Source of the DNA: Rhodospirillales bacterium
Lineage (GTDB): Bacteria; Pseudomonadota; Alphaproteobacteria; Acetobacterales; Acetobacteraceae
Length of the DNA stretch: 64,000 nt
NCBI GenBank assembly: GCA_025359905.1
Contig: JANYDF010000107.1
Span: forward strand, 1 to 64,000
Direction of reading: 5' to 3'
The translations under genes were made by a program, and so were the position numbers. Position 1 is the stretch's first letter. Each line of letters begins with the position of its first letter. The notes below the pieces were generated by a model. It was given only the letters and a program-made list of their open reading frames with translations. It ran no database searches and had not been told where the DNA came from. Shown here in pieces: positions 1 to 64,000 of the stretch.

Positions 1-174
1 TTGATGCCTTGTGCCGGTGGTGTCCGGCCGCGCACTCCCACCCGGATAGTTCCGCAGGAGTCTCTCATCACTTAGCTATGGCGTCAATCGAGGGAGGCTC
101 ATGCCGGCTTTGCCCTCATTCGGTCCGCCCAGCACGCCCAGCACGCCAAACCGGCAACTGGCCACCGAGCGCCG

Positions 175-1647
175 CTATAGGAAGCGCCGCATTGTCTCGA
201 TGGCGCCTGCGCTGTGCAGTAGCGCTAGGGCTTCAGTGTAGGGCTGCACGAAGCGTGGCTCGTCCACCAGGTCGGCGAACACCGCACGGTTTTCGATGAA
301 GGCGGTTGGGTTGGTGCGATTGCGCGCAGCGGCCTGCATGAGGGAGGCTTTCAACGGATCGACCACGATGATCGGATTGCCAGATTCGTCCGTCCCTTCA
401 GCATAGCGTGCCCAACTGGCCACGATCGCGGCGCTGCGGCGGATGCTGGCGGTGCCGGTGGCGAGTTGCTCGCGCACGACTGGCAGCAGGAATTTCGGGA
501 TGCGGTCCGACGTCTCTGCACACAAGCGCGCCAGAGTGTCCTTCACTTCAGGGTTGCCGAAGCGTTCCACGAGCGTCTTGCAATACGCGATGAGATCGAC
601 TCCGGGCACCGGCCGCAGGGTCGGTATCGCTTCGTCCCTCCAATAGCCCATTAGCAAATCTGGCCAGAACTGGTTGGCCATCACCTCATGCGCATACCGA
701 TATCCGGCCAGCACGCCGAAATAGCAGATCGCTTGGTGGCCCGCGTTAAGCAGCCGCAGTTTCATCAACTCGTACGGCAGCACATCGTGCACGAGTTGCA
801 CGCCAACGCGCTCAAACGGTGGGCGGCCCTGCGGGAAATGGTCCTCGACTACCCATTGGGTGAATGGCTCGCATACCACTGGCCAAGCGTCCTGCACGCC
901 GAATCGCTCGGCAAGTTGCGCTCGGTCGGCGTCGCTGGTGACGGGCGTGATGCGGTCCACCATGTCGTTTGGGAATGCGACGTTTTGGGCTATCCATTCG
1001 CCGAGGCTGGCATCCTTGCGCCGTGCGAAGGCGGTGAACGACCGGCGCGCCACGTCCCCGTTGCCTTGCACGTTATCGCAGGATAGCACGGTGAACGGTG
1101 CAATGCCGCGCGCCCGCCGCCGCCGCAGTGCTTCTACCACCACGCCGAACACGGTGCCGGGCACCGCGTTTTCCTCCAGGTCGCATGCCACGCCAGTATT
1201 GGCGAAGTCGAACTCCCCGGTGACATGGTGGAAGTTGTAGCCTCCCTCGGTGATGGTCAGCGAAACGATACGCGTGCTGGGGGCGACCATGAGTTCTAAC
1301 ACCGCTTCGGGGTCGTCCGGCAAGAATTTGTAGTCCAGCATCGAACCGATGACCCGTGCCGTGTAATGGCCGTCGGGGTGCTTGATCATCATGGTATAGA
1401 GGCAGTCCTGCGCATGCATGGCATCACGCATTTTCGTATCGCCTGGCAGCAGGCCGATGCCGCATAGGCCCCACTGCATTGCCTCGCCACGCGCCATCAG
1501 GTCGTCAAGGTACACCGCTTGATGCGCGCGGTGAAAGCCGCCAACGCCGATATGCACGATGCCGACTGAGGCGCGAGCGCGGTCGTAGCCGGGCCGTGCC
1601 ACTGCGGCGGGCAAATTCGTCAGCGTGCCGTTGCGAAGTTGCAGCAA
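175..1647 (-). CDS. mtlK: Mannitol 2-dehydrogenase (polyol-specific long-chain dehydrogenase)
   Basis: A cytoplasmic NAD-dependent enzyme that oxidises mannitol, and probably related polyols, to fructose. The 490-aa length fits the family. The Rossmann segment VHIGVGGFHRAHQ lies at residues 31-43. The family catalytic pattern is complete: Asn192, then Lys296, Asn301 and His304 in KLRLLNAGH. The start is taken as TTG at 1647, because AGGAG at 1655-1659 lies 8 nt upstream and the nearby ATG at 1652-1654 is out of frame. It is divergent from the sugar ABC operon across a 583-bp region with two palindromes, so the two units may be co-regulated. D-arabinitol or fructuronate dehydrogenase activity are alternatives within the same superfamily, but the close agreement with known mannitol dehydrogenase residue spacing favours mannitol. 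Confidence 0.88.
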   Translation of the reverse strand: MLQLRNGTLTNLPAAVARPGYDRARASVGIVHIGVGGFHRAHQAVYLDDLMARGEAMQWGLCGIGLLPGDTKMRDAMHAQDCLYTMMIKHPDGHYTARVIGSMLDYKFLPDDPEAVLELMVAPSTRIVSLTITEGGYNFHHVTGEFDFANTGVACDLEENAVPGTVFGVVVEALRRRRARGIAPFTVLSCDNVQGNGDVARRSFTAFARRKDASLGEWIAQNVAFPNDMVDRITPVTSDADRAQLAERFGVQDAWPVVCEPFTQWVVEDHFPQGRPPFERVGVQLVHDVLPYELMKLRLLNAGHQAICYFGVLAGYRYAHEVMANQFWPDLLMGYWRDEAIPTLRPVPGVDLIAYCKTLVERFGNPEVKDTLARLCAETSDRIPKFLLPVVREQLATGTASIRRSAAIVASWARYAEGTDESGNPIIVVDPLKASLMQAAARNRTNPTAFIENRAVFADLVDEPRFVQPYTEALALLHSAGAIETMRRFL

Positions 1648-2079
1648 GGTTCATACTCCTGTCACGTCGGCAAAGCCTGTGGGCAGGCATAGCCTGGTCC
1701 ATTGGATTGTCCCGCCGCTTGGCCGGGATCACAAGTCAAAGGTTCGCAGGCTGCCCGCCGTTGGGCGGCAGAAGGATGGCAATGACGAAGCGGGCCTGCT
1801 GGGAGGCTAGGAACGGGCGCTGCTGCCGTGCCAATGGCGGCAAAAACCGGTCGGGTTGAATGACCGCTTTGGGGCGCAGTCCCGGTCGGACATGAACGAT
1901 CCCGTCTCGCTACCCGTTCGTGCGGCCAGCACCGGTCTGCGGCGCTGCGCCGGTCATCACGCATGCTGCATCAAAGGCCAGGAAACGCATACCCGCGTCC
2001 ATCTCGTTCACACGTGCGCCGCGCCGTATTGTTGCGCCCGGCGCCGTGTTGCTTGGTGCGTGATCGATCAAAAGTTACC

Positions 2080-2097
2080 TTTGCATCCGGATGCAAA
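2080..2097. promoter_or_regulatory. Palindromic operator, copy 1 (LacI-type candidate)
   Basis: The 18 bp TTTGCATCCGGATGCAAA form a perfect inverted repeat with a central CpG, the usual geometry of LacI-family operators. A second copy lies with its centre 23 bp downstream, about two helical turns. The likely binder is the LacI regulator encoded at 9392-10429 in the same operon; that link is inference. Confidence 0.7.
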
Positions 2098-2102
2098 ATC
2101 CT

Positions 2103-2120
2103 CTTGCATCCGGATGCAAG
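2103..2120. promoter_or_regulatory. Palindromic operator, copy 2 (LacI-type candidate)
   Basis: The 18 bp CTTGCATCCGGATGCAAG are a perfect palindrome sharing the 16-bp core TTGCATCCGGATGCAA with copy 1. Both copies are on the same face of the helix, which suits cooperative binding of two regulator dimers. Confidence 0.7.
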
Positions 2121-2230
2121 CTTGGTAGGCTTCCCTTTACGGCAGACCCGGGCATTAGTTCCGCCGGCTGTCATGGGAAGGAAACGCGGCGTGTTCGAAC
2201 ACAGCGGCCAATGCGCATGACACTGCCGGC

Positions 2231-3186
2231 ATGACGATCAAGATCGGAATCGTCGGCACCGGACTGGTTGGAAGCAGTTGGGCTATCGTATTTGCACGAG
2301 CCGGCTGTGCCGTCGCCATGTACGACAGCGTGCCGGGTGCTGCAGAGCGGGCCGCCGTAACGATCCGGCTGCGGCTCGGCGACCTGGCGCGCGCCGGGCT
2401 CATCGCGGATGCCGAGGCGGTGCATGCCAGGATTAGGGTCGCAGATACGCTCGCCGGCGCGCTGATGGATGCCGAATATGTGCAGGAGAGCGTTTTCGAG
2501 CGCGTGGACGTGAAGGCCGCTGTGTATAGCCAGATTGACGGCGTCATCGGCCAGAACACGATCGTTGGCAGTTCTTCGTCTGGCATCCCGGCGTCTGAAT
2601 TCACGGAGCACGTGGCCTGCCGCGCCCGGTGCTTGGTCGCCCATCCGGTTAATCCGCCCTATTTGATCCCGGTTGTCGAATTGGTCCCGGCACCATGGAC
2701 GGCACCATCCACTGTGCAACGTGCGCGCGCCCTCATGGAGCAGGCCGGGCAAGCCCCGGTCGAGATGACCCGCGAAGCCGAGGCTTCATTCTCAACCGGC
2801 TGCAAGGCGTGCTGCTGATGGAGGCATGGCGGCTGGTCGAGGAAGGTTTGGCCAGCGCTGCGGATGTAGACCGGACCATCAGCGAGGGGCTCGGACTGCG
2901 CTGGAGCTTCATGGGGCCGTTCGAAACGATCGATTTGAACGCCCCCGGCGGCATCGCCGACTACGCCGCCCGGTTGGGACCGCTGTACCAGCGTATCGCT
3001 GCCTCGCGTTCCGAACACCATGTTTGGGACGCCAGCCTGATTGCTGAGATCGAGCGTCAACGCCGCGAAGTGCTGCCGCACGCGGACTTGGCCGAGCGCA
3101 GTGCGTGGCGCGACCGCCGGCTGATGGCTTTGGCCAAACACAAGCGCGACGCGGCTGCCGCCGGAAGCGGTGTTGCGACACCATGA
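2231..3186 (+). pseudogene. L-gulonate 3-dehydrogenase / lambda-crystallin-like 3-hydroxyacyl-CoA dehydrogenase, frameshifted
   Basis: An NAD-dependent 3-hydroxy-acid dehydrogenase related to lambda-crystallin (L-gulonate 3-dehydrogenase). The first frame (2231-2818) gives the Rossmann motif GTGLVGSSWA and the substrate-loop motif HPVNPPYLIPVVELVP. The C-terminal domain (FILNRLQ, EAWRLVEEGLAS, SEGLGLRW, MGPFETIDLN) continues in the next frame up to 3186. One G appears to be missing in the GG at 2782-2783; restoring it joins REAE to GFILNRLQ and gives a protein of about 318 aa, normal for the family. The stop overlaps the start of the ABC ATPase gene (ATGA), so it belongs to that operon. As written the product would lose its C-terminal half. 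A sequencing error in a G run is a real alternative. Confidence 0.85.
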
Positions 3187-4712
3187 GTGCTGCCGTCACG
3201 CTAACCCCGCCACCCGAGGCTGCGCTGTCGCTTGATATCGACGCGGTCACCAAGTCGTACGGGCCGACGATCGCGCTACGCGGCGTTAGTTTTGATCTGC
3301 GGCGCGGCGAAGTTCATGCGCTGCTCGGCGAGAACGGTGCAGGCAAGTCAACGCTGGTTAAGATCCTCAGCGGGATCGTGAAGCCTGATAACGGCAGTGT
3401 CCGTCTGGGTGGGCAGCGATTCGCGCCGCACTCGCTGATGGCCGCACGGGCAGCCGGGGTGTCCACGGCGTTCCAGGAACTCAGCTTACTGCCGAACTTG
3501 ACGGTCGCCACCAATCTGACGTTGCCCAAGCAGCGCAAGGGTCTTCTGGGCTTGGCTTCGCGCCGCCTGAACGAGGCATATGCGGCGCAATTGCTGGCCG
3601 AATGCGACGCTGCCGATATTTCGCCCGGCGCGCTGGTCAGCGATTTGTCGCTGGCCGAGAAGCAGCGGGTGGAGATCGTCCGTGCGGTCAGCCACCGGCC
3701 GCGCCTGCTCATCCTCGACGAACCGACGGCCGCCCTTGCCGAACCCGAATGGTTATTCCGCATCGTCGAACGGTTGGCGGCGTCCGGCACCGGCGTGCTG
3801 TACATCTCGCATCGGTTGGCAGAAGTGCGTCGGCTGTGCCGGCGCGGCACGGTGCTGCGCAACGGCGAAAGCATTGGCACCGTCGATCTGGCCAATGCAC
3901 GGGACGGCGATATTTTCCGCATGATGGTCGGGCGCGGCGCCGAGGAGCCTGCGGACGCGACGGCGACGCCAGTTCGGCGCGACGCACCATTGGCCGTCAC
4001 GCTCCGCGATTTGCGTGGCCCCGGTGTCGACGGCATTAGCCTGAACCTGCATCGTGGTGAGATTGTCGGCGTGGCGGCCTTGGAAGGGCAGGGGCAGCGC
4101 GAGCTGTTCCGTATGCTGGGCGGTGCGGCGCCAATCCTCAGCGGCGATGTCGCGGTGGAAGGCAAACCGGTGCAGTTCGCCTCGCCATTGCAGGCGCTGC
4201 GCGCCGGCATCGGTTTCGTGCCGGAAGAACGCAAGATCGAGGGCATTTTTCTCGGCTTGACGACAGCGAGCAATATTTCGCTGCCAATCCTGGGCCGGTT
4301 GCTGCGTTTTGGTCTTATCGACCGTACGCGCGAGCGCGCCGAAGTCGGACGCGCGGCAGCGCTGGTTGATTTGGCGGCACGCTATGTCGGCATGCGGATT
4401 TCGGCGCTGTCGGGCGGTAATCAACAAAAGGCGTTGATCGCGCGCGTATTGCTGTCGGGCGCCCGTAACTTGGTGCTGTTCGACCCGACGCGCGGCGTCG
4501 ATGTCGGCACCAAAGAAGTTATCTATGGCGTGATCCGCGACTTCACGGCCAAGGGCGGCAGTGTGCTGTTATATTCGACTGAATTATCAGAGCTGGTTCA
4601 TCTGTCCGACCGCTGCTTGGCATTGTATCGCGGCCGGATTGTGGGCGAGGCTGCCGGTGCGGCACTAACCGAGGAGCGCTTGGTGTCGCTGGCGACCGGT
4701 CATGGCGAATAA
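3183..4712 (+). CDS. Sugar ABC transporter ATPase (CUT2/RbsA type)
   Basis: Energises uptake of a monosaccharide or polyol on the cytoplasmic face of the membrane. The 509-aa protein has two tandem ABC domains, as in RbsA/XylG. Domain 1 has Walker [10 protein letters not shown], signature LSLAEKQRVEIVRA and Walker [12 protein letters not shown]. Domain 2 begins near residue 285 and has the degenerate Walker A typical of the second RbsA domain (AALEGQGQREL) with signature [15 protein letters not shown]. The start ATG at 3183 overlaps the stop of the upstream dehydrogenase. Two permeases and a periplasmic binding protein follow directly. The substrate cannot be read from the ATPase. Confidence 0.93.
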   Translation: MSAAVTLTPPPEAALSLDIDAVTKSYGPTIALRGVSFDLRRGEVHALLGENGAGKSTLVKILSGIVKPDNGSVRLGGQRFAPHSLMAARAAGVSTAFQELSLLPNLTVATNLTLPKQRKGLLGLASRRLNEAYAAQLLAECDAADISPGALVSDLSLAEKQRVEIVRAVSHRPRLLILDEPTAALAEPEWLFRIVERLAASGTGVLYISHRLAEVRRLCRRGTVLRNGESIGTVDLANARDGDIFRMMVGRGAEEPADATATPVRRDAPLAVTLRDLRGPGVDGISLNLHRGEIVGVAALEGQGQRELFRMLGGAAPILSGDVAVEGKPVQFASPLQALRAGIGFVPEERKIEGIFLGLTTASNISLPILGRLLRFGLIDRTRERAEVGRAAALVDLAARYVGMRISALSGGNQQKALIARVLLSGARNLVLFDPTRGVDVGTKEVIYGVIRDFTAKGGSVLLYSTELSELVHLSDRCLALYRGRIVGEAAGAALTEERLVSLATGHGE

Positions 4713-4721
4713 GGACCGGAC

Positions 4722-5708
4722 ATGAACGCGCCGGTTTCTAATGCTGTTACGCGTTCATTGCTGCGGCGCCTGCTAGGCAATGGCACGCTGATCGTGGCGT
4801 TCATTTATGCTCTGCTGTTCACGATTTTTGCATCAAGGCAATCGGATGCATTGTCGCAGACCAGCATTACAGATTTATTTAACAATGCAGCGCCGTTGGC
4901 GCTTGCGGCGGCTGGCGGCTCATTGGTGGTGCTGACCCGCGGCTTCGACTTGTCGGTGGCCGGCGTGGTGGCGCTCAGCAACGTGCTGATGGCGACGCAA
5001 GTCGGCGAGGGGCCGCAACAGGCTCTGCTCGGGCTCGCTGTCGTTTGCACCGCTGGCCTGCTTGTTGGCGCGGTGAATGGAATCTTGGTCGCCTATATTC
5101 GGCTGCAATCCATCGCATCGACACTTGCGACAATGATCGTCACCTCCGGGCTGGCGCTGCTGGTGCTGGATGCGCCGGGCGGCACCGTGCCGGACTTCGT
5201 TGCTGATACGCTGACCGATTCCGCTGCCGGCATCGTGCCAGTTGCCGCGCTGATCCTGCTGGCGGTGGTGCTGATCTGGCTGTTGTTGCGGCGCACCGAT
5301 TGGGGCGTGGCGTTGTATGCGGTCGGGGCCGATGAGACGGCGGCCGGGCTGGCTGGGATTCGCACCCGGCGGGTGAAGTTCTTCGCTTACTGCCTCGCGG
5401 GCGTGTTCTACGCGCTGTCCGGCTACATGCTCAGCGCACTGACCGCGACTGGCAATCCGAACGCGGGCAACTCGTATTTGCTACTCACCTTCGCAGCCAT
5501 CGCCATCGGCGGCACGTCTTTCAGCGGTGGGCGCGGCGGCGTGGTCGGCGCCATGCTGGGGGCGGCAACACTGACGCTGTTGCAGAAGGTGCTGTTCTCC
5601 GCAGGCGTGTCGTCGTTTTACACCGGTATCTTCCAAGGCGTGGTGATGATCCTCGCCGTGCTCGTCGCGGCCACGTCAGACCGCTTTGCCAGTGGGAGGC
5701 GCGCATGA
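4722..5708 (+). CDS. Sugar ABC transporter permease (CUT2/RbsC type), subunit 1
   Basis: An inner-membrane channel subunit of the importer, 328 aa, with eight or more hydrophobic segments spread from residue 20 to 320. It carries family motifs LVVLTRGFDLSVAGVVALSN near residue 70 and AIAIGGTSFSGGRGGVVGAM near residue 260. It starts 9 bp after the ATPase gene and its stop overlaps the next permease start (ATGA). Two different permease genes suggest a heterodimeric channel instead of the RbsC homodimer. Confidence 0.92.
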   Translation: MNAPVSNAVTRSLLRRLLGNGTLIVAFIYALLFTIFASRQSDALSQTSITDLFNNAAPLALAAAGGSLVVLTRGFDLSVAGVVALSNVLMATQVGEGPQQALLGLAVVCTAGLLVGAVNGILVAYIRLQSIASTLATMIVTSGLALLVLDAPGGTVPDFVADTLTDSAAGIVPVAALILLAVVLIWLLLRRTDWGVALYAVGADETAAGLAGIRTRRVKFFAYCLAGVFYALSGYMLSALTATGNPNAGNSYLLLTFAAIAIGGTSFSGGRGGVVGAMLGAATLTLLQKVLFSAGVSSFYTGIFQGVVMILAVLVAATSDRFASGRRA

Positions 5709-6748
5709 GTCCACCAGCCGATACGCGTGGTTTGCGCCGCGCCGGGTTGGGCAGCGATGTGTGGAACGCCATCGCCCTGTTCGGGCTGACGGCGCTGCTC
5801 ATCATCGCGTCACGCTGGATCAGTTCCGGCTTCGGTGGCTGGGAGCAGACCAAGGCGATCTTGGTGCTGTCGAGCTTCGTTGTCGTGGTGGCGTTCGGCC
5901 AGCAACTGGTGATCTTGACCGGCGGGCTCGACCTGTCGATTGCCTCGGTCATGACCATCGGCGGTGTGTTGACATTCAATTTCGTTGGCGCATCGCCCAC
6001 GGCGCTGATCTGGGGCGTGCCATTAATTTTGCTGGTAACGGCGGCGATCGGCGGGCTGAACGGCATCGGCGTTGTGTGGCTGCGGGTGCCGCCATTCATC
6101 ATGACCTTGGCGATGGGCATCATTGTTTATGGTGCGACGCTGGGCATTACCGGGGGCACGCCGCGCGGCCAGGCGTCGCCGGCATTGTCAGCACTGTTCA
6201 CGGCCAGCGTGCTGGATGTGCCGCTGGTGATCTACTTCATGCTGGCCATCACAATTTGCGGCAGCGTGGTGCAACTTGGCACCGGCTTTGGCCGGCGGCT
6301 GTATGCGGTGGGCACCAATCCCGCTGCTGCCTATATCGCCGGGTTGCCGGTGCGCTGGTTGACCTTCCTCACTTACGCGATCAGCGGCGCTAGCGCAGGG
6401 CTAGCCGGTATTCTGATGTTCGGCTATGCGGGCGGCGCCACTCTGACCATGGGGCAGGCCTACCAACTGCCCTCCATTGCCGCGGTCGTGGTCGGCGGCA
6501 CCTCAATTCTCGGCGGCAGCGGCCTCTATATTGGCGCGGTCGGCGGCGCCCTGCTGCTGACGACGTTCTCGACGGTGATCTCCTCCCTCGGCATCGCCGA
6601 GGGCTGGCGCACCGTGATTTACGGCCTTGTCATTCTCCTCGCGCTGCTGGTGCTGCGTGAGGAGCTGTACCTCTGGGCCGGGCAGCTCGTCGCAAGACCT
6701 GTCCCGCTCCGTCAACCCGGAGAACCGGCAGCAAAACCGGACGCGTAA
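5705..6748 (+). CDS. Sugar ABC transporter permease (CUT2/RbsC type), subunit 2
   Basis: Second inner-membrane permease of the same importer, 347 aa. Family motifs are LVILTGGLDLSIASVMTIGG near residue 72 and VVVGGTSILGGSGLYIGAVG near residue 262. The gene begins inside the stop of permease 1, a translational coupling arrangement. It is paralogous to permease 1 but clearly diverged. A 27-bp gap with a strong ribosome site (AGGAGGA) leads to the binding-protein gene. Confidence 0.92.
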   Translation: MSPPADTRGLRRAGLGSDVWNAIALFGLTALLIIASRWISSGFGGWEQTKAILVLSSFVVVVAFGQQLVILTGGLDLSIASVMTIGGVLTFNFVGASPTALIWGVPLILLVTAAIGGLNGIGVVWLRVPPFIMTLAMGIIVYGATLGITGGTPRGQASPALSALFTASVLDVPLVIYFMLAITICGSVVQLGTGFGRRLYAVGTNPAAAYIAGLPVRWLTFLTYAISGASAGLAGILMFGYAGGATLTMGQAYQLPSIAAVVVGGTSILGGSGLYIGAVGGALLLTTFSTVISSLGIAEGWRTVIYGLVILLALLVLREELYLWAGQLVARPVPLRQPGEPAAKPDA

Positions 6749-6775
6749 ACAGCACCTACTCTCAGGAGGACTTTC

Positions 6776-7996
6776 ATGAACTGGAATACGATCCGCAGTG
6801 GATTGGTCAATACGGCTGTCGCCGCCGGGCTGCTGGCCGGTGTGGCTGGGGCGGCAAATGCCGACGATAAGAAGCTCAAGATTTATCTAAGCCTGAGCTA
6901 CAGCGGTAATTCGTGGCAGAGCGAAGCTGCGAACATCGTCAAGGCGCTGGCCGCGACGCCGCCGTACGACAAGGCCATCGAGCTGAAGGAAGTCATCTCC
7001 GGCACCGACGTGCAGGCGCAGATTTCCGCTTACGAGAGCATGATCTCCGACGGCGCCGCCGGCATCATCAGCTTCCCGGTCTCGCCGACCGGCCTGAACC
7101 GCGCCATTCGCAAGGGCTGCGACAAGGGCACGCTGTTCTTCATGTACGACGGCACCGTGACCGAGCCGTGCGCCTACAACGTCAGCTACATCACCGCAGG
7201 CTTCGGCGAGAATACCGCGCAGGCGCTGGTGAACGTGCTTGGCGGCAAGGGCAACATCTTCCTCAGCCGTGGCGTGCCGGGCAACTCGGTGGATAAGCGT
7301 CACACCGATGGCGCCATGGCCATCTTCAAGAAGTATCCCGGCATCAAGGTGATTGCCGAATACTACGGCATGTGGAGCGATCAAACCACGCAGTCCGAAA
7401 CCGCCAAGGCACTCGCGGCGCATCCGGACGTGGACGGTATTTGGGCGCAGGCCGGTGAAGACGGGGCCATCAAGGCGCTGCTGGCGACCGGGTCGAAGAA
7501 ATTGGTTCCGGTGGTTGGCGAAAACTCCAACGGTTTCCGTTTGGCGCTGGCAAATCCGGCGTACCAGGCTGCTGGCTTCAAGGGCGTGTCGTCCGGCTCG
7601 CCGCCGGCCACGGCTGGCTATGCGTTCAAGCTGATGATGGAAATGCTGACCAAGGGCCGCAAGCTCACCACGCACAACATCGAATACCCGTTGCCGTGGG
7701 TGCCCGCCGAAGGCGTGAAGCTGTGCCCGGGCGACCGCTTCGAGAACGGCTGCAACACCTTCCCCGCTGGTAAGGTGCCTGATTCGTTCGTGACCGAAGT
7801 GTTCGAAGCCAACCTGCTGCCGGAACTGTCGCTGGTGACCGCGCTGGACGGCAAGCCGACCCCCGGCATGACCATCCAGCCGCTGCCCGGCGAAGTGACG
7901 GCGGCGCCGGACACCCCCGGCATCAACTGCCAGAAGTGCAATGGCAATGGCGACATCTATGCGCTGACCAAGATCAAGGCGACTGTGCAGCCCTGA
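6776..7996 (+). CDS. Periplasmic sugar-binding protein of the CUT2 transporter
   Basis: Captures the transported sugar or polyol in the periplasm. It is 406 aa with a Sec signal peptide of about 29 residues ending in GVAGAANA/DD. The body resembles periplasmic binding protein family 1 (for example ISFPVSPTGLNRAI, then PDVDGIWAQAGEDGAIKALL). It starts at an ATG after AGGAGGACTTTC. It is longer than RbsB-like proteins (about 300 aa): an extension after residue 300 ends with a CxxC pair (NCQKCNGNGD), unusual for this family and possibly a disulfide or metal site. A strong hairpin after the gene separates it from the downstream enzymes, a usual arrangement for high binding-protein expression. Confidence 0.88.
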   Translation: MNWNTIRSGLVNTAVAAGLLAGVAGAANADDKKLKIYLSLSYSGNSWQSEAANIVKALAATPPYDKAIELKEVISGTDVQAQISAYESMISDGAAGIISFPVSPTGLNRAIRKGCDKGTLFFMYDGTVTEPCAYNVSYITAGFGENTAQALVNVLGGKGNIFLSRGVPGNSVDKRHTDGAMAIFKKYPGIKVIAEYYGMWSDQTTQSETAKALAAHPDVDGIWAQAGEDGAIKALLATGSKKLVPVVGENSNGFRLALANPAYQAAGFKGVSSGSPPATAGYAFKLMMEMLTKGRKLTTHNIEYPLPWVPAEGVKLCPGDRFENGCNTFPAGKVPDSFVTEVFEANLLPELSLVTALDGKPTPGMTIQPLPGEVTAAPDTPGINCQKCNGNGDIYALTKIKATVQP

Positions 7997-8008
7997 TCCG
8001 AACGGCGC

Positions 8009-8036
8009 CCGGCCGGCACAGCGATGTGCCGGCCGG
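8009..8036 (+). terminator. Hairpin after the sugar-binding protein gene
   Basis: A perfect 12-bp stem (CCGGCCGGCACA pairing with TGTGCCGGCCGG) closes a GCGA tetraloop at 8021-8024. No T-run follows, so it more likely stabilises the upstream mRNA or attenuates transcription than acts as a full intrinsic terminator. Confidence 0.65.
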
Positions 8037-8082
8037 TGCGTGGTTGCCAGCTAGGATGCGACTGAATTAGAGGGATTTGAAC

Positions 8083-9369
8083 ATGATCCGGTATCTCAAG
8101 AAGGGTGCAACCGAGGCGGAGACCGCTGAAGCGGACCGTAAGGTGCGCCACACCGTCGAGGCGATTCTTGAGGACGTTGCCCAGCGCGGCGATGCTGCCA
8201 TCCGCGACTTGTCGATCCGCTTCGACAAATGGGAACCGGCGCGGTTCCGCTTGTCGGACGACGAGATCCAGGCGCTGATCCGCAGCCTGCCCGATCAGAC
8301 CATCGAGGACATCAAGTTTGCCCAGGCGCAAATCCGCCGCTTCGCCGAAGCGCAGCGCGCCAGCCTGCAAGATTTCGAAATCGAGACGCTGCCTGGCATC
8401 CGGCTGGGCCAGAAGAATATCCCGGTCAATTCGGTCGGCTGCTACGTGCCGGGCGGGCGCTACCCGATGGTGGCGTCGGCGCATATGAGCGTGGTGACGG
8501 CGCGGGTGGCCGGGGTGAAGCGGGTGATCGCCTGCACGCCGCCGCTCAATGGCGTGGCCCCGGCGGCCACGGTCGCCGCGATGGCGCTCGGTGGCGCGGA
8601 CGAAATTTATCTGCTCGGCGGCATCCAGGCAGTGGCGATGATGGCGCTAGGCACCGAAACCGTTCAGGCCGTGGATATGCTGGTTGGCCCAGGCAATGCC
8701 TATGTGGCGGAAGCCAAGCGGCAATTGTACGGCCGCGTCGGCATCGATCTGTTTGCCGGCCCGACCGAAACGCTGATCATCGCCGACGATACGTGCGACG
8801 CCGAGATGTGCGCGACCGATCTGCTCGGGCAGGCCGAACATGGACCGACTTCGCCGGCCATCCTGCTGACCACATCCGCCAAGATTGCCGAGGGCATCGA
8901 GGTCGAGATCGCCCGGCAATTGGCTCGCCTGCCGACCGCCGATGTTGCCAGCGTGGCATGGCGCGACCACGGCCAGGTCATCCTGTGCGACACCGACGAG
9001 GAAATGCTGACCGAAGCCGACCGGATCGCATCGGAGCATGTGCAGGTGATGACGCGCGATCCGCGTTGGTTCCTGGCCAATATGACCAACTACGGCGCGT
9101 TGTTTCTGGGCAAGGAAACCAACGTTGCGTATGGCGACAAGGTGATCGGCACCAACCACACGCTGCCGACCAAGAAGGCGGCGCGGTACACTGGCGGGTT
9201 GTGGGTCGGCAAGTTCCTCAAGACCTGCACCTATCAACAGGTCGATCCGGCGGCGACCGCGATGATCGGCGAGTATTGCTCGCGGCTGTGCGCCATTGAG
9301 AACTTCGCGGGACACAAGGAGCAGGCGGATTTGCGCGTGCGCCGTTATGGCGGCAAGAACACCGTCTGA
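8083..9369 (+). CDS. HisD-family dehydrogenase (sulfopropanediol 3-dehydrogenase HpsN-like)
   Basis: A Zn- and NAD-dependent two-step alcohol dehydrogenase of the histidinol dehydrogenase family that would oxidise a hydroxymethyl group to a carboxylate. The 428-aa protein keeps the metal pair Gln250/His253 ([12 protein letters not shown]), the catalytic Glu318-His319 (ASEHVQV) and Asp352. The context is sugar catabolism with no his genes, so a biosynthetic HisD role is unlikely. HpsN and other HisD paralogues that act on polyol-like substrates are the nearest functional models. The ATG at 8083 is chosen because AGAGGGA lies at 8069-8075; a TTG at 8077 is possible. The true substrate is unknown. 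Confidence 0.75.
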
Positions 9370-9391
9370 TCATCACGGCGGCGAGGGCGGC

Positions 9392-10429
9392 ATGGCGGGC
9401 AGCGACATCGGGCGGCAAACCGGCGGTAAACCGGTGACGGCGCGCGAACTCGCCCGCCAGCTTGGCGTGTCGCAATCGACCATCTCGCGCGCCTACAGCC
9501 AGCACGCCAGCATCGCGCCTGCGATGCGGGCGCGCGTGCTGGAGGCGGCAGAGACTCTGCGCTATCAGCCTAATGTCATTGCGCGCAGCTTGACCACGCG
9601 GCGCAGCAATATCGTCGGGATCGTCATGGCGACCATGACCAATCCGTTCTACCCGGAAATGCTGGAGCAACTCACCAAGGCATTGCAGCAAATCGGCTTG
9701 CAAACCCTGCTGTTTCACGTGCCGCCGGGTCAGGAAGTGGACAGCGAATTGCCGCTGCTGATGCAATACCAGGTCGAAGCCGTCGTGATTGCCTCAGCGA
9801 CGATTTCCTCGGCGATGGCGCGGGAATGGACCGCCACCGGCCGGCCGGCCGTGCTGATCAACCGCACTGTGCCGGATGCCGGGGTGACCACGGTGTCGTG
9901 CGACAACGAGCTCGGCGCGCGTCAGATCGCCGATTATCTGCTCGCGCGCGGCCATCGCCGCCTTGCCTACGTGTCCGGCAAGCCCGACACCTCGACCAAC
10001 GTCGAACGCGAGCGCGGCTTTCGTGGCCGGTTGCAGCAACAGGGTGTTGCCCTGCACGCGCAGGCAGCCGGGACGGAGTACAGCTACGCCGCCGGCTACC
10101 AAGCCGCATTGGAATTAGCGCCGAGCCGGCCGGATGCGGTATTCTTTGCCAACGACATCATGGCGGTCGGCGGTATGGACGCGTTCCGCTACGAACGCGG
10201 GCTGCGCGTGCCGGACGATGTGGCCATTGTTGGGTTCGACGATATTCCGATGGCAAGTTGGCCGTCGTATCAGCTTACCACGGTGCAGCAACCGTTGGAG
10301 CAGATGGTGGCCGCGACCGTGTCGTTCCTCGGGGAAACGCTGGTTGGCCCACCGCGCGATCCCTGCATGCATATCATTCCAGGCACGCTCATCGAACGTG
10401 CATCGACGCGGGGCGGGGCGAAGCCATGA
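9392..10429 (+). CDS. LacI-family transcriptional regulator
   Basis: A sugar-responsive DNA-binding repressor of 345 aa. The N-terminal helix-turn-helix and hinge helix occupy residues 15-65 (VTARELARQLGVSQSTISRA), followed by a periplasmic-binding-protein-like effector domain (GIVMATMTNPFYPEMLEQL through VGFDDIPMASW). The ATG at 9392 leaves a 15-residue tail before the HTH. The gene lies inside the operon it probably controls, 22 bp after the HisD-like gene, and its stop overlaps the next start. The tandem palindromes at 2080-2120, with a central CpG, are the natural operator candidates. Confidence 0.9.
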   Translation: MAGSDIGRQTGGKPVTARELARQLGVSQSTISRAYSQHASIAPAMRARVLEAAETLRYQPNVIARSLTTRRSNIVGIVMATMTNPFYPEMLEQLTKALQQIGLQTLLFHVPPGQEVDSELPLLMQYQVEAVVIASATISSAMAREWTATGRPAVLINRTVPDAGVTTVSCDNELGARQIADYLLARGHRRLAYVSGKPDTSTNVERERGFRGRLQQQGVALHAQAAGTEYSYAAGYQAALELAPSRPDAVFFANDIMAVGGMDAFRYERGLRVPDDVAIVGFDDIPMASWPSYQLTTVQQPLEQMVAATVSFLGETLVGPPRDPCMHIIPGTLIERASTRGGAKP

Positions 10430-10977
10430 AACGTCTTGGCGAAGGAGCGCTGCCGCCCAGTCTGCCATTCTGCGAGGCCTTGCCCGATCCGGTGCTGCCC
10501 GCTGTCAATCCAGATGCGCTGGATGACGCCACGTTCGCCTATATCACGGCTGTGCAACTGCCGTTCGAACAGTTGCGCCAGGCTGCCGGCCAAATCGCCG
10601 GGGTGCTGGTGCTGGCGGTCACCACCAAGCAAGGCACGGCCGGCCACCCAATGCTCGATCTAGCCGACACTGCGCGGCAAGCCGCCGCCGATGCAGTGCT
10701 GGGCCGCCAACCGCCGCCGCGCGGCGCGCACCATCACCGGCATCTGGTGCTGGCCGTACGCGCAATCGCCGCCGCCATTGACGCCGCCCGGCTGAATCGG
10801 CGCGGGAGTGATGACACCGGCACAGACGCAGTACTAACGCCGCTGCGGGCGGGGTATCAGGAACTGCAATGGGCGGCTGCGGTTCTGCCCGGCTTCGAGA
10901 CGGTTGCTTTTTCCCAGGGGTGTTGCGCCCGGCACGGCGCCGCACCGCCCCCGGGAATTATCCGCGCCACAGCTTAA
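10426..10977 (+). CDS. Unknown protein, sugar operon-linked
   Basis: A 183-aa protein I do not recognise. The start ATG at 10426 overlaps the LacI gene stop (ATGA) and 21 bp separate its end from the next gene, so it is translated with the operon. It is soluble, rich in Ala, Leu and Arg, and looks mostly helical (for example the stretch around AAAIDAARLNRR). It includes an RGAHHHRH patch and a CCARH pair near the C-terminus. There is no signal peptide or clear membrane segment. Codon use and GC-rich third positions resemble the neighbours, which supports real coding. Confidence 0.6.
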   Translation: MKRLGEGALPPSLPFCEALPDPVLPAVNPDALDDATFAYITAVQLPFEQLRQAAGQIAGVLVLAVTTKQGTAGHPMLDLADTARQAAADAVLGRQPPPRGAHHHRHLVLAVRAIAAAIDAARLNRRGSDDTGTDAVLTPLRAGYQELQWAAAVLPGFETVAFSQGCCARHGAAPPPGIIRATA

Positions 10978-10998
10978 TCAACAGGGAGAGAAGAAATC

Positions 10999-11877
10999 AT
11001 GGCCGACTACTCGATCTGGGTTCTCGAATACAGCTACGTCAGCAACTACCACCTCAGTGGCATCATTTATGGCGCGCACAATCAGGGCTATAAGAAGCTG
11101 CCGTATTGCTACGTCCTGATCAAGGGCAAGGGCACCGCCGCGATGGTCGATGTCGGCTACAACAACAAAGACTACGGCGGCACCATGGCCAATAATTTTG
11201 GCGTGGAAAACTGGCACAGCGCCGCCGATGTGCTGGCTGAGTGCGGCGTGACCCCGGAACAGGTGCAGCATGTCTTTATCACGCACGCGCATTTCGACCA
11301 TATGGGCAACACCGATGCGTTCCCGAATGCGACCTTCTATATTCAGGAGAAGGAGCTTTCGAAGTGGGTGTGGGCAATGTCGCTCGACCGCCGGTTTCGC
11401 TGGCTGATGCTGGCCACCGATCCGGGCGACGTGATGCGGGTGGTCGATATTGCCCGCCAAGGCCGCTTGGTCTGCCTCGACGGCGACCGTGCCGACGTGC
11501 TGCCGGGCATCGACGTGCATGCCGCGTTCGATACCCATACCTGGGGCTCGCAGTACGTTCATGTCCGCAACGACGGCAAGACCGATAGCGCCGATTCCTG
11601 GGTGCTGGCCGGCGACCTCGTCTACAGCTTCGAAAACGTGCGCGGCTACGACGAGAAGGACCCGAACTACATCCCAGTCGGCCTCGCGGTCGGTAGCCAG
11701 ACCAACCTCGTGCTGACCACCGACGAGATGGTGAAGCGGGCACACGGTGAATTCCGCCGCGTGATCCCGATCCACGAGGAAGGACTGCGCGACGCGTTCC
11801 CCTCGCGCATCACCGCCGAGGGCCTGCGCATCACCGAGATCGCGCTGGCCGACGGCGAACCTTCGCGCGTGCGCTGA
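10999..11877 (+). CDS. Metallo-beta-lactamase-fold hydrolase (lactonase-like)
   Basis: A Zn-dependent hydrolase of 292 aa in the N-acyl-homoserine-lactonase-like branch of the fold. The metal motif HAHFDH is at residues 96-101, with further ligands expected around VLAGDLVYSF and IPIHEEG. There is no signal peptide. In an operon of sugar or polyol dehydrogenases, hydrolysis of a sugar lactone formed by oxidation is more plausible than quorum quenching; that is inference. A ribosome site (GGGAGAG) precedes the ATG. Confidence 0.8.
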   Translation: MADYSIWVLEYSYVSNYHLSGIIYGAHNQGYKKLPYCYVLIKGKGTAAMVDVGYNNKDYGGTMANNFGVENWHSAADVLAECGVTPEQVQHVFITHAHFDHMGNTDAFPNATFYIQEKELSKWVWAMSLDRRFRWLMLATDPGDVMRVVDIARQGRLVCLDGDRADVLPGIDVHAAFDTHTWGSQYVHVRNDGKTDSADSWVLAGDLVYSFENVRGYDEKDPNYIPVGLAVGSQTNLVLTTDEMVKRAHGEFRRVIPIHEEGLRDAFPSRITAEGLRITEIALADGEPSRVR

Positions 11878-11892
11878 GGTAGGGACGAGGCG

Positions 11893-12402
11893 ATGCAGCA
11901 ACCTGCGGCGCTACCGCGCACCCCGTCCTTCCGGTTGGAGGGGCGGCGGGCGCTGGTCACCGGCGCGGGAGTGCGGCATCGGCCTCGCCTGCTCCGCCGC
12001 ACTGGCTGCGGCCGGTGCGCACGTCACGCTGATGGCGCGTACCGGCAGCGAGGTCGAAGCGGCGGCCGCTGCGATCCGTGATGCCGGTGGACAGGCCGAG
12101 GCTTTGGCTTGCGATGTCCGCGACCCTGCGGTGCTGCAAGCCGCGCTGGCCGAGCGGGATCCGTTCGACATCCTGCTCAACAACGCCGGCACCAACCGCC
12201 CGGCTAACTTCCTCGACGTGACGCAAGATGAGTTCGATACCGTGCTCGGCCTCAACCTGCGCGCGGCATTTTTCGCTGCTCAGGCCGTGGCGCGGGGCAT
12301 GCGGGCTGCCGGCCGGCCCGGTTCGATCATTCATGTATCGTCGCAAATGGGCCATGTTGGTGGGGCAAGGCGCAGCGTTTATTGCGCCGGTAAGCACGCT
12401 GC
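11893..12402 (+). pseudogene. Short-chain dehydrogenase (SDR), 5' part, interrupted
   Basis: N-terminal two thirds of an NAD(P)-dependent SDR, last gene of the sugar operon. It begins at ATG 11893 (RRALVTGAG), but an extra C at about 11974 shifts the frame; without it the cofactor motif reads TGAGVGIGLA. The second frame continues with AGAHVTLMART, LNNAGTNRP, SSQM and the catalytic YCAGK, then stops matching the family right after KHA at about 12400. The missing C-terminal third resumes in the same frame at 15338, after an inserted segment. The gene therefore has two independent lesions and should be inactive. Confidence 0.88.
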
Positions 12403-13318
12403 AATTCATCCATCTGCGCGAGGACGGTACGGCGTCGGAGGGCGGACCAGCACCCTATCTGGATTGCCGGCCAATCGAGGATGACGAGCGAGCGTTGGTG
12501 TCGGGTGAAATCGTCGCGCCCTGGCTGTCGGGCAGCGTGGAAGATCGGGCGATGGCCTACGCTATTGCCGCGCTGGTGCCACAGCATCTGGCCGAGATCA
12601 GGCGCCGCCGATCTGCCGAAATCGACAAGGTCGAGCGCGAGGTCAGAGCGCGCCTCGACCGCGAAATCATCTATTGGGATGCTCGCGCTGCCCGGTTGCG
12701 TGAAGAGGAACGCGCGGGCAAGGAGCAGCGCATCAACGCGAGCAATGCTGAGGCCACAGCCCAGCGGCTCGTGGATCGCCTGCAGTTGCGGCAGTCTGAA
12801 CTGACGCAAGAGCGGCAGATAAGCGCGCTGTCGCCAGTGCTTCGTGGGGCCGCGCTGATCATCCCACGTGGACTGCTACTTGCCCGTAGCCAGCCAGCGG
12901 CCTTGCAGGCCGGCGCGGGGTTTTCCGACGACCCCAACACGCGCGCGAAGTCGAGCGGTTGGCAATGGAATCGGTAATGGCCGCTGAGCAGGCCCTCGGC
13001 AATGAGCCGCGCGATGTTTCCGCCAGCAAGAAAGGCTGGGATATAGAAAGCCGCGACCCGAGGGCCGGGCACCTGCGGTTCATTGAGGTCAAGGGCCGCC
13101 ATGCCGAGGCGCGCGATTTGATCATCGCGAAGAACGAAATCCTCGCCTCTCTGAACGCGCCGGAGGCGTTCTTCTTGGCACTTGTCAGCGTGGACGCTGG
13201 CTTTGCCCACGCACCGGTCTACGTGCAGCGATTCTTCCAGCGCGAGTTGGGCTTTGCGGAAACCGCAGTGGTGTTCAATCTGGCTGATTTGCTGTCGCTG
13301 TCCGCCGCGGCGGCGTGA
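12403..13318 (+). pseudogene. C-terminal remnant of an SNF2/DEAD-type helicase with DUF3883 domain
   Basis: There is no start codon of its own. The open frame enters from the SDR junction with FIHLREDG, runs through PYLDCRP and a long charged helical region rich in Glu, Arg and Lys (about 12590-12830), a typical linker of large defence helicases. A DUF3883-like domain follows in another frame (DVSASKKGWDIES, LRFIEVKGR), which has the look of a PD-(D/E)XK-related fold. One base is missing in the GCGCGCG run at about 12941-12947; repairing it gives NTRAEVERLAMESVM. The helicase motor is absent. Proteins of this type occur in DISARM-like and related defence islands. Domain naming is from motif memory. 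Confidence 0.7.
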
Positions 13319-13323
13319 ATAAA

Positions 13324-13369
13324 TCGACCTTTTCTGGCGGCTCAGTCTATAATTTTGTAAGCTTTATAG
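13324..13369 (+). promoter_or_regulatory. vapBC promoter and operator candidate
   Basis: A perfect -10 box TATAAT lies at 13348-13353, 18 bp downstream of a weak -35 (TCGACC, 13324-13329). It overlaps an inverted repeat, CTATAA (13347-13352) and TTATAG (13364-13369), in a locally AT-rich patch 13 bp before the vapB start. This fits autorepression by VapB or VapBC. Confidence 0.6.
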
Positions 13370-13381
13370 AAGGTGGCACCA

Positions 13382-13639
13382 ATGGCGCTCAGCCTGAAAG
13401 ACCCGGAAACCAACCGTCTGGCCCGCGCCGTCGCAGCACTGACGGGTGAGACGCTCACCGATGCCGTACGCAAGGCGCTGGCCGAGCGGCTGGACCGCGA
13501 AAGGCTGCGGCGCGGTGACACTGCAGACCTTGCCGGGCGGTTGGCGGAGCTTGGCCGGGCCTGCGCCGCGTTGCCCGATTTCGATACGCGCACGCCAGAT
13601 ACGATTTTGGGCTATGACGACACCGGCATTTGGAACTGA
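13382..13639 (+). CDS. vapB: VapB-type antitoxin (Rv0623-like)
   Basis: An 85-aa antitoxin that would bind its operator and neutralise the VapC toxin. The N-terminal MALSLKDPETNRLARAVAAL and TDAVRKALAERL are typical of the short ribbon-helix-helix-like VapB group, and the C-terminal IWN tail follows a GYDDTG toxin-binding-like segment. The ATG at 13382 is preferred over a GTG three codons earlier. Its stop overlaps the toxin start by one base (TGATG), as in many type II pairs. Confidence 0.88.
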   Translation: MALSLKDPETNRLARAVAALTGETLTDAVRKALAERLDRERLRRGDTADLAGRLAELGRACAALPDFDTRTPDTILGYDDTGIWN

Positions 13640-14043
13640 TGGTGATCGACACCTCGGCCGTGGTGGCGATCCTGTTTGACGAGCCGGATCAGCGCCGCTT
13701 CGACGATGCCATCGCCGCCGCGAAATCCCGTCTCATTTCCGCCGTTAGTCGAGTCGAGATGTCGTTCGTCATCGAGGGGCGCAAGGGCGAGGCCGGGCGT
13801 GTCATGCTCGATCAGTTTTTCGCCCTCACTGAGGCCGAAATCGTGGCCGTAACGCCGCAGCAAGCCCAGCTTGCCATCGAGGCGTTCCGCCGCTTCGGCA
13901 AGGGCAGGCACCGGGCGGCGCTGAACATCGGCGACTGTTTCGCCTATGCGCTGGCCAAGGCGACGGACCGGCCACTGCTGTTCAGGGGCGATGACTTCAT
14001 CCACACCGATATCCGCCGGGCACTGGACCCCATCGCACCATGA
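13639..14043 (+). CDS. vapC: VapC toxin, PIN-domain ribonuclease
   Basis: A 134-aa PIN-domain RNase. The conserved acidic residues are present: Asp4 (VIDTSAV), Glu40 (SRVEMSFV), Asp99 (NIGDCFAYAL) and an acidic pair at 118-119 (GDDF). The length is normal, so the toxin appears intact. It is coupled to vapB upstream and overlaps the nuclease-like gene downstream (ATGA), so the toxin-antitoxin pair and the nuclease-like gene are one transcription unit. The pair may have helped the insert to persist. Confidence 0.92.
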   Translation: MVIDTSAVVAILFDEPDQRRFDDAIAAAKSRLISAVSRVEMSFVIEGRKGEAGRVMLDQFFALTEAEIVAVTPQQAQLAIEAFRRFGKGRHRAALNIGDCFAYALAKATDRPLLFRGDDFIHTDIRRALDPIAP

Positions 14044-15281
14044 CCACCCGCTACGGCAGCCTGTTCCAGATCGCCGATTTCGCGGCACCCACCGCCGCAC
14101 AGCGGCTGGGGCGGGTGCACCTTGGTGGCGGCAAGGCGGGCGGGGGGTATGACGAGGCGTGGTTGCAGCGGCTGATCGCCAGCCACCCGCAGGCGCTGCC
14201 CATTGGCGAAATCGAGGCGTATCTGGAAGACGCTGTGCCCATCTGCCTGGAACTGGCGACCAAGGCCGGGCCGATTGATCTGCTTCTGGTGACGCCGCGT
14301 GGCGACATCGTGGTAGTGGAATGCAAGCTTTGGCGCAATCCGCAGGCGCGGCGCGAGGTGGTGGGCCAGATCATCGACTATGCCAAGGAACTGCCCCGCT
14401 TGACCTATGAGGCGTTCGAGGCGGCGATCCGCAAGGCGGAACCTGCCGGGGGCGCTGAGCGGTCGCAGTCCCTGTTTCACCGGGCCAGCGCGCATGCGGA
14501 GCACATCGGGGAAGCCGATTTCATCGACAGCGTCAGCCGCAATCTGCGGCGCGGGCGGTTCCTGCTGCTGATCGTGGGTGACGGTATTCAGGAAGGCGTG
14601 GAGCAGATTGCCGACTTCCTGCAACAGCACGCCGGCATGCATTTCACGCTGGCGCTGGTGGAAGTCGCCATCTTTCACGCGCCCGGCGGCGGCTTCTTGG
14701 TGCAGCCGCGCGTGGTGGCGCGCACGCAGATGATCCAGCGCGGCGTGGTGGCCTTCGACGACGGCCACCTCATGCTGCGCCCGCAAGCTGGCCCGGATGC
14801 CGCCAAGCCGGGCAGCGGCAAGGCGGCTGCCCCGGTCAGCATCTCCGAAGAGCGGCTGTTCGAATCGCTGGAAGCCAAACTGCCCAGCTCAGCCACCCAG
14901 CTCCGCCAAATGGTCGCAGCATTGGACGACCGGGGGGCCGCGCCGCGCTTCACCGCCGCCTATGTCATTCTGCAAGGCCACGCGGCCGGGCGCACGCTGA
15001 CGCTCGCCAAGATCGGCGCCGCCGATGCCTCCGTCTGGCTGGAGGACGTGGTGGCGCAGGCCACCGCCGCCGGCCGCCGCGATCTCGGTCTGGCCTATTA
15101 TCAGGCGCTGGCCGCGTTGGTGCGCGACCCCGCGACCCGCAGCAAGAAGCAGGACCCTACCGGCAGCAGCGGCACGGCCGGCTTGCCGCTGGGCGATCTT
15201 CTGGCGCAGCCCGCCGCATGGCTGGCCGCGTGCGACGCCTATCTGCGCGCGATGAGTGACGCCTTTGCGGTCCCGGCGTAG
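14040..15281 (+). CDS. PD-(D/E)XK nuclease-like protein
   Basis: A 413-aa protein whose N-terminal part matches a restriction-endonuclease-like core: Glu71 (LELATKAG), Asp80 (PIDLLLV), then Glu94-Cys-Lys96 (VVVECKLWRN) and Gln110 (EVVGQIIDYA). This is the order expected for a metal-dependent nuclease. The C-terminal 200 residues are unassigned, with an Ala-rich linker near residue 265. The gene starts in the stop of vapC. A DNA-cleaving defence role is inferred from the motif and from the helicase and vapBC neighbours. It looks intact. Confidence 0.7.
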   Translation: MTTRYGSLFQIADFAAPTAAQRLGRVHLGGGKAGGGYDEAWLQRLIASHPQALPIGEIEAYLEDAVPICLELATKAGPIDLLLVTPRGDIVVVECKLWRNPQARREVVGQIIDYAKELPRLTYEAFEAAIRKAEPAGGAERSQSLFHRASAHAEHIGEADFIDSVSRNLRRGRFLLLIVGDGIQEGVEQIADFLQQHAGMHFTLALVEVAIFHAPGGGFLVQPRVVARTQMIQRGVVAFDDGHLMLRPQAGPDAAKPGSGKAAAPVSISEERLFESLEAKLPSSATQLRQMVAALDDRGAAPRFTAAYVILQGHAAGRTLTLAKIGAADASVWLEDVVAQATAAGRRDLGLAYYQALAALVRDPATRSKKQDPTGSSGTAGLPLGDLLAQPAAWLAACDAYLRAMSDAFAVPA

Positions 15282-15337
15282 CCTGCGGCAGGCAGTGGCG
15301 GCGCGGCCGATGGGGCCGCCGGTGGGGCGGAGCTGCG

Positions 15338-15610
15338 GCGGTGGAGGGGTTGACCAAGGCAATGGCTATCGATCTCGCGCCGTTCGGCATCCGGGTGAAT
15401 AGCATCGCGCCGACCTTCATCGAAACGCCGATGACCCGGCCCTATTTCGAAGACCCCGCGTTCCGCAGCGCGGTACTTGCCAAGATCAAGCTGGGCAGGC
15501 TGGGGCAGGTGGAGGACGTTATGGGGCCGGTCGTATTTCTGGCTTCAGACGCTTCCGCGCTGATGACTGGAACATCGGTGGTCATTGACGGCGGTTGGAC
15601 GGCCGAATGA
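15338..15610 (+). pseudogene. Short-chain dehydrogenase (SDR), 3' part
   Basis: The C-terminal third of the interrupted SDR. It begins with VEGLTKAMAIDLAPFGIR, continues with VNSIAPTFIETPMT and ends with the classic SDR tail (VVFLASDASALMTGTSVVID, GGW). It has no start codon or ribosome site of its own, and the codon phase matches the 5' part ending near 12400. Nothing gene-like is seen between its stop and the cytochrome gene (15611-15854). Confidence 0.88.
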
Positions 15611-15854
15611 TGGCCTCGCAGACCGTCTCGGCGCCGGTGGCGTCGATCATGCCTTGCTGCACATCGGGTTTGACATGGCCCGGCGGCATCCGCTTCTCTG
15701 GATGCCGCTGCGCCGATCTCTCCCGGCGCGAATGATGCGCGATTGCGCAAGCCTGACAGCCTGCGCGTTATGGCGGCGTTGCCTTGAAGAAATTCGGCGC
15801 GTCACCGCAGTTCGGCGATAGCACTCCAAGTGGCGGTACCTCCGGCCGCTGCTA

Positions 15855-16229
15855 TTACTTTAACGTTGATAGATAGGCGATCAGGTCACCGCGCTTGGTA
15901 TCGTCCTTCAGGCCGGCGTAGCCCATCCTCGTGCCGGGTACGACGGCTTGGGGCGAGATCAAGTAGCGGTCGAGAATTTCAGGCGTCCATGTGATGCCGG
16001 AGTTCTTGTTGGCATCGGAGTAGTTGTAGCCGGGCACACTGCCAGTCTTGCGCCCAACGACCCCGAATAGCGATGGGCCGACACGATTTTTGCCGGCCAC
16101 GGCTTCGTGACAGAGGTTGCAGATGGATTTGAACAACTGCTTGCCGGCATCCGGGTCGCCTGCATGCGCGGGGCCGGCCAAGGCGGCGATGGAGCCGGCG
16201 GCGATTATCGCCGCGAAAAGACGCTTCAT
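15855..16229 (-). CDS. Class I c-type cytochrome, periplasmic
   Basis: A 124-aa soluble electron carrier. A Sec signal peptide spans residues 1-23 (ending PAHA). The haem-binding motif is CNLCH at residues 37-41, and Met102 (GTRMGYAG) is the likely sixth ligand. The sequence follows the cytochrome c2/c550 pattern (GPSLFGVVGRKTGSVPGY, YLSTLK). It lies 38 bp after a hemerythrin-like gene on the same strand, and the two may be co-transcribed. Confidence 0.93.
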   Translation of the reverse strand: MKRLFAAIIAAGSIAALAGPAHAGDPDAGKQLFKSICNLCHEAVAGKNRVGPSLFGVVGRKTGSVPGYNYSDANKNSGITWTPEILDRYLISPQAVVPGTRMGYAGLKDDTKRGDLIAYLSTLK

Positions 16230-16267
16230 GAATGGCTCTACAAGGTTCGGGCGATAACGGATGGCGG

Positions 16268-16690
16268 TTACTGCGGCGGCAACCGGCTGCGCAAGAAGGT
16301 GCCGATCAGCAGGATTATCGGCTCAGTAACCTCTGCATCGCCAAGATCGTCGGCGGCGACATCGCGCACGAAGCCCACTGTCACCTCGTCGTGCTCGCTC
16401 TCGGCGGCGTCCTGCAGCCCCAGCGCCGCTGCGGTGATGGCATTGTGATAACCCTGAATTTTGTCGTGCGCGGCGAGCACCTTGTCGCTCATTTCAATTG
16501 CCCAGCGCATGTCCGGCCGCACGATGCCCTTGGCCAATTCCGGCAGCAGCACCAGCGGCGGCATCTCCACCGCTTCCTCAAACGCCATGTGCGCAGCCAG
16601 TGCCGTACGCAACTTCAACGCTACTGCCCCACTGGGCGTCGTGCGCTGTCCAAGATTGTCGAGATAGCGCAGCACGCTTTCATGTTCCAT
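16268..16690 (-). CDS. Hemerythrin-like (HHE) domain protein
   Basis: A 140-aa helical protein with His and Glu spacing resembling a di-iron hemerythrin domain: His3 (MEHESVLRYL), His34 with Glu38/Glu39 (AAHMAFEEAVEMPPL), a central AAHDKIQGYHN and SEHDEV. No signal peptide is present. Its partner cytochrome suggests a role in oxygen, NO or redox handling, which is inference. The domain call rests on the pattern of metal-binding residues only. Confidence 0.55.
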   Translation of the reverse strand: MEHESVLRYLDNLGQRTTPSGAVALKLRTALAAHMAFEEAVEMPPLVLLPELAKGIVRPDMRWAIEMSDKVLAAHDKIQGYHNAITAAALGLQDAAESEHDEVTVGFVRDVAADDLGDAEVTEPIILLIGTFLRSRLPPQ

Positions 16691-16780
16691 GCGTACGGAC
16701 TGCGGAATATCGACTCTCGGCTGCGCTTGCGCCGCATTATACGAAATTTCTTGGGCGAGAACCCATGATCCATTGAATCG

Positions 16781-16880
16781 TCATCGCCGGGCTTGACCCG
16801 GCGATCCATGCCAACGCTCGGCGTTAGACGCGAGATGCTCTGTGCAGCGCCATGGATTGCCGGGTCAGGCCCGGCAACGA
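16781..16880. repeat. REP doublet (inverted pair of REP-like palindromes)
   Basis: Two 30-bp arms, 16781-16810 and 16851-16880, are inverted copies matching at 26 of 30 positions. Each arm is itself a small palindrome of the form GCCGGG-N-CCCGGC. The 40-bp spacer has no obvious function. Such pairs are common between genes in alphaproteobacteria and are mobilised by RAYT-type enzymes in trans; none is encoded here. Confidence 0.75.
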
Positions 16881-16910
16881 CAATGAGTTTTGGTCGGCGA
16901 GATTTGGTAT
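16871..16910 (-). repeat. Dispersed 40-mer, copy 1
   Basis: The reverse complement of this 40-mer matches 60786-60825 at 37 of 40 positions. It starts ATACCAAATCTCGC and ends GTCGTTGCCGG. It overlaps the right arm of the REP doublet, so it is probably part of a larger REP-associated element. Confidence 0.75.
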
Positions 16911-17256
16911 AAATCTTTGATGCGCTGCGCTTCGAAAGCCAAAAACGTCACCGGCGGCCGCCCGTTTGGGTTGTGACCGTGGCCAGCGCGCTCGCTATCC
17001 CCCAAATGGGTTAGCCGGTTCAATCGCCGACTGATCCGAGGTGTACGGCAGCGGCACAAGCTTATTTGCAACTTCGGCATCTGGCATGACGGCGATAGCT
17101 TGGTGGCCGGAGTGCTGGCTATGAGCAATGAGGCGCGGGCAATCTGGCGGATGTGCGGACGGCAGGCAGCGCCACCGCAAATGATGGCCTGGGCGGCTCC
17201 TGGTTGCGGTCCGGCTTGGTGCGAGACCATAGTACGGACCCAATCAGGATGATCCC

Positions 17257-18606
17257 GTGCCCAGGCCGACCGACCGCGTTGACCAAGCCGCCGAACTTGC
17301 GCGGGATATCGCGCCGGATATCGGCGTGGTGCTGCTCACGCATTACCCCGATGTCGAGACGCTCGACACGCTGCGTCCCGGCGATACCAACCTCCCTGCC
17401 GCCCGCGCCGTGAACCGCGCGGTGGCTTTGGAGATGCTGGAAGCGGGCGTCGAGGTTTTGGTGCAGCGCGCCGACCGGGCGGCGTTTCGCCGTTGGATGG
17501 CCGGGCGGGACGACACGCCAGCGAACCGCTTCGGATGGATCGATCGCGGACGGCTACTGCGAGGCGCGGCGGCGTCGGACGTGCTTGGCCTCGAACAGGC
17601 CAGCGCCAGCGCGCGTCCAAACTTCGGCAGACCGCCGGGACCGGTCGCGGATCGGCTGCTGGACGCCTTCGCCGATGAGGATACCGCAGAGTTCGACGCC
17701 CTGGTTCAGCAACTCATGGCCGCCGGACGGACCGACGTGCTTGATTTGGCAGTTCGCAAACGCAGCGAGCGCGAAGGCGATGAGGCGGGCGACGAGTTGA
17801 ATTGGGTGTTGCTGGTTGCGGCCGAGGGCGCTGCCATCGGTCCATCGGGCTGGGCGGAGTTGGTGGCCCTGCCGGTGGCGCTGTCTGCCGGAGACCTGCC
17901 GGACGGCGCTGATCTCGGACAAGGATTGATCGAGTCCGGTGCATTGGCCGACACGGAGGACGTGCGGCTGCTGCCCGGCTGGCGATCGCCGGACGCATTG
18001 GCGGCGCTGTCGTTCGGCGCGGTCCGCCGGGTGTTGCTCGATCTGGTCGATGGCAAGCCGCCGCGCGATTTGCCGCCCGGCGATACCGATGATCTGGCCC
18101 AGCACGGTTTCGGAGTTTTGATCGGCCTTCGCATCGATTGGGATATCCCGATCTGGGAGCAGATCGCCGATGCTGGCGGCTTGCCGGAGCAGCCTGACGA
18201 GGCGGCGGACGAAACCCCGGAGGAGGCGCGCCGAGCGGCACGGTTCGACCAGTGGCGCGGCAGCGTTTTCCAGGACAGTCAGGGTTGCGTGCCACTGGAC
18301 TTGGTCGCGTTTTCGCAGACGGCCAACGAGATTGCCGATTTTCTGGCCGAGGCTGGCGAGCAAACCGGCGGCCTTGAGACGATCCGGGAATTTGTCGCCC
18401 GGTGCCGTGGCGCGGCGGAGGGGGGCGATGTGGTTTGCCATCCGCAGGTGATCGCTGACGCGCTGGACCTTGCAGTCTACACCGAGGCAGGGCTGTTCAT
18501 CGACAGTCTGACGATACGCGCCAGCAAGCTGCCCGCCCCGCCCGGCGAGATGGCGCCGCTGATCGCCGCCTTCGTGCGCGTTGTTCAAGAACGTCCGGGG
18601 CACTAG
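17257..18606 (+). CDS. Unknown 449-aa acidic protein
   Basis: A protein I do not recognise. It starts at GTG 17257, since no ATG is available in frame nearby. It is strongly acidic, rich in Asp, Glu, Ala and Leu, with several similar helical segments (for example FADEDTAEFDALVQQLMAAG), a low-complexity acidic stretch EQPDEAADETPEEARRAARF near residue 315, and no membrane segment or signal peptide. It precedes the ABC exporter by 23 bp on the same strand and is probably co-transcribed. Third-position GC is as high as in its neighbours, supporting true coding. Confidence 0.65.
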   Translation: MPRPTDRVDQAAELARDIAPDIGVVLLTHYPDVETLDTLRPGDTNLPAARAVNRAVALEMLEAGVEVLVQRADRAAFRRWMAGRDDTPANRFGWIDRGRLLRGAAASDVLGLEQASASARPNFGRPPGPVADRLLDAFADEDTAEFDALVQQLMAAGRTDVLDLAVRKRSEREGDEAGDELNWVLLVAAEGAAIGPSGWAELVALPVALSAGDLPDGADLGQGLIESGALADTEDVRLLPGWRSPDALAALSFGAVRRVLLDLVDGKPPRDLPPGDTDDLAQHGFGVLIGLRIDWDIPIWEQIADAGGLPEQPDEAADETPEEARRAARFDQWRGSVFQDSQGCVPLDLVAFSQTANEIADFLAEAGEQTGGLETIREFVARCRGAAEGGDVVCHPQVIADALDLAVYTEAGLFIDSLTIRASKLPAPPGEMAPLIAAFVRVVQERPGH

Positions 18607-18629
18607 CGCCCTGAGCGTGGCTTCTTGCC

Positions 18630-20387
18630 GTGACCGGCGCTGCCGTGCCTGCTAAACGCCCGGTTATGTCCCCTCTGCGCCGCTTTGCCAGCTACTACCG
18701 CCCGCACCGGCGGCTGTTCATGCTCGATTTCGGCTGCGCGGTGCTGTCCGGTCTGCTCGAATTGGCGTTTCCGCTCGCCGTGCGCGCCTTTGTCGACCGG
18801 CTATTGCCGGGACATGATTGGGGACTGATCGTCGCCTCCGCTGCCGGGCTGGTGGCGTTGTATTTGGTCAACACCGGGCTGATGGCGGTGGTGACCTACT
18901 GGGGCCACGTGCTCGGCATTGCGCTGGAGACCGAAATGCGCCGCCGCGCCTTCGACCATCTGCAGCGCCTGTCGTTCTCGTTCTACGACGAGCAGAAGAC
19001 CGGCCATTTAATTGGCCGCGTCACCAAAGATTTAGAGGACATCGGCGAAGTCGCGCATCACGGTCCGGAAGATCTGTTCATCGCCATCATGACCTTTGCT
19101 GGCGCATTTGCACTGATGTTCGCGGTGAATGCCGATCTTGCACTGCTGACGGTGCTGGTGGTGCCGCCGATCCTGTTCGTCGCCACGCGATACGGCAACC
19201 GCATGACGCAGAATTTTCGCGCCATTTTCGCTGGCATCGGCGTGTTCAATGCGCGGGTCGAGGAAAATATTGGCGGCATGCGGGTGGTGCAGGCGTTCGC
19301 CAACGAAGCGCATGAGCGCCGCCTGTTCGCTCGTGACAACGACTCATACCGGCGCACCAAGCTGCAAGGCTACCGGCTGATGGCGGTCAGCACGGCGATG
19401 ACGTATCTGTCGATGCGGGCCACTCAGATGATGGTCATGGTTGCGGGCACTTGGTTTGTGCTGCACGGCGACCTGTCGTCCGGCGGCTTCGTGGGCTTCC
19501 TGATGCTGGTCGGCGTGTTTTTCCGCCCGGTGGAAAAGATCAGCGCGGTGCTGGAAACCTACCCCAAGGGCATCGCCGGATTTCGCCGCTATTGCGAGCT
19601 GATCGACACCCAGCCCGCCCTCGCCGACCTGCCCGGCGCGCGCCCGGCGCCGCCGCTGGCGGGCGATATCGTCTATGATCATGTCGGTTTCGGCTACGCC
19701 CCCGGCCGGCCCGTGCTGCGCGATGTCAGCTTGCGGATCGCGGCGGGCGAGACGGTGGCGTTCGTGGGACCCTCTGGGGCCGGGAAAAGCACGCTGTGCG
19801 CGCTGCTGCCGCGTTTTTACGACGTGCAGGACGGCCGCATCGCCATCGACGGCATCGACATCCGCTCGATGACGCTGGAATCGCTGCGGCGGCAGATCGG
19901 CGTGGTGCAGCAGGATGTGTTCCTGTTCGCGGGCACGCTGCGCGAAAACATCGCCTATGGCCGCCTCGATGCGACCGAGGCGGAGATTGTCGAGGCGGCG
20001 ACGCGGGCCCGGCTTGGCGAAATGATCGCCGATTTGCCGGACGGGCTGGATACCGTGATCGGCGAGCGCGGCGTGAAACTGTCCGGTGGTCAGCGCCAGC
20101 GGGTCGCTATCGCCCGCATGTTCCTGAAGAACCCGCCGATCCTGATTCTGGACGAGGCGACCAGCGCGCTGGACAGTGAGACCGAGCAGGCCATCCAGCA
20201 GGCGCTGGCGGAATTGGCGGTGGGGCGCACCAGCCTGGTGATCGCCCACCGGCTGGCGACCATCCGCGATGCGGACCGCATTGTCGTGGTCGATGGCCGG
20301 GGCGTGGTCGAGCAGGGGCGGCATCAGGAGTTGCTGGCAGCCGGCGGCGCCTATCGGCGGCTGCACGATGTGCAGTTCGGCGGCTGA
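18630..20387 (+). CDS. ABC exporter, fused membrane and ATPase domains (MsbA-like)
   Basis: A half-transporter of 585 aa expected to work as a homodimer exporting a lipid, drug or peptide. Six membrane segments span about residues 25-310, then a nucleotide-binding domain has Walker A GPSGAGKSTL, Q-loop VVQQDVFLFAGTLRENI, signature LSGGQRQRVAIARM, Walker B ILILDEATSALD and the H-loop VIAHRL. The GTG at 18630 is the longest start; ATG at 18666 (MSPLRRFASYYRPHRR) is equally plausible. Nothing in the neighbourhood identifies the cargo. Confidence 0.9.
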   Translation: MTGAAVPAKRPVMSPLRRFASYYRPHRRLFMLDFGCAVLSGLLELAFPLAVRAFVDRLLPGHDWGLIVASAAGLVALYLVNTGLMAVVTYWGHVLGIALETEMRRRAFDHLQRLSFSFYDEQKTGHLIGRVTKDLEDIGEVAHHGPEDLFIAIMTFAGAFALMFAVNADLALLTVLVVPPILFVATRYGNRMTQNFRAIFAGIGVFNARVEENIGGMRVVQAFANEAHERRLFARDNDSYRRTKLQGYRLMAVSTAMTYLSMRATQMMVMVAGTWFVLHGDLSSGGFVGFLMLVGVFFRPVEKISAVLETYPKGIAGFRRYCELIDTQPALADLPGARPAPPLAGDIVYDHVGFGYAPGRPVLRDVSLRIAAGETVAFVGPSGAGKSTLCALLPRFYDVQDGRIAIDGIDIRSMTLESLRRQIGVVQQDVFLFAGTLRENIAYGRLDATEAEIVEAATRARLGEMIADLPDGLDTVIGERGVKLSGGQRQRVAIARMFLKNPPILILDEATSALDSETEQAIQQALAELAVGRTSLVIAHRLATIRDADRIVVVDGRGVVEQGRHQELLAAGGAYRRLHDVQFGG

Positions 20388-20414
20388 TCAGAAGCGATTG
20401 GGCGGAGGGCGAAA

Positions 20415-20582
20415 ATGAACCTTGAGACCGTGCTTGCCATGGCTGCTGCGGCCGGTGTGACGCTGTCCAACGCGCGGGCGGAAGCTGCGTTGCCGTTGGT
20501 GCTGGCGATGCAGCGCGCCGACGCGCAGCTTCGCGCGCTGGAACTGACCGAACCGCCCTCCGGCCCGGACCCCGTACCATGA
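20415..20582 (+). CDS. AtzG-like small amidase partner subunit
   Basis: A 55-aa protein (MNLETVLAMAAAAGVTLSNA at its start) whose stop overlaps the amidase ATG (ATGA). Small GatC-like proteins of this size (AtzG and the DUF4089 group) precede AtzE-type amidases and form complexes with them. The helix-rich pattern with LPLVLAMQRADAQLRALEL fits that family. GGAGGGCGAAA supplies the ribosome site. The assignment rests on size, position and pattern. Confidence 0.65.
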   Translation: MNLETVLAMAAAAGVTLSNARAEAALPLVLAMQRADAQLRALELTEPPSGPDPVP

Positions 20583-21883
20583 CCGGAATTGCCGCGCTCG
20601 CGCGCGGCTACCGCACCGGCGGGCCGTCGCCGTTGGATGTGGTGGCGGCGGCGCTGGCGCGGATTGCTGCCGACGAACCACGCCTCAATGCCGTGTCGAC
20701 CCTGTTGCACGTCAGTGCGATGGCCGAGGCGGCCCGGGCCGCGCGCGAACTTGCGGCGGGGCAGGATCGTGGACCGCTGCACGGCATTCCGGTCGCGGTA
20801 AAAGACCTGTTCGCGGTCGCCGGGGTGCCGACGAAGTTCGGCGCCGATCCGGTGTTTCATGGCAATCCGCAAACCGATTCCGCCGTGGTGGCAAGGCTAC
20901 GGGCGGTGGGCGCGGTGATCGTCGCCACGTCGCAGATGCTGGAATTTGCCTACGGTGCCGCGCACCCCTCGGTCGGCCAGACCAACAACCCGCATGACCC
21001 GGCGCGCACGTCGGGCGGTTCTTCCGGCGGCTCGGCCGCCTTGGTGGCGGCGGGACATGTGCCGGTGGCGGTGGGTAGCGATACCGGCGGATCGATCCGT
21101 ATTCCGGCGGCGTATTGCGGGATTGTCGGCATGAAGCCGAGCTTCGGCCAGGTCAGCCTGGCAGGGGCATTGCCGCTCTCGTGGACGCTGGATCATGCCG
21201 GTCCGCTCGCCAGCAATGTGGCGGATGCGCGGACGTTGCTTGGCGTGCTGTCCGGGGCCGCGCTGCCAGCGCATCCGGCCAAGCTTGCGGGCCTGCGCCT
21301 GGGTGTCATCGCGGCGCACCGCGACGACGATTCGGTGACCCCGGACATGCGCCGCCAGTTCGATGCGGCTTGTGCGCGGCTGGAGGCCAGAGGCGCCCGG
21401 CTGATCGACGTGGCGTTGCCGCATGTGGAGCAGATTTCGGCGGCCCTGATGCTGATTCTGCTGCCCGAAGCGACGGCAATCCATGCCCGCCGGCTGGCGC
21501 GCGCGCCGGAGCGGATGGCCGAGGCGACGCGCTTGCAGTTGGACGCCGGCGCACTTGTTCCCGCAGCGGCGCAGGTGAGGGCGCGGCAATTCCGCACCCG
21601 GCTATGCGCCGCGTTCGCCGCGATCTTTACGGACGTGGATGCGCTGCTGTCCCCGACCGTTGGCTTTGAGGCGCCGCACGAAGATCCGCCAATTGAGCAG
21701 GATGGCGGGAGTTCCGAAATGCTGTGCACCGCGCCGGCCAATCTGGCCGGGTTGCCAGCGATTTCGCTGCCCTGCGGCACCTCCGCATCGGGGTTGCCGC
21801 TCGGTTTGCACCTCACCGGACCGGCCGGGGCCGATGCGCGGCTGCTCGATATCGCCGAAGCCGTTGAAGCGGCACTGAGATGA
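20579..21883 (+). CDS. Amidase-signature hydrolase (AtzE-like)
   Basis: A cytoplasmic Ser-cisSer-Lys amidase of 434 aa. The triad is Lys75 (PVAVKDLFAV), Ser148 ([10 protein letters not shown]) and Ser172 (GSDTGGSIR), spaced exactly as in GatA-type enzymes. The small upstream AtzG-like gene argues for AtzE-like activity, that is hydrolysis of a biuret- or urea-type amide. It overlaps a 39-codon frame at its 3' end and stands directly before a NitT/TauT importer, which may supply its substrate. Confidence 0.85.
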   Translation: MTGIAALARGYRTGGPSPLDVVAAALARIAADEPRLNAVSTLLHVSAMAEAARAARELAAGQDRGPLHGIPVAVKDLFAVAGVPTKFGADPVFHGNPQTDSAVVARLRAVGAVIVATSQMLEFAYGAAHPSVGQTNNPHDPARTSGGSSGGSAALVAAGHVPVAVGSDTGGSIRIPAAYCGIVGMKPSFGQVSLAGALPLSWTLDHAGPLASNVADARTLLGVLSGAALPAHPAKLAGLRLGVIAAHRDDDSVTPDMRRQFDAACARLEARGARLIDVALPHVEQISAALMLILLPEATAIHARRLARAPERMAEATRLQLDAGALVPAAAQVRARQFRTRLCAAFAAIFTDVDALLSPTVGFEAPHEDPPIEQDGGSSEMLCTAPANLAGLPAISLPCGTSASGLPLGLHLTGPAGADARLLDIAEAVEAALR

Positions 21884-21999
21884 ACGGCCCGGCGAATCTT
21901 TTCGTCAGCGTCTTGCTGTTGGCGCTTTCGTGTGGCTACATGCGTCTTCTTCCTTCGGCTGAAATCACGTTATGCACGATAAGGGGACCATCGCGATGA
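21880..21999 (+). CDS. Possible 39-aa hydrophobic peptide linking amidase and importer
   Basis: This short frame starts in the amidase stop (ATGA at 21880) and ends in the binding-protein start (ATGA at 21996), so both ends are overlap-coupled. The product has one hydrophobic stretch (NLFVSVLLLALSCGY) and a basic tail. It could be a membrane micropeptide or only a reinitiation bridge. The double overlap may be chance; the evidence is arrangement only. Confidence 0.3.
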   Translation: MNGPANLFVSVLLLALSCGYMRLLPSAEITLCTIRGPSR

Positions 22000-23309
22000 T
22001 CGACGGCAAACGTTTGCGTGGCCTGCTGGGCGGCTTGGCCCTGACGGCATTGCTGGCCATTGGCGGCGGGCTCGCCCCGGCGCAGGCAGCCGATGTGTAT
22101 GTGCCCGCAGCACCGGAAGCTGGCACCGCAATTCCGGCCGGGTCGATTAAATTCGGTATGCGGCCGTACGCCGACAATACATTCTACATCATCGCGATGA
22201 AGAAGGGCTGGTTCAACGATGTCGGCATCAAGATCTTGCCGGAACCCGAGGGCCTGAAGGTCACCGACACCAATGTGATCGCGCTGCTGCTGAATGGCCA
22301 GCTCGACATCTCCACGGAATTCTGTCCGCTGTTGCTGCCCACGTATAAGAGCTCCAACAAGCTGAAGTGCATCGCCTTTACCGACAACTTCCTGGGCGAA
22401 GCCATTCTGGCCAGCCCGGCGCTGAAGCTGAAGTCGTTCAAGGACTACATCAAGGAAGGCAAGACCTTCGACGAAGCCATCAAGCTGGCGCTGGCGCCGC
22501 TGGCCGGTAAGACCCTTGTGGGTGCCCCGGAACTCAGCGACCGCCCGTTCGAGGAAGCGGTGTCGAAGTTTTCCGGCGTGACCTGGCAGTTGCAGGTGCT
22601 GGACGACGCCAAATCGCTGGTGCTGGCAAAGGCCGGGCGTGAGGATTTCGTCAATCCTGAAGGTGCGCCCATCGTCTACACGCTGATGCAGGCGGGGTGG
22701 ACCGATGTGATCGACATCGGCGATTTGTATAATTATGGACCCGGTGGATTGGATTCGCCCATCGAGCATCTGGTGGCCAATGTCGGTATCGCCGGCAACT
22801 CCGACTTCGTGCTGAAAAACCAGAACACCGTGCTGCGCTTTCTGTCGGTGGTGTGGCGCACGATTGATGCGATGGGCAAGGACACTTCGCTGATGGACTT
22901 GCAGGCGCCGTACCTGAACAGCGTCGCGGGCACCAGCCTGGACGGCAAGGGCGTTGCCAGCACCATCAACATTCTCGACCCGATGACGTCGTTCGCCGAC
23001 GACAAGCAGTACTACAAGGACGAAAAGAGCGTCCTGTTCTACAAGAATGCCTGGAGTGCCATCATCGCCGATTACGCCTCGCACGGCATCATGCCGAAAG
23101 ATTCCGTCACTCCTGATGAGATCATCTGGGGTGCGGCGATCTGGAACCAGATGCAGGACTACAAGGCGAAGACCGATGCGATCCTCGCCGGTCTGGCGGG
23201 CAAGACGCTGGCGGCGGACAAGGCGGAGCTCGTGGCCAAGGCCAAGCAGTACTACGACTGGTTCGATTTCCTCGACGCTTATCGCTTGGCGAGCGCCGCA
23301 GCCGGCTAG
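21996..23309 (+). CDS. NitT/TauT-type ABC substrate-binding protein
   Basis: A periplasmic receptor of 437 aa in the NMT1/SsuA-like group. A signal peptide covers about residues 1-32 (LLGGLALTALLAIGGGLAPA, QAAD). The mature start FGMRPYADNTFYIIAMKKGW and the LLNGQLDISTEFCPLLLPTY segment are typical. The ATG at 21996 is preferred over 21972, because AAGGGG at 21981-21986 is 9 nt upstream of it. It is longer than most family members (about 330 aa). It heads a four-gene importer and follows an amidase, so an amide or nitrogen-rich ligand is a reasonable guess. Confidence 0.85.
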   Translation: MIDGKRLRGLLGGLALTALLAIGGGLAPAQAADVYVPAAPEAGTAIPAGSIKFGMRPYADNTFYIIAMKKGWFNDVGIKILPEPEGLKVTDTNVIALLLNGQLDISTEFCPLLLPTYKSSNKLKCIAFTDNFLGEAILASPALKLKSFKDYIKEGKTFDEAIKLALAPLAGKTLVGAPELSDRPFEEAVSKFSGVTWQLQVLDDAKSLVLAKAGREDFVNPEGAPIVYTLMQAGWTDVIDIGDLYNYGPGGLDSPIEHLVANVGIAGNSDFVLKNQNTVLRFLSVVWRTIDAMGKDTSLMDLQAPYLNSVAGTSLDGKGVASTINILDPMTSFADDKQYYKDEKSVLFYKNAWSAIIADYASHGIMPKDSVTPDEIIWGAAIWNQMQDYKAKTDAILAGLAGKTLAADKAELVAKAKQYYDWFDFLDAYRLASAAAG

Positions 23310-23316
23310 TCCGGCC

Positions 23317-24156
23317 TTGTCGGATACCGCTGCAACTGCCGCACCAGCACAGCCCCGCCCGCAAGGGCGGGGCTTCGACCCTTTGCGGCCGGTGGGCATT
23401 CTGCTGTTGCTGGCGCTTTGGCAGGCGCTCACGAGCGTGGTCGCGCGATCATCCCTGCCCACGCCGCTCAGCGTCGCGATCCGCATCCGGCAAGACTTCA
23501 TTCATGCCGATCAATTGAGCTTTTACGGATTGAACACCGGCCTGCTCGACAGCATGGCCTACACCGCCACCAACGTTGCCGCCGCCGTGCTGATGGGGGC
23601 CGTCGTGGGGGCGCCGTTGGGGCTGGTCACAGCGCGGTTTCGTTTGCTGCGCGCCCTGGTGGATCCGGTGCTGATGACGGCCGGCACCATTCCCATCATC
23701 GTGCTGGCGCCGTTTTTTCTGATTTGGTTTGGCGTGGACCGCATCAGCGCCATGCTGCTGGTGGCGATATTCGTTACTGTGATTCTGTATGTGTTTGCCC
23801 AGCGCGCGGCGGACAATATCGACCCGGTGTATGAGGAATCGGCCTACACCCTGGGGGCCAGCCGCGCCCGCGTGGTGCGCGATGTGCTGCTGCCCGGCAC
23901 GGTGCCGCAAATACTTGGCGGTATTCGCATTGCACTGGCGGGCGCCTGGGGACTGGAGGCAATTGCAGAGTTGATGGGCGCGCAATACGGCATTGGCAAG
24001 ATTGTGCAATTGCTGGCCGGTGCGACCGATGTCGAAGGCATATTTGCCGCTCTGCTGGTGCTGGGCGTGGTCGCGGTGGCGTGCGATGGGCTGGCCGCCT
24101 GGGTTGTGGCGCGGCTCGCAGTCTGGAACCAGCCAGCGCGCACTGGGGCGGAGTAG
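23317..24156 (+). CDS. NitT/TauT-type ABC permease, subunit 1
   Basis: An inner-membrane permease of about 279 aa with six hydrophobic segments and the family EAA-like loop ESAYTLGASRARVVRDVLLP near residue 175. The start is uncertain: TTG at 23317 is 8 bp after the receptor gene, and a GTG at about 23392 (VGILLLLALW) is an alternative. It is paralogous to the second permease at 24935, so the channel is probably a heterodimer. Confidence 0.85.
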   Translation: MSDTAATAAPAQPRPQGRGFDPLRPVGILLLLALWQALTSVVARSSLPTPLSVAIRIRQDFIHADQLSFYGLNTGLLDSMAYTATNVAAAVLMGAVVGAPLGLVTARFRLLRALVDPVLMTAGTIPIIVLAPFFLIWFGVDRISAMLLVAIFVTVILYVFAQRAADNIDPVYEESAYTLGASRARVVRDVLLPGTVPQILGGIRIALAGAWGLEAIAELMGAQYGIGKIVQLLAGATDVEGIFAALLVLGVVAVACDGLAAWVVARLAVWNQPARTGAE

Positions 24157-24158
24157 GC

Positions 24159-24938
24159 ATGAGCGACGTGAAAATCGAGGCATCGGCGCTGTCGCGCAGC
24201 TATCGCCGCGCCGACGGGGCAGAGGTCAAGGCGCTGTCGGCGGTCGATCTACGCATCGAAGCCGGGCAGTTCGTTTGTTTGGTCGGCCCGTCCGGCTGCG
24301 GCAAGACCACGCTGTTGCAAATCATCGCCGGGTTGGTGCCGCCTTCGGGCGGCAACATCGTGGTGAACGGCCAGCGCGTCACCGCGCCAGGACCGTCGCG
24401 CGGCATGGTGTTCCAGAAGGACAGCGTGTTTCCCTGGATGCGGGTGCACGCCAACGTCGAATACGGCCTGTCTTGCCGTGGCGTGGCCAAGGCCGAGCGG
24501 CAGAAAGTCGCCGCGCAATATCTGGAACGTGTTGGCCTTTCGCATGTCGCCGGGGCATGGCCGCGCGAACTCTCGGGCGGCATGTTGAAGCGCGTGGCGG
24601 TGGCCACGGTGTTTGCCAACGGTGCCGATGTGCTGCTGCTCGATGAGCCGTTCGGCGCGCTGGACTACGTCACCAAACGGCAATTGCACGATGTGCTGCT
24701 GACACTCTGGGCCGAAGGTGAGGCGGGCCGCCGCCGCACCGTGGTGTTCGTGACGCATGATGTGGACGAGGCGATGATCCTGGCCGACCGCATCGTGGTG
24801 CTGCGGGCTGGCCGCGTGGTGGACGATCTGGCGGTGGCGGCGGATCGCCCGCGCACCACCGATGCGCTGCTGTTGCCCGGCATGGTCCGCATTAAACACA
24901 TCCTGCTGACGCATCTGGGGCTGGAGGCAGCGCGATGA
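24159..24938 (+). CDS. NitT/TauT-type ABC ATPase, importer 1
   Basis: A cytoplasmic ATPase of 259 aa. Walker A is GPSGCGKTTLLQ, signature LSGGMLKRVAVA, Walker B VLLLDEPFGALD and H-loop VFVTHDVDEA. It starts 2 bp after the first permease and its stop overlaps the second permease (ATGA). The signature contains ML where LSGGMQQR is usual, a small departure. Confidence 0.93.
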   Translation: MSDVKIEASALSRSYRRADGAEVKALSAVDLRIEAGQFVCLVGPSGCGKTTLLQIIAGLVPPSGGNIVVNGQRVTAPGPSRGMVFQKDSVFPWMRVHANVEYGLSCRGVAKAERQKVAAQYLERVGLSHVAGAWPRELSGGMLKRVAVATVFANGADVLLLDEPFGALDYVTKRQLHDVLLTLWAEGEAGRRRTVVFVTHDVDEAMILADRIVVLRAGRVVDDLAVAADRPRTTDALLLPGMVRIKHILLTHLGLEAAR

Positions 24939-25807
24939 CGCCACGGCCCGGCTGGTGGTCGCGCAATTGGGCCAGTTTGGCCGCCATTGCCGCCATGGCA
25001 GGCGTGTGGGAAATCCTGTCGTTCATCTACACCGCCGAAGCCGCCCCTGGCGAACCGATGGTGCCGGGGTGGGAGATCGTATTCGGACGCACGCTGCTGT
25101 CGCTTGCCGACTACTGGGGCGGCGGGCTTGGCGTGGCCTCGGTCGCCGAAGGTGCGCCGCCGAGCTACACCGCCGCCGTTCTGGCCATTATCAGCAACTC
25201 GTTCGACACCATTGTGCGGCTGTACACGGGCTTGATCGCCGGTGCAGCGGCGGGCACCGCGTTGGGGCTGGCGGTGTCGTGGTCGCCTTGGCCGCGCCGG
25301 GTGGTTGATTCGCCGCTGCAATTCCTGCGTACGCTGCCGCTGCTGGCCATGGTGCCGCTGTTTCAGTTGTGGTTCGGAACCGAATTCATCGGCAAGGTCG
25401 CGTTCGTCGCCTACGGCATCGGCGTGATTTTCTTTGCCGGCGTCGCCAATGCGGTGCGCAACGTGCCGCAGATTTTCATCGACAACGCCCGCACCTTCGG
25501 CGCCAGCCGCGCCACGCTATACCGCACGGTGATCTTCCCGGCGATCCTGCCGGAACTGCGCGCCACCATGCTGCTGGCCTTGGGCACTGGCTGGGGTGCA
25601 GTGCTCGGTGCCGAATATCTCGGGGCGCAGTCCGGGCTTGGCTATATGATCGTTTATTCCGAGCAGTTCGCCTACTTGGACCGCATGTTCTTCGTCGCAT
25701 TGTTGTTCGTGCTTTACGCGTCGGTGAGCTACGCGCTGTTCGACCGCGTGTCACGTCGATTGCTGGACTGGACGGCAAAATCCGGCCAGGTGAGCGCTAC
25801 GCTATAG
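24935..25807 (+). CDS. NitT/TauT-type ABC permease, subunit 2
   Basis: An inner-membrane permease of 290 aa with six hydrophobic segments and the loop NARTFGASRATLYRTVIFPA near residue 188. A periplasmic insertion of about 50 residues after the first membrane helix (EPMVPGWEIVFGRTLLSLAD) distinguishes it from subunit 1. It ends the operon; its stop lies 4 bp from the stop of the convergent AraC gene, with no room for a separate terminator. Confidence 0.87.
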   Translation: MTPRPGWWSRNWASLAAIAAMAGVWEILSFIYTAEAAPGEPMVPGWEIVFGRTLLSLADYWGGGLGVASVAEGAPPSYTAAVLAIISNSFDTIVRLYTGLIAGAAAGTALGLAVSWSPWPRRVVDSPLQFLRTLPLLAMVPLFQLWFGTEFIGKVAFVAYGIGVIFFAGVANAVRNVPQIFIDNARTFGASRATLYRTVIFPAILPELRATMLLALGTGWGAVLGAEYLGAQSGLGYMIVYSEQFAYLDRMFFVALLFVLYASVSYALFDRVSRRLLDWTAKSGQVSATL

Positions 25808-25811
25808 CGGC

Positions 25812-26825
25812 TCACCGCGATAGTTGCTCGCTCACCAGCCGGGTGCCAGCCGGATAATATTTGCTGCGCTGATCGGCTTGAAAATCCCGCCGGATCGCGC
25901 TCGGCGCGGCGCCGAAGCGTTTACGGAAGGCGCGGCAGAAATGCGCGTCGGATTGAAAGCCGGTGACTTCGGCAATGTGTCCAATCGAGTTGTTGCTGTA
26001 AAATAATTGCTCGCGCGCCGCCTCCAGCCTTATGTCCAGATAGGTCGCGGCCGGCGGGCGGCCGGTTTGTTTGAGGAACATCCGCTCCAGCCGGCGGCGT
26101 GAGATTTGCAGTTTGGTGCAAATCTCCGACAGGTCCATGCGGAACGCGACGTGGTCGTTCATCATTCGCAGTGCACGAAACAGGATGGTTTGCTCGTCCA
26201 GCCCGCGCGCCGCGTCGGTGCGCTGCGGGGTTTCGGCCGGGCGCGGCTGGCCATGCACGAAGGCGTTGGTGACCACCTGCGCCAGCCGCGCGCCATGCGC
26301 CCGGCCGACCAACGCCACCATCAAATCCAATGAGGCGACCCCGCCGGCGGCGGTCACGATGTCGCGGTCGATGACGAAAATTTGCTCGCACACGTTCACC
26401 TTGGGGAAGGCGTCGCGGAACACCGGCATCGCTTCCCAATGCAACGTGACCTGCCGGTCGCGCAACACGCCCGCCGCCGCAAGCGCGAACACGCCGGTGT
26501 CGAGTGCCCCGAGAATGACGCCATGCGCCGCCAGCCGCCGCAGCCACGCGAGTAGCGGTTTGTTCAAATGCTGCATCGGCTCGTTGCCGCTGCATACGAT
26601 CAGGCAATCCGGCAGCGGCCCGCTGGCGATCTGGCTGGTGGCCTCGATGGACATGCCGTTGGCCGCCCGCACCGGCCCGCCGCTGACCGAGACGAAGCGC
26701 CAGTCGTACAGCGCCAGCCCGGCATTCTGGTTGGCGATGCGCAGGGCCTCGGTGGCGGGCACCACCGCGTAGAGCGGGAAGTCCTGCACCAGCAGGAAGT
26801 GAATGACGTGCGGATGTTCCGCCAT
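25812..26825 (-). CDS. GlxA-type AraC-family regulator
   Basis: A transcription activator of 337 aa with a DJ-1/PfpI-like domain (about 8-190, including IVCSGNEPM and LGALDTGVFALAAAGVL) and a C-terminal AraC double HTH (about 230-325, LQISRRRLERMFLKQTGRPP, then IGHIAEVTGFQSDAHFCRAF). This architecture is shared with GbdR/CdhR/ArgR-like regulators of amine and amino-acid catabolism. The start at 26825 is supported by AGGGAGGA upstream. It lies 25 bp after the Ldh2-type gene at the 3' end of the 25.8-33.5 kb operon and is its likely regulator. Confidence 0.88.
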   Translation of the reverse strand: MAEHPHVIHFLLVQDFPLYAVVPATEALRIANQNAGLALYDWRFVSVSGGPVRAANGMSIEATSQIASGPLPDCLIVCSGNEPMQHLNKPLLAWLRRLAAHGVILGALDTGVFALAAAGVLRDRQVTLHWEAMPVFRDAFPKVNVCEQIFVIDRDIVTAAGGVASLDLMVALVGRAHGARLAQVVTNAFVHGQPRPAETPQRTDAARGLDEQTILFRALRMMNDHVAFRMDLSEICTKLQISRRRLERMFLKQTGRPPAATYLDIRLEAAREQLFYSNNSIGHIAEVTGFQSDAHFCRAFRKRFGAAPSAIRRDFQADQRSKYYPAGTRLVSEQLSR

Positions 26826-26850
26826 GCGATCCTCCCTGGCTGACGTCACG

Positions 26851-27888
26851 CTATTCGGTGCTGGGCGGCGGCGCGCCGAGCTTGGCGGCATACGGCGCCA
26901 AGGCGTCCAGCAAGCCGGGCCGCAGCGCCAAGCCCTCCGCTTTGGCGCGGCGCAGCCCCGCCATTGCCTTGGCCCCCGGCAATCGTAGCGCTTGCGCCCC
27001 ATCGCGCGACGGCGTGGCGCGGCAGGCTTCGGCGGTGAACGCGGTTTGCCGGGTGAACGCCTCGGCTCCGGCAAACAGCGCCGGGTCGAATACCTGCACG
27101 AACACCGAGCAGCCCCAGTTCGTCGGATGATCGGCGCGCCCGAAGCCGCCGAGGCCCTGGCTCAACGCCTCCACCATCCAGGCCAATCCGGTGCCCTTGT
27201 GGCCATGATCCACGCCGCCGACTGGCAGCAACGCGCCATCGGCCACCTTCGCCGGATCGTCGGTCGGCTGGCCGGCCGCATCGAGCGCCCACAGGCCGGG
27301 AAACCGCTTACCCTCGCGCTTCAACCGCCCGGTCATGCCCATCGTGGTGATCGAGGTGGAAATGTCGATCAGCACCGGGTCGCCATCGGTCGGGATGCCG
27401 ACCGCCAGCGGGTCGGGCATGAACACCGGCTTGGTGCCGCCATGCGGCGCCACGCGCGCTTCGGAAGGGTCGCTGCACGCGACGATTGCCATCAATCCCT
27501 GATCGGTCGCGGCCGTCAGGAAAGTGGCGAGGCAGGCGATATGATGGCTGCGGCGGATGCTGATGGCGCAGACGCCGTGGGTTTGCGCCCGCTCGGCCGC
27601 GAGGCGCACCGCGCGGTCGACCAGCCACACGCCGGGCAGATACTTGCCGTCCCACACGCAGGCCGCCGGGCGGTCGGCGATGATGTCCGGCTCGCCCACC
27701 GCCAGCATGGCGCCGGAGGCGATGTCGTCGAGGTAGTCGGGCAACTGCGCGAGGCCGTGGGTGTCGTGGCCCATCGCATCGGCGCTGACCAACAGCCGCG
27801 CGGTCACCTCCGGCTTGTCGCCATCCAGCCCCGCCGCCCCCAGCAGGGCGGCGGCGTACTCGGTCAGCCGGTCGAAAGCATGGGTCAT
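26851..27888 (-). CDS. Malate/L-lactate dehydrogenase family (Ldh2) oxidoreductase
   Basis: An NAD(P)-dependent 2-hydroxyacid dehydrogenase of 345 aa. Family marks are GHDTHGLAQLPDYL near residue 40, SIRRSHHIACLATF near 112 (probable catalytic His), and DISTSITTMG near 175. Members oxidise malate, ureidoglycolate, sulfolactate, delta-piperideine-carboxylate and similar compounds, so the exact substrate is open. It begins 7 bp after the UxaA-family gene and shares its operon; the pair would make and use a 2-keto acid or hydroxy acid. Confidence 0.87.
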   Translation of the reverse strand: MTHAFDRLTEYAAALLGAAGLDGDKPEVTARLLVSADAMGHDTHGLAQLPDYLDDIASGAMLAVGEPDIIADRPAACVWDGKYLPGVWLVDRAVRLAAERAQTHGVCAISIRRSHHIACLATFLTAATDQGLMAIVACSDPSEARVAPHGGTKPVFMPDPLAVGIPTDGDPVLIDISTSITTMGMTGRLKREGKRFPGLWALDAAGQPTDDPAKVADGALLPVGGVDHGHKGTGLAWMVEALSQGLGGFGRADHPTNWGCSVFVQVFDPALFAGAEAFTRQTAFTAEACRATPSRDGAQALRLPGAKAMAGLRRAKAEGLALRPGLLDALAPYAAKLGAPPPSTE

Positions 27889-27895
27889 GCGATCC

Positions 27896-29398
27896 TCAAT
27901 AAATCAGCCCTGGGGTCCAGGGGGCGAATTCGTCCTCGCCGTAGCCAAGCTGTTCGCTGGCGGTCCGGTGGCCGGAGGCGGTGTCGAGCCAGGACTGGAA
28001 GATCCGCGCGCCGGTTTCGGCCACGGTTTCGCGCCCCTCGGCGATGCCGCCCGCGTCGATGTCCATGTCGCCCGCCATGCGGCGGAACAGTGCCGTGGTA
28101 GTGGCGATCTTCAGCGACGGCACCGGCGCGCAGCCGAAGCAACTGCCGCGCCCGGTGGTGAAACAGATCAGGTTGGCGCCGGCGGCAACCTGCCCGGTGG
28201 CCGATACCGGGTCGTAGCCGGGCGAGTCCATGAACACGAGGCCGGGCGCGGTGGCGGGTTCGCCATAGCCGATCACCTGGCGCAGCGGGCTGGAGCCGCC
28301 CTTGGCCACGGCGCCGAGCGATTTTTCCAAAATAGTGGTGATGCCGCCGTCCTTGTTGCCGGGCGAGGGGTTGTTGTCCAGCGTGCCGCCATCGTCGCGG
28401 GCGTGCCCGGTCCACCAATCGATCAGCCCGCGCAGTTTTTCCGCCACCGCCGGGTCCGCCGCGCGGTCGAGCAGCAGGCTTTCCGCGCCATAGATTTCAG
28501 GGGTTTCCGACAGGATTGCCGTGCCGCCTTCGGCCGCCAGCAAGTCGGCCGCCACCCCCACGGCAGGGTTGGCGGTGATGGCGGAGAAGCCGTCCGAGCC
28601 GCCGCATTGCAGGCCGACCACCAGATGGCGGGCAGGCACCGCCTCACGCCGTGCCGCCACGCGCGGTAGCATTTCGCGCAAGGCCGCAACGCCCGATGCA
28701 ACGGTGGCCGCCGTGCCGCCTTCCTGCTGGATCACCCTGACCGCCAGCCGGTCCGAGGCGTGCAGGCCCGAAGCGGCGAGGAAGCTATCGACGTTGTTGT
28801 CCTCGCAGCCGAGGCCGATCACCAGCACGCCGCCGACATTCGGGTGGCTGGCGTACCCGGCCAGCGTGCGGCGCAGCATGTCCATACCGGGGCCGTCGGC
28901 GCGCACCGAACAGCCTTCCTTGTGCGCCAGCGCCACCACGCCATCGACGCCGGGATAATCGGCCAGATCGACCGTGGCGCGGAATTTCGCCGCGATCTGG
29001 CGCGCCACGGTGGCCGAACAATTCACCGTGGCCAGCACCAGCAGCATGTTGCGGGTGCCGACGCGGCCATCGGCGCGCCGATAGCCAAGAAATGCCGCCC
29101 CGGTAGGCGGCGGCATGGCCGCCATCGCGTTGCGCGGCGTGGCCTGGGCTGGGGCGGACGCCTGGAAACGCAGATTATGCGTGTGGATATGGCTACCCGC
29201 CGCAATATCGGCCGCCGCGACGCCAATCGGATGGCCAAGCTTCAACACCGGCGCGCCGCTTGGGATATCGGCCAGCGCGATTTTGTGCCCGCGCGGCACC
29301 GCCTCGCGCGCCAGCACACCGCCGAACCCGGTGGCATCGCCGGGCGCCAACGCTGCCAGCGCCACGCCCACCGAGTCGGCCGGGTGCAGCCGCAGCAC
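27896..29398 (-). CDS. UxaA-family hydrolyase (altronate dehydratase / sulfolactate lyase-like)
   Basis: A 500-aa lyase with an N-terminal SAF domain (about 1-75, AREAVPRGHKIALADI) and a C-terminal UxaA domain (GYRRADGRVGTRN at about 99, ALAHKEGCS, LGCEDNN, GLQCGGSDGFS, SPGNKDGGITT). The fused layout matches altronate/galactarate dehydratases, while SuyAB carries the same two parts on separate chains. It removes water, or sulfite in the Suy case, from a hydroxy acid. The start is GTG 29398. Its operon with Ldh2, aldehyde dehydrogenase and a TauT-type importer leaves a sugar acid or a C3 sulfonate as candidates. Confidence 0.85.
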   Translation of the reverse strand: MLRLHPADSVGVALAALAPGDATGFGGVLAREAVPRGHKIALADIPSGAPVLKLGHPIGVAAADIAAGSHIHTHNLRFQASAPAQATPRNAMAAMPPPTGAAFLGYRRADGRVGTRNMLLVLATVNCSATVARQIAAKFRATVDLADYPGVDGVVALAHKEGCSVRADGPGMDMLRRTLAGYASHPNVGGVLVIGLGCEDNNVDSFLAASGLHASDRLAVRVIQQEGGTAATVASGVAALREMLPRVAARREAVPARHLVVGLQCGGSDGFSAITANPAVGVAADLLAAEGGTAILSETPEIYGAESLLLDRAADPAVAEKLRGLIDWWTGHARDDGGTLDNNPSPGNKDGGITTILEKSLGAVAKGGSSPLRQVIGYGEPATAPGLVFMDSPGYDPVSATGQVAAGANLICFTTGRGSCFGCAPVPSLKIATTTALFRRMAGDMDIDAGGIAEGRETVAETGARIFQSWLDTASGHRTASEQLGYGEDEFAPWTPGLIY

Positions 29399-29411
29399 CG
29401 CCGGGGTTGCC

Positions 29412-30917
29412 TCAGACGGCAGGTGAGACCTCGATCCAGATGGTCTTGGTTTGCAAATACTGCTCCATCGCCTCGGTGCCGTTGTCGCGCGTCAACGAAC
29501 CGGATTTGCGATAGCCGCCGAACGGCGTCTTGATGTCGCCCTCGGTGAACTTGTTGATCGCCACCGTGCCCGCCGGAATACGCCGTGCGAGGGAGATGGC
29601 GCGGTCGATGTCGCGGGTAAAGATGGTGGCGTGCAGGCCGTATTCGGTATCCACCGCCAACCGCAACGCTTCTTCCGGCGTGGTGCAGGACATCACCCCC
29701 AGCACCGGGCCGAAAATCTCCTCGCGCGCGATGGTCATGTCCGGCGTCACCCCGTCGAACAGCGCCGGTTGCACCCAGAATCCTGGCCAATCCGCCAGCG
29801 CAGCGCCGCCGGTGACCAGCCGCGCGCCCTCGGCGGCACCCTTGCCGATATAGCCCAGCACGCGGGCGCGGTGTTCGGCGGTGATCATGGCGCCGATTTC
29901 GGTCGACGGGTCGAACGGGTTGCCAACGATCAGGCTCTCCATGCGCGCCTGCACCTTGGCGACGAATTCCTCCTGCCGCGATGCATGCACGATCTGGCGC
30001 ATGTTGGCCGAGCAGTTCTGCCCGCCGTTCCAGCACGCCGCCATCACCACCGAGTTGATGAAGTCGTCGTCGATCCGCGCATCGTCCAGGACGATCAGCG
30101 GGCTCTTGCCGCCCATCTCTAGACCGACAGTCTTCATGTTGCTGTCGGCAGCGTAGCGCAGGAACATCGCGCCAATTTCGGTGGAGCCGGTGAACGACAC
30201 CGCGTCGATGTCGTTGTGCCGCCCGATGGCCTGCCCGGTGGTCTCGCCGTAGCCCGGCAGCACGTTCAGCACACCGGGCGGCAGGCCCGCTTCGGTGGCT
30301 AACTCGGCGAGGCGGATGGCGGTCAGCGGGGTTTGTTCGGCCGGTTTGACGATGCAGCAGCACCCAGCGGCCAACGCCGGGGCCAGTTTCCAGGCCGCCA
30401 TCAGCAGCGGGAAATTCCACGGCAACACGAGGCCGACGACGCCGATGGGTTCCTTGACGATCAGCGCCAGCGCCGTCTCGCCGGTGGGCGAGACCTTGCC
30501 GAAGCTTTTATCGATCAGTTCGGCGTACCACTGAAAGAAATTTGGCACTTCGTGGCCGACTTCGTTCAGGCAATCGGCGATGGTCTTGCCGCTGTCGATG
30601 CATTCCAGCGTGGCCAGCTCATCGGCATGGTCGCGGATCAGGCCAGCGAGTTTCAGCAGCACCGCCTTGCGATGCTCAGGTGCGGCGCGCGACCAGCCTC
30701 CGTCGTTGAACGCCCGCCTTGCGGCGCGCACCGCGCGGTCCACGTCGCCTGCGCTGCAATGCGCCACGGTGCCCAGCACGGTGCCGGTGGCCGGGGCGAG
30801 GTTTTCGAACACCGCACCTCCCTCGGCGGCGCACAGCGCGCCGTCGATGAACGCCTGCGACGGCAAGGCCAGCCGGGCAGCAATGGCACTATAATACGCC
30901 GCGTCGCGTGTGGTCAT
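29412..30917 (-). CDS. NAD(P)-dependent aldehyde dehydrogenase
   Basis: Cytoplasmic oxidation of an aldehyde to the acid. The 501-aa protein has the full family set: PWNFPLLMAAWKLAPALAAG near 158, catalytic Glu in LEMGGKSPLIV near 265, and catalytic Cys in GGQNCSANMR near 300. It lies between the importer permease and the UxaA-like gene with gaps of 12 and 13 bp. It most likely handles an aldehyde intermediate of the same pathway. Confidence 0.92.
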   Translation of the reverse strand: MTTRDAAYYSAIAARLALPSQAFIDGALCAAEGGAVFENLAPATGTVLGTVAHCSAGDVDRAVRAARRAFNDGGWSRAAPEHRKAVLLKLAGLIRDHADELATLECIDSGKTIADCLNEVGHEVPNFFQWYAELIDKSFGKVSPTGETALALIVKEPIGVVGLVLPWNFPLLMAAWKLAPALAAGCCCIVKPAEQTPLTAIRLAELATEAGLPPGVLNVLPGYGETTGQAIGRHNDIDAVSFTGSTEIGAMFLRYAADSNMKTVGLEMGGKSPLIVLDDARIDDDFINSVVMAACWNGGQNCSANMRQIVHASRQEEFVAKVQARMESLIVGNPFDPSTEIGAMITAEHRARVLGYIGKGAAEGARLVTGGAALADWPGFWVQPALFDGVTPDMTIAREEIFGPVLGVMSCTTPEEALRLAVDTEYGLHATIFTRDIDRAISLARRIPAGTVAINKFTEGDIKTPFGGYRKSGSLTRDNGTEAMEQYLQTKTIWIEVSPAV

Positions 30918-30929
30918 GGCGAACTCCGG

Positions 30930-31712
30930 TCAGTTCTTGCCGCGAATGCGGCGCTGCGAAATATCCCACGGGATCAACACCCGCTCGGCCAGCGTCACGA
31001 GGCCGAACATGCTCAGGCCCAGCAATGCGAGCAGAAAGATCGCCGCGAAAGCGAGGTCTGGGCGCATGTTGCCGGTGGCAATCTGGATGTAGAAGCCAAG
31101 GCCCTGGTCGCTGCCGATGAACTCGGCGATGGTGGCGCCCACGCTGGCGTTCATCGCGGCGTATTTGAAGCCGACGAACACCTGCGGCAACGCGGCGGGC
31201 AAACGCACCTTGAAGAACGCCCGCCATGTGCCGGCCCCGGTCGCACGGGTAAAGCGCGTGAGTTCCTCGGACAACGAGACAAATCCGGCCACCGCGTTCA
31301 GGACGATGGGGAAGAAGCACACCAAAAAGACGATGATGACCTTCGGCAGCAAGCCGAAGCCGAGCCAGGAAATAAAGATCGGCGCGAAGGCGATCTTCGG
31401 GATCATCTCAAGGCTGACCAGCGTGGGATACACGGTGCGCCGCAGCAGGCCGGAAAACGCGATGGCGAGGCCCAAGGGCAACGCTACGACGATGGCGACA
31501 GCGTAGCCCAGCACCGTCTCGGTGCCGGTGATGAAGGTGTAACGCAGCAGCAGCGGATAATCCGCCCGCGCGCTGAGCGCGATTTCCGACGGGCGCGGCA
31601 GGATATACGCGGGAACATGGAACAAGCCGATGGACACTTCCCAGGCCAGCAAGAGCCCAGCGAAGAACAGCGGAAACGCTGCGGCGCGGCCGAGTTGATT
31701 AACCCGGCGCAT
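30930..31712 (-). CDS. NitT/TauT-type ABC permease, importer 2
   Basis: An inner-membrane permease of 260 aa with six hydrophobic segments and the conserved loop FTRATGAGTWRAFFKVRLPA near residue 150. Its start overlaps the ATPase stop by one base. Only one permease gene is present, so it should form a homodimer, unlike importer 1. Confidence 0.9.
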   Translation of the reverse strand: MRRVNQLGRAAAFPLFFAGLLLAWEVSIGLFHVPAYILPRPSEIALSARADYPLLLRYTFITGTETVLGYAVAIVVALPLGLAIAFSGLLRRTVYPTLVSLEMIPKIAFAPIFISWLGFGLLPKVIIVFLVCFFPIVLNAVAGFVSLSEELTRFTRATGAGTWRAFFKVRLPAALPQVFVGFKYAAMNASVGATIAEFIGSDQGLGFYIQIATGNMRPDLAFAAIFLLALLGLSMFGLVTLAERVLIPWDISQRRIRGKN

Positions 31713-32476
31713 CAGATTTCACCGTAGCGGTGAAATACGTCGCTGATCTGGCTGACATAGCCAGCGAACGCCGCCGAGCGCTTCACCGTCAGATCGCGCG
31801 GCCATGGCAGATCGATATCCACCACACTGTCGAGCCGCCCGGGGCGCGGCGTGATGATGCAAACTTTGGTGGAAAGCTGCACCGCCTCCTCAATACTATG
31901 CGTTACCAGCAACACCGTGGTGCGGGTTTTCAGCCACAGGCGCTGCAAGTCGGCGCGGATGCGCTCGCGTGTCATCGCGTCCAGTTTGCCCAGCGGCTCA
32001 TCGAGCAGCACGGTGTCCGGATCGTGCACCATCGCCTGACAGAACGCGGCGCGCTGCTGCATGCCGCCGGACAGTTCGAACGGCGCACGATTGGCGAAGT
32101 CGGTCAGGCCCACGGTTTCCAGCAGCCCGTCGATGCGCTCGCGGCAAGTTTTCGGATTGATGCCGCGCAACTCCAGTTGCAGTTCGATATTACGCCGCAC
32201 GCTGCGCCACGGCACCAGCGTGTTGTCCTGAAACATGATGCCGACATCGGTGCGGGTTGCCAGCACAGGGCGGCCATCGACGTCGATCTCGCCTGCGCTC
32301 GGCGGCAGCAGACCGGCGATCATCAGCAACAGTGTGGACTTGCCGCAGCCGGATGGGCCGACCAGCGACACGAACTCGCCCCGTTCAACGGTGAACGTGG
32401 CCGGGCCGAACGCGTGGACACCGCCATCCGCAGTCTCGAAGCGTTTGACCACGTTGCGAATGTCGATATGCGGCAT
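31712..32476 (-). CDS. NitT/TauT-type ABC ATPase, importer 2
   Basis: A 254-aa ATPase with Walker A GPSGCGKSTLLL, Q-loop IMFQDNTLVPW, signature LSGGMQQRAAFCQA, Walker B VLLDEPLGKLD and H-loop LLVTHSIEEA. ATG at 32476 is chosen over the adjoining TTG. It resembles SsuB/TauB and HMP-type ATPases. A GC-rich hairpin separates it from the binding-protein gene. Confidence 0.93.
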   Translation of the reverse strand: MPHIDIRNVVKRFETADGGVHAFGPATFTVERGEFVSLVGPSGCGKSTLLLMIAGLLPPSAGEIDVDGRPVLATRTDVGIMFQDNTLVPWRSVRRNIELQLELRGINPKTCRERIDGLLETVGLTDFANRAPFELSGGMQQRAAFCQAMVHDPDTVLLDEPLGKLDAMTRERIRADLQRLWLKTRTTVLLVTHSIEEAVQLSTKVCIITPRPGRLDSVVDIDLPWPRDLTVKRSAAFAGYVSQISDVFHRYGEI

Positions 32477-32505
32477 CAATAGGCCTTGGGTGAAAGGCGG
32501 CAGCC

Positions 32506-32531
32506 CGGGCGGCGCTGTGCGGCGCCGCCCG
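32506..32531 (-). terminator. Hairpin between binding-protein and ATPase genes
   Basis: A perfect 10-bp stem (CGGGCGGCGC with GCGCCGCCCG) and a 6-nt loop lie 8 bp after the binding-protein stop. There is no strong T-run on the minus strand, so partial attenuation or mRNA stabilisation is more likely than full termination. Confidence 0.5.
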
Positions 32532-32538
32532 CATTCCG

Positions 32539-33534
32539 TTAGGGAATGAACTTGTTGGTGTAGAAATCGGTCGCGGGCTTGTCGGTCTTCAAGCCGTTAT
32601 AGGTCTTCATCAGGTCCAGCATGTCGGCCCAGTCGCCCGGCACGTTGACACCGAGTTTGTGTTCGGTGTTGCCCTTGGAATACAGCACGCCGAGCGTGAC
32701 CTTCAGCACATCGAGCGCTGCTTTCTTGCCGGCATCCTCGTTCATGGTGCCGCCGACAATGTCACCCATCGCGTCGATGGCGGCCTGCGGATTGGCTTCG
32801 GTAAGCTTGTAGGATTCAATGGTGGCCGCGACAAAGCGCTTCACCAGATCGGGGTTCTTTTCCACCGTGTCGGTCTTGGCCGCGATACAGTAACCGACCT
32901 GATTGATGCCGTAGTCGGAGTAAGCGAACTGCACCGGAGGTTGCCCGCCCGCGGAAATGATTTCCGACGGCTTGTCGTCCAGACCGCCGAGCATGCCGAC
33001 AGCACCGCCGGTGCCCTGCAGGTAGCCAGTGACCAGCGCGCCCTCGGCCACGTTGACGATATGCACGCTGCCGTCGGCCAGTTTGGCGTTCTTCATGACC
33101 AGCGGGAAGAACGTGTTCACGCCCGCATTGGCCGTGGTCAGGATGGTTTTGCCGGCCAGATCGGCCAGCGTTTTCACGCCAGTGTCCGGGCGCACCAGCA
33201 CGCCATCGGTGCCCATCGCGTCAATGACGGCCACCGAGATCAGCGGCGCGCCCTTGGCGACCAGATTGACCATCGAGGCGCACGACCCGTAGTCGAACGT
33301 GCTATCGCCGTTGGCGACCAAGCGATGCGCTGAGCCGGAGCCGTTGCCGGAGCGAATGTCCAGATCGATGCCGTATTTTTCGTAGATGCCTTTATCTTTG
33401 CCCAAGGCAAAACCGGCATGCGAGCCGTAATACATCCAGTTCAGCCGCACCCGCACCTTGTCCGCTGCCTGTGCGCCCTGCATCGAGGCAACGACAAGGG
33501 CACCGGCGAGAAGCACCCATCCAGTTCTTTTCAT
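32539..33534 (-). CDS. NitT/TauT-type ABC substrate-binding protein, importer 2
   Basis: A periplasmic receptor of 331 aa, the usual family length. The signal peptide covers residues 1-23 (VLLAGALVVASMQGAQA). The mature start VRVRLNWMYYGSHAGFALGK followed by GIYEKYGIDLDIRSG is classic for the NMT1/SsuA-like group. AAGGAGG sits 6 nt before the ATG at 33534, deciding the start over longer frames. It is the first gene of the seven-gene minus operon and the most informative one for finding the substrate. Confidence 0.92.
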   Translation of the reverse strand: MKRTGWVLLAGALVVASMQGAQAADKVRVRLNWMYYGSHAGFALGKDKGIYEKYGIDLDIRSGNGSGSAHRLVANGDSTFDYGSCASMVNLVAKGAPLISVAVIDAMGTDGVLVRPDTGVKTLADLAGKTILTTANAGVNTFFPLVMKNAKLADGSVHIVNVAEGALVTGYLQGTGGAVGMLGGLDDKPSEIISAGGQPPVQFAYSDYGINQVGYCIAAKTDTVEKNPDLVKRFVAATIESYKLTEANPQAAIDAMGDIVGGTMNEDAGKKAALDVLKVTLGVLYSKGNTEHKLGVNVPGDWADMLDLMKTYNGLKTDKPATDFYTNKFIP

Positions 33535-33818
33535 GCTGTCCTCCTTGGTTAACACCGGCCACGGACCTGTCGGAGGAATCGGCATCAGACGGGGAACCGC
33601 CTGATCACCGAAATCCCAGTCAGCGTCTCGGATGACGCGATGGTGGCAGAGGCGTTCCCGCTCAGATTGATCCATAGCGTCGCATGTTTGATTTTTCACG
33701 CCAAGGCGGTATGCGTCGTGGGAGGGCAATTGCGTGACGCGCGGTGCAAACCCTGGCCTTGGTGGCTACGGCATCATCGTGGCATACGCTCAGGCGGACA
33801 GCACTGCGTGGAGTCGAA

Positions 33819-34772
33819 ATGAACACGTCCAAGACACGCGGCCGCGTAACTGGTTGCTACATCACCGTCCCGACGATGTTCAGCGACGCGGATTTGGAAG
33901 TCGATACGGCGGCCATTGGCCGGCACGTGCGCTTCCTGCGCGCCAGCGGCGTCGCGGCGGGCAATGCGGTGCTGCTTGCCGGGGGCGCTGCTGGCGACTT
34001 CTCCGCCATGACCTTCGACGAGCGCGTGCGCGTGGCCGAAGCGGTGCGCGACGCGGCGGATGGTGCGGTGCCGCTGGCGATGGGTGCGCAGACCACCAGC
34101 ACGCGCGAGTTGGTGCGTATTGCGCGGGCGGCGGAATCGCTTGGCTTCGACTTCATCCAGGTGTCGTGCCCGTTCTACTTCAACCACACCGAAGGCGACT
34201 TTCTCGACTACGTGAAGGCCGCTGCCGAGGCGGCTGATATCGGCATCATCATCTACAACACGTTTTGGACCAGTGCGGCGGTGTCGTTCCAAACGGTCGA
34301 AAAGCTGGTCGATATCCCCAACGTGGTGGCGCTGAAATGGGCGACGCCGCGCACCGATGCGATGGAATTCGAAGATGTTGTCTCGACATTCTCCAAGCGG
34401 CTGTCGATCATCGATAACCATTTGATGTTCGCGCAAAGCCACGCGCTGGGCGCCACGGCGTTCGAGGTGCATCTGTCGAATTACTGGCCGGCCTGGGGCC
34501 TAAAACTGCTGGCCGACCTGAATGCCGGCAATTACGGAGAGGTGCAGCGCTACTTGGTCAGCGAGGCGATGCCATTCTACAAACTCTGGATGGACATCGA
34601 ACGCGCGTACACCAGCGGCGACGGCTACCTCGACAAGTTGTGCATGGAATTGATCGGCCTGGACTCCAGCCGCTGCCGCCCGCCGACGCGCGACGTGCGC
34701 GGCCTGTACCGCGAACGCTGCCGCGCGATGATGCTGCAAACCGGTGTGCCTGGGGTGCTGCCGGCCGGCTGA
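33819..34772 (+). CDS. DapA-family (class I) aldolase/lyase with altered GTTGE loop
   Basis: A (beta/alpha)8-barrel Schiff-base enzyme of 317 aa. The catalytic Lys173 (VVALKWATPR) and Tyr146 (IIIYNTFWTS) of the dihydrodipicolinate synthase/N-acetylneuraminate lyase family are present. The conserved GTTGE loop reads GGAAGD at residues 55-60, lacking both Thr residues, so it is unlikely to be DapA itself. A keto-acid aldolase or dehydratase on a sugar-acid-like substrate fits better. It diverges from importer 2 across 284 bp and lies beside the sialidase-like operon, so it could serve either pathway. Confidence 0.82.
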   Translation: MNTSKTRGRVTGCYITVPTMFSDADLEVDTAAIGRHVRFLRASGVAAGNAVLLAGGAAGDFSAMTFDERVRVAEAVRDAADGAVPLAMGAQTTSTRELVRIARAAESLGFDFIQVSCPFYFNHTEGDFLDYVKAAAEAADIGIIIYNTFWTSAAVSFQTVEKLVDIPNVVALKWATPRTDAMEFEDVVSTFSKRLSIIDNHLMFAQSHALGATAFEVHLSNYWPAWGLKLLADLNAGNYGEVQRYLVSEAMPFYKLWMDIERAYTSGDGYLDKLCMELIGLDSSRCRPPTRDVRGLYRERCRAMMLQTGVPGVLPAG

Positions 34773-34798
34773 TGGCCAGGGAGCGAAGCGAGATATCC

Positions 34799-34912
34799 AT
34801 CCACAGATAACGCAGATTTACGCAGATATTCCTGCGTGACGGCTCCGGCAAACTCTACAGGCCGCTTCGCGCGATAAATTCTTATCTGCGCTTATCTGCG
34901 TCATTTGTAGAT
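34799..34912. repeat. Inverted repeat built from tandem CGCAGAT units
   Basis: Arms 34799-34828 and 34883-34912 are inverted copies matching at 24 of 30 positions, around a 54-bp spacer. Each arm is internally a tandem of about 10 bp; in the right arm CTTATCTGCG occurs twice in a row (34881-34900). It lies between convergent genes and could fold into a long hairpin. CGCAGAT-rich repeats of this kind occur in many GC-rich proteobacteria. Confidence 0.65.
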
Positions 34913-34931
34913 GAATCGCTTGCTTCCTCCC

Positions 34932-36374
34932 CTACAACCGTATCGCCACGTTCTTAATCCGCAGGAAATTGCGCACCGCGATCATGCCGCGCTCGCGCCC
35001 GATGCCGCTGTCCTTGATGCCGCCGGTCGGCGCCTGGGTGCCGCCGAGATACCAGCCGTTGACCCACACCGAGCCGGTTTCCAGCCCGGCTACCATGGCG
35101 AACGCGCGTTGCAGGTCGCGGGTGTAGACGCCTGCAACGAGACCGGTGCTCACGCTATTGGCCATCGCCAGCGCCTCGGCGTCGGTGTCGTAGGCGGTGA
35201 CGGTCACCAGCGGGCCGAATACTTCCTCACATGCGATGCGGCTGGCGGCATCGACGCGGTCGAACACGGTGGCGGCGGCGAAGTAGCCGCGTGCCAGCCC
35301 ACCAGGCCGTCCGCCGCCGGTCAGCAGCCGCGCGCCGCTGTGGCGCGCTTCCGCAAGATAGCCCATCACCTTGGCGTATTGTCCGGCTGACACCACTGGG
35401 CCGAGGTCGGGATCGTCCAACGCCGGCCCCACCCGCAAAGCGGCTGCGCGGGCTGCCAGCCGTTCGGCCACCTCGTCCGCCACCGCGCGCGCCACCAGCA
35501 GGCGCGAGGACGATGAGCAAACCTGCCCAGCATTCTCGAAACCACCCATCATGGCGTCGTCGATCACCCGGTCGAGATCGGCGTCGGCGGCGACAATCAT
35601 CGCGTTCTTGCCGCCGAGCTCCAGCACGGCGGGCTTCATCCCCGCCGCCGCCGCGATACCGACGGCGCGCCCGGCCTCGACCGATCCGGTAAACGCCACG
35701 CCGCGCACCAGCGGATGCGCCACCAGCGGCGCGCCCGCTCCCGGCCCGTCGCCGCACACCACGTTGACCACGCCGGGCGGAAACCCAGCTTCGGCCACCA
35801 GCGCCATGAAGTGCAGCACCGACAGCGGCGATTGCTCGGCGGGCTTAATCACCGCCGTGCATCCCGCCGCCAACGCGGGGCCGAGCGAGCGCGCCACCAT
35901 GCCCAGCGGATAGTTCCACGGCACGATATGCGCGGTCACGCCCAGTGGCTCCAGCCGCGTGTAGTCCACCACGCCGTCGCCGAGCGGGATAACCGCGCCT
36001 TCCACCTTGTCGGCGGCGCCCGCGTTGTAGCGCAGGGTCTCCGCCACCCCGCCAATATCGCCGCGCGCCGCACTGATCGGCTTGCCCACGTTGCAGGCTT
36101 CCAGCCAGGCCAGCGCCTCAAGATCGCGCGTCACCAGATCGGCGAGGCGAAATAGCAATTTGCCGCGCGCCACCGGGGCCAGTTCGCGCCACGGCCCCAG
36201 CCGGGCCGCTTCGGCGGCGGCCACGGCGGCGGCGATCTCGCCGCCGCCGCCGTGCGCCACGTGGCCGATCACCTGTTCAGTGGATGGGTCGATCACCGGC
36301 AGCGTGGCGCCATCCGCCGAGGCCACGGTTTTGCCGCCGATCACGTGCAGCAGCGGGGGAAGCGCGAAACCCAT
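34932..36374 (-). CDS. NAD(P)-dependent aldehyde dehydrogenase
   Basis: An aldehyde dehydrogenase of 480 aa, last gene of the sialidase-like/CUT1 operon. The catalytic Glu is in LELGGKNAMIV near 252 and the catalytic Cys in NAGQVCSSSSRLLV near 288; the cofactor loop is FTGSVEAGRAVG. The start at 36374 lies 2 bp after the permease stop; a much longer open frame continues through the permease region and is not used. It resembles betaine- or aminoaldehyde-type members, but the operon suggests a sugar-derived aldehyde. Confidence 0.92.
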   Translation of the reverse strand: MGFALPPLLHVIGGKTVASADGATLPVIDPSTEQVIGHVAHGGGGEIAAAVAAAEAARLGPWRELAPVARGKLLFRLADLVTRDLEALAWLEACNVGKPISAARGDIGGVAETLRYNAGAADKVEGAVIPLGDGVVDYTRLEPLGVTAHIVPWNYPLGMVARSLGPALAAGCTAVIKPAEQSPLSVLHFMALVAEAGFPPGVVNVVCGDGPGAGAPLVAHPLVRGVAFTGSVEAGRAVGIAAAAGMKPAVLELGGKNAMIVAADADLDRVIDDAMMGGFENAGQVCSSSSRLLVARAVADEVAERLAARAAALRVGPALDDPDLGPVVSAGQYAKVMGYLAEARHSGARLLTGGGRPGGLARGYFAAATVFDRVDAASRIACEEVFGPLVTVTAYDTDAEALAMANSVSTGLVAGVYTRDLQRAFAMVAGLETGSVWVNGWYLGGTQAPTGGIKDSGIGRERGMIAVRNFLRIKNVAIRL

Positions 36375-36376
36375 GG

Positions 36377-37249
36377 TCAGCCTTTCAGCCCGCCGGCCGA
36401 CAGCCCGGCGATGAAGTAGCGTTGCAGCAACAGAAATAAAGCCACGGACGGGATGCACAACAGCGTCACGGCGGCCATCGCCACCGCGTAACCCTCCATC
36501 TGCGTATGCGTGCCGACCACCGGCGCGAAGGCGGCGATGCCGACCGGCAGGGTTTTCATGTCCTCGTCGAATGTGATCAGCAGCGGCCAGAGGAAGTTGT
36601 TCCAGTTCAGCGTGAACACGATCACCGTGGCCGCAATCGCCGGGCTGCGCGCCAGCGGCAGCGCGATGCTCCAGAAAATCCGCAGCGGCCCGGCGCCGTC
36701 GACGATCGCGGCTTCCTCCAGTTCTCGCGGGAAGGTCAGGAAGAACTGGCGGAAGATGTAGACGCCCAGCACGTTGGCGACCGTTGGCAGGATCAACCCC
36801 TGATAGGTGCTGGCCCAATCCATGCGGATCATGCCGATCAGCAGCGGCACCACGCCGATTTCCGGCGGGATCATCAATGAGGCGAGGAAGATCATGAAGA
36901 TCAGCTTGCGCCCCGGAAAGCGCAACCGCGCCAGCGCGTAGCCAGCCAGCGCCGAGGCGGCGATGCATAGTCCGGTGGCTATAGTGGCGGCGATGATGCT
37001 GTTCAGTGCCCAGGTGGCGATCGGGTATTTCAGCACCGCGACGTAGTTTTGCAGCGTGAAAGTGCGTGGTATCCACTCGATATCGCGCGTCATCACCTGC
37101 GACGGCAGCTTGAACGAGGTAGAGACCATCCACAGAAACGGTCCGGCCCAGGCCAGCACGAAGCACATGCCAACCAGCCAGACCGGCAGTTCACGCCATC
37201 TGAGCGTTGTGAGCGGAATACGGCGGCGCAAAATCGCAGGGCTACGCAT
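36377..37249 (-). CDS. CUT1 sugar ABC transporter permease (MalG-like)
   Basis: An inner-membrane permease of 290 aa with six hydrophobic segments and the EAA loop EEAAIVDGAGPLRIFWSIAL near residue 185. It starts at ATG 37249 inside the end of the preceding permease gene (8-bp overlap); a GTG at 37261 is possible. It pairs with the MalF-like subunit at 37242-38162. Confidence 0.91.
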   Translation of the reverse strand: MRSPAILRRRIPLTTLRWRELPVWLVGMCFVLAWAGPFLWMVSTSFKLPSQVMTRDIEWIPRTFTLQNYVAVLKYPIATWALNSIIAATIATGLCIAASALAGYALARLRFPGRKLIFMIFLASLMIPPEIGVVPLLIGMIRMDWASTYQGLILPTVANVLGVYIFRQFFLTFPRELEEAAIVDGAGPLRIFWSIALPLARSPAIAATVIVFTLNWNNFLWPLLITFDEDMKTLPVGIAAFAPVVGTHTQMEGYAVAMAAVTLLCIPSVALFLLLQRYFIAGLSAGGLKG

Positions 37250-38162
37250 GTGCGACTTCACGCAAGACCAGCCGCTGCAACAGCGTTACCGCCAGCACCG
37301 CCAGGAACAACAGCACTGAACAGGCCGAAGCGTAGCCCAGCATATTGCGCACGATGGCCGACTGATAAATGGTGAAAATCACCGAGGCGGAAGATCCGGC
37401 TGGGCCACCATTGGTCATGACATAGACTTGGCTAAAAATTCGCATCGTCGAGATGATTTGCAGCGTCACCACCATGCTGATCGTCGGCCGGATGTGCGGC
37501 AGCGTGATGGCGAATTGCTGGCGGATGAACCCGGCGCCATCAATGGACGCCGCCTCGTACAAATCCTTCGGCACATCCTGCAACGCCGCCAGGAACAGCA
37601 CGAACCCCAGGCCCAAATCCCACCAGATCGAGGCGATCGAGACGCCGATCAGCGACCAGTTGGCACTGGTCAGCCACGGGATCGGCCCGATACCGAACCA
37701 GCCAAGATAGTGGTTGAGCAACCCGAATTGCGTGTCCAGCACCCACACCCACACCAGCCCGATCACGGTGGCCGAGACCACGTTGGGCGTGAACAGAATG
37801 GTGCGGGCGAGGCCCGACAGCGGCCACGAGCGGTTGACGAACAGGGCGAACGACAGCCCCAGCACCACGACGCCCGGCACCACCAGCAGCGCGTATAGCA
37901 ACACGTTGACGAAGGCCTGCTTGAACCAGGTGTCGTGCAGCGCCTCGCGGTAGTTATCCAGCCCGATCCAGTTGGGTTCGCCGATGATCGCCCAATCGGT
38001 GAAGCCGACATAGATGCCGAACAGCACCGGGGCCACGTTGAACAGCAGGAACGGTACCGCGAAGGCGGCAACGAACGCATAACCGGTCCAATCGATCTTG
38101 GACCGGCCAACAAAGGCGACGGCGGAGGTTTCCGCCGCCGCCGTCTGTTCGTCGTTTGCCAT
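37242..38162 (-). CDS. CUT1 sugar ABC transporter permease (MalF-like)
   Basis: An inner-membrane permease of 306 aa, six hydrophobic segments, with the EAA loop YEAASIDGAGFIRQQFAITL near residue 225. The ATG at 38162 is 10 bp after the binding-protein stop. No ATPase gene is present in this operon, so the importer must use a shared MsmK/UgpC-type ATPase encoded elsewhere. Confidence 0.91.
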   Translation of the reverse strand: MANDEQTAAAETSAVAFVGRSKIDWTGYAFVAAFAVPFLLFNVAPVLFGIYVGFTDWAIIGEPNWIGLDNYREALHDTWFKQAFVNVLLYALLVVPGVVVLGLSFALFVNRSWPLSGLARTILFTPNVVSATVIGLVWVWVLDTQFGLLNHYLGWFGIGPIPWLTSANWSLIGVSIASIWWDLGLGFVLFLAALQDVPKDLYEAASIDGAGFIRQQFAITLPHIRPTISMVVTLQIISTMRIFSQVYVMTNGGPAGSSASVIFTIYQSAIVRNMLGYASACSVLLFLAVLAVTLLQRLVLREVAHA

Positions 38163-38172
38163 CGCCGATTGC

Positions 38173-39474
38173 TTAGCCGGCGTCGAGGCCCTTCTGCCAC
38201 TTCTCGGTAATTTGGGCCATCGCCTCCTCCGGTTTGGCTTTGCCCGCCCACACCGTCTCCAGCGTCTTGGCGAGGAAGTTGCCGCCCGAGTAGATCGTGA
38301 AGTCCGGTCCAGCCAGCACCGGAATTTCGCCCTCGGTGGCGAACGCCATGCCATCGACGAATGCACCGCGCACCGACCAGTCGTTGCCGGCGGTCTTGTA
38401 GTCCGGCAGCGACAGGATCGACTTGCGCGGCGAGGCGCCGCGACCGACCGTGGTCCACAGCTTGCTGTTGTCGGACAGCCACTTCACCGCCGTCATGGTG
38501 GCTTCGTAGCGGCCTTTGTCCTTCTGCTGGTACAGTTCCAACCCGCCTTCTTCGAAGTATGTCACCCGCTTGCTGCCGATTTGCGGGAACAGATTGGTCT
38601 TGAACGGCAGCTTCTGCGCAACATAACCATTCAAGGTCCACGGGCCGGTCCAGAAGATCGATCCCTGGCCATTGCCGAACGCCTTGTAGCGGTCGGTCAC
38701 GTCGCGGGTGGAGACCTTGTGGGTGTCGAACAGGGCCAGCACCCACTCCATCGCCGCGATGCCGGCTTTCGGATTGACGGCCGCGGTCTTGAAATCGTCG
38801 GACGCGCGCATGAAGCCCATTTGCGCCGAGACAATGCCCCAGGTCACGGTGGGCTGCACGCCCGAGCCCGTCATCATGATGCCCGAGCGCGTTACCTTGC
38901 CGCCCTCGCTCTTGGTCATCGCCTTGGCCCAATCGAGCAGCCCGGCGCCGTCGGCGGGGAACTTGTCGGGATCGAGACCGGCTTCCTTGACGTGATCGGT
39001 GTTCACTTCCGGTTGCAGGCTCATCAGGTCCATCGGCACCAGGAATAGCCCGTTGCCGTATTTCGGATAGCGCGCCGCCTTGATCGAGAACGGGTCGAAG
39101 TCAGCGATGTCGAGGCCCACCGCCTTGGCGAGGTCATCGAGCGGCACGACAACGCCGTCTTTCGCCATCTTGGCGCGCACGCCGGCGGTGCCCCAGCCGA
39201 AGTCCGGTGCACGGCCGGTGGCGGCGGCGGCCAAAACCTTGGTGGTGTATTGTTCTTCCGGCACCAGTTCCATGCGGATCTGCACATCAGTGTGCGCCGC
39301 GTTGAACGCGTCGATACACTTCTGCCAAACTTCGCCGTCCGACGCGGCGAGCCAGCTCCAATGCACGATTTCCTTGGGTGCGGCGCGCACGATTGCCGGG
39401 CGGGCCAGCACGCCCGCGCCGAGTGCGGCAGCGCCAGCCAGGGCGCTGCGTCGTGACAGTCTCAATTCGGACAT
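38173..39474 (-). CDS. CUT1 extracellular sugar-binding protein with Tat-like signal
   Basis: A periplasmic binding protein of 433 aa in family 1 (MalE/UgpB-like). The N-terminus carries a twin-arginine motif (LSRRSALAGAAALGAG) and cleavage near AIVRAA, so export is probably by Tat in folded form. The mature start IVHWSWLAASDGEVWQK and DFGWGTAGVRAKMAKDG are typical. It is the third gene of the operon, after the two sialidase-like genes. Oligosaccharide or sugar derivative uptake is expected. Confidence 0.91.
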   Translation of the reverse strand: MSELRLSRRSALAGAAALGAGVLARPAIVRAAPKEIVHWSWLAASDGEVWQKCIDAFNAAHTDVQIRMELVPEEQYTTKVLAAAATGRAPDFGWGTAGVRAKMAKDGVVVPLDDLAKAVGLDIADFDPFSIKAARYPKYGNGLFLVPMDLMSLQPEVNTDHVKEAGLDPDKFPADGAGLLDWAKAMTKSEGGKVTRSGIMMTGSGVQPTVTWGIVSAQMGFMRASDDFKTAAVNPKAGIAAMEWVLALFDTHKVSTRDVTDRYKAFGNGQGSIFWTGPWTLNGYVAQKLPFKTNLFPQIGSKRVTYFEEGGLELYQQKDKGRYEATMTAVKWLSDNSKLWTTVGRGASPRKSILSLPDYKTAGNDWSVRGAFVDGMAFATEGEIPVLAGPDFTIYSGGNFLAKTLETVWAGKAKPEEAMAQITEKWQKGLDAG

Positions 39475-39523
39475 TCGACTCTCCCTTGTTGGTGCCCCGC
39501 CGGGCGGATTGCCGGGCGAGGGG

Positions 39524-40630
39524 TTACAGCCTCACGCGTTTGGAATGCAGCCCGGTCACCCCGCCAGTATCGCGTTGGTACCAAGCAACAAACACCGAAC
39601 CGTCGGCGCAAAGCGCCGCGGTCGGATAGCCGGCGTCGCGATTGGGCAAGGACTGCACCACCACCGGATGATCCAAATCCCAATGCGCGCCGAGATCGTT
39701 GGAAATATAGGCCAGAATGCCACACGGCTGGCTGCGCCGCCCGGTGATTGCCGCCAGCCTGCCGTCGGGCAGCGTCAAAATATGCGCCGGGTAGGCAGTG
39801 ATCCCGGCCGGCTCCGGCACGGTCCAGCTTTGCCCGCGATCATACGAGCGGATCGCATGCAGCGTGTGCGACGTATTCTCGCGCAGCAGCATCAGCAGCA
39901 TACCATCCGGCAGAACATGCGTCGCCGGTTCTTCGTATTCGCAGCCGTCCGCCTCGGCCACCAACTGCGGCGGCGACCAGGTCAGGCCGCCGTCACGCGA
40001 ACGCACCGAGAAGATGCGCCGGTAGTGCGGGATATCAGACAGCGGCAGCAGAATCTCACCGTCGTCCAGTACTGCGGCGCCACGCATACCGTAGCCGCCG
40101 CTATAGGGCGCCACATCGAGGTCGGTAACATGGGCGAACCGCCGCCCGCCATCGTCGCTGCGGCAGATGCTGGCCACACCGCCTCCACGCAGCCACGGCA
40201 TCAGCCGCTCCGCTGGTCCCGCCGCCGCCGGCGTGGAGTCGAGTTCCGATGATCCCACCAGCCCGGCGCGCAACATCTCAGGTGTGGCCAGCAACGGATC
40301 GGGCGGGCCTTCCGGCGGGGCGTCAACCGGATACCAGTGAAACCGCCATTGGTTGAGCAGCAAACCGCCGTCCGGCAGCGCCGTCAGCCCGGCGCATTCG
40401 GTGCCCGTCACGCCGAACCCCGGTACGGGTTGGGGCGGCGACCAGGACTCGCCCTCATCGGTGGAGCGCATGACAATGTTGACGAATTCAGGGTCTTGCG
40501 GCGGATGCATCGTTACCGCCCGGCGCGGCGCACGGTTGGCGACCAGTACCCAACTGCCATCGCGCAGCGCCGCCATATGCGGATGCGCGATGTAGCGATA
40601 CGGGTCGGTCAACAGCACGCGCGCCGTCAT
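39524..40630 (-). CDS. BNR-repeat sialidase-like protein, copy 1
   Basis: A six-bladed beta-propeller protein of 368 aa. Asp-boxes (S-x-D-x-G-x-x-W) are visible at STDEGESW, SRDGGLTW and SYDRGQSW, evenly spaced. No signal peptide precedes the domain, so it is probably cytoplasmic. The RIP motif of classical sialidases is not evident near the N-terminus (PYRYIAHPHMAALRDGSW occupies that place), so sialic acid specificity is doubtful. The ATG at 40630 follows the paralogue's stop by 7 bp. Another glycan-active or binding role is possible. Confidence 0.82.
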   Translation of the reverse strand: MTARVLLTDPYRYIAHPHMAALRDGSWVLVANRAPRRAVTMHPPQDPEFVNIVMRSTDEGESWSPPQPVPGFGVTGTECAGLTALPDGGLLLNQWRFHWYPVDAPPEGPPDPLLATPEMLRAGLVGSSELDSTPAAAGPAERLMPWLRGGGVASICRSDDGGRRFAHVTDLDVAPYSGGYGMRGAAVLDDGEILLPLSDIPHYRRIFSVRSRDGGLTWSPPQLVAEADGCEYEEPATHVLPDGMLLMLLRENTSHTLHAIRSYDRGQSWTVPEPAGITAYPAHILTLPDGRLAAITGRRSQPCGILAYISNDLGAHWDLDHPVVVQSLPNRDAGYPTAALCADGSVFVAWYQRDTGGVTGLHSKRVRL

Positions 40631-40637
40631 GCTGGCG

Positions 40638-41852
40638 TTAGTCCGCCAGCCGGAATCGAGTGCACAGCACATGTTGCAACGGCTGCTCGCGCTCGTCCCA
40701 CTCATGGTAAGATGCGAGGATCGTGCCGTCGTTCAGTTGCACCACGCTCGGGTAGCCGATGTGCTGGTAGACGCCGGGGTTGTTCCAGTCGATCCGCCCG
40801 CCGCCATACTTGCCAGAGGCCGGGCTCATGCGGCTCGATCCTGGCTTGTCCACGGCACTGCGGCCCGGCACGCCGCCGTCGCGAATGACGAACTCGTTCT
40901 TGCGGTCCCAGGTGATGCCATCGTCCGAAATACACCCGCGCACGCCGTAGGGCGGGCGGCGGTAGCCGTAGATCATCAAGTAGCGCCCGTCCTGCAGCGC
41001 GATCATCTCGGTGGGGAAGCCCCAAATATTGGTGTACCTGGGAGGGGTCCAGGAAAACCCATCGTCGTCCGAGACCACGACGGCGATGTTGCGCGAATCG
41101 CTCGACGGGTTGGAGTGGGTGCGCATGGTGCACACCAACCTGCCATCGTGCAGCCGCAGCAGCGCCGGTTCCTCGAAGTCGATGATGCTGGCAGCGTCAT
41201 AGCCCAGTGTGGAGAAATACTCCCAATTCTCGCCGCCGTCGTCCGAGCGCATCAGCGCCGAGCGGGTGCTCTCGCCTTCGCCTTCTTCTTCATAGCCGCG
41301 AATGCGGCCGTACAGCCCCATGAGCAGCGAGCCGGATGGCAATTGCCAGCAGCCCAGACGGCAGCCGCCGTGCTTCAGCGGGCGCACGTTCACTGGGATC
41401 GGCGCACTCCAGGTCGTGCCGCGATCGGTCGAGCGAACCACATAAGTGCCAAGCCAGGACTGCAACTTATACGCCCACGTCCAGTCGCCCCATTCCGGCG
41501 TGTTCGGGTGCGAGCTCCAGGATACGCCCTCTGGCCGGATGCCCTTCTTGAAGTGTCCAGTAATGGTCAGGTTGACGATCCAGGTACCATCGGCAAGTTC
41601 ACAAAAGCCGCAATCCCAGTTGCCGGTGGTCGCCGTCCACGGCAGAACGACTTCCGGCGCCGACCATGAGATGCCGCCATCGGCCGACCGCGTCAGCAGG
41701 GTTTGGCCACTGTCGTGGTGATAGGGGAATCGTTCTTCGTTGTAGACGGCGATCACCTCGCCGGTACTGACCACGCGGGTGGCCACCTGATTGACGCAGT
41801 GTTCCGGGTGGGTGGCGATGGTGTGGTGCGTGACATCAATCAAGCTGGGCAC
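40638..41852 (-). CDS. BNR-repeat sialidase-like protein, copy 2
   Basis: A 404-aa propeller protein and first gene of the operon. Asp-boxes are SADGGISW, STDRGTTW, SDDGGENW and SDDDGFSW. It too lacks a signal peptide and a clear RIP motif. It shares the fold with copy 1 but little sequence, so the two probably act on different linkages or steps. With the CUT1 importer downstream, intracellular processing of an imported glycoside is the simplest model. Confidence 0.82.
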   Translation of the reverse strand: MPSLIDVTHHTIATHPEHCVNQVATRVVSTGEVIAVYNEERFPYHHDSGQTLLTRSADGGISWSAPEVVLPWTATTGNWDCGFCELADGTWIVNLTITGHFKKGIRPEGVSWSSHPNTPEWGDWTWAYKLQSWLGTYVVRSTDRGTTWSAPIPVNVRPLKHGGCRLGCWQLPSGSLLMGLYGRIRGYEEEGEGESTRSALMRSDDGGENWEYFSTLGYDAASIIDFEEPALLRLHDGRLVCTMRTHSNPSSDSRNIAVVVSDDDGFSWTPPRYTNIWGFPTEMIALQDGRYLMIYGYRRPPYGVRGCISDDGITWDRKNEFVIRDGGVPGRSAVDKPGSSRMSPASGKYGGGRIDWNNPGVYQHIGYPSVVQLNDGTILASYHEWDEREQPLQHVLCTRFRLAD

Positions 41853-42212
41853 GGGTGAGTGTCTCCGTCTGCAGTACGCGGCTGGGGTGAAGCTTTGCCA
41901 CTACATAAGCGAACAATAGCTCAGTTGAAAGAAACTATAGCTATCGCACTGGGCGGCACAAACAAGTTGTCGCGGCAGGGTTTCTCCTGCTTATTCATTC
42001 ATATACGGCGGTTTGGCGACACTATCTTGCGCGCTCTGCTCCGCTCTTCACGAATGCCCGGCCCTACAGGCCGGGCATTCGGCATCGCTCGCCAGCTTCA
42101 TCCGTCCGCCGATAACCCAAGCGTCTCACGCGCCGTGCGGAGAACATTGACTGCGGGCGACCGAGTTTTGCGCTTGCGCGACAGCCCCCGTGCCATCTGC
42201 ACGGCACATCGC
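41853..42212. other. Upstream region of the sialidase-like operon
   Basis: A 360-bp gap with no supported gene. It holds the perfect hairpin at 42051-42081 and an AT-richer patch at about 41915-42010 that could contain the operon promoter. I could not fix a -35/-10 pair. Confidence 0.5.
42051..42081. terminator. Perfect 13-bp hairpin
   Basis: CGAATGCCCGGCC pairs perfectly with GGCCGGGCATTCG around the loop CTACA. It lies 132 bp beyond the lipoprotein stop and 200 bp upstream of the sialidase-like operon, so it could end the lipoprotein transcript. There is no adjacent T-run; a REP-like element is the alternative. Confidence 0.55.
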
Positions 42213-42932
42213 CTACGTTTTATCGCCCGATTGACAAAACTGCGCGGGCGCTGCCGCACTGACCTGGGAAATCACGCTGCCCTTGCGCACAACGAATTCC
42301 GACACGCCGATGGGCGACGCTGCTTGCGGGTCCCAGTTGTAGGCCCATCCCATACCGGTAAACGGGTAACCCCAGTCAGGTGCGCCGCTCGCCGCACGAA
42401 ACCCGATGCGATCCGAGCTCCACAACTGATTGAGCAGGAAGCGAGCCGTGGTTTCATCTAGTCCCTGCGCCACCGCGTTGCCGCAGCGCGGGGCGGCAAT
42501 GTCGGTGCCGCCCGGACAGGGCCGGAACAGCGCCTCGCGCCCGACGTTGAACGTGAGCACCTGCCATTCATGTTCCGGCTTGGAAGGCGTGGCCTGCGGC
42601 GGCAGTCCGAGCGCCTGTTGGATGGCCAAGACGGCATTCGGCTTGCCATGGCACAGATCCTGTAACTGGCTTGGCAGCGAAACCCAAATCGGCCGCTGCG
42701 TTGGCGAGGCGGGGGCGCCCCATTCGGTGAACGTGCCGACGGTGACGCTGGTTTGCCCCGGCTGGATTGTTTGCAGGTCGGCGGCAAAGCTCGGGTCACG
42801 CACTGCCGCCGCATGGATGCTCTGCTCATAGAGCGCCGTGAGGCCGGTTGGTGCCTGCGGCGGTGATAAGGCGCAAGCCGACAACACGGTCAGTGCGGCA
42901 CAGCAAGCTACATTCAACCCAGGATTCGGCAT
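42213..42932 (-). CDS. Unknown lipoprotein
   Basis: A 239-aa protein with a lipoprotein signal: LTVLSAC places the lipidated Cys at residue 20. The rest is soluble, with an even Pro/Gln content and several Cys (LCHGKPN, FRPCPGGTD, APRCGN, QFCQSG) that may form periplasmic disulfides. I do not recognise the family. It is probably outer-membrane anchored. It lies downstream of the LysR gene on the same strand. Confidence 0.7.
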   Translation of the reverse strand: MPNPGLNVACCAALTVLSACALSPPQAPTGLTALYEQSIHAAAVRDPSFAADLQTIQPGQTSVTVGTFTEWGAPASPTQRPIWVSLPSQLQDLCHGKPNAVLAIQQALGLPPQATPSKPEHEWQVLTFNVGREALFRPCPGGTDIAAPRCGNAVAQGLDETTARFLLNQLWSSDRIGFRAASGAPDWGYPFTGMGWAYNWDPQAASPIGVSEFVVRKGSVISQVSAAAPAQFCQSGDKT

Positions 42933-43024
42933 TGCGGGCTCCGGTTGCTACGCCGCAATGGCAGCGGCGGTTGTGACGATCGCGCCGCACCTACGGCTGC
43001 GGGCGTTTCCCCGAGCCAGCCGCA

Positions 43025-44077
43025 TCATCGGGCGGTGTTTATGGCTGCTTCAAGCGCCATTGGCCGCGCCAAGGTCCGTATCATCTCATAGACGATTGTT
43101 GCGGATTGCGACAGCGGCCGGTCGCGCACTGTGATCAAGCTATAAGGCCTGACTCTGATTGCAAAATTGATCGGCAATTCGGTCAGTGCCCCTGGCGTCG
43201 CTTCGTCCACAATGAATCGGGCAGCGCCGGTCGCGATTGGCGCCAACGCATCGGAGTGCGCCACCATCATCAATGTCAAAATAATCGATGTCGTGTTGAT
43301 CAGGCATCGGGGCGGCTGCAGGTTGGCGAACAAGAACAGGTCATCGACTGCCCGGCGGATCATTGCGTCGCGCGGCTGCATAATCCATTCCCATTCGCTG
43401 AGGGCGGCGATCCCAACCGGCGCTTGCGCGAGCAGCGGATGGCCACGCCGCACGATGATGCTGGCCTCCTCGATGCCAAGCGTCACGCAATGGAACATGC
43501 GCGCATCCATATCGTCCGGCACGCGCGCCAAAATGAAGTCGAGCCTTGAGGCGACGAGCTCCCGGGCCAGCGCGACTGAATTGTCGACCTGCATCGTAAT
43601 CTCGATCCCAGGCGCCCGGGCGCGGATGTCGTTGATCGCCGGCGCCACCAAATCGCAGGCTGGCGCAGTCACGGCCCCGACCGCGACCACGCCTTGCCGG
43701 CCTGCGCGCAGGTCGTCGAATTCCTGCTCGGCACGCATCAATTGCAGCAGGACGGTGTGCGCATGGCCAGCCAGCGATTGTCCAAGCGGTGTCAGGCGCA
43801 CGCCGCGCGATAGCCGCTGGAACAGCTTGGCGCGCAACAACGACTCCATCTCGGCGATCATGCGCGAGGCGGCTGGTTGCGACATATTTAATGCCTGCGC
43901 GGCCTCACTGATGGACTGTTTGTCGTCGATGGCAGCGATCAGCCGGAGATGAGCGAGTTTCAACCGAATTTGCGGGTTCGCAATGCCGCCCGCAGAGAGC
44001 GCGTGCCCTGCACGACACAAATTTTCTCTCTGATCAACCAAGCAACGCCCTTTCTGGCTACCGGAACGATATATCAA
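43025..44077 (-). CDS. gbpR: LysR-family regulator, GbpR-like
   Basis: A LysR-type regulator of up to 350 aa, divergent from chvE. The winged HTH is at about residues 50-80 of the longest frame (SISEAAQALNMSQPAASRM), followed by the usual co-inducer domain (VGAVTAPACDLVAPAINDIR through VRDRPLSQSATIVYEMIRTL). GbpR is the known regulator next to chvE in Agrobacterium and Azospirillum, which is the main basis for the symbol. The longest frame begins at a TTG (44077); the real start is probably some 20-45 codons downstream and cannot be fixed. Confidence 0.75.
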   Translation of the reverse strand: MIYRSGSQKGRCLVDQRENLCRAGHALSAGGIANPQIRLKLAHLRLIAAIDDKQSISEAAQALNMSQPAASRMIAEMESLLRAKLFQRLSRGVRLTPLGQSLAGHAHTVLLQLMRAEQEFDDLRAGRQGVVAVGAVTAPACDLVAPAINDIRARAPGIEITMQVDNSVALARELVASRLDFILARVPDDMDARMFHCVTLGIEEASIIVRRGHPLLAQAPVGIAALSEWEWIMQPRDAMIRRAVDDLFLFANLQPPRCLINTTSIILTLMMVAHSDALAPIATGAARFIVDEATPGALTELPINFAIRVRPYSLITVRDRPLSQSATIVYEMIRTLARPMALEAAINTAR

Positions 44078-44123
44078 ATAGACATATCACCGATCAAGAA
44101 TGGCATTTGACATCATATCAAAT
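44068..44123. promoter_or_regulatory. gbpR-chvE regulatory region with ATATCAAAT repeats
   Basis: ATATCAAAT occurs twice in direct orientation (44071-44079 and 44115-44123), 44 bp apart, about four helical turns, in an AT-rich patch. The first copy overlaps the 8-bp palindrome GATATATC (44068-44075). The placement suits binding by a LysR regulator controlling the divergent chvE gene; this is inference. Confidence 0.5.
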
Positions 44124-44240
44124 TTCCGCAGTTTGCCGGCAAGGACGTGTTTTATGGACATGACCAGCCAGGGGCTGCAAAGGCTCTTCACGGCGTGTTT
44201 GAGCATGACCGGGCGCTTAACGAAGTACGGGAGGACGAGT

Positions 44241-45305
44241 ATGAAGTTCACGGTTTTTGCAACCGCGCTGGCGTTTGGCGTTGCCGCTGTCGCTGGCGTT
44301 GCCTCCGCACAGGACAAGGGCACCATTGGCATCGCGATGCCGACGAAGTCCTCGGCACGCTGGATCGCTGACGGCGACAACATGGTGAAGGTGCTGCAGG
44401 CGAAGGGCTACAAGACCGACCTGCAGTACGCCGACAACGACATCCCCAACCAACTCGCGCAAGTCGAGAACATGATCACCAAGCACGAAAAAGTGTTGGT
44501 GATCGCGGCCATCGACGGCACCACGCTGTCGAACGCGCTGCAGGCTGCGGCTGACGCTGGCATCAAGGTCATCTCCTATGACCGTTTGATCGTTGGCTCG
44601 GGCAACGTCGACTATTATGCGACGTTCGACAATTTCCAGGTTGGCGTCCAGCAGGCGACCTCGCTGGTGCACGGCCTCGGCCTCGACGCCGGCAAGACCG
44701 GCCCGTTCAACATTGAGCTGTTCGGCGGCTCGGCCGACGACAACAATGCGTTCTTCTTCTACGACGGCGCCATGTCGGTGCTGAAGCCGTTGATCGACTC
44801 GGGCAAGCTGGTGGTGCAGTCCAAGCAGATGGGCATGGACAAGGTTTCCACGCTGCGCTGGGAAGCCTCGGTGGCGCAGTCGCGCATGGATAACCTGCTG
44901 AGCGCGTTCTACACCAAGAAGCATGTCGATGCGGTGCTGTCGCCGTATGACGGCCTGTCGATTGGCATCATCTCTGCGCTGAAGGGCGTCGGCTACGGCT
45001 CCAAGGATGTGCCGATGCCGTTCATCTCCGGCCAGGACTGCGAAATCCCGTCGATCAAGTCGATCATCGCGCATGAGCAGTATTCGTCGATCTTCAAGGA
45101 CACCCGTGAACTCGCCAAGGTTGCGGCGAACATGGTTGACGCAGTGGTTTCCGGCGGCAAGCCGGAAGTCAACGACACCAAGACCTACAACAACAAAGTG
45201 AAGATCGTGCCGTCCTACCTGCTGAAGCCGGTGCCGGTGGACGCCAGCAACTGGAAGGCCGCGTTGGTTGACAGCGGCTACTACAAGGCCGACCAGCTCA
45301 ACTAG
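44241..45305 (+). CDS. chvE: ChvE-like periplasmic multiple-sugar-binding protein
   Basis: A periplasmic receptor for aldoses such as glucose, galactose, arabinose and xylose, 354 aa. The signal peptide is residues 1-23 (ending GVASA). The sequence follows ChvE/XylF closely: [40 protein letters not shown] and [36 protein letters not shown] gives the ribosome site before ATG 44241, so the longer upstream frame is not used. GguA and GguB follow and a GbpR-like regulator is divergent, the full known arrangement. In plant-associated bacteria ChvE also presents sugars to VirA or chemoreceptors; that role is not shown here. Confidence 0.92.
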
Positions 45306-45320
45306 TCTCGACTTGCTATA

Positions 45321-45354
45321 TACCGCCCCGTGATCCGAGGATCGCGGGGCGGTA
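45321..45354 (+). terminator. Hairpin after chvE
   Basis: A 15-bp stem with one G-U pair (TACCGCCCCGTGATC with GATCGCGGGGCGGTA) and a CGAG loop, followed by TTATTG. It is a fair intrinsic terminator or attenuator that would favour binding-protein mRNA over the gguAB genes. Confidence 0.7.
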
Positions 45355-45456
45355 TTATTGTACGGCGAGCGGGCGCCGCCGTGCGCGATAGGCTTTCTCG
45401 TCAGGCTAGGCTGCCGTGCCGTGCCGGGCTTATAAGCAGACATGGAGGAGGCAGCC

Positions 45457-46995
45457 ATGAGCACGATTCTGGAAATGCGCGGAATCTCGAAGAGCTTTCC
45501 AGGCGTGAAGGCGCTCAGGGACGTCAATCTGTCGGTCGAGCGGGGCGAAATTCATGCCATCTGCGGCGAGAATGGCGCGGGCAAGTCGACCCTGATGAAG
45601 GTGCTGAGCGGCGTCTATCCGCACGGCACATACGAGGGCGATATTATCTACGAAGGCGAGGAGCGGCGCTTCGCGCGCATCGCCGACAGCGAACACCTCG
45701 GGATCATCATCATCCATCAGGAACTGGCGCTGGTTCCGCTGCTCTCGATTGCTGAGAACATTTTCCTGGGCAACGAGACCTCCAACAAATTCGGCGTAAT
45801 CGACTGGAATGAGGCGATTGCGCGCACCCGTGATTTGCTGGCGAAAGTTGGCCTTCGGGAATCGCCGAACGCGCTGATTACCAACCTTGGCATTGGCAAA
45901 CAGCAATTGGTGGAAATTGCCAAGGCGCTGGCCAAGAAGGTGAAGCTGCTAATTCTGGACGAGCCGACCGCCAGTCTGAATGAAACCGATAGTGCGGCGC
46001 TGCTGAAGCTTCTGGTTGGCTTTAAGAGCCAGGGCATCACCTCGATCATTATTTCCCATAAGCTGAACGAAATCGCGCAAATCTCGGATTCCATCACCAT
46101 CTTGCGCGACGGTGCGACGGTTGAGACCATCGACTGCCGCACCGAGACGATCAGCGAAAACCGCATCGTCAAGTCCATGGTCGGCCGGGAGATGTCGGAC
46201 CGCTACCCGCCGCGTTCAGTGGAGATCGGCGCGCGGCTGTTCGAAATCCGCGATTGGCGGGTCGACCATCCCTTCCATGCCGGCCGTGAGGTCATCAAAG
46301 GGGTGAACCTGCATGTCAGCCGGGGCGAGGTGGTGGGTATCGCCGGGTTGATGGGCGCTGGGCGCACCGAACTGGCCATGAGCGTGTTCGGGCGAGCCTA
46401 TGGCCGCAACATTCGTGGCGAGGCGTTCCTGGATGGCAAGCCGCTCGATCTTTCGAGCATTCAGCGGGCCATCCGCGCCGGGCTGGCCTATGTTACCGAA
46501 GATCGCAAGTCCCTTGGTTTGGTGTTGACCGAGGATATCAAGAACAATGTCACCCTCGCCAATTTGCCCGGCATCGCCCGGCGTGGCGTGATCGATAATC
46601 ATGCGGAAACCCGTGTGGCGCAGCGCTACCGCGAGATGCTGAACATCCGCTCGTCGGGGATCTTCCAGAAGACGATCAACCTGTCGGGCGGCAACCAGCA
46701 GAAAGTCGTGCTGAGCAAGTGGCTGTTCGCCGGCCCGCAGGTACTGATCCTTGATGAACCGACACGCGGCATCGACGTCGGGGCGAAGTACGAAATTTAT
46801 AGCATCATCAACGACCTCGCAGCCGCCGGTAAGGGCGTCATCGTGATTTCCTCGGAAATGCCGGAACTGCTGGGCACCTGCGACCGCATCTACGTCATGA
46901 ACGAAGGGCGCTTCGTGGACGAAATGCCTGCCGCCGGCGCTAGTCAGGAAAAAATCATGGCATCGATCATGAGACAATACGGAGTGGCAGCATGA
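45457..46995 (+). CDS. gguA: Multiple-sugar ABC transporter ATPase (GguA/XylG-like)
   Basis: Double-domain ATPase of 512 aa energising ChvE-dependent sugar uptake. Domain 1: Walker [13 protein letters not shown], Walker [12 protein letters not shown]. Domain 2: [12 protein letters not shown] in the Walker A place, signature [15 protein letters not shown] and [13 protein letters not shown]. The ATG at 45457 is preferred, since GGAGGAG at 45444-45450 lies 6 nt upstream; an ATG at 45442 is inside that site. It overlaps gguB by four bases. Confidence 0.92.
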
Positions 46996-48206
46996 GCCAG
47001 AAGAGCAATTCCCAGGCGGCGCCGAGCAACGCCAGCTACTGGCGTAATCACCTGCGTGATTACGGCATGCTGGCATCGTTGCTGCTCATCATGGGCTTTT
47101 TTGAGATCGTGACAGGCGGTGTGCTGCTCGATCCCGTCAACATCACCAATTTGATCCTGCAAAACAGCTACATCGTCATCATGGCGCTGGGCATGTTGCT
47201 GGTGATCGTCGGCGGCAACATCGACCTGTCGGTCGGCTCCATTGTCGGTTTCGTCGGCGCCATCGCCGCATCGCTGATGGTGTATCAGAAAATTCCCTAT
47301 GTGCCGGTGATCGTCTTGTCGCTGGTGCTGGGCGGCATCATCGGCGCGGCGCAGGGCTATTTCGTCGCCTACGCCAAGATCCCGGCCTTCATCGTCACGC
47401 TGGCGGGCATGCTGATTTTCCGTGGCCTGACCGGCAATTTGCTGCTGGGGCAGTTCGTCGGCCCGTTCGCCAAGGGCTTCCAGTCGATCAGCGCCGGCTT
47501 CATCCCTGATTTCCGCGACTTTGGGCTGTTCGTCGCGGCGGACGGTCAGGATCAGTTCTACTGGCTGACCATGCTCATTGGCATTATCGGCGCTGCCTTG
47601 CTGGTGCTGGTCAGCGCCCGCAAGCGGATGCGTGACGCTGCGGCCGCGATGGACGTGGAACCGGTGGCGCTGTTTATCGGCAAGAACGTGATCTTCGCGC
47701 TTCTAGTGCTCGGCGGCACCTACCTTCTGGCATGGCGCAAGGGCCTGCCGAACGTGCTGGTGATCATGGGCGCGCTTGTGCTGCTGTACACGTTCATCAC
47801 CACGCGCACGACCATCGGCCGCCGCGTCTATGCGATGGGCGGCAATCGGCTCGCCGCCGAGCTTTCCGGCGTGCGGGTCGAACGGCTGACGTTCCTCACC
47901 TTCGTCAACATGGGCGTGCTGGCCGGGCTCGCGGGCCTGATCGTCGCCGCCCGGTTGAACTCGGCCACGCCAAGCGCCGGTAATTCGTTCGAACTCGACG
48001 TGATCGCCGCCTGCTTCATCGGCGGCGTGTCGGCATCGGGCGGCGTCGGCAAGGTGATGGGCGTGGTGATCGGCGCCTTTTTCATGGGCGTGATGAACAA
48101 TGGCATGTCCATCCTCGGCATCGGCATTTTCTGGCAACAGGTGGTCAAGGGCATCGTGCTGCTGGCCGCCGTCTATGTGGACCTCTCGCAAAAGAGCAAG
48201 CGGTGA
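46992..48206 (+). CDS. gguB: Multiple-sugar ABC transporter permease (GguB/XylH-like)
   Basis: An inner-membrane permease of 404 aa, the length of the XylH/GguB group (RbsC is about 320). Ten or so hydrophobic segments; family motif [20 protein letters not shown] near residue 74 and [20 protein letters not shown] near 338. The start overlaps gguA (ATGA). It ends the chvE operon; 102 bp separate it from the amidase gene, with no strong hairpin seen. Confidence 0.92.
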
Positions 48207-48308
48207 CATTCCGCGCGATCGCCCGTACGGCCGGCACGCAGGCTATCGCCATTTCTGCTTAGTTCATGGTATTTCCTCTGGCGGCAACGATTGGCACCCG
48301 AGGGGCAC

Positions 48309-49760
48309 ATGGCGCTGAGTTTGACCGACTATGCAGCGCATGACGGGCTGGCGCTGGGAACGCTTGTGCGCACCGGCCAGGTGTCCGCCACCGAGGTGTT
48401 GCAGGCGGCGCTGGCCGCCATCGACCGGCTGAACCCGCACCTCAACGCCATCACTTACACGATGCGGGCCGAAGCCGAAGCGGCGATTGCCGCTGGGTTG
48501 CCGGACGGGCCGTATCGCGGCGTGCCGTTCCTGCTGAAGGATTTGTCGCCCACCGCCGCCAATGTGCCGACCAGCGGCGGCAGCCGGTTTTTCACCGACC
48601 CCGGGCGTCCGTACGAGCCCGAGATTGTGCAGCGGTGGCGGCGCGCCGGTTTGCTGTTCGTGGGCAAGAGCAATACGCCGGAACAAGGGGCTTCGGCCTC
48701 CACCGAGCCAGTGGCGACCGGACCAACGCGCAACCCGTGGGGGCTACAATACTCCACCGGCGGATCGAGTGGCGGCTCAGCGGCGGCGGTGGCGGCGGGA
48801 ATTGTGCCGGTGGCCCACGCCAGCGATGGCGGCGGCTCCATTCGCGGCCCGGCGGCAAGTTGTGGCTTGGTCGGCATCAAGCCGACGCGCGGGCGCAATA
48901 CGCTGGCGCCAGACGCGGGCGATGCGTGGCAGGGCTTCGTGGCTGAGCATGTCGTCAGCCGCACGGTACGCGACAGCGCCGCGTTGCTGGACGCGACCGC
49001 CGGGCCCGCGCCCGGCGATCCGAGCATCGCGCCCGCCCCGGCGCGCCCGTTTCTGGACGAGGTGGGCGCACCGCCCGGCCGTCTGCGGATCGGCGTGGCG
49101 CTGCACCACGCGGCCAACAATACGTTTGAGCCGGATTGCGCCGCAGCCGTCGCCAAGGCGGCGCGGTTGCTGGAGGATTTGGGCCACCATGTCGAGGAGG
49201 CGTCGCCCGACTACGACGCCGCATTGTTGCTCGAAGGCTTCATGGTGTTCTTTGCCGCTGGCGTCGGGCACGCCATCGAGGAGCACGCCAAAGCCACCGG
49301 CAAGACGCCGTCGCGGGCGGTGATCGAAGGCAATAACATGTGGCTGTGGGAACAGTCCAAGCGCCTGAGTGCGACCGACTATCTGCGCGCCATCGCCAAG
49401 CAGAACACCGTCACGCGGCAGTTTTCCCGGTTCTTCACCGGCTATGACCTGTGGCTGACGCCCACGACCGCCACACCGCCGCCGTTGCTGGGCCACCTGT
49501 ATGCCGATGTCGACGACGGCGCGGAATTCTTCCGCCGGCTCTGGCGGGTCAACCCAATGCAGTGGGTCTACAATGCCACCGGCCAGCCCTCGATCACGCT
49601 GCCGCTGCATTGGAACGAGGCCGGTCTGCCGCTCGGCGTGATGCTCGGCGCCCGCTTCGGCGATGAGGCTACTTTGTTCCGCGTGGCGGCTCAGCTTGAA
49701 GCGGCTGCCCCGTGGCGAGACCGGCATCCGCCGGTCTCGGTATGGGCCGCGCAGGGGTAG
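48309..49760 (+). CDS. Amidase-signature family hydrolase
   Basis: A 483-aa amidase with the intact triad Lys77 (PFLLKDLSP), Ser153 ([10 protein letters not shown]) and Ser177 ([10 protein letters not shown]). The ATG at 48309 follows GAGGGG closely. There is no AtzG- or GatC-like partner and no gatB, so it is a catabolic amidase or 6-aminohexanoate-type hydrolase, not GatA. Its substrate is unknown. It stands alone between chvE-gguAB and a convergent flavoprotein gene. Confidence 0.87.
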
Positions 49761-49772
49761 TCCCGCGCGGCG

Positions 49773-50996
49773 TCAGGCGCGCGCGGCGATCTGCTCCGCC
49801 AGATGCGCCGCATCGCGTTCAACGCCGAAGATGAAACTCGACGCGCGGCGCGACAGCCAGCTAAGCCCAAGAAAATACAGGCCCGGCACAGCGGCGACAC
49901 CATTTTGATGCACTGGCGTGCCGTTGGCGTCGAACGAGTCGACTTGGAGCCAGCCGAAATCGAGTTCGAACCCGGTCGCCCAAATAATCGTGGTGATCCC
50001 AGCAGCTTGCAGGTTGAGTTGCAGAATGGGGTCGGTCACGCAGGCCGGGTCGGGTTCGCGGATGCGGGCGGTGGGTTCCTCGGGCAGATCGAGCCCGACC
50101 CGGGCCGCGTAGGCATCTGCCGCGTCCAGCAAGGCATAGTACGACGCGTCGCCGTCCGTCAGATTGGCAGCAAGGCCGGGCTCGAAGTGCATCACGCCAT
50201 CCGTGTAAGCGCCGGCCCGGCCCACCAGCGTTAGCCCGCGCGCCGCAAGCCGCCGGAAATCGATGGTATTACCGCCATATGCGCCGCTCACCGCGATGGT
50301 GACGTGCTTTGCCGCCGGATCGCGCGGAAAGCTCCATAGGCCGAGCACATCGAGCCAAAAGCAGAAATCCCGGCCACGATACTTCCTGGGGGGGCGCTGA
50401 TGCTCGCCGACCGACAGCAACACATCCCGCCCGGCGCGCGATAATTCGTCGGCGATCTGTGCGCCGGATGACCCGGCCCCGATCACCAGAATCTTACCCG
50501 GCGGGATCTGGCCGGGGTTGCGGTAGAGGTTGGAATGCATCTGCAATATGCCGGTATCGGGCGGCACCACGTCGGGCACCACCCCGCGCTGAAATGGCCC
50601 GGTGGCAGCAACCACGTTGGTGGCTTCAATCACGCCCGCCGATGTTTCGGCGCGAAAGCCGGTGCCATCGGCTTTCTTCGTTAGCGCCGTTACCGCGACG
50701 CCGCTGCGCACGGGGGCAGCGATTCGCTCGGCGTAGGCGACGAAATAGTCCACCATCTGGTCGCGCGAGGCGAAGCCGTCAGGATCGACGCCAGGAATCG
50801 GCATACCCGACAATCTGTCGTGCCACGCCGGGCCGTTCGCGTGCAGTCCGTCCCACCGCTCGGTGCGCCAGCGTTCGGCAATCCGGTGGCGCTCGACGAT
50901 CAGGTGCGATAGGCCGCGCTTGCTGAGTTGCTCGCTCATCGCCAACCCGGCCTGGCCGCCGCCGACAATCAGCGTCTCGACTTTCTCAACTGACAC
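49773..50996 (-). CDS. Flavin-containing monooxygenase-like NAD(P)/FAD oxidoreductase
   Basis: A 407-aa flavoprotein. The FAD-binding GGGQAGLAMSEQL is at residues 12-24 and the NADPH-binding GAGSSGAQIADELSRAG near 175; the C-terminal WATGFELDFGWL corresponds to the conserved ATG motif. This layout is shared by FMO, YUCCA-like and Baeyer-Villiger enzymes that oxygenate N, S or ketone substrates. Which applies cannot be told. It is monocistronic and convergent with the amidase gene. Confidence 0.87.
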   Translation of the reverse strand: MSVEKVETLIVGGGQAGLAMSEQLSKRGLSHLIVERHRIAERWRTERWDGLHANGPAWHDRLSGMPIPGVDPDGFASRDQMVDYFVAYAERIAAPVRSGVAVTALTKKADGTGFRAETSAGVIEATNVVAATGPFQRGVVPDVVPPDTGILQMHSNLYRNPGQIPPGKILVIGAGSSGAQIADELSRAGRDVLLSVGEHQRPPRKYRGRDFCFWLDVLGLWSFPRDPAAKHVTIAVSGAYGGNTIDFRRLAARGLTLVGRAGAYTDGVMHFEPGLAANLTDGDASYYALLDAADAYAARVGLDLPEEPTARIREPDPACVTDPILQLNLQAAGITTIIWATGFELDFGWLQVDSFDANGTPVHQNGVAAVPGLYFLGLSWLSRRASSFIFGVERDAAHLAEQIAARA

Positions 50997-51144
50997 GTCG
51001 CAATCCTATCTTGACCGGGGTCGAGTCATGCACGGGTGACACGGTTGCACAAGCTTGACTTGGGCACAGCGATGCTTCCCGCGATGGCCAGCCGGCTGCT
51101 ATCGGGTGCGGTGCCGGTGGCATTGATTTTGGAGGCGATAGCGC

Positions 51145-51552
51145 GTGACAAATCCCTACGAGCGGATCGGCGGCGAACCCGGTGTGCGCGCATTGGCCCG
51201 GCGCTTCTATGAACTGCTGGACACCTTGCCCGGGGCCGCTGCGGCGCGCGCCATTCATGCCGCAAGTTTGGACAATTCCGAGCGCAAGCTGTTCGAGTAT
51301 CTCACGGGCTGGCTCGGTGGGCCGCCGTTGTTTACCGACAAGTATGGCCCGCCGATGCTGCGGCGCAGGCATCTGCACGCGCCAATCGGGGCCGCCGAAA
51401 TCGACGGCTGGCTGGCGTGTTTCCGGCAAGCCTGGGCTGAAACCGTCCATGATGACGAGGTCAGCGAGCTGATCTGTCCGCAGATCGAACGGTTGGCGCG
51501 GCATATGCAGAACCGCGCTGAAGCTGAATCGGGGCCATCCACGTCAAGCTAA
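51145..51552 (+). CDS. Group 2 truncated haemoglobin
   Basis: A small haem protein of 135 aa for oxygen or NO chemistry. YERIGGEPGVRALARRFYEL is the N-terminal helix pair, the proximal His is His76 (PMLRRRHLHAPI), and Trp89 (EIDGWLACF) is the group 2 Trp G8. The start is GTG 51145 with GGAGG 9 nt upstream. Its TAA overlaps the stop of the convergent epimerase gene. Confidence 0.87.
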   Translation: MTNPYERIGGEPGVRALARRFYELLDTLPGAAAARAIHAASLDNSERKLFEYLTGWLGGPPLFTDKYGPPMLRRRHLHAPIGAAEIDGWLACFRQAWAETVHDDEVSELICPQIERLARHMQNRAEAESGPSTSS

Positions 51553-52463
51553 GCCGCGCCAGCGCCACGCTCGCGCAATGCCGAAGCGTATGCGGCGATG
51601 CCGCGCGCCAGCGGATAGGCCGGGCGAAAATCCAACTCACGCGCGATGCGTGATATATCGAAACGCGTTTGCACGTCGGACACATCGTCGGCGCCGGGAA
51701 CAAGGCGTACTCGAAGTCCCGCAATCAGCGGGCGAGCGATTTCGACGATCTGCGTCATGGTCAGTGCTGCGCCGGAGCCCACGTTGTAGACCCGCGACGG
51801 CAGCGTTTTGGCAGACAGTGCGGCCAAAATGGCGGCGGACACATCGCCCTGCCAAACGTAATGATATAGGAAGTCCGTGGCGCAGGGTATCACGGTTTCC
51901 CGGCCCGCCGCCGCGTCCTCGATCATCGATTTGATCACGCAGTTGCCGCGCCGATACTGGCCATAGACGCGCCCGATGCGCAGGCTCACGCCATCCAGCC
52001 CGTATTCGGCGGCGAAGGCCTCCACCAATTGCTCGCCTGCGGTCTTTGACGCGCCATAAACCGATGTCGGATGCGCCGCCATTGCTTCGCCCAGCGTTAC
52101 GTCCCCGGCATTCCCATAGACACTGATCGACGAGCAGAACACGACCCGCGCCACACCGGCCAGCCGCGCCGCCTCCAGCACGTTGGCGGTGCCGGTGATA
52201 TTGGTGGCGACGATGTCCAGCGGCCGTCCGCGCGCCATCATGGGGCCAGAGATCGCGCCGCAATGCACCACCGCAGTGGTGCCGTGCTGCTCCATCAGCC
52301 GTTGGAGCTCGGCTGCGTCCGCCAGATCGATGCGTAGCAGTGCCGGATCGTCGCGGCCGTGCGATGTGTGATCCACAGCGGCCACGGCGTGGCCGTCTGC
52401 CGCCAGCCGCTGGCGCAGCGCCATGCCGATCAACCCGGCGCCGCCAGTGAGCAGAACCTTCAC
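51549..52463 (-). CDS. NAD-dependent epimerase/dehydratase (extended SDR)
   Basis: A 304-aa extended SDR. It has the cofactor motif TGGAGLIGMAL at the N-terminus and the catalytic YGASK near residue 135. The family acts on nucleotide sugars, but many stand-alone members act on sugar acids (uronate dehydrogenase-like). The start is a GTG (52463) that overlaps the end of the VOC gene by four bases (GTGA), so the two are translationally coupled. Confidence 0.85.
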   Translation of the reverse strand: MKVLLTGGAGLIGMALRQRLAADGHAVAAVDHTSHGRDDPALLRIDLADAAELQRLMEQHGTTAVVHCGAISGPMMARGRPLDIVATNITGTANVLEAARLAGVARVVFCSSISVYGNAGDVTLGEAMAAHPTSVYGASKTAGEQLVEAFAAEYGLDGVSLRIGRVYGQYRRGNCVIKSMIEDAAAGRETVIPCATDFLYHYVWQGDVSAAILAALSAKTLPSRVYNVGSGAALTMTQIVEIARPLIAGLRVRLVPGADDVSDVQTRFDISRIARELDFRPAYPLARGIAAYASALRERGAGAA

Positions 52464-52930
52464 GGTGTGGCCCCGGTGAAAAAGCTGCTGCCAGCGATAT
52501 AGCGGCGGCCATCGGACATATCCGGCGCCGGCCCCGGCTCCGACGCGCCATCGAAGGTCAGTTCCAGTTGCACGCCGCTGGGGTCGTACACGAACAATTG
52601 CCACAGCGTGGTGCCGGGCACTTTGAACTCCCGCCAGTCATACTTGGCGGCTCTAAACGCCGCGATGTAGTCGTGGTAGCCGGTGGCCGACAGCGACACG
52701 TGGTCGATGGCGGCGGTGCCGTACGGCGCCTTGCCCTGCGTGCCGAGCGCTGGGCCGCCGGCATAAATATGCATGATTGCAGCACCTTCCGGCGTTGCCA
52801 GCCACGCGCCGGGGTAGCCGAAATCCGGCCGCCAAACCGATTTCAGTCCGACGACATCCTCGTAGAAGCGCACGGTGGCGGCAAGATCGTTGGTTTTCAC
52901 CGCAACATGGAACAAGCCGGAGACAGGCAT
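52460..52930 (-). CDS. VOC (glyoxalase/dioxygenase) superfamily protein
   Basis: A 156-aa metal-binding VOC-fold protein. The two modules are FHVAVKTNDLAATVRFYEDV (N-terminal, with His8 as a likely ligand) and IDHVSLSATGYHDYIAAF with LWQLFVYDPSGVQLELTF (C-terminal, His and Glu ligands). Isomerase, lyase or dioxygenase activity cannot be chosen from sequence alone. It is coupled to the epimerase gene downstream and divergent from an amidase gene. Confidence 0.82.
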   Translation of the reverse strand: MPVSGLFHVAVKTNDLAATVRFYEDVVGLKSVWRPDFGYPGAWLATPEGAAIMHIYAGGPALGTQGKAPYGTAAIDHVSLSATGYHDYIAAFRAAKYDWREFKVPGTTLWQLFVYDPSGVQLELTFDGASEPGPAPDMSDGRRYIAGSSFFTGATP

Positions 52931-53092
52931 CGCGATACTCCTGCACGAAGATTCAGGGTTAGGCACTGGCGGCGCGGCAGCACTTAAGCACGCCGCATGC
53001 CACTTGACTTCGCCGGTTGCGCTCGCCCAACTCAGAGCGAATTGCCGTGCGCCCGCTGCACGTCGCAGATCAACAGCATTGGGCCCGACAAC

Positions 53093-54655
53093 ATGAATTC
53101 CGCTGCCGCCACGGATACCAATATCAACCTCGTCGAACTCACTGTCGCCCAAGTCCAGGCCGGTCTCGCCTCCGGCGCGTTCACCTGCGAGGCGCTGACC
53201 CAGGCCTGCCTCGATCGGATTGCGCAGTACAACCCATTTTACAACGCACTGATTTTCCTGAACCCCTCAGCGCTCGATGACGCGCGCGCGATCGACCGGC
53301 GGCTGGCGGCTGGTGAGGCGCTGCCGCCGCTCGCTGGCGTGCCCGTGGTGATCAAAGACCCGATGGACATGGCGGGCATCCCGACCACCGCCGGCTGGTC
53401 GCTGCTGACCAGCCGCAAAGGCGGCGTGGATCTGATCCCGGCCACCGACAGCCCGGTTGTCGCGCGGATGCGCTCGGCGGGAACGATTATGCTGGGCAAA
53501 ACCAACGTGCCGGTGCTCAGCGCCAGCGGCAGCCATGCCAACGATAGCTGGGCAGGTCCGACCATCAACGCCGCCGCACCCGATTGCGTGCCCGGCGCCA
53601 GTTCCTCCGGCACTGCGACGGCTGTCGCGGCATCGATGTGCGTGCTTGGGCTCGCCGAAGAGACCGGCGGATCTATCCAGAATCCGGCCTCGGCGCAGGG
53701 ATTGGTCGGGATCAAACCGACGTTTGCGTTGGTGCCGAATGCCGGCGTGGTGCCGCTGGCCAGCCAGCGCGACGTCGTCGGGCCGATTGCCCGCTGCGTG
53801 CGCGACGCGGCGTTGTGTTTGGACGTGCTGGCGGGCTTCACAATGGCCGACCCCAAGACCACGGCCAGCATCGGCAAGATCCCCAAGGGCGGCTACACTT
53901 CGCGCCTCAGCCTGGCGGCGTTGCAAGGCAAACGGCTGGGACTGTTCGGCCCCGGCTGGCGTCCGCAACCGCTGTCTGACGGCACTGCCGCGCTGTATCA
54001 GCGCGCCCAGCGCGAGATTGCCGGGCGCGGCGCTGTATGCGTTGACGATCCCTTCGCTGGTACTGGCTTTGCCGCCATCGGCCGCCCCATGCCGGGGCCA
54101 GGCTACTACGACGAGCGTGGCACTGAATCGGTGCCGTACGACTTGCAGCAATATCTCCAACGCCTCGGCCCCAACGCAGCGTTGCGCAGCTTTGCAGAGT
54201 TCGCCAAGGCGACGGCGGCGCAAAGCGCCTTCGGCCCCAAGGGCGTGCTGCGCTACCTCGCTGACATGCCGGCGTTCAAAGCGAGCGTCGCCGACCCCAA
54301 CGTGCCGCCCGACATGTCGGAGTTCGCTGCGGTGCGCGAGGCGTATCTGGATAGCTTCAACACCGTCATGGATTCGCACCGGCTCGACGCGCTGGTGTTC
54401 CCACAGATGCGGGACCCGCTGCCGCCACTGCACGGTGGCGAGCCGATTCATGAAACGACGGTCTCGGAAATCAATATTGCGGGCCTGCCCGGCGTGGTGG
54501 TACCGGCCGGCGTGTACGACACCGGCGCGCCATTCTGCCTGATTTTTGTCGGCCGCCAATGGAGCGAAGCCGATTTGCTGGCGTTCGCGTTCGACTACGA
54601 ACAGGCGACGCAATACCGCCGCGCGCCCGCCCTCGTAGCGCCTGCCGCCACCTGA
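53093..54655 (+). CDS. Amidase-signature family hydrolase
   Basis: A 520-aa amidase. The triad is Lys88 (PVVIKDPMDM), Ser170 (PGASSSGTATA) and Ser194 (EETGGSIQNP); the Ser-rich loop departs from the usual GGSSGG. The ATG at 53093 is chosen at the start of family-like sequence, though its ribosome site is weak and longer in-frame starts exist. It lies 29 bp upstream of the molybdoenzyme gene on the same strand and may be co-transcribed with it. Confidence 0.85.
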   Translation: MNSAAATDTNINLVELTVAQVQAGLASGAFTCEALTQACLDRIAQYNPFYNALIFLNPSALDDARAIDRRLAAGEALPPLAGVPVVIKDPMDMAGIPTTAGWSLLTSRKGGVDLIPATDSPVVARMRSAGTIMLGKTNVPVLSASGSHANDSWAGPTINAAAPDCVPGASSSGTATAVAASMCVLGLAEETGGSIQNPASAQGLVGIKPTFALVPNAGVVPLASQRDVVGPIARCVRDAALCLDVLAGFTMADPKTTASIGKIPKGGYTSRLSLAALQGKRLGLFGPGWRPQPLSDGTAALYQRAQREIAGRGAVCVDDPFAGTGFAAIGRPMPGPGYYDERGTESVPYDLQQYLQRLGPNAALRSFAEFAKATAAQSAFGPKGVLRYLADMPAFKASVADPNVPPDMSEFAAVREAYLDSFNTVMDSHRLDALVFPQMRDPLPPLHGGEPIHETTVSEINIAGLPGVVVPAGVYDTGAPFCLIFVGRQWSEADLLAFAFDYEQATQYRRAPALVAPAAT

Positions 54656-54684
54656 CCGGTTCGATATTTTAAGGAGTTGCGGCG

Positions 54685-57021
54685 ATGACCGATACAGCAA
54701 CCGGGATCGACGACATCGCGGCGCCAGACAGCGGATTTCGCCCGCACACCTCGCACTGGGGCACGTTTTCCGCTCGGATGCGCGACGGCAAACTCGACGT
54801 GCGTGACCACGCTGGCGACCCCGATCCGAACCGGCTGGTCGACAACTTTCCGGCAGCCCTGCGCCACCGCGCGCGGATTGCGCAGCCGATGGTGCGCCGT
54901 GGCTGGCTGGAGCATGGCCCAGGCCCTGAGCGCAAGCGTGGCCGCGACGAATTCGTGCCGGTGTCGTGGGATCGCGCGCTCGATTTGCTCGCCGCCGAAT
55001 TGGCGCGGGTACGCGATACGCACGGGCCAGGTGCGGTGTTCGGCGGCTCGTACGGCTGGGCCAGCGCCGGGCGCTTTCATCACGCGCAAAGCCAGGTGCA
55101 CCGCTTTTTGAATATGTCGCTCGGCGGCTATGTCCGCTCGGTCAACAGCTACAGTTCCGGCGCCGCCTCGGTGGTGATCCCGCATATCATCGGCGATTAC
55201 GAAGATCTCACCAAGAGCAACGTCACCTGGGAACAGATCGCCGAGCACAGCGAAATCGTGGTCGCGTTCGGCGGCATGGCGCTGAAGAACGCCATGATCG
55301 CGGGCGGCGGCATCAGCGAGCATGTCGAGCGCGGCGCGATGCAGCGGGCCCAGGCGCGCGGCTGCGAATTCGTGCTGGCCGGGCCGTTGCGCAGCGACTT
55401 ACCCGACGAGGCCGGAGCGGAATGGCTCAGCCTGATCCCCGGCACCGACACTGCGCTGATGCTGGCGCTGGTGCATACCCTTGCCGCCGAAGGGCTGCAC
55501 GACCGCGCATTTCTGGATCGGTTCACCGAAGGCTGGCCGATCTTCGAGCGATACCTGATGGGCCTGGATGACGGCCAGCCAAAGGATGCGGCCTGGGCCG
55601 CGCCGATCACCGGCGTGGATGCGCAGACCATCATCGCCCTCGCGCGCCGAATGCACGGCAAGCGTGCGCTGATTGTGGTCGCCCATTCACTGCAACGCTC
55701 GGAGCACGGCGAGCAGCCGGTGTGGATGGGGGCGGTGCTTGCCGCTGCCTTGGGCCAGATCGGCTTGCCGGGCGGCGGTTACGGCTATGCGCTTGGCGCC
55801 ATCGGCTACTACGGCCGCCGCGCGACCGCCGTGCCGTTGCCGAATCTTGTGCAGGGCCGCAACACCGTCACTGACTTCATTCCGGTGGCGCGGATTTCCG
55901 ACATGCTGCTGAACCCCGGCAGCCCCTATCGCTACAACGGCGAAACGCGCACCTATCCCGACATTCGGCTGGTCTACTGGGCGGGCGGCAATCCGTTCCA
56001 CCATCATCAGGATCTGAACCGGCTGCGCCGCGCCTTCGCACAGGTCGATACGCTGGTGGTGCACGAACTGGCCTGGACCGCCACCGCGCGGCACGCCGAT
56101 ATCGTGCTGCCCTGCACGATGACGCTGGAGCGGGAAGACATCGGCGGCAATCCCAACGACCCGTTGCTGGTCGCCATGCACAAAGTCACCGAGCCGTTCG
56201 AGCAGGCGCGCGACGACTACGCCATCTTCTCCGGTCTCGCCGAACGGCTTGGCGTCGGGGAGATGTTCACCGAAGGGCGCACGCCACGGCAGTGGCTGGA
56301 ATATCTGTATGAGCGCATCCGCGCCGGATTGGCGCGGCAGCAGCTACCGGCGCCAAGTTTCGACGAATTTTGGGCCATGGGAACGCTGAGCCTGCCGATG
56401 CGCCCAGACGATGGCGGTGCGCTGCGGCGCTTCCGCGACGACCCCGATGCCAATCCGCTGCGCACGCCGAGCGGAAAGTTGGAGATTTATTCGGCAACCA
56501 TTGCCAGCTTCGGCGAAGCCAGTTGCCCGGGCCATCCGGCGTGGCTGCCGCCCGAGCATGTGCCGGATGCGGCGGCGCCATTGGTGCTGGTCGCCAATCA
56601 ACCCGCGACCCGGCTGCACAGCCAGTTCGACTTCGGCGGCCACAGCAGCGGCGCCAAGCATCGCGGGCGTGAGGTTGCACGGCTGCACCCCATCGACGCC
56701 GCCGCGCGCGGCATCGTTGACGGCGATATTGTGCGTCTTTTCAATGCGCGCGGCGCATGCCTTGCGGGCGTAGTGGTGACCGATGGCATCCGGCCCGGCG
56801 TGGTGCAAATCCCAACCGGCGCCTGGTACGACCCCGAAGACCCCGAGGACGACATGGCGCTCTGCGTGCATGGCAACCCCAACGTGCTGACCCGCGACGT
56901 CGGCACATCGGCTTTGGCGCAGGGCTGCACCGGGCAGTTGACGACCGTTCAGGTGGAGCGGTTCGACGGCAATCTGCCGCCGATCCGGGCTTTTGATCCA
57001 CCGCAGGCAAAAATTATATAA
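54685..57021 (+). CDS. bisC: Biotin sulfoxide reductase-like molybdopterin oxidoreductase
   Basis: A cytoplasmic Mo-bis-MGD reductase of S- or N-oxides, 778 aa. SYGWASAGRFHHAQSQ holds the Mo-ligating Ser127, as in the DMSO/TMAO/biotin sulfoxide reductase family. The cofactor-binding regions YWAGGNPFHHHQD and ADIVLPCTMTLEREDIG are clear. There is no Tat signal and no N-terminal Fe-S cysteine motif, which favours BisC over periplasmic TorA or DorA. AAGGAG precedes the ATG. No cytochrome or maturation gene is beside it, so electron donors are encoded elsewhere. Reduction of methionine sulfoxide is another possible role. Confidence 0.85.
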   Translation: MTDTATGIDDIAAPDSGFRPHTSHWGTFSARMRDGKLDVRDHAGDPDPNRLVDNFPAALRHRARIAQPMVRRGWLEHGPGPERKRGRDEFVPVSWDRALDLLAAELARVRDTHGPGAVFGGSYGWASAGRFHHAQSQVHRFLNMSLGGYVRSVNSYSSGAASVVIPHIIGDYEDLTKSNVTWEQIAEHSEIVVAFGGMALKNAMIAGGGISEHVERGAMQRAQARGCEFVLAGPLRSDLPDEAGAEWLSLIPGTDTALMLALVHTLAAEGLHDRAFLDRFTEGWPIFERYLMGLDDGQPKDAAWAAPITGVDAQTIIALARRMHGKRALIVVAHSLQRSEHGEQPVWMGAVLAAALGQIGLPGGGYGYALGAIGYYGRRATAVPLPNLVQGRNTVTDFIPVARISDMLLNPGSPYRYNGETRTYPDIRLVYWAGGNPFHHHQDLNRLRRAFAQVDTLVVHELAWTATARHADIVLPCTMTLEREDIGGNPNDPLLVAMHKVTEPFEQARDDYAIFSGLAERLGVGEMFTEGRTPRQWLEYLYERIRAGLARQQLPAPSFDEFWAMGTLSLPMRPDDGGALRRFRDDPDANPLRTPSGKLEIYSATIASFGEASCPGHPAWLPPEHVPDAAAPLVLVANQPATRLHSQFDFGGHSSGAKHRGREVARLHPIDAAARGIVDGDIVRLFNARGACLAGVVVTDGIRPGVVQIPTGAWYDPEDPEDDMALCVHGNPNVLTRDVGTSALAQGCTGQLTTVQVERFDGNLPPIRAFDPPQAKII

Positions 57022-57039
57022 CATAATAATTGCCGTAGA

Positions 57040-57070
57040 GGCGTGGCTCTGCCAGCGGCAGGGCCACGCC
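57040..57070. terminator. Bidirectional hairpin between convergent genes
   Basis: A 14-bp stem with one G-U pair (GGCGTGGCTCTGCC with GGCAGGGCCACGCC) and a 3-nt loop AGC, 19 bp after the bisC-like stop and 7 bp before the GST gene end. An AT-rich stretch (57011-57030) lies on its left side, giving a T-rich tail for transcripts from the GST side. Confidence 0.65.
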
Positions 57071-57076
57071 GTTGGC

Positions 57077-57952
57077 TCAATCGGCAGCGGCCAGCTTGTC
57101 CTGCGTCTTGGTGTCGAAGTCGCCGGCGTCGTGGCGTTCATGCAACTGGCTGGCCAAGTCGCCGAACGAGCGATTGACCATGCGGCCGCGCTTCACCGCA
57201 GGCCGGCCGGCGATGGCGGCTGCCCAGCGCTGCACGTTCTTGTAGGACTGCACATCGAGAAACTCGGCGGCACCGTACAGCGTGCCCAAGGCCAGGGCCC
57301 CATACCAGGGCCACACAGCAATATCGGCAATCGTGTAGTCCTCGCCAGCCAGATACGCGGTTTCGGCCAGACGCCGGTCGAGTACGTCCAGTTCGCGCTT
57401 CACTTCCATGGTAAAGCGGTTGATCGGGTATTCCATTTTGCTCGGCGCGTAAGCGTAGAAATGACCGAAGCCGCCGCCGAGATACGGCGCGCTGCCCATT
57501 TGCCAGAACAGCCACGACAGACATTCCGCGCGCGCCGCGCCGCTGCTAGGCAGCAAGGCGCCGAACTTCTCGGCTAGGTGCACCAGAATAGCGCCGGATT
57601 CGAAGACGCGGACCGGCGTGGGGCCGCTGCGGTCCAGCAGCGCCGGGATTTTGGAATTCGGATTGACTGCGACAAAGCCACTGGAGAATTGGTCGCCTTC
57701 GTTGATCCTGATGAGCCAGGCATCGTACTCCGCGCCGGTGTGGCCGAGCGCCAGCAGTTCCTCCAGCATCACCGTCACCTTCACGCCGTTCGGCGTGGCC
57801 AGCGAATACAGTTGCAGTGGATGGCCGCCGACCGGAAGCTCCTTGTCGTGCGTCGGCCCGGCGATGGGGCGATTGATGTTGGCGAATTGGCCGCCATTGG
57901 CTTTGTCCCAGGTCCAGACCTTGGGCGGGACGTACTCGGTCGGGGTGCTCAT
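57077..57952 (-). CDS. yghU: YghU-like glutathione S-transferase family protein
   Basis: A 291-aa GST-fold protein close in length and pattern to YghU: the N-terminal extension YVPPKVWTWDKANGG, thioredoxin-like domain LQLYSLATPNGVKVTVMLEE, the GSH-contact VNPNSKIPALLDR and ESGAILVHLAEKFG, and a C-terminal helical domain (EDYTIADIAVWPWYG). YghU-type enzymes have disulfide reductase activity. The start at 57952 has AGGAG upstream; three earlier Met codons are less likely. It stands alone on this strand. Confidence 0.9.
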   Translation of the reverse strand: MSTPTEYVPPKVWTWDKANGGQFANINRPIAGPTHDKELPVGGHPLQLYSLATPNGVKVTVMLEELLALGHTGAEYDAWLIRINEGDQFSSGFVAVNPNSKIPALLDRSGPTPVRVFESGAILVHLAEKFGALLPSSGAARAECLSWLFWQMGSAPYLGGGFGHFYAYAPSKMEYPINRFTMEVKRELDVLDRRLAETAYLAGEDYTIADIAVWPWYGALALGTLYGAAEFLDVQSYKNVQRWAAAIAGRPAVKRGRMVNRSFGDLASQLHERHDAGDFDTKTQDKLAAAD

Positions 57953-58056
57953 GCGGCAAGCTCCTGTCATCATGCGCGGGCGTCATCCACACCGCGACGT
58001 TGAGCGGTGACATGGCGACTGCGGAGCCTGAGGCAATAGCTGCGCCGGCTTGCGCG

Positions 58057-58800
58057 CTACGTGGCGTAATCGGGTTCCTCGCGATCCAGCACCCGGCGCC
58101 AGGCGTTCAAATGCAGGCGCGCGTCCATCACCTCGCCCCATGCGCCGCGATGCGGAGGGCGTTGCGGCGGCGGCAACGCCCCGAGCCGCCCACCCGAGGC
58201 AGACGCGGTCATCTGGTACATCGCCGTTCGCTCTGCCATGTACAATTCGTCGAATGCGTCGTGCGGCGTTGGGCCCACGACGGTGACGCCGTGATGGCGC
58301 ATTACCAGAATGCTGCGGCCATCGAGCGCGTTGGCGATGCGGTCACCCTCCGCCACATCCACCGCCGGCGCGAACCCGTCATCGTCGTAAGCGATCCGCC
58401 CGTTCAGCAGCAGGTTGTTGTGATGCACCATCTCCAACCGCCCATTTTCGAGCAGCGACAGCGCGGTGAGGTATTGCGGATGCACGTGCAGCACGCAGGC
58501 GGCGGCCGGGTGGCGCAGATGGATGCGCGCATGGATGGCGAAAGCGACCTTGCGCAATTCGCCGTGCCCGCGCAGTACACGGCCGTCGAGGTCGCAGACG
58601 ATCAGCGAACTGGCGGTGATCTCGCGGAACAGCATCCCGCGCGGATTGATCAGGAACGCCGGGGCATCTCCCGGCAGCATCAGGCTGTTATGGTTGCCGA
58701 TTTGCTCATTCCAATTCAGCCGGGCAGCGACGCGGAACACCGCCGCGAGATCGCAGCGCAGCGCCCACTCGGCGTCCTCGGTCGCGGTCCGGCTGTTCAT
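58057..58800 (-). CDS. Class II aldolase/adducin family protein
   Basis: A zinc-dependent aldolase-fold protein of 247 aa. Metal ligands His105 and His107 (VLHVHPQYLTAL) and His169 (MRHHGVTVVG) are in place; the N-terminal substrate-binding region reads GNHNSLMLPG. Members include fuculose-phosphate aldolase and ribulose-phosphate epimerase, but this branch is usually unassigned. ATG 58800 is preferred; a start at 58836 is possible. It is divergent from a kinase and an SDR gene that may share its pathway. Confidence 0.82.
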   Translation of the reverse strand: MNSRTATEDAEWALRCDLAAVFRVAARLNWNEQIGNHNSLMLPGDAPAFLINPRGMLFREITASSLIVCDLDGRVLRGHGELRKVAFAIHARIHLRHPAAACVLHVHPQYLTALSLLENGRLEMVHHNNLLLNGRIAYDDDGFAPAVDVAEGDRIANALDGRSILVMRHHGVTVVGPTPHDAFDELYMAERTAMYQMTASASGGRLGALPPPQRPPHRGAWGEVMDARLHLNAWRRVLDREEPDYAT

Positions 58801-58970
58801 GCGCGTGGCCCCGTCTTGCTGGCGAAAGGCGATCACGATAACGGCGGCAATCGCCGCCAGGAAGGCATGGCCGCTGAACGCCGTTCCGGGCTGTCAAACG
58901 CGCGTCCGCGTTGGTCAAGAGCGCCGTGGTCTGCCCGCTAGACTGCTGCGATGACAGGATTCAGCAACGC

Positions 58971-59975
58971 ATGACCGACGACGGACCGGCTCCGCAGCCC
59001 GATTTCGCGCCGTTCGACCGGCTGGCGCAAGCATCGCTGACGCGGTGGGGGCTGCCCGAGGGCGCGCACACGCGCCTCGTCAACCACTCGGAAAACATCA
59101 CCTATATCGTCGACCGCGCTGACGGCGGGCCACGCAGTGTGCTGCGGCTGCACCGCCCCGGCTACCACAGCGACGCGGCCATCCATTCCGAGTTGGCGTG
59201 GCTGAACGCACTGCGCACCGAGGCTGGGGCGGAAGTGCCGGTGGCGCTACCGGCACTGGATGGCAGCATCTTACAGGTGCTGCACAGCGCCGAACTGCCC
59301 GAACCGCGCCGCGCGGCGATGTTCAGCTATCTGGACGGCCACGAACCCGAGGGCGAACTCGGCCCGTCCTTCGAGCAACTGGGCGAGATCACCGCGCGGC
59401 TACATGTTCATGCACGGCAGTGGCGCCCGCCCGCCGGATTCACCCGCTTCGCCTGGGATTTCGACACCATGCTCGGCGGCGAGCGGCGGATTTGGGGGCG
59501 CTGGCAGGATGGCCTGGGCGTCGCGGGCCCGGTCGCCGCACTGCTGCAACGGCTATGCGACACGCTGGAGCGGCGGCTGGCTGCGTTCGGCTCCGGCCCG
59601 GACCGGCGCGGCTTGATCCATGCCGATCTGCGGCTGGCCAACTTGCTGGTGGACGGCGGCCGCGTGAAGGTGATCGACTTCGACGACTGCGGCGGCGGCT
59701 GGTTCCTGTACGATTACGGCACCTCATTGAGTTTCATTGAGAACCGGCCGGACGTGGCGGAACTAACCGGCGCGTGGCTGAGCGGCTATCGCCGTGTGGC
59801 GCCGCTCGGCGCCGAGGAGGAGGCGGAATTGCCGACCTTCCTGCTGCTGCGCCGCCTGATGCTGGTGGCGTGGCTCGGCTCGCACCGCGACACCGACCTG
59901 GCCCGGCAATTGGGCGTGCCATACACGCTGGACAGTTGCGCGCTGGCCGAGACCTATCTGAGCCGTTTCGCTTGA
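58971..59975 (+). CDS. APH-fold kinase (homoserine kinase/SrkA-like)
   Basis: A 334-aa kinase of the aminoglycoside phosphotransferase superfamily. The catalytic loop is LIHADLRLANLL near residue 218 and the metal-binding loop VIDFDDCGGG near 238; the N-terminal VNHSENITYIVD is the nucleotide-binding strand pair. It most resembles SrkA/YihE and type II homoserine kinases, which phosphorylate small hydroxyl compounds or Ser/Thr. The ATG at 58971 has a weak ribosome site. The SDR gene follows by 25 bp. Confidence 0.83.
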   Translation: MTDDGPAPQPDFAPFDRLAQASLTRWGLPEGAHTRLVNHSENITYIVDRADGGPRSVLRLHRPGYHSDAAIHSELAWLNALRTEAGAEVPVALPALDGSILQVLHSAELPEPRRAAMFSYLDGHEPEGELGPSFEQLGEITARLHVHARQWRPPAGFTRFAWDFDTMLGGERRIWGRWQDGLGVAGPVAALLQRLCDTLERRLAAFGSGPDRRGLIHADLRLANLLVDGGRVKVIDFDDCGGGWFLYDYGTSLSFIENRPDVAELTGAWLSGYRRVAPLGAEEEAELPTFLLLRRLMLVAWLGSHRDTDLARQLGVPYTLDSCALAETYLSRFA

Positions 59976-60000
59976 TCTTTTGCATCGGGAGCCGAATGCC

Positions 60001-60786
60001 ATGCTGACCTCCATCGCCGGACGTTCTGTTATCGTCACCGGGGCCAGCCGGGGCATCGGGCGCGGGATGGCCCGCGTGTTCGCCGCCAAGGGCGCGAAGG
60101 TGCTGGTGGTGTCACGCGATCAGGCGCAGGCCGATGCCGCCGCCGCCGCGATCCGCGCCGAGGGCGGCATTGCCAGCGGCTTCGCCGCCGACGTGGCCGC
60201 CGCCGAAGCCGCCGCCCGCATGGCCGAAGCCGCCATCGACCGGCACGGCGGCATCGACATTCTATGCGCCAACGCGGGTATTTTCCCCGGCGCCAAACTG
60301 TTCGAGATGACGCTGGAGCAGTGGAACCATGTGTTGTCCAACAACTTGTCCAGCACGTTCCTGAGCGTGTCGGCCTGCATTCCCGCATTGGCCAAAACCG
60401 GGCGCGGGCGGATTGTGATTACTTCGTCCATCACCGGCCCCATCACCGGCTCGCCCGGCTGGTCGCATTACGGCGCCAGCAAGGCCGGGCAACTGGGTTT
60501 CATGCGCACGGCCGCCATCGAACTGGCCCCGCGCGGCATCACCGTGAACGCGGTGCTGCCCGGCAACATCCGTACCGAGGGATTGGACGGCGTGGGCGGC
60601 GACTACATCGCCAAAATGACCGCCTCGGTGCCGCAGGCGCGGTTGGGCAGCGTGGAGGATATTGCCTACGCGGCGCTGTTTTTTGCCAGCGATGAGGCGG
60701 GGTATATTACGGGGCAGACGATTGTGATCGATGGCGGGCAGGTGTTGCCGGAGTCTTTGAGTGCGTTGGAGGAGATGGGGGGCTGA
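60001..60786 (+). CDS. Short-chain dehydrogenase/reductase
   Basis: A classical SDR of 261 aa. The cofactor motif is TGASRGIGRGM at residues 13-23, NAG lies near 90, catalytic Ser is in ITSSITGP and Tyr-x3-Lys in SHYGASKAGQ. It closes with YAALFFASDEAGYITGQTIV, then IDGGQ. Placed after the kinase, it may oxidise a sugar or hydroxy-acid intermediate. A copy of the dispersed 40-mer begins at its last base. Confidence 0.92.
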   Translation: MLTSIAGRSVIVTGASRGIGRGMARVFAAKGAKVLVVSRDQAQADAAAAAIRAEGGIASGFAADVAAAEAAARMAEAAIDRHGGIDILCANAGIFPGAKLFEMTLEQWNHVLSNNLSSTFLSVSACIPALAKTGRGRIVITSSITGPITGSPGWSHYGASKAGQLGFMRTAAIELAPRGITVNAVLPGNIRTEGLDGVGGDYIAKMTASVPQARLGSVEDIAYAALFFASDEAGYITGQTIVIDGGQVLPESLSALEEMGG

Positions 60787-60825
60787 TACCAAATCTCGCT
60801 GATCAAAACGCATTGTCGTTGCCGG
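60786..60825 (+). repeat. Dispersed 40-mer, copy 2
   Basis: It matches the reverse complement of 16871-16910 at 37 of 40 positions, 44 kb away, and starts with ATACCAAATCTCGC. It abuts the SDR stop codon. Confidence 0.75.
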
Positions 60826-60916
60826 ATGAGCTTTGGCGATTGCAAGTGCAACGAAACCGCCGATCCTGCGCGTGGCCCTCATCGGCGGATTGCACTCGCC
60901 TTACGCAACGGCAACG
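60817..60916. repeat. Nested inverted repeat between convergent genes
   Basis: Three paired words nest around a 16-nt loop: CGTTGCC/GGCAACG (60817-60823, 60910-60916), GTGCAA/TTGCAC (60846-60851, 60890-60895) and CCGCCGAT/ATCGGCGG (60857-60864, 60881-60888). It overlaps the end of the dispersed 40-mer, suggesting a REP/BIME-type element that may also end both convergent transcripts. Confidence 0.55.
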
Positions 60917-60929
60917 CTCGTTGCCATAC

Positions 60930-61973
60930 TCAATCCACTCTCCCCATCCCCGCCAAACTCTGCTTGCGATACCGCATCGGCGCCATCCCCGCCCACTGAT
61001 GAAACGCCCGGCTGAACGCGCTGAGTTCCGAATACCCCAGCAGAAACGCAATCTCGGTCAACGGAATATGTGGCGTCGCCAGATATTGCAGCGCCAGATC
61101 GCGGCGCGATGCGCGGACCAAATCGGTAAACGTGTGGCCGCGTTCCTGCAAACGCCGGTGCAGCGTGCGGCTGGTCAGGCCCAGGTCGGCTGAGACGCGG
61201 CCGATGTCTGGGCCGCTGCCGGAAAAGCCGCGTTCGATGGCGTGGCGCACCAGCCCCACCAGATCGTCGGCGTTGGCGCGGGCCATGCGGTCGCGCAGTT
61301 GCGGTTCCAGCAGCGTCAGCAGATAGGCGTCGGCACTGGGCATCACCGTGTCCAGATCGCTGGCGCGGAACACGATGGCGTTGGTGGGGCGGGCGAAATA
61401 GGTGGGGGCGCGGAATACCTGCGCGTGCTCGTGCCCGTCCAGCGGGCGCGGGTGTTCGAAATGGATTTCCAGCGGCTGCCAGTTGCGGCCGATACCGTGC
61501 CAGAACAGGTTGCAGAACATGCCGAGCGACAATTCCGCATCTTGGCGGCGCTGGGCGATGCGGCCGTCCTGCACCTGATAATTCAGCGTGGCGATGTCGC
61601 CCGCCACGTGCAGTGACAGGCGGGAGCTTTCCTGATGCGCCGGGAAATAGCGGCTCATGTTGCGCAGCGCCGTGGCCAGCGTGGGCGAACTGATCGCCAC
61701 GTAGCCGATGGGGCCCAATTGGCGCGGGGTGAAGCCGTGGCCGAAATGCAGGCCGAAATTGTCGTCGCGGGTTTGCCGCGCCGCCGCCTCGAACAGCGCG
61801 CAGTAGCGCGCCAGCGTGAGTTCGCGCATCGGGTCGGCCAACTCGGCGGCGCGGATCGACGCGGCGCCCAGCACCCGGTCCGGGTCGGCGCCGAGGGCGG
61901 CGATGGCGTCCACCACGCCGTTGGCGGCGGAGGCGAGGATGCGCGGTTGGATAGCGGCGGCGGTGCCGCTCAT
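60930..61973 (-). CDS. AraC-family regulator (OruR/ArgR-like, arabinose-binding-type N-terminus)
   Basis: A 347-aa AraC regulator. The N-terminal ligand domain (about 15-210) resembles the OruR/VirS type (LGPIGYVAISSPTLATALRN). The C-terminal double HTH spans about 240-335 (ADLGLTSRTLHRRLQERGHT, then IAFLLGYSELSAFSRAFHQW). It is divergent from the dimethylformamidase-type genes with a 151-bp intergenic region, so it probably activates them. Confidence 0.88.
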   Translation of the reverse strand: MSGTAAAIQPRILASAANGVVDAIAALGADPDRVLGAASIRAAELADPMRELTLARYCALFEAAARQTRDDNFGLHFGHGFTPRQLGPIGYVAISSPTLATALRNMSRYFPAHQESSRLSLHVAGDIATLNYQVQDGRIAQRRQDAELSLGMFCNLFWHGIGRNWQPLEIHFEHPRPLDGHEHAQVFRAPTYFARPTNAIVFRASDLDTVMPSADAYLLTLLEPQLRDRMARANADDLVGLVRHAIERGFSGSGPDIGRVSADLGLTSRTLHRRLQERGHTFTDLVRASRRDLALQYLATPHIPLTEIAFLLGYSELSAFSRAFHQWAGMAPMRYRKQSLAGMGRVD

Positions 61974-62039
61974 GGGTGTGGCCTCCGGGGCTGGCGCGCG
62001 ATGTGTCCAGCGTGATTGCGCGTCAGGGTCGCGGCGCTG

Positions 62040-62065
62040 TCAAGGATCGGGCGGGCGCGGTCAAG
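62040..62065 (+). promoter_or_regulatory. Tandem TCAAG half-sites upstream of the dimethylformamidase-type genes
   Basis: TCAAG occurs at 62040-62044 and 62061-62065, direct repeats 21 bp apart (two helical turns), about 60-85 bp before the small-subunit ATG. AraC-family activators bind such same-face direct half-sites. A longer match (G-x-GCGCxGTCAAG) surrounds both copies loosely. Binding is inferred. Confidence 0.45.
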
Positions 62066-62124
62066 TTTACCGCCCGGGCGGCGCTACGCTTGCCGCCCTA
62101 CTTCCAGGCTCCGGACCGCACGCG

Positions 62125-62424
62125 ATGTATCAGATCACGCCGGACGACCGGCAATATGTCGAGGAATTCCGCAAGACGCCGGTGGGGCGGCACTCGCCCG
62201 GGCTGCAACGCATCCTGAATTTGTTTCGCGGCGAGGCGATGGCCGGCAAGTATGTGCTGGTTTGCACCAAGCCGCACCGCGAATGGATGCTGGGCCAATT
62301 CACCGGCGTGCGCGGCGAGAAGATCCGCATGACGAATCACAGCTTCACCTCGCTACACGAGGCCGAGTGGTACGTGTTCAAACAGCGCTGGAAGCGGCAC
62401 ACCGGCGAGGATCTGCCGGATTAG
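62125..62424 (+). CDS. N,N-dimethylformamidase small (alpha) subunit-like protein
   Basis: A 99-aa protein matching the pattern of the dimethylformamidase alpha subunit: HSPGLQRILNLFRG, then GKYVLVCTKPHREWMLG and SLHEAEWYVFKQRW. Known alpha subunits are about 130 aa, so this one has a shorter N-terminus. The large-subunit gene follows 72 bp downstream, which strongly supports the call. The alpha subunit packs against the catalytic beta subunit. The ATG at 62125 is the first in frame that gives family-like sequence. Confidence 0.75.
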   Translation: MYQITPDDRQYVEEFRKTPVGRHSPGLQRILNLFRGEAMAGKYVLVCTKPHREWMLGQFTGVRGEKIRMTNHSFTSLHEAEWYVFKQRWKRHTGEDLPD

Positions 62425-62496
62425 GCGGCACCCCACCCAACGGCATTCCAACGCGCGCGGCGTGCCGGCCTCGGCCGGCGGACCAAGGGACCAGCG

Positions 62497-64000
62497 ATGA
62501 AACGCATCATGGGCTATAGCGACCAGATCAGCGTGTGTCCGGACGACACCATCCGCTTCATGGTCAATTGCGAGGCAGCGGGCGACTATAGCGCGCGCAT
62601 CGTCCGCGTGATCCACGGCGACACCAACCCGGATGGCCCCGGCTACAAGGAAGAAGCCATCGAAACCGCCGTCACCGGGCGCTACCCGGCGCGGCGGCAG
62701 GCGATCCACGCCGGGTCGTGCGCCGTGGTGCCCGATCATGCGTTTCTCGCCGCATTGGGCAGTTTCACCGTGCAGGCGCTGGTCTGGCCGACCACGCCGG
62801 CCAAGGGGCGGCAAGGCTTGGCGGGGCGCTGGAACGGCCGCACCGGGGCGGGATTCGCGCTGGGCATCGACGAAGGCGGCGGCTTGGCGCTGCGCTTGGG
62901 CGACGGGCGCGGCGGTGTTGCCGAAGTGGCCGCTGGTAAGCCGATGCTGGCCCGCGAATGGTATTTCGTCGCCGCCAGTTACGACGCCGCGACCGGGGCG
63001 GTGAGCCTGTATCAGGAGCCGTTGGTGCCATACGCGCGCACCGACACGGCGGTGGCCATCAGCGCCCCAGTCGCCTTGCGGCTGCCCGCCAATGTGCAAG
63101 CCCCGGTGGTGTTCGCCGCGCGCCATGCCGGTGTTGCCGGCAAGCGCACGCTGTTCGCCGAGCATTTCAACGGCAAGATCGACCGTCCGCGGCTGGCGAA
63201 CCGCGTGCTGTCGCGGCTGGAAATGGAGCAGGTGCGCGGCGACCTGATTCCGGTGGCGCTGCAAAGTTCCATGCTGGGCGTGTGGAATTTCTCCAAGTGC
63301 ATTTCCAGCGAGACCATCTGGGACGACTCGCCCAACCGCCTGCACGGCGAGACGTTCAACCTGCCCGCGCGCGCCATGACCGGCCATAACTGGACCGGCG
63401 AGGAAATGGCCTGGACGCACAAGCCCGAGCAGTACGGTGCCATCCATTTTCACGACGACGATCTGCACGATGCCGGGTGGGAGGTGGATTTCGCGCTGAA
63501 AGTCCCCGCCGGTCTGAAAAGCGGCGTGTACGCCGCGCATGTCGCCATCGACGATGATGAGGATTTCATCCCGTTCGTCATCCGCCCGCCGCGCGGCACC
63601 GCGAGCTCGAAGCTGTTGTTCGTGCTGCCAACAGCCAGTTATCTGGCGTATGCCAACGAACACATGGTGACGGACGCACCGCTGGCCGAGTTGCTGACGG
63701 GTCAGGTCAGCACCATGCAGCCAGCGGATATGTTCCTCAACGAGCACCGTGAATACGGGCTGAGTTGCTATGACTCGCATTCGGACGGCAGTGGCGTGTG
63801 CTACACGACGCGGCTGCGGCCGATCATCACCATGCGGCCGAAATACCAGTCGTGGCTCGGCGGCAAAGGCTCCGGCCTGTGGCAGATGAACGCCGATCTG
63901 CACATCACTGACTGGCTGGAAGCCGAAAAACTCGGCTACGACGTGATCACCGACGAGGACGTGCACGCGGAAGGTTACACCGCGCTGGCCCCGTACAGCG
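62497..64000 (+). CDS. N,N-dimethylformamidase large (beta) subunit-like protein, cut by window end
   Basis: The open frame runs from ATG 62497 (AAGGGA 6 nt upstream) to the last base with no stop, giving the first 501 residues of an expected 750 or so. The N-terminal half contains a LamG-like jelly-roll domain (about 90-240, LGVWNFSKCISSETIWDD after it). The second part starts the amidohydrolase domain (SSKLLFVLPTASYLAYANEH near 370, CYDSHSDGSGVCY near 425). Known enzymes use a mononuclear iron held by two Tyr and one Glu to hydrolyse N-substituted formamides; the Tyr in SYLAYANEH is a candidate ligand, and the Glu would be near or beyond the window end. Confidence 0.85.
   Translation, partial: MKRIMGYSDQISVCPDDTIRFMVNCEAAGDYSARIVRVIHGDTNPDGPGYKEEAIETAVTGRYPARRQAIHAGSCAVVPDHAFLAALGSFTVQALVWPTTPAKGRQGLAGRWNGRTGAGFALGIDEGGGLALRLGDGRGGVAEVAAGKPMLAREWYFVAASYDAATGAVSLYQEPLVPYARTDTAVAISAPVALRLPANVQAPVVFAARHAGVAGKRTLFAEHFNGKIDRPRLANRVLSRLEMEQVRGDLIPVALQSSMLGVWNFSKCISSETIWDDSPNRLHGETFNLPARAMTGHNWTGEEMAWTHKPEQYGAIHFHDDDLHDAGWEVDFALKVPAGLKSGVYAAHVAIDDDEDFIPFVIRPPRGTASSKLLFVLPTASYLAYANEHMVTDAPLAELLTGQVSTMQPADMFLNEHREYGLSCYDSHSDGSGVCYTTRLRPIITMRPKYQSWLGGKGSGLWQMNADLHITDWLEAEKLGYDVITDEDVHAEGYTALAPYS

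Follow-up and report, generated by a model that had tools for sequence, protein, structure and literature searches.

Putative intracellular sialidase-fold hydrolases in a conserved sugar-acid gene cluster

The cluster and its recurrence

The window, by which we mean the whole stretch of 64,000 nucleotides that was analysed, carries at 25812-41852 a gene cluster with two paralogous sialidase-fold proteins, BNR1 and BNR2 (Table 1). The earlier note had these two at the head of an operon with a Tat-type binding protein, two permeases and an aldehyde dehydrogenase, and indeed the genes lie there and match Pfam BNR_2, SBP_bac_1, BPD_transp_1 (twice) and Aldedh. The unit is larger than that: an NMT1/Tau-type importer, a GarD/UxaA-type dehydratase, an Ldh_2 oxidoreductase, a second aldehyde dehydrogenase, a DapA-like enzyme and a regulator also belong to it. 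The second importer, the dehydratase/dehydrogenase pair, ALDH2 and the regulator had escaped the note. It did mention the DapA-like gene (DHDPS) as lying next door; the gene is nearby, but it is a member of the conserved unit rather than a mere neighbour (30 of 48 loci).

Table 1. Genes of the cluster, with positions in the window
Feature	Position	Strand	Match or remark
BNR1, cytoplasmic sialidase-fold protein, 404 aa	40638..41852	-	Pfam BNR_2 78.4 bits (cut-off 31.4)
BNR2, cytoplasmic sialidase-fold paralogue of BNR1, 368 aa	39524..40630	-	Pfam BNR_2 74.8 bits (cut-off 31.4)
CUT1 solute-binding protein, Tat-type signal (RRSAL)	38173..39474	-	Pfam SBP_bac_1
CUT1 permease 1, start approximate	37242..~38162	-	Pfam BPD_transp_1; UgpA-like, under cut-off
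CUT1 permease 2	36377..37261	-	Pfam BPD_transp_1; UgpE-like, under cut-off
Aldehyde dehydrogenase 1 (ALDH1), start approximate	34932..~36383	-	Pfam Aldedh 509 bits
DapA-like enzyme	33822..34772	+	DHDPS 98.4 bits; best NCBIfam KdgD 87.5 bits, cut-off 374
NMT1/SsuA-type binding protein, second importer, start approximate	32539..33552	-	NMT1 99.8 bits
TauB-type ATPase, second importer	31712..32479	-	Match in 17/48 loci
TauC-type permease, second importer	30930..31712	-	NCBIfam SaoP 113, TauC 80.5 bits, both under cut-off
Aldehyde dehydrogenase 2 (ALDH2)	29412..30917	-	NCBIfam PuuC 502 bits, under cut-off
GarD/UxaA-family sugar-acid dehydratase	27896..29398	-	SAF + GD_AH_second + GD_AH_C; PDB 6u7l E 7e-93
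Ldh_2-family 2-oxo/2-hydroxyacid oxidoreductase	26851..27888	-	Ldh_2 283.5 bits (Pfam gathering score 38.8)
GbdR-like AraC regulator with DJ-1/PfpI domain	25812..26850	-	Domain and model matches

BNR1 starts with a GTG at 41852, behind GGAGA. BNR2 starts 7 nt past the BNR1 stop, with the ATG at 40630; the listed ORF start at 40705 is too long, since the same-genus orthologue in locus L006 supports 40630. The ORF of the regulator runs to 27074, and the domain match points to a start near 26843.

These genes are real and conserved, and the cluster is common to distantly related bacteria. One pass over 84,980 species genomes with two short peptide patterns, which misses sequences lacking both patterns, gave 48 BNR1 loci in several phyla. 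The loci are not independent: eight are from Mesorhizobium, seven of these from close relatives, and L023, L051 and L066 seem the same as G388, G915 and G919. Because ORF picking missed real genes (BNR1 in L023, Ldh_2 in L084), presence was counted by tblastn, at 35% identity over 25% of the query or, more strictly, 45% over 50%. The conserved pairing of the two BNR genes with a CUT1 importer, for which the earlier note proposed a search, is there: BNR2 is matched in 33 of the 48 loci and adjoins BNR1 in 32, and the binding protein and the permeases are found in 39, 41 and 42. ALDH1 follows with 33, DapA with 30 and NMT1 with 18. At the stricter threshold the binding protein is left in 38 loci, DapA in 30, BNR2 in 26 and UxaA in 6. 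As a control, ten of 12 unrelated window genes were found in none of the 48 loci and two (an ABC ATPase and a permease) in 2, and at the stricter threshold all 12 were in none.

The layout of the loci varies. Of the 34 regions (window counted) that have both ALDH1 and BNR1, 26 have the two on one strand and no more than 400 nt apart; in the window itself they lie apart. In three genome samples every genome with a strong BNR1 match has DapA (1/1, 2/2 and 3/3; four different genomes). No BNR1 relative was found in viral contigs. Among plasmids only Azospirillum relatives were found, sharing 27-29% identity: a single record matches BNR1 and two match BNR2. In the two of these three records that were opened the surroundings are other than the window cluster; DapA (limit 1e-40), NMT1 (1e-60) and the CUT1 binding protein (1e-50) have no plasmid match. 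Among 250 genomes of the order, the CUT1 binding protein was matched at 1e-50 in its own genome only. Among the matches listed from the open-access PMC literature there was no paper on the cluster.

The two propeller proteins

The AF2 models of BNR1 (pLDDT 80.9, pTM 0.86) and BNR2 (pLDDT 93.9, pTM 0.92) are predicted sialidase-fold Asp-box beta-propellers, with four and five copies, respectively, of S.D.G..[WF]. The closest solved relative of both is Dfer_1899 (PDB 5hx0; VIA Z 41.4 for BNR1 and 40.3 for BNR2, 24% identity), a protein of no known function, which no paper found in the open-access literature names. Among the matches listed, GH33 sialidases (Micromonospora 1eur, NanA, human NEU2) have Z 34-38 for BNR1 and 31-33 for BNR2, over 301-330 residues at 12-22% identity.

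BNR1 and BNR2 differ from these enzymes in the apparent lack of an export signal, the lack of the RIP arginine and the joining to an importer and a sugar-acid operon. Regarding the first, which the earlier note had stressed, the peak 12-residue mean hydropathy within residues 1-45 is 1.07 for BNR1 and 0.95 for BNR2, below both binding proteins of the window (1.95 and 2.51) and next to 1.22-1.69 in three cytoplasmic enzymes of the cluster. Among relatives of at least 350 aa this index, which is crude and not a signal-peptide predictor, reaches at most 1.18 in 46 BNR1 rows and 1.90 in 35 BNR2 rows, the top BNR2 rows overlapping the value of the Tat protein. Nor did any evidence point to secretion by some other route.

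The RIP motif was examined in 41 of 49 extracted BNR1 rows (a row set leaving out L030, L046, L065 and L066) and in 33 of 36 BNR2 rows. R[IVLM]P does not occur within the first 90 residues of any of the 41 BNR1 rows; in BNR2, RVP occurs at residue 24 in two of 33 rows, off the RIP place, and RIP at residue 304 in one. The place of the arginine, which we set by the residue spacing of sialidases and not by an inspected superposition, aligns to N21 in BNR1 (Asn in 41/41) and to A15 in BNR2 (Ala in 32/33, Ser in 1/33). Hence the first arginine of the GH33 triad is absent from all 74 aligned rows; at the aligned place 5hx0 also lacks RIP (A-F-P). The note's statement that a clear RIP motif is missing is thus borne out, and its suggestion that these may not be classical sialidases gains support from both families.

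The rest of what we presume to be the sialidase catalytic set is kept. E228, R244 and R298 are invariant in the 41 BNR1 rows and Y367 in all 40 rows that reach it, as are E234, R250, R299 and Y335 in the 33 BNR2 rows; the Asp is D47 in 41/41 BNR1 rows and D46 in 31/33 BNR2 rows, with Glu in two. The spacing of these candidate residues presumably matches that of sialidases, with the exception of a longer R298-Y367 stretch in BNR1. R165 and R183 of BNR1 are likewise invariant in the 41 rows and may be candidates to stand in for the missing arginine.

Importers and the acid module

A binding protein with two MalFG-type permeases makes the first importer a CUT1 system, and of 39 binding-protein rows, the window's included, 38 have a twin arginine near the N terminus. 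To call this importer ATPase-less, as was done earlier, is correct for the window operon, where no MalK/UgpC-type ATPase was found, but not as a property of the system: 29 of the 48 loci have a match to such an ATPase, and the window's genome has candidates elsewhere, the best 52% identical.

The Tau-type importer, the dehydratase, the 2-hydroxyacid dehydrogenase and DapA form an acid module. Two genomes, G423 (with Ldh_2) and G993 (with no ALDH match in the module), carry it without BNR1 or BNR2 beside it (BNR1 was searched genome-wide, BNR2 only beside the module), and for this reason the BNR/CUT1 part looks to us like an add-on feeding the module with its acid, released from a masked form. 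The enzymes of the module come in matched pairs: among 49 regions an enolase-type dehydratase goes with a D-2-hydroxyacid dehydrogenase in 16 and UxaA with Ldh_2 in 10, mixed pairs occur in none (L052, counted as Ldh_2 only, has an ORF 6 resembling UxaA at 35%), and the two stand-alone modules are one of each kind. None of the four genes was found in 18 regions, 12 of them under 15 kb; in the six longer ones (L035, L037, L047, L049, L050 and L061) the acid pathway must therefore be different or lie elsewhere. A distant 2-hydroxyacid dehydrogenase without an enolase is seen in L045, on a 6.2 kb contig. The swap of matched pairs rests on few independent events: on a quick tree with long-branch warnings, from which three of 49 rows under 360 residues were dropped, the sign test on the three informative pairs, those on starred branches, gives p 0.25, and the dehydratase type changes five times with hand-made labels and four times with threshold-made ones, the dehydrogenase five times (threshold-made).

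The dehydratase reaches 388.4 bits against a cut-off of 730.85 with the galactarate dehydratase model; of its 212 plasmid matches the best 25 share 52-56% identity with it, 19 of these carry the annotation altronate dehydratase, and uxaC is present in two of the four such plasmid stretches opened. The oxidoreductase belongs to the Ldh_2 family. The DapA-like enzyme has K173 in VALKWAT, presumably the Schiff-base lysine, invariant in 29 rows, but it is not clearly an aldolase: the model that it fits best is that of KdgD, a decarboxylating dehydratase (87.5 bits, cut-off 373.95), and the N-acetylneuraminate lyase models give 68.7 and 53.3 bits against cut-offs of 281 and 382. Other pyruvate-aldolase families (RraA-like, GarL-like HpcH/HpaI) occur in some loci without DapA, and one locus with DapA and no ALDH match has an aldehyde:ferredoxin oxidoreductase. 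We also considered a sulfonate, given the Tau-type importer, an Ldh_2 like sulfolactate dehydrogenase and a split UxaA which we likened to SuyAB; the L-sulfolactate dehydrogenase model (137 bits, cut-off 500) makes this appear unsupported.

Proposed pathway and its alternatives

In our opinion BNR1 and BNR2 are best read as putative intracellular hydrolases that release an acidic sugar for reductase-dehydratase-aldolase catabolism. The cluster would then be a catabolic unit of two parts, to which we give a probability of about one half. In the acid part, the Tau-type importer would take up a small sugar acid, Ldh_2 and the dehydratase would convert it to a 2-keto-3-deoxy acid, the DapA-like enzyme would split off pyruvate, and an aldehyde dehydrogenase would oxidise the other product. 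In the glycoside part, the Tat-exported binding protein and the permease pair would import a glycoside of this acid, BNR1 and BNR2 would cleave it in the cytoplasm by a retaining, sialidase-like mechanism (Tyr/Glu plus Asp), and ALDH1 may oxidise the other half. We infer the substrates, the direction of each reaction and hydrolysis itself from what is observed, namely the genes, their conservation, the predicted fold, the conserved residues, the modules and the matched enzyme pairs. The earlier suggestion of import followed by intracellular processing seems strengthened by the recurrence of the CUT1 genes across phyla (39-42 of 48). As to the released acid, a non-3-deoxy 2-ulosonic acid, its C2 reduced by Ldh_2, is the likeliest candidate, a tentative one: in sialidases the RIP arginine helps to bind the anomeric carboxylate, and its replacement by Asn or by Ala/Ser therefore weakens the case for a 2-ulosonide.

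Parts of such a pathway are known from other systems. The UxaC-UxaB-UxaA hexuronate route reduces a keto acid and then dehydrates it, the order proposed here, and the window dehydratase has relatives annotated as altronate dehydratase; the window differs in having no uronate isomerase, in using Ldh_2 or D-2-hydroxyacid dehydrogenase instead of UxaB, and in its importers. The galactarate and glucarate routes (GarD-GarL/KdgD) share a GarD-family dehydratase, a DHDPS-family enzyme and an ALDH with the window, where scores fall far under the model cut-offs and a 2-hydroxyacid dehydrogenase and a glycoside module are added. Smo-type systems import a sulfoquinovose glycoside through a CUT1 importer and hydrolyse it inside the cell, as we propose here; no GH31 enzyme or monooxygenase was found with Pfam or NCBIfam among the window cluster genes, and the hydrolase candidates have a sialidase fold.

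Could BNR1 and BNR2 be uronidases? An imported uronide would be cut, ALDH1 would make an aldarate, the GarD-like enzyme would dehydrate it, and the DapA-like enzyme (as KdgD) and ALDH2 would lead to 2-oxoglutarate. The best NCBIfam models of the two enzymes and the presence of two ALDHs in the window agree with this, and GH88-family genes lie in an Anaerolineae locus (L037) and a Spirochaetales locus (L050). Nevertheless we consider it doubtful: both model scores are far too low, both ALDHs occur in only 11 of 31 DapA-bearing regions, and the 2-hydroxyacid dehydrogenase, Ldh_2 or the D-type, is unexplained despite its pairing with the dehydratase. Pfam and NCBIfam find no uronate isomerase among the window cluster genes, and none recurs among the unassigned ORFs of the loci, though this test is weak, as genes escape the ORF picking.

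An intracellular sialidase, KDNase or Kdo hydrolase, cutting an imported nonulosonide or a Kdo/Dha glycoside with the DapA-like enzyme as ulosonate lyase, appears unlikely to us. The strong fold match, the kept Glu/Arg/Arg/Tyr and the membership of NanA in the DHDPS superfamily speak for it, but no row has the RIP arginine, the NanA models score poorly, a C2/C3 dehydratase is superfluous for a 3-deoxy ulosonate, and neither NanK nor NanE was found among the window cluster genes. Non-hydrolytic propellers (isomerases, mutarotases, lactonases or binding proteins for the imported acid) would be consistent with the missing export signal, the lost arginine and the functionally obscure 5hx0; we regard them as quite unlikely, as the presumed nucleophile pair, arginines and acid/base are retained, and two paralogues with an oligosaccharide-type CUT1 importer fit the cleavage of a larger compound. 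That the BNR genes merely happen to lie beside a sugar-acid operon is highly improbable. Although BNR2 goes unmatched in 15 of the 48 loci and DapA in 18, and the loci differ in layout, the recurrence across phyla, set against control genes in 0-2 of 48, contradicts it.

Returning to hydrolases that release a sugar acid, it is possible, and we offer it as a speculation, that BNR1 and BNR2 form a new family of cytoplasmic glycosidases, of sialidase fold without the RIP arginine, for a widespread, unrecognised acidic glycoside (perhaps a 2-ulosonide) in several phyla, and that two pathway lineages form opposite C2 epimers on reducing the released keto acid, dehydrate these with a dedicated enzyme each, and converge on one 2-keto-3-deoxy acid. 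If true, genes automatically annotated as sialidases would not touch sialic acid but would mark the use of an unnamed acidic glycoside. The cluster would then give a direct route to the compound, with the binding protein as a probe and the stand-alone acid module for the monomer, and a sialidase-fold enzyme working without the full arginine triad would be added to those known.

The cluster and its recurrence

The earlier note described an operon in which two BNR genes stand with an importer (a Tat-exported binding protein and two permeases) and an aldehyde dehydrogenase, beside a DapA-like gene, and all of these are identified by Pfam and NCBIfam. On the minus strand, the genes run closely spaced from BNR1 and BNR2 (the sialidase-fold pair) through the binding protein (SBP) and the CUT1 permeases (P1, P2) to the first aldehyde dehydrogenase (ALDH1). 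The window is located on contig C44 of a draft genome of 4.63 Mb.

Features of the cluster and of its surroundings
Feature	Position	Strand	Family or type
BNR1	41852..40638	-	BNR_2 (Pfam/NCBIfam)
BNR2	40630..39524	-	BNR_2 (Pfam/NCBIfam)
Tat-type binding protein (SBP)	after BNR2	-	SBP_bac_1
CUT1 permeases, two (P1, P2)	after SBP	-	BPD_transp_1
Aldehyde dehydrogenase (ALDH1)	after permeases	-	Aldedh
DapA-like gene, adjoining the operon	33822..34772	+	DHDPS-family
Second importer	farther down, to 25812		NMT1-type binding protein, TauB-type ATPase, TauC-type permease
Second aldehyde dehydrogenase (ALDH2)	farther down, to 25812		
Dehydratase (UxaA)	farther down, to 25812		GarD/UxaA-family
Oxidoreductase (Ldh2)	farther down, to 25812		Ldh_2
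Regulator	farther down, to 25812		GbdR-like
239-residue protein between BNR1 and a PcaQ-like LysR regulator	42216-42932		no Pfam/NCBIfam match
Sugar importer (binding protein, ATPase, permease), adjoining the cluster	44100-48206		CUT2-type

BNR1 is seldom found. At 1e-30 the window's own genome was the sole match among 289 from the class, and at 1e-10 just three of 299 genomes of the phylum gave a match, strong in its own genome and in G388, partial (8e-14) in G244. G388 carries the BNR1/BNR2 pair and almost the entire cluster. Scanning 84,980 species genomes yielded 48 BNR1 loci. Their record titles assign them to Alphaproteobacteria, Anaerolineae, Caldilineaceae and other Chloroflexota, Spirochaetales, Acidimicrobiia and Immundisolibacterales, while a few are unplaced.

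The pairing of the two BNR genes with a CUT1 importer is indeed conserved in these loci. Counting as present a match of 35% identity across 25% of the query, we find BNR2 in 33, SBP in 39, P1 in 41, P2 in 42, ALDH1 in 33, DapA in 30, NMT1 in 18 and ALDH2 in 13 of the 48, BNR1 and BNR2 being adjacent in 32; because contig ends cut several loci, the absences are upper bounds. As controls, 12 other window genes were sought: ten were matched in none of the loci and the CUT2 ATPase and permease in two, and at the stricter 45% identity over half of the query all 12 were matched in none. We take this contrast as showing that the cluster genes form one unit. The remaining CUT2 part likewise did not exceed two loci, and the 239-residue protein had no match in the 48.

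The importer had also been called ATPase-less. This stands for the window operon, as there is no CUT1 ATPase within the window, but not as a general trait, since 29 of the 48 loci match a UgpC-type ATPase. UgpC-type ATPases encoded elsewhere in the same genome (the best 52% identical) make it plausible that the window's importer would share one of them.

The paired propellers

AlphaFold2 models, built from 41 aligned rows for BNR1 and 33 for BNR2 (pLDDT 80.9 and 93.9), indicate that both proteins are sialidase propellers; low-confidence loops in the BNR1 model are 102-117, 125-132, 188-192 and 337-350. The closest structural relative of both is 5hx0, a protein without assigned function (Z 41.4 and 40.3), followed by sialidases at Z 31-38. 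Alignment of the two family profiles (probability 100, E 2.8e-51) equates N21, D47, E228, R244, R298 and Y367 of BNR1 with A15, D46, E234, R250, R299 and Y335 of BNR2. Their roles we take to be those of the sialidase residues, given how residues are numbered and spaced in known sialidases and a co-linear 5hx0 alignment. The suspected loss of the RIP motif is borne out: the place assigned to its arginine, the first of the sialidase triad, is held by N21 in 41/41 BNR1 rows and by alanine (32) or serine (one) in the 33 BNR2 rows. The other residues are nearly invariant, D47, E228, R244 and R298 in 41/41 and Y367 in 40/40 of the rows reaching that place, E234, R250, R299 and Y335 in 33/33, and D46 in 31/33, with glutamate in two.

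Copy number varies. Two BNR1-type genes occur in L056 and L057, two BNR2-type genes within one cluster in L036 (9102 and 17291), and in L058 (13796-15003) one BNR1-type copy is split into two overlapping reading frames. On the two Azospirillum plasmids opened (L008 11803-14207, L009 11977-14332), an SRPBCC-family gene directly follows a sialidase-like gene that is only distantly related, with 27% identity to BNR1 on one plasmid and 29% to BNR2 on the other.

The acid module and its enzyme pairs

The DapA-like gene marks an acid module of Tau-type importer, dehydrogenase, dehydratase and DapA. In the class sample both DapA and BNR1 occur in the window's own genome only; in the phylum sample DapA occurs there and in G388 and G423, and strong BNR1 in the first two. 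Among 199 genomes of G388's family, four have DapA and three of these BNR1. The DapA-only genomes G423 and G993 each hold the regulator, DapA, NMT1, TauB, TauC and a dehydratase/dehydrogenase pair, and the stretches read contain no BNR1, BNR2 or window-type CUT1 binding protein; thus the acid module can exist alone. Close by in G993 lies a CUT1-like operon of another kind (permeases 32-33% identical). The BNR/CUT1 module appears to have been added, and would supply the same acid as the acid module uses.

Across the 48 loci and the window (49 regions), an enolase-superfamily dehydratase with a D-2-hydroxyacid dehydrogenase (ENOL+HADH2) occurs in 16 and UxaA+Ldh2 in 10; UxaA is alone in 2, ENOL in 2 and Ldh2 in 1, and 18 have none of the four. 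Mixed pairs occur in 0/49, and G423 and G993 provide one pair of each kind. Of the 18, 12 are shorter than 15 kb; the other six (L035, L037, L047, L049, L050, L061) are longer, hence these Anaerolineae, Spirochaetales and two Albidovulum loci lack this step nearby. Since HADH2 and ENOL are adjacent in 16/16 and Ldh2 and UxaA in 7/10, much of the pattern is accounted for by inheritance as a cassette. A quick BNR1 tree, which carries long-branch warnings, requires the dehydratase type to have changed at least four times; only three independent pairs were testable on starred branches, and they agree in direction (p 0.25). The pairing suggests that dehydrogenase and dehydratase perform consecutive steps. 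As Ldh_2 enzymes act on L-2-hydroxy acids and HADH2 enzymes on D-2-hydroxy acids, the two variants may use opposite C2 epimers, which dehydration may make equal.

In the PDB, the window UxaA has GarD and an altronate hydrolase domain as relatives, and the enolase-type enzyme has a galactonate dehydratase and an unnamed member. UxaA matched 212 plasmid records; identity is 52-56% for the best 25 of the 212, of which 19 are annotated as altronate dehydratase, and uxaC is present in two of four plasmid stretches opened around such matches. L022 (14743-15942), L026 (5964), L044 (3666) and L084 (12791-14029) carry a UxaA of another, more distant type, with 36-39% identity, and all four have an Ldh_2 gene with it; of these L022 was scanned with Pfam, and there the SAF domain lies outside the same reading frame.

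Substrate and pathway

The best-supported account, to which we give a probability of about one half, is that an acidic glycoside is imported and then cleaved inside the cell; the cleavage, the substrate and the order of steps are those we infer. Enzymes working on carboxylate-bearing anomeric carbons typically have a tyrosine nucleophile, which points to a 2-ulosonide, while the lost RIP arginine speaks against one. Because these two features point in opposite ways, an ulosonate as the released acid is rather doubtful in our opinion. In a less probable alternative, BNR1 and BNR2 would cut an imported uronide. GH88-family proteins adjoin the clusters in L037 and L050, and relatives of the L037 protein occur in L035 and L061, which speaks for a uronate-containing substrate in the lineages bearing them. 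In the Anaerolineae clusters L034, L035, L037 and L061 the first genes encode an FCD-type regulator and a class III aminotransferase.

The later steps are suggested by substitutions. In some DapA-less clusters there is an RraA-like protein, recognised by Pfam in L037 and L059 and by clustering alone in L050 and L061; L050 has in addition a GarL-like HpcH/HpaI aldolase, and L053 has an aldehyde:ferredoxin oxidoreductase with DapA and neither aldehyde dehydrogenase. Such stand-ins favour a pathway that would include a pyruvate-lyase step and an aldehyde-oxidation step.

Searches of an open-access library showed no paper on the cluster, which is weak evidence of absence. Every part of it is a member of a known superfamily; what seems to be new is how the parts are arranged, their division into modules and a sialidase-fold pair that lacks RIP.
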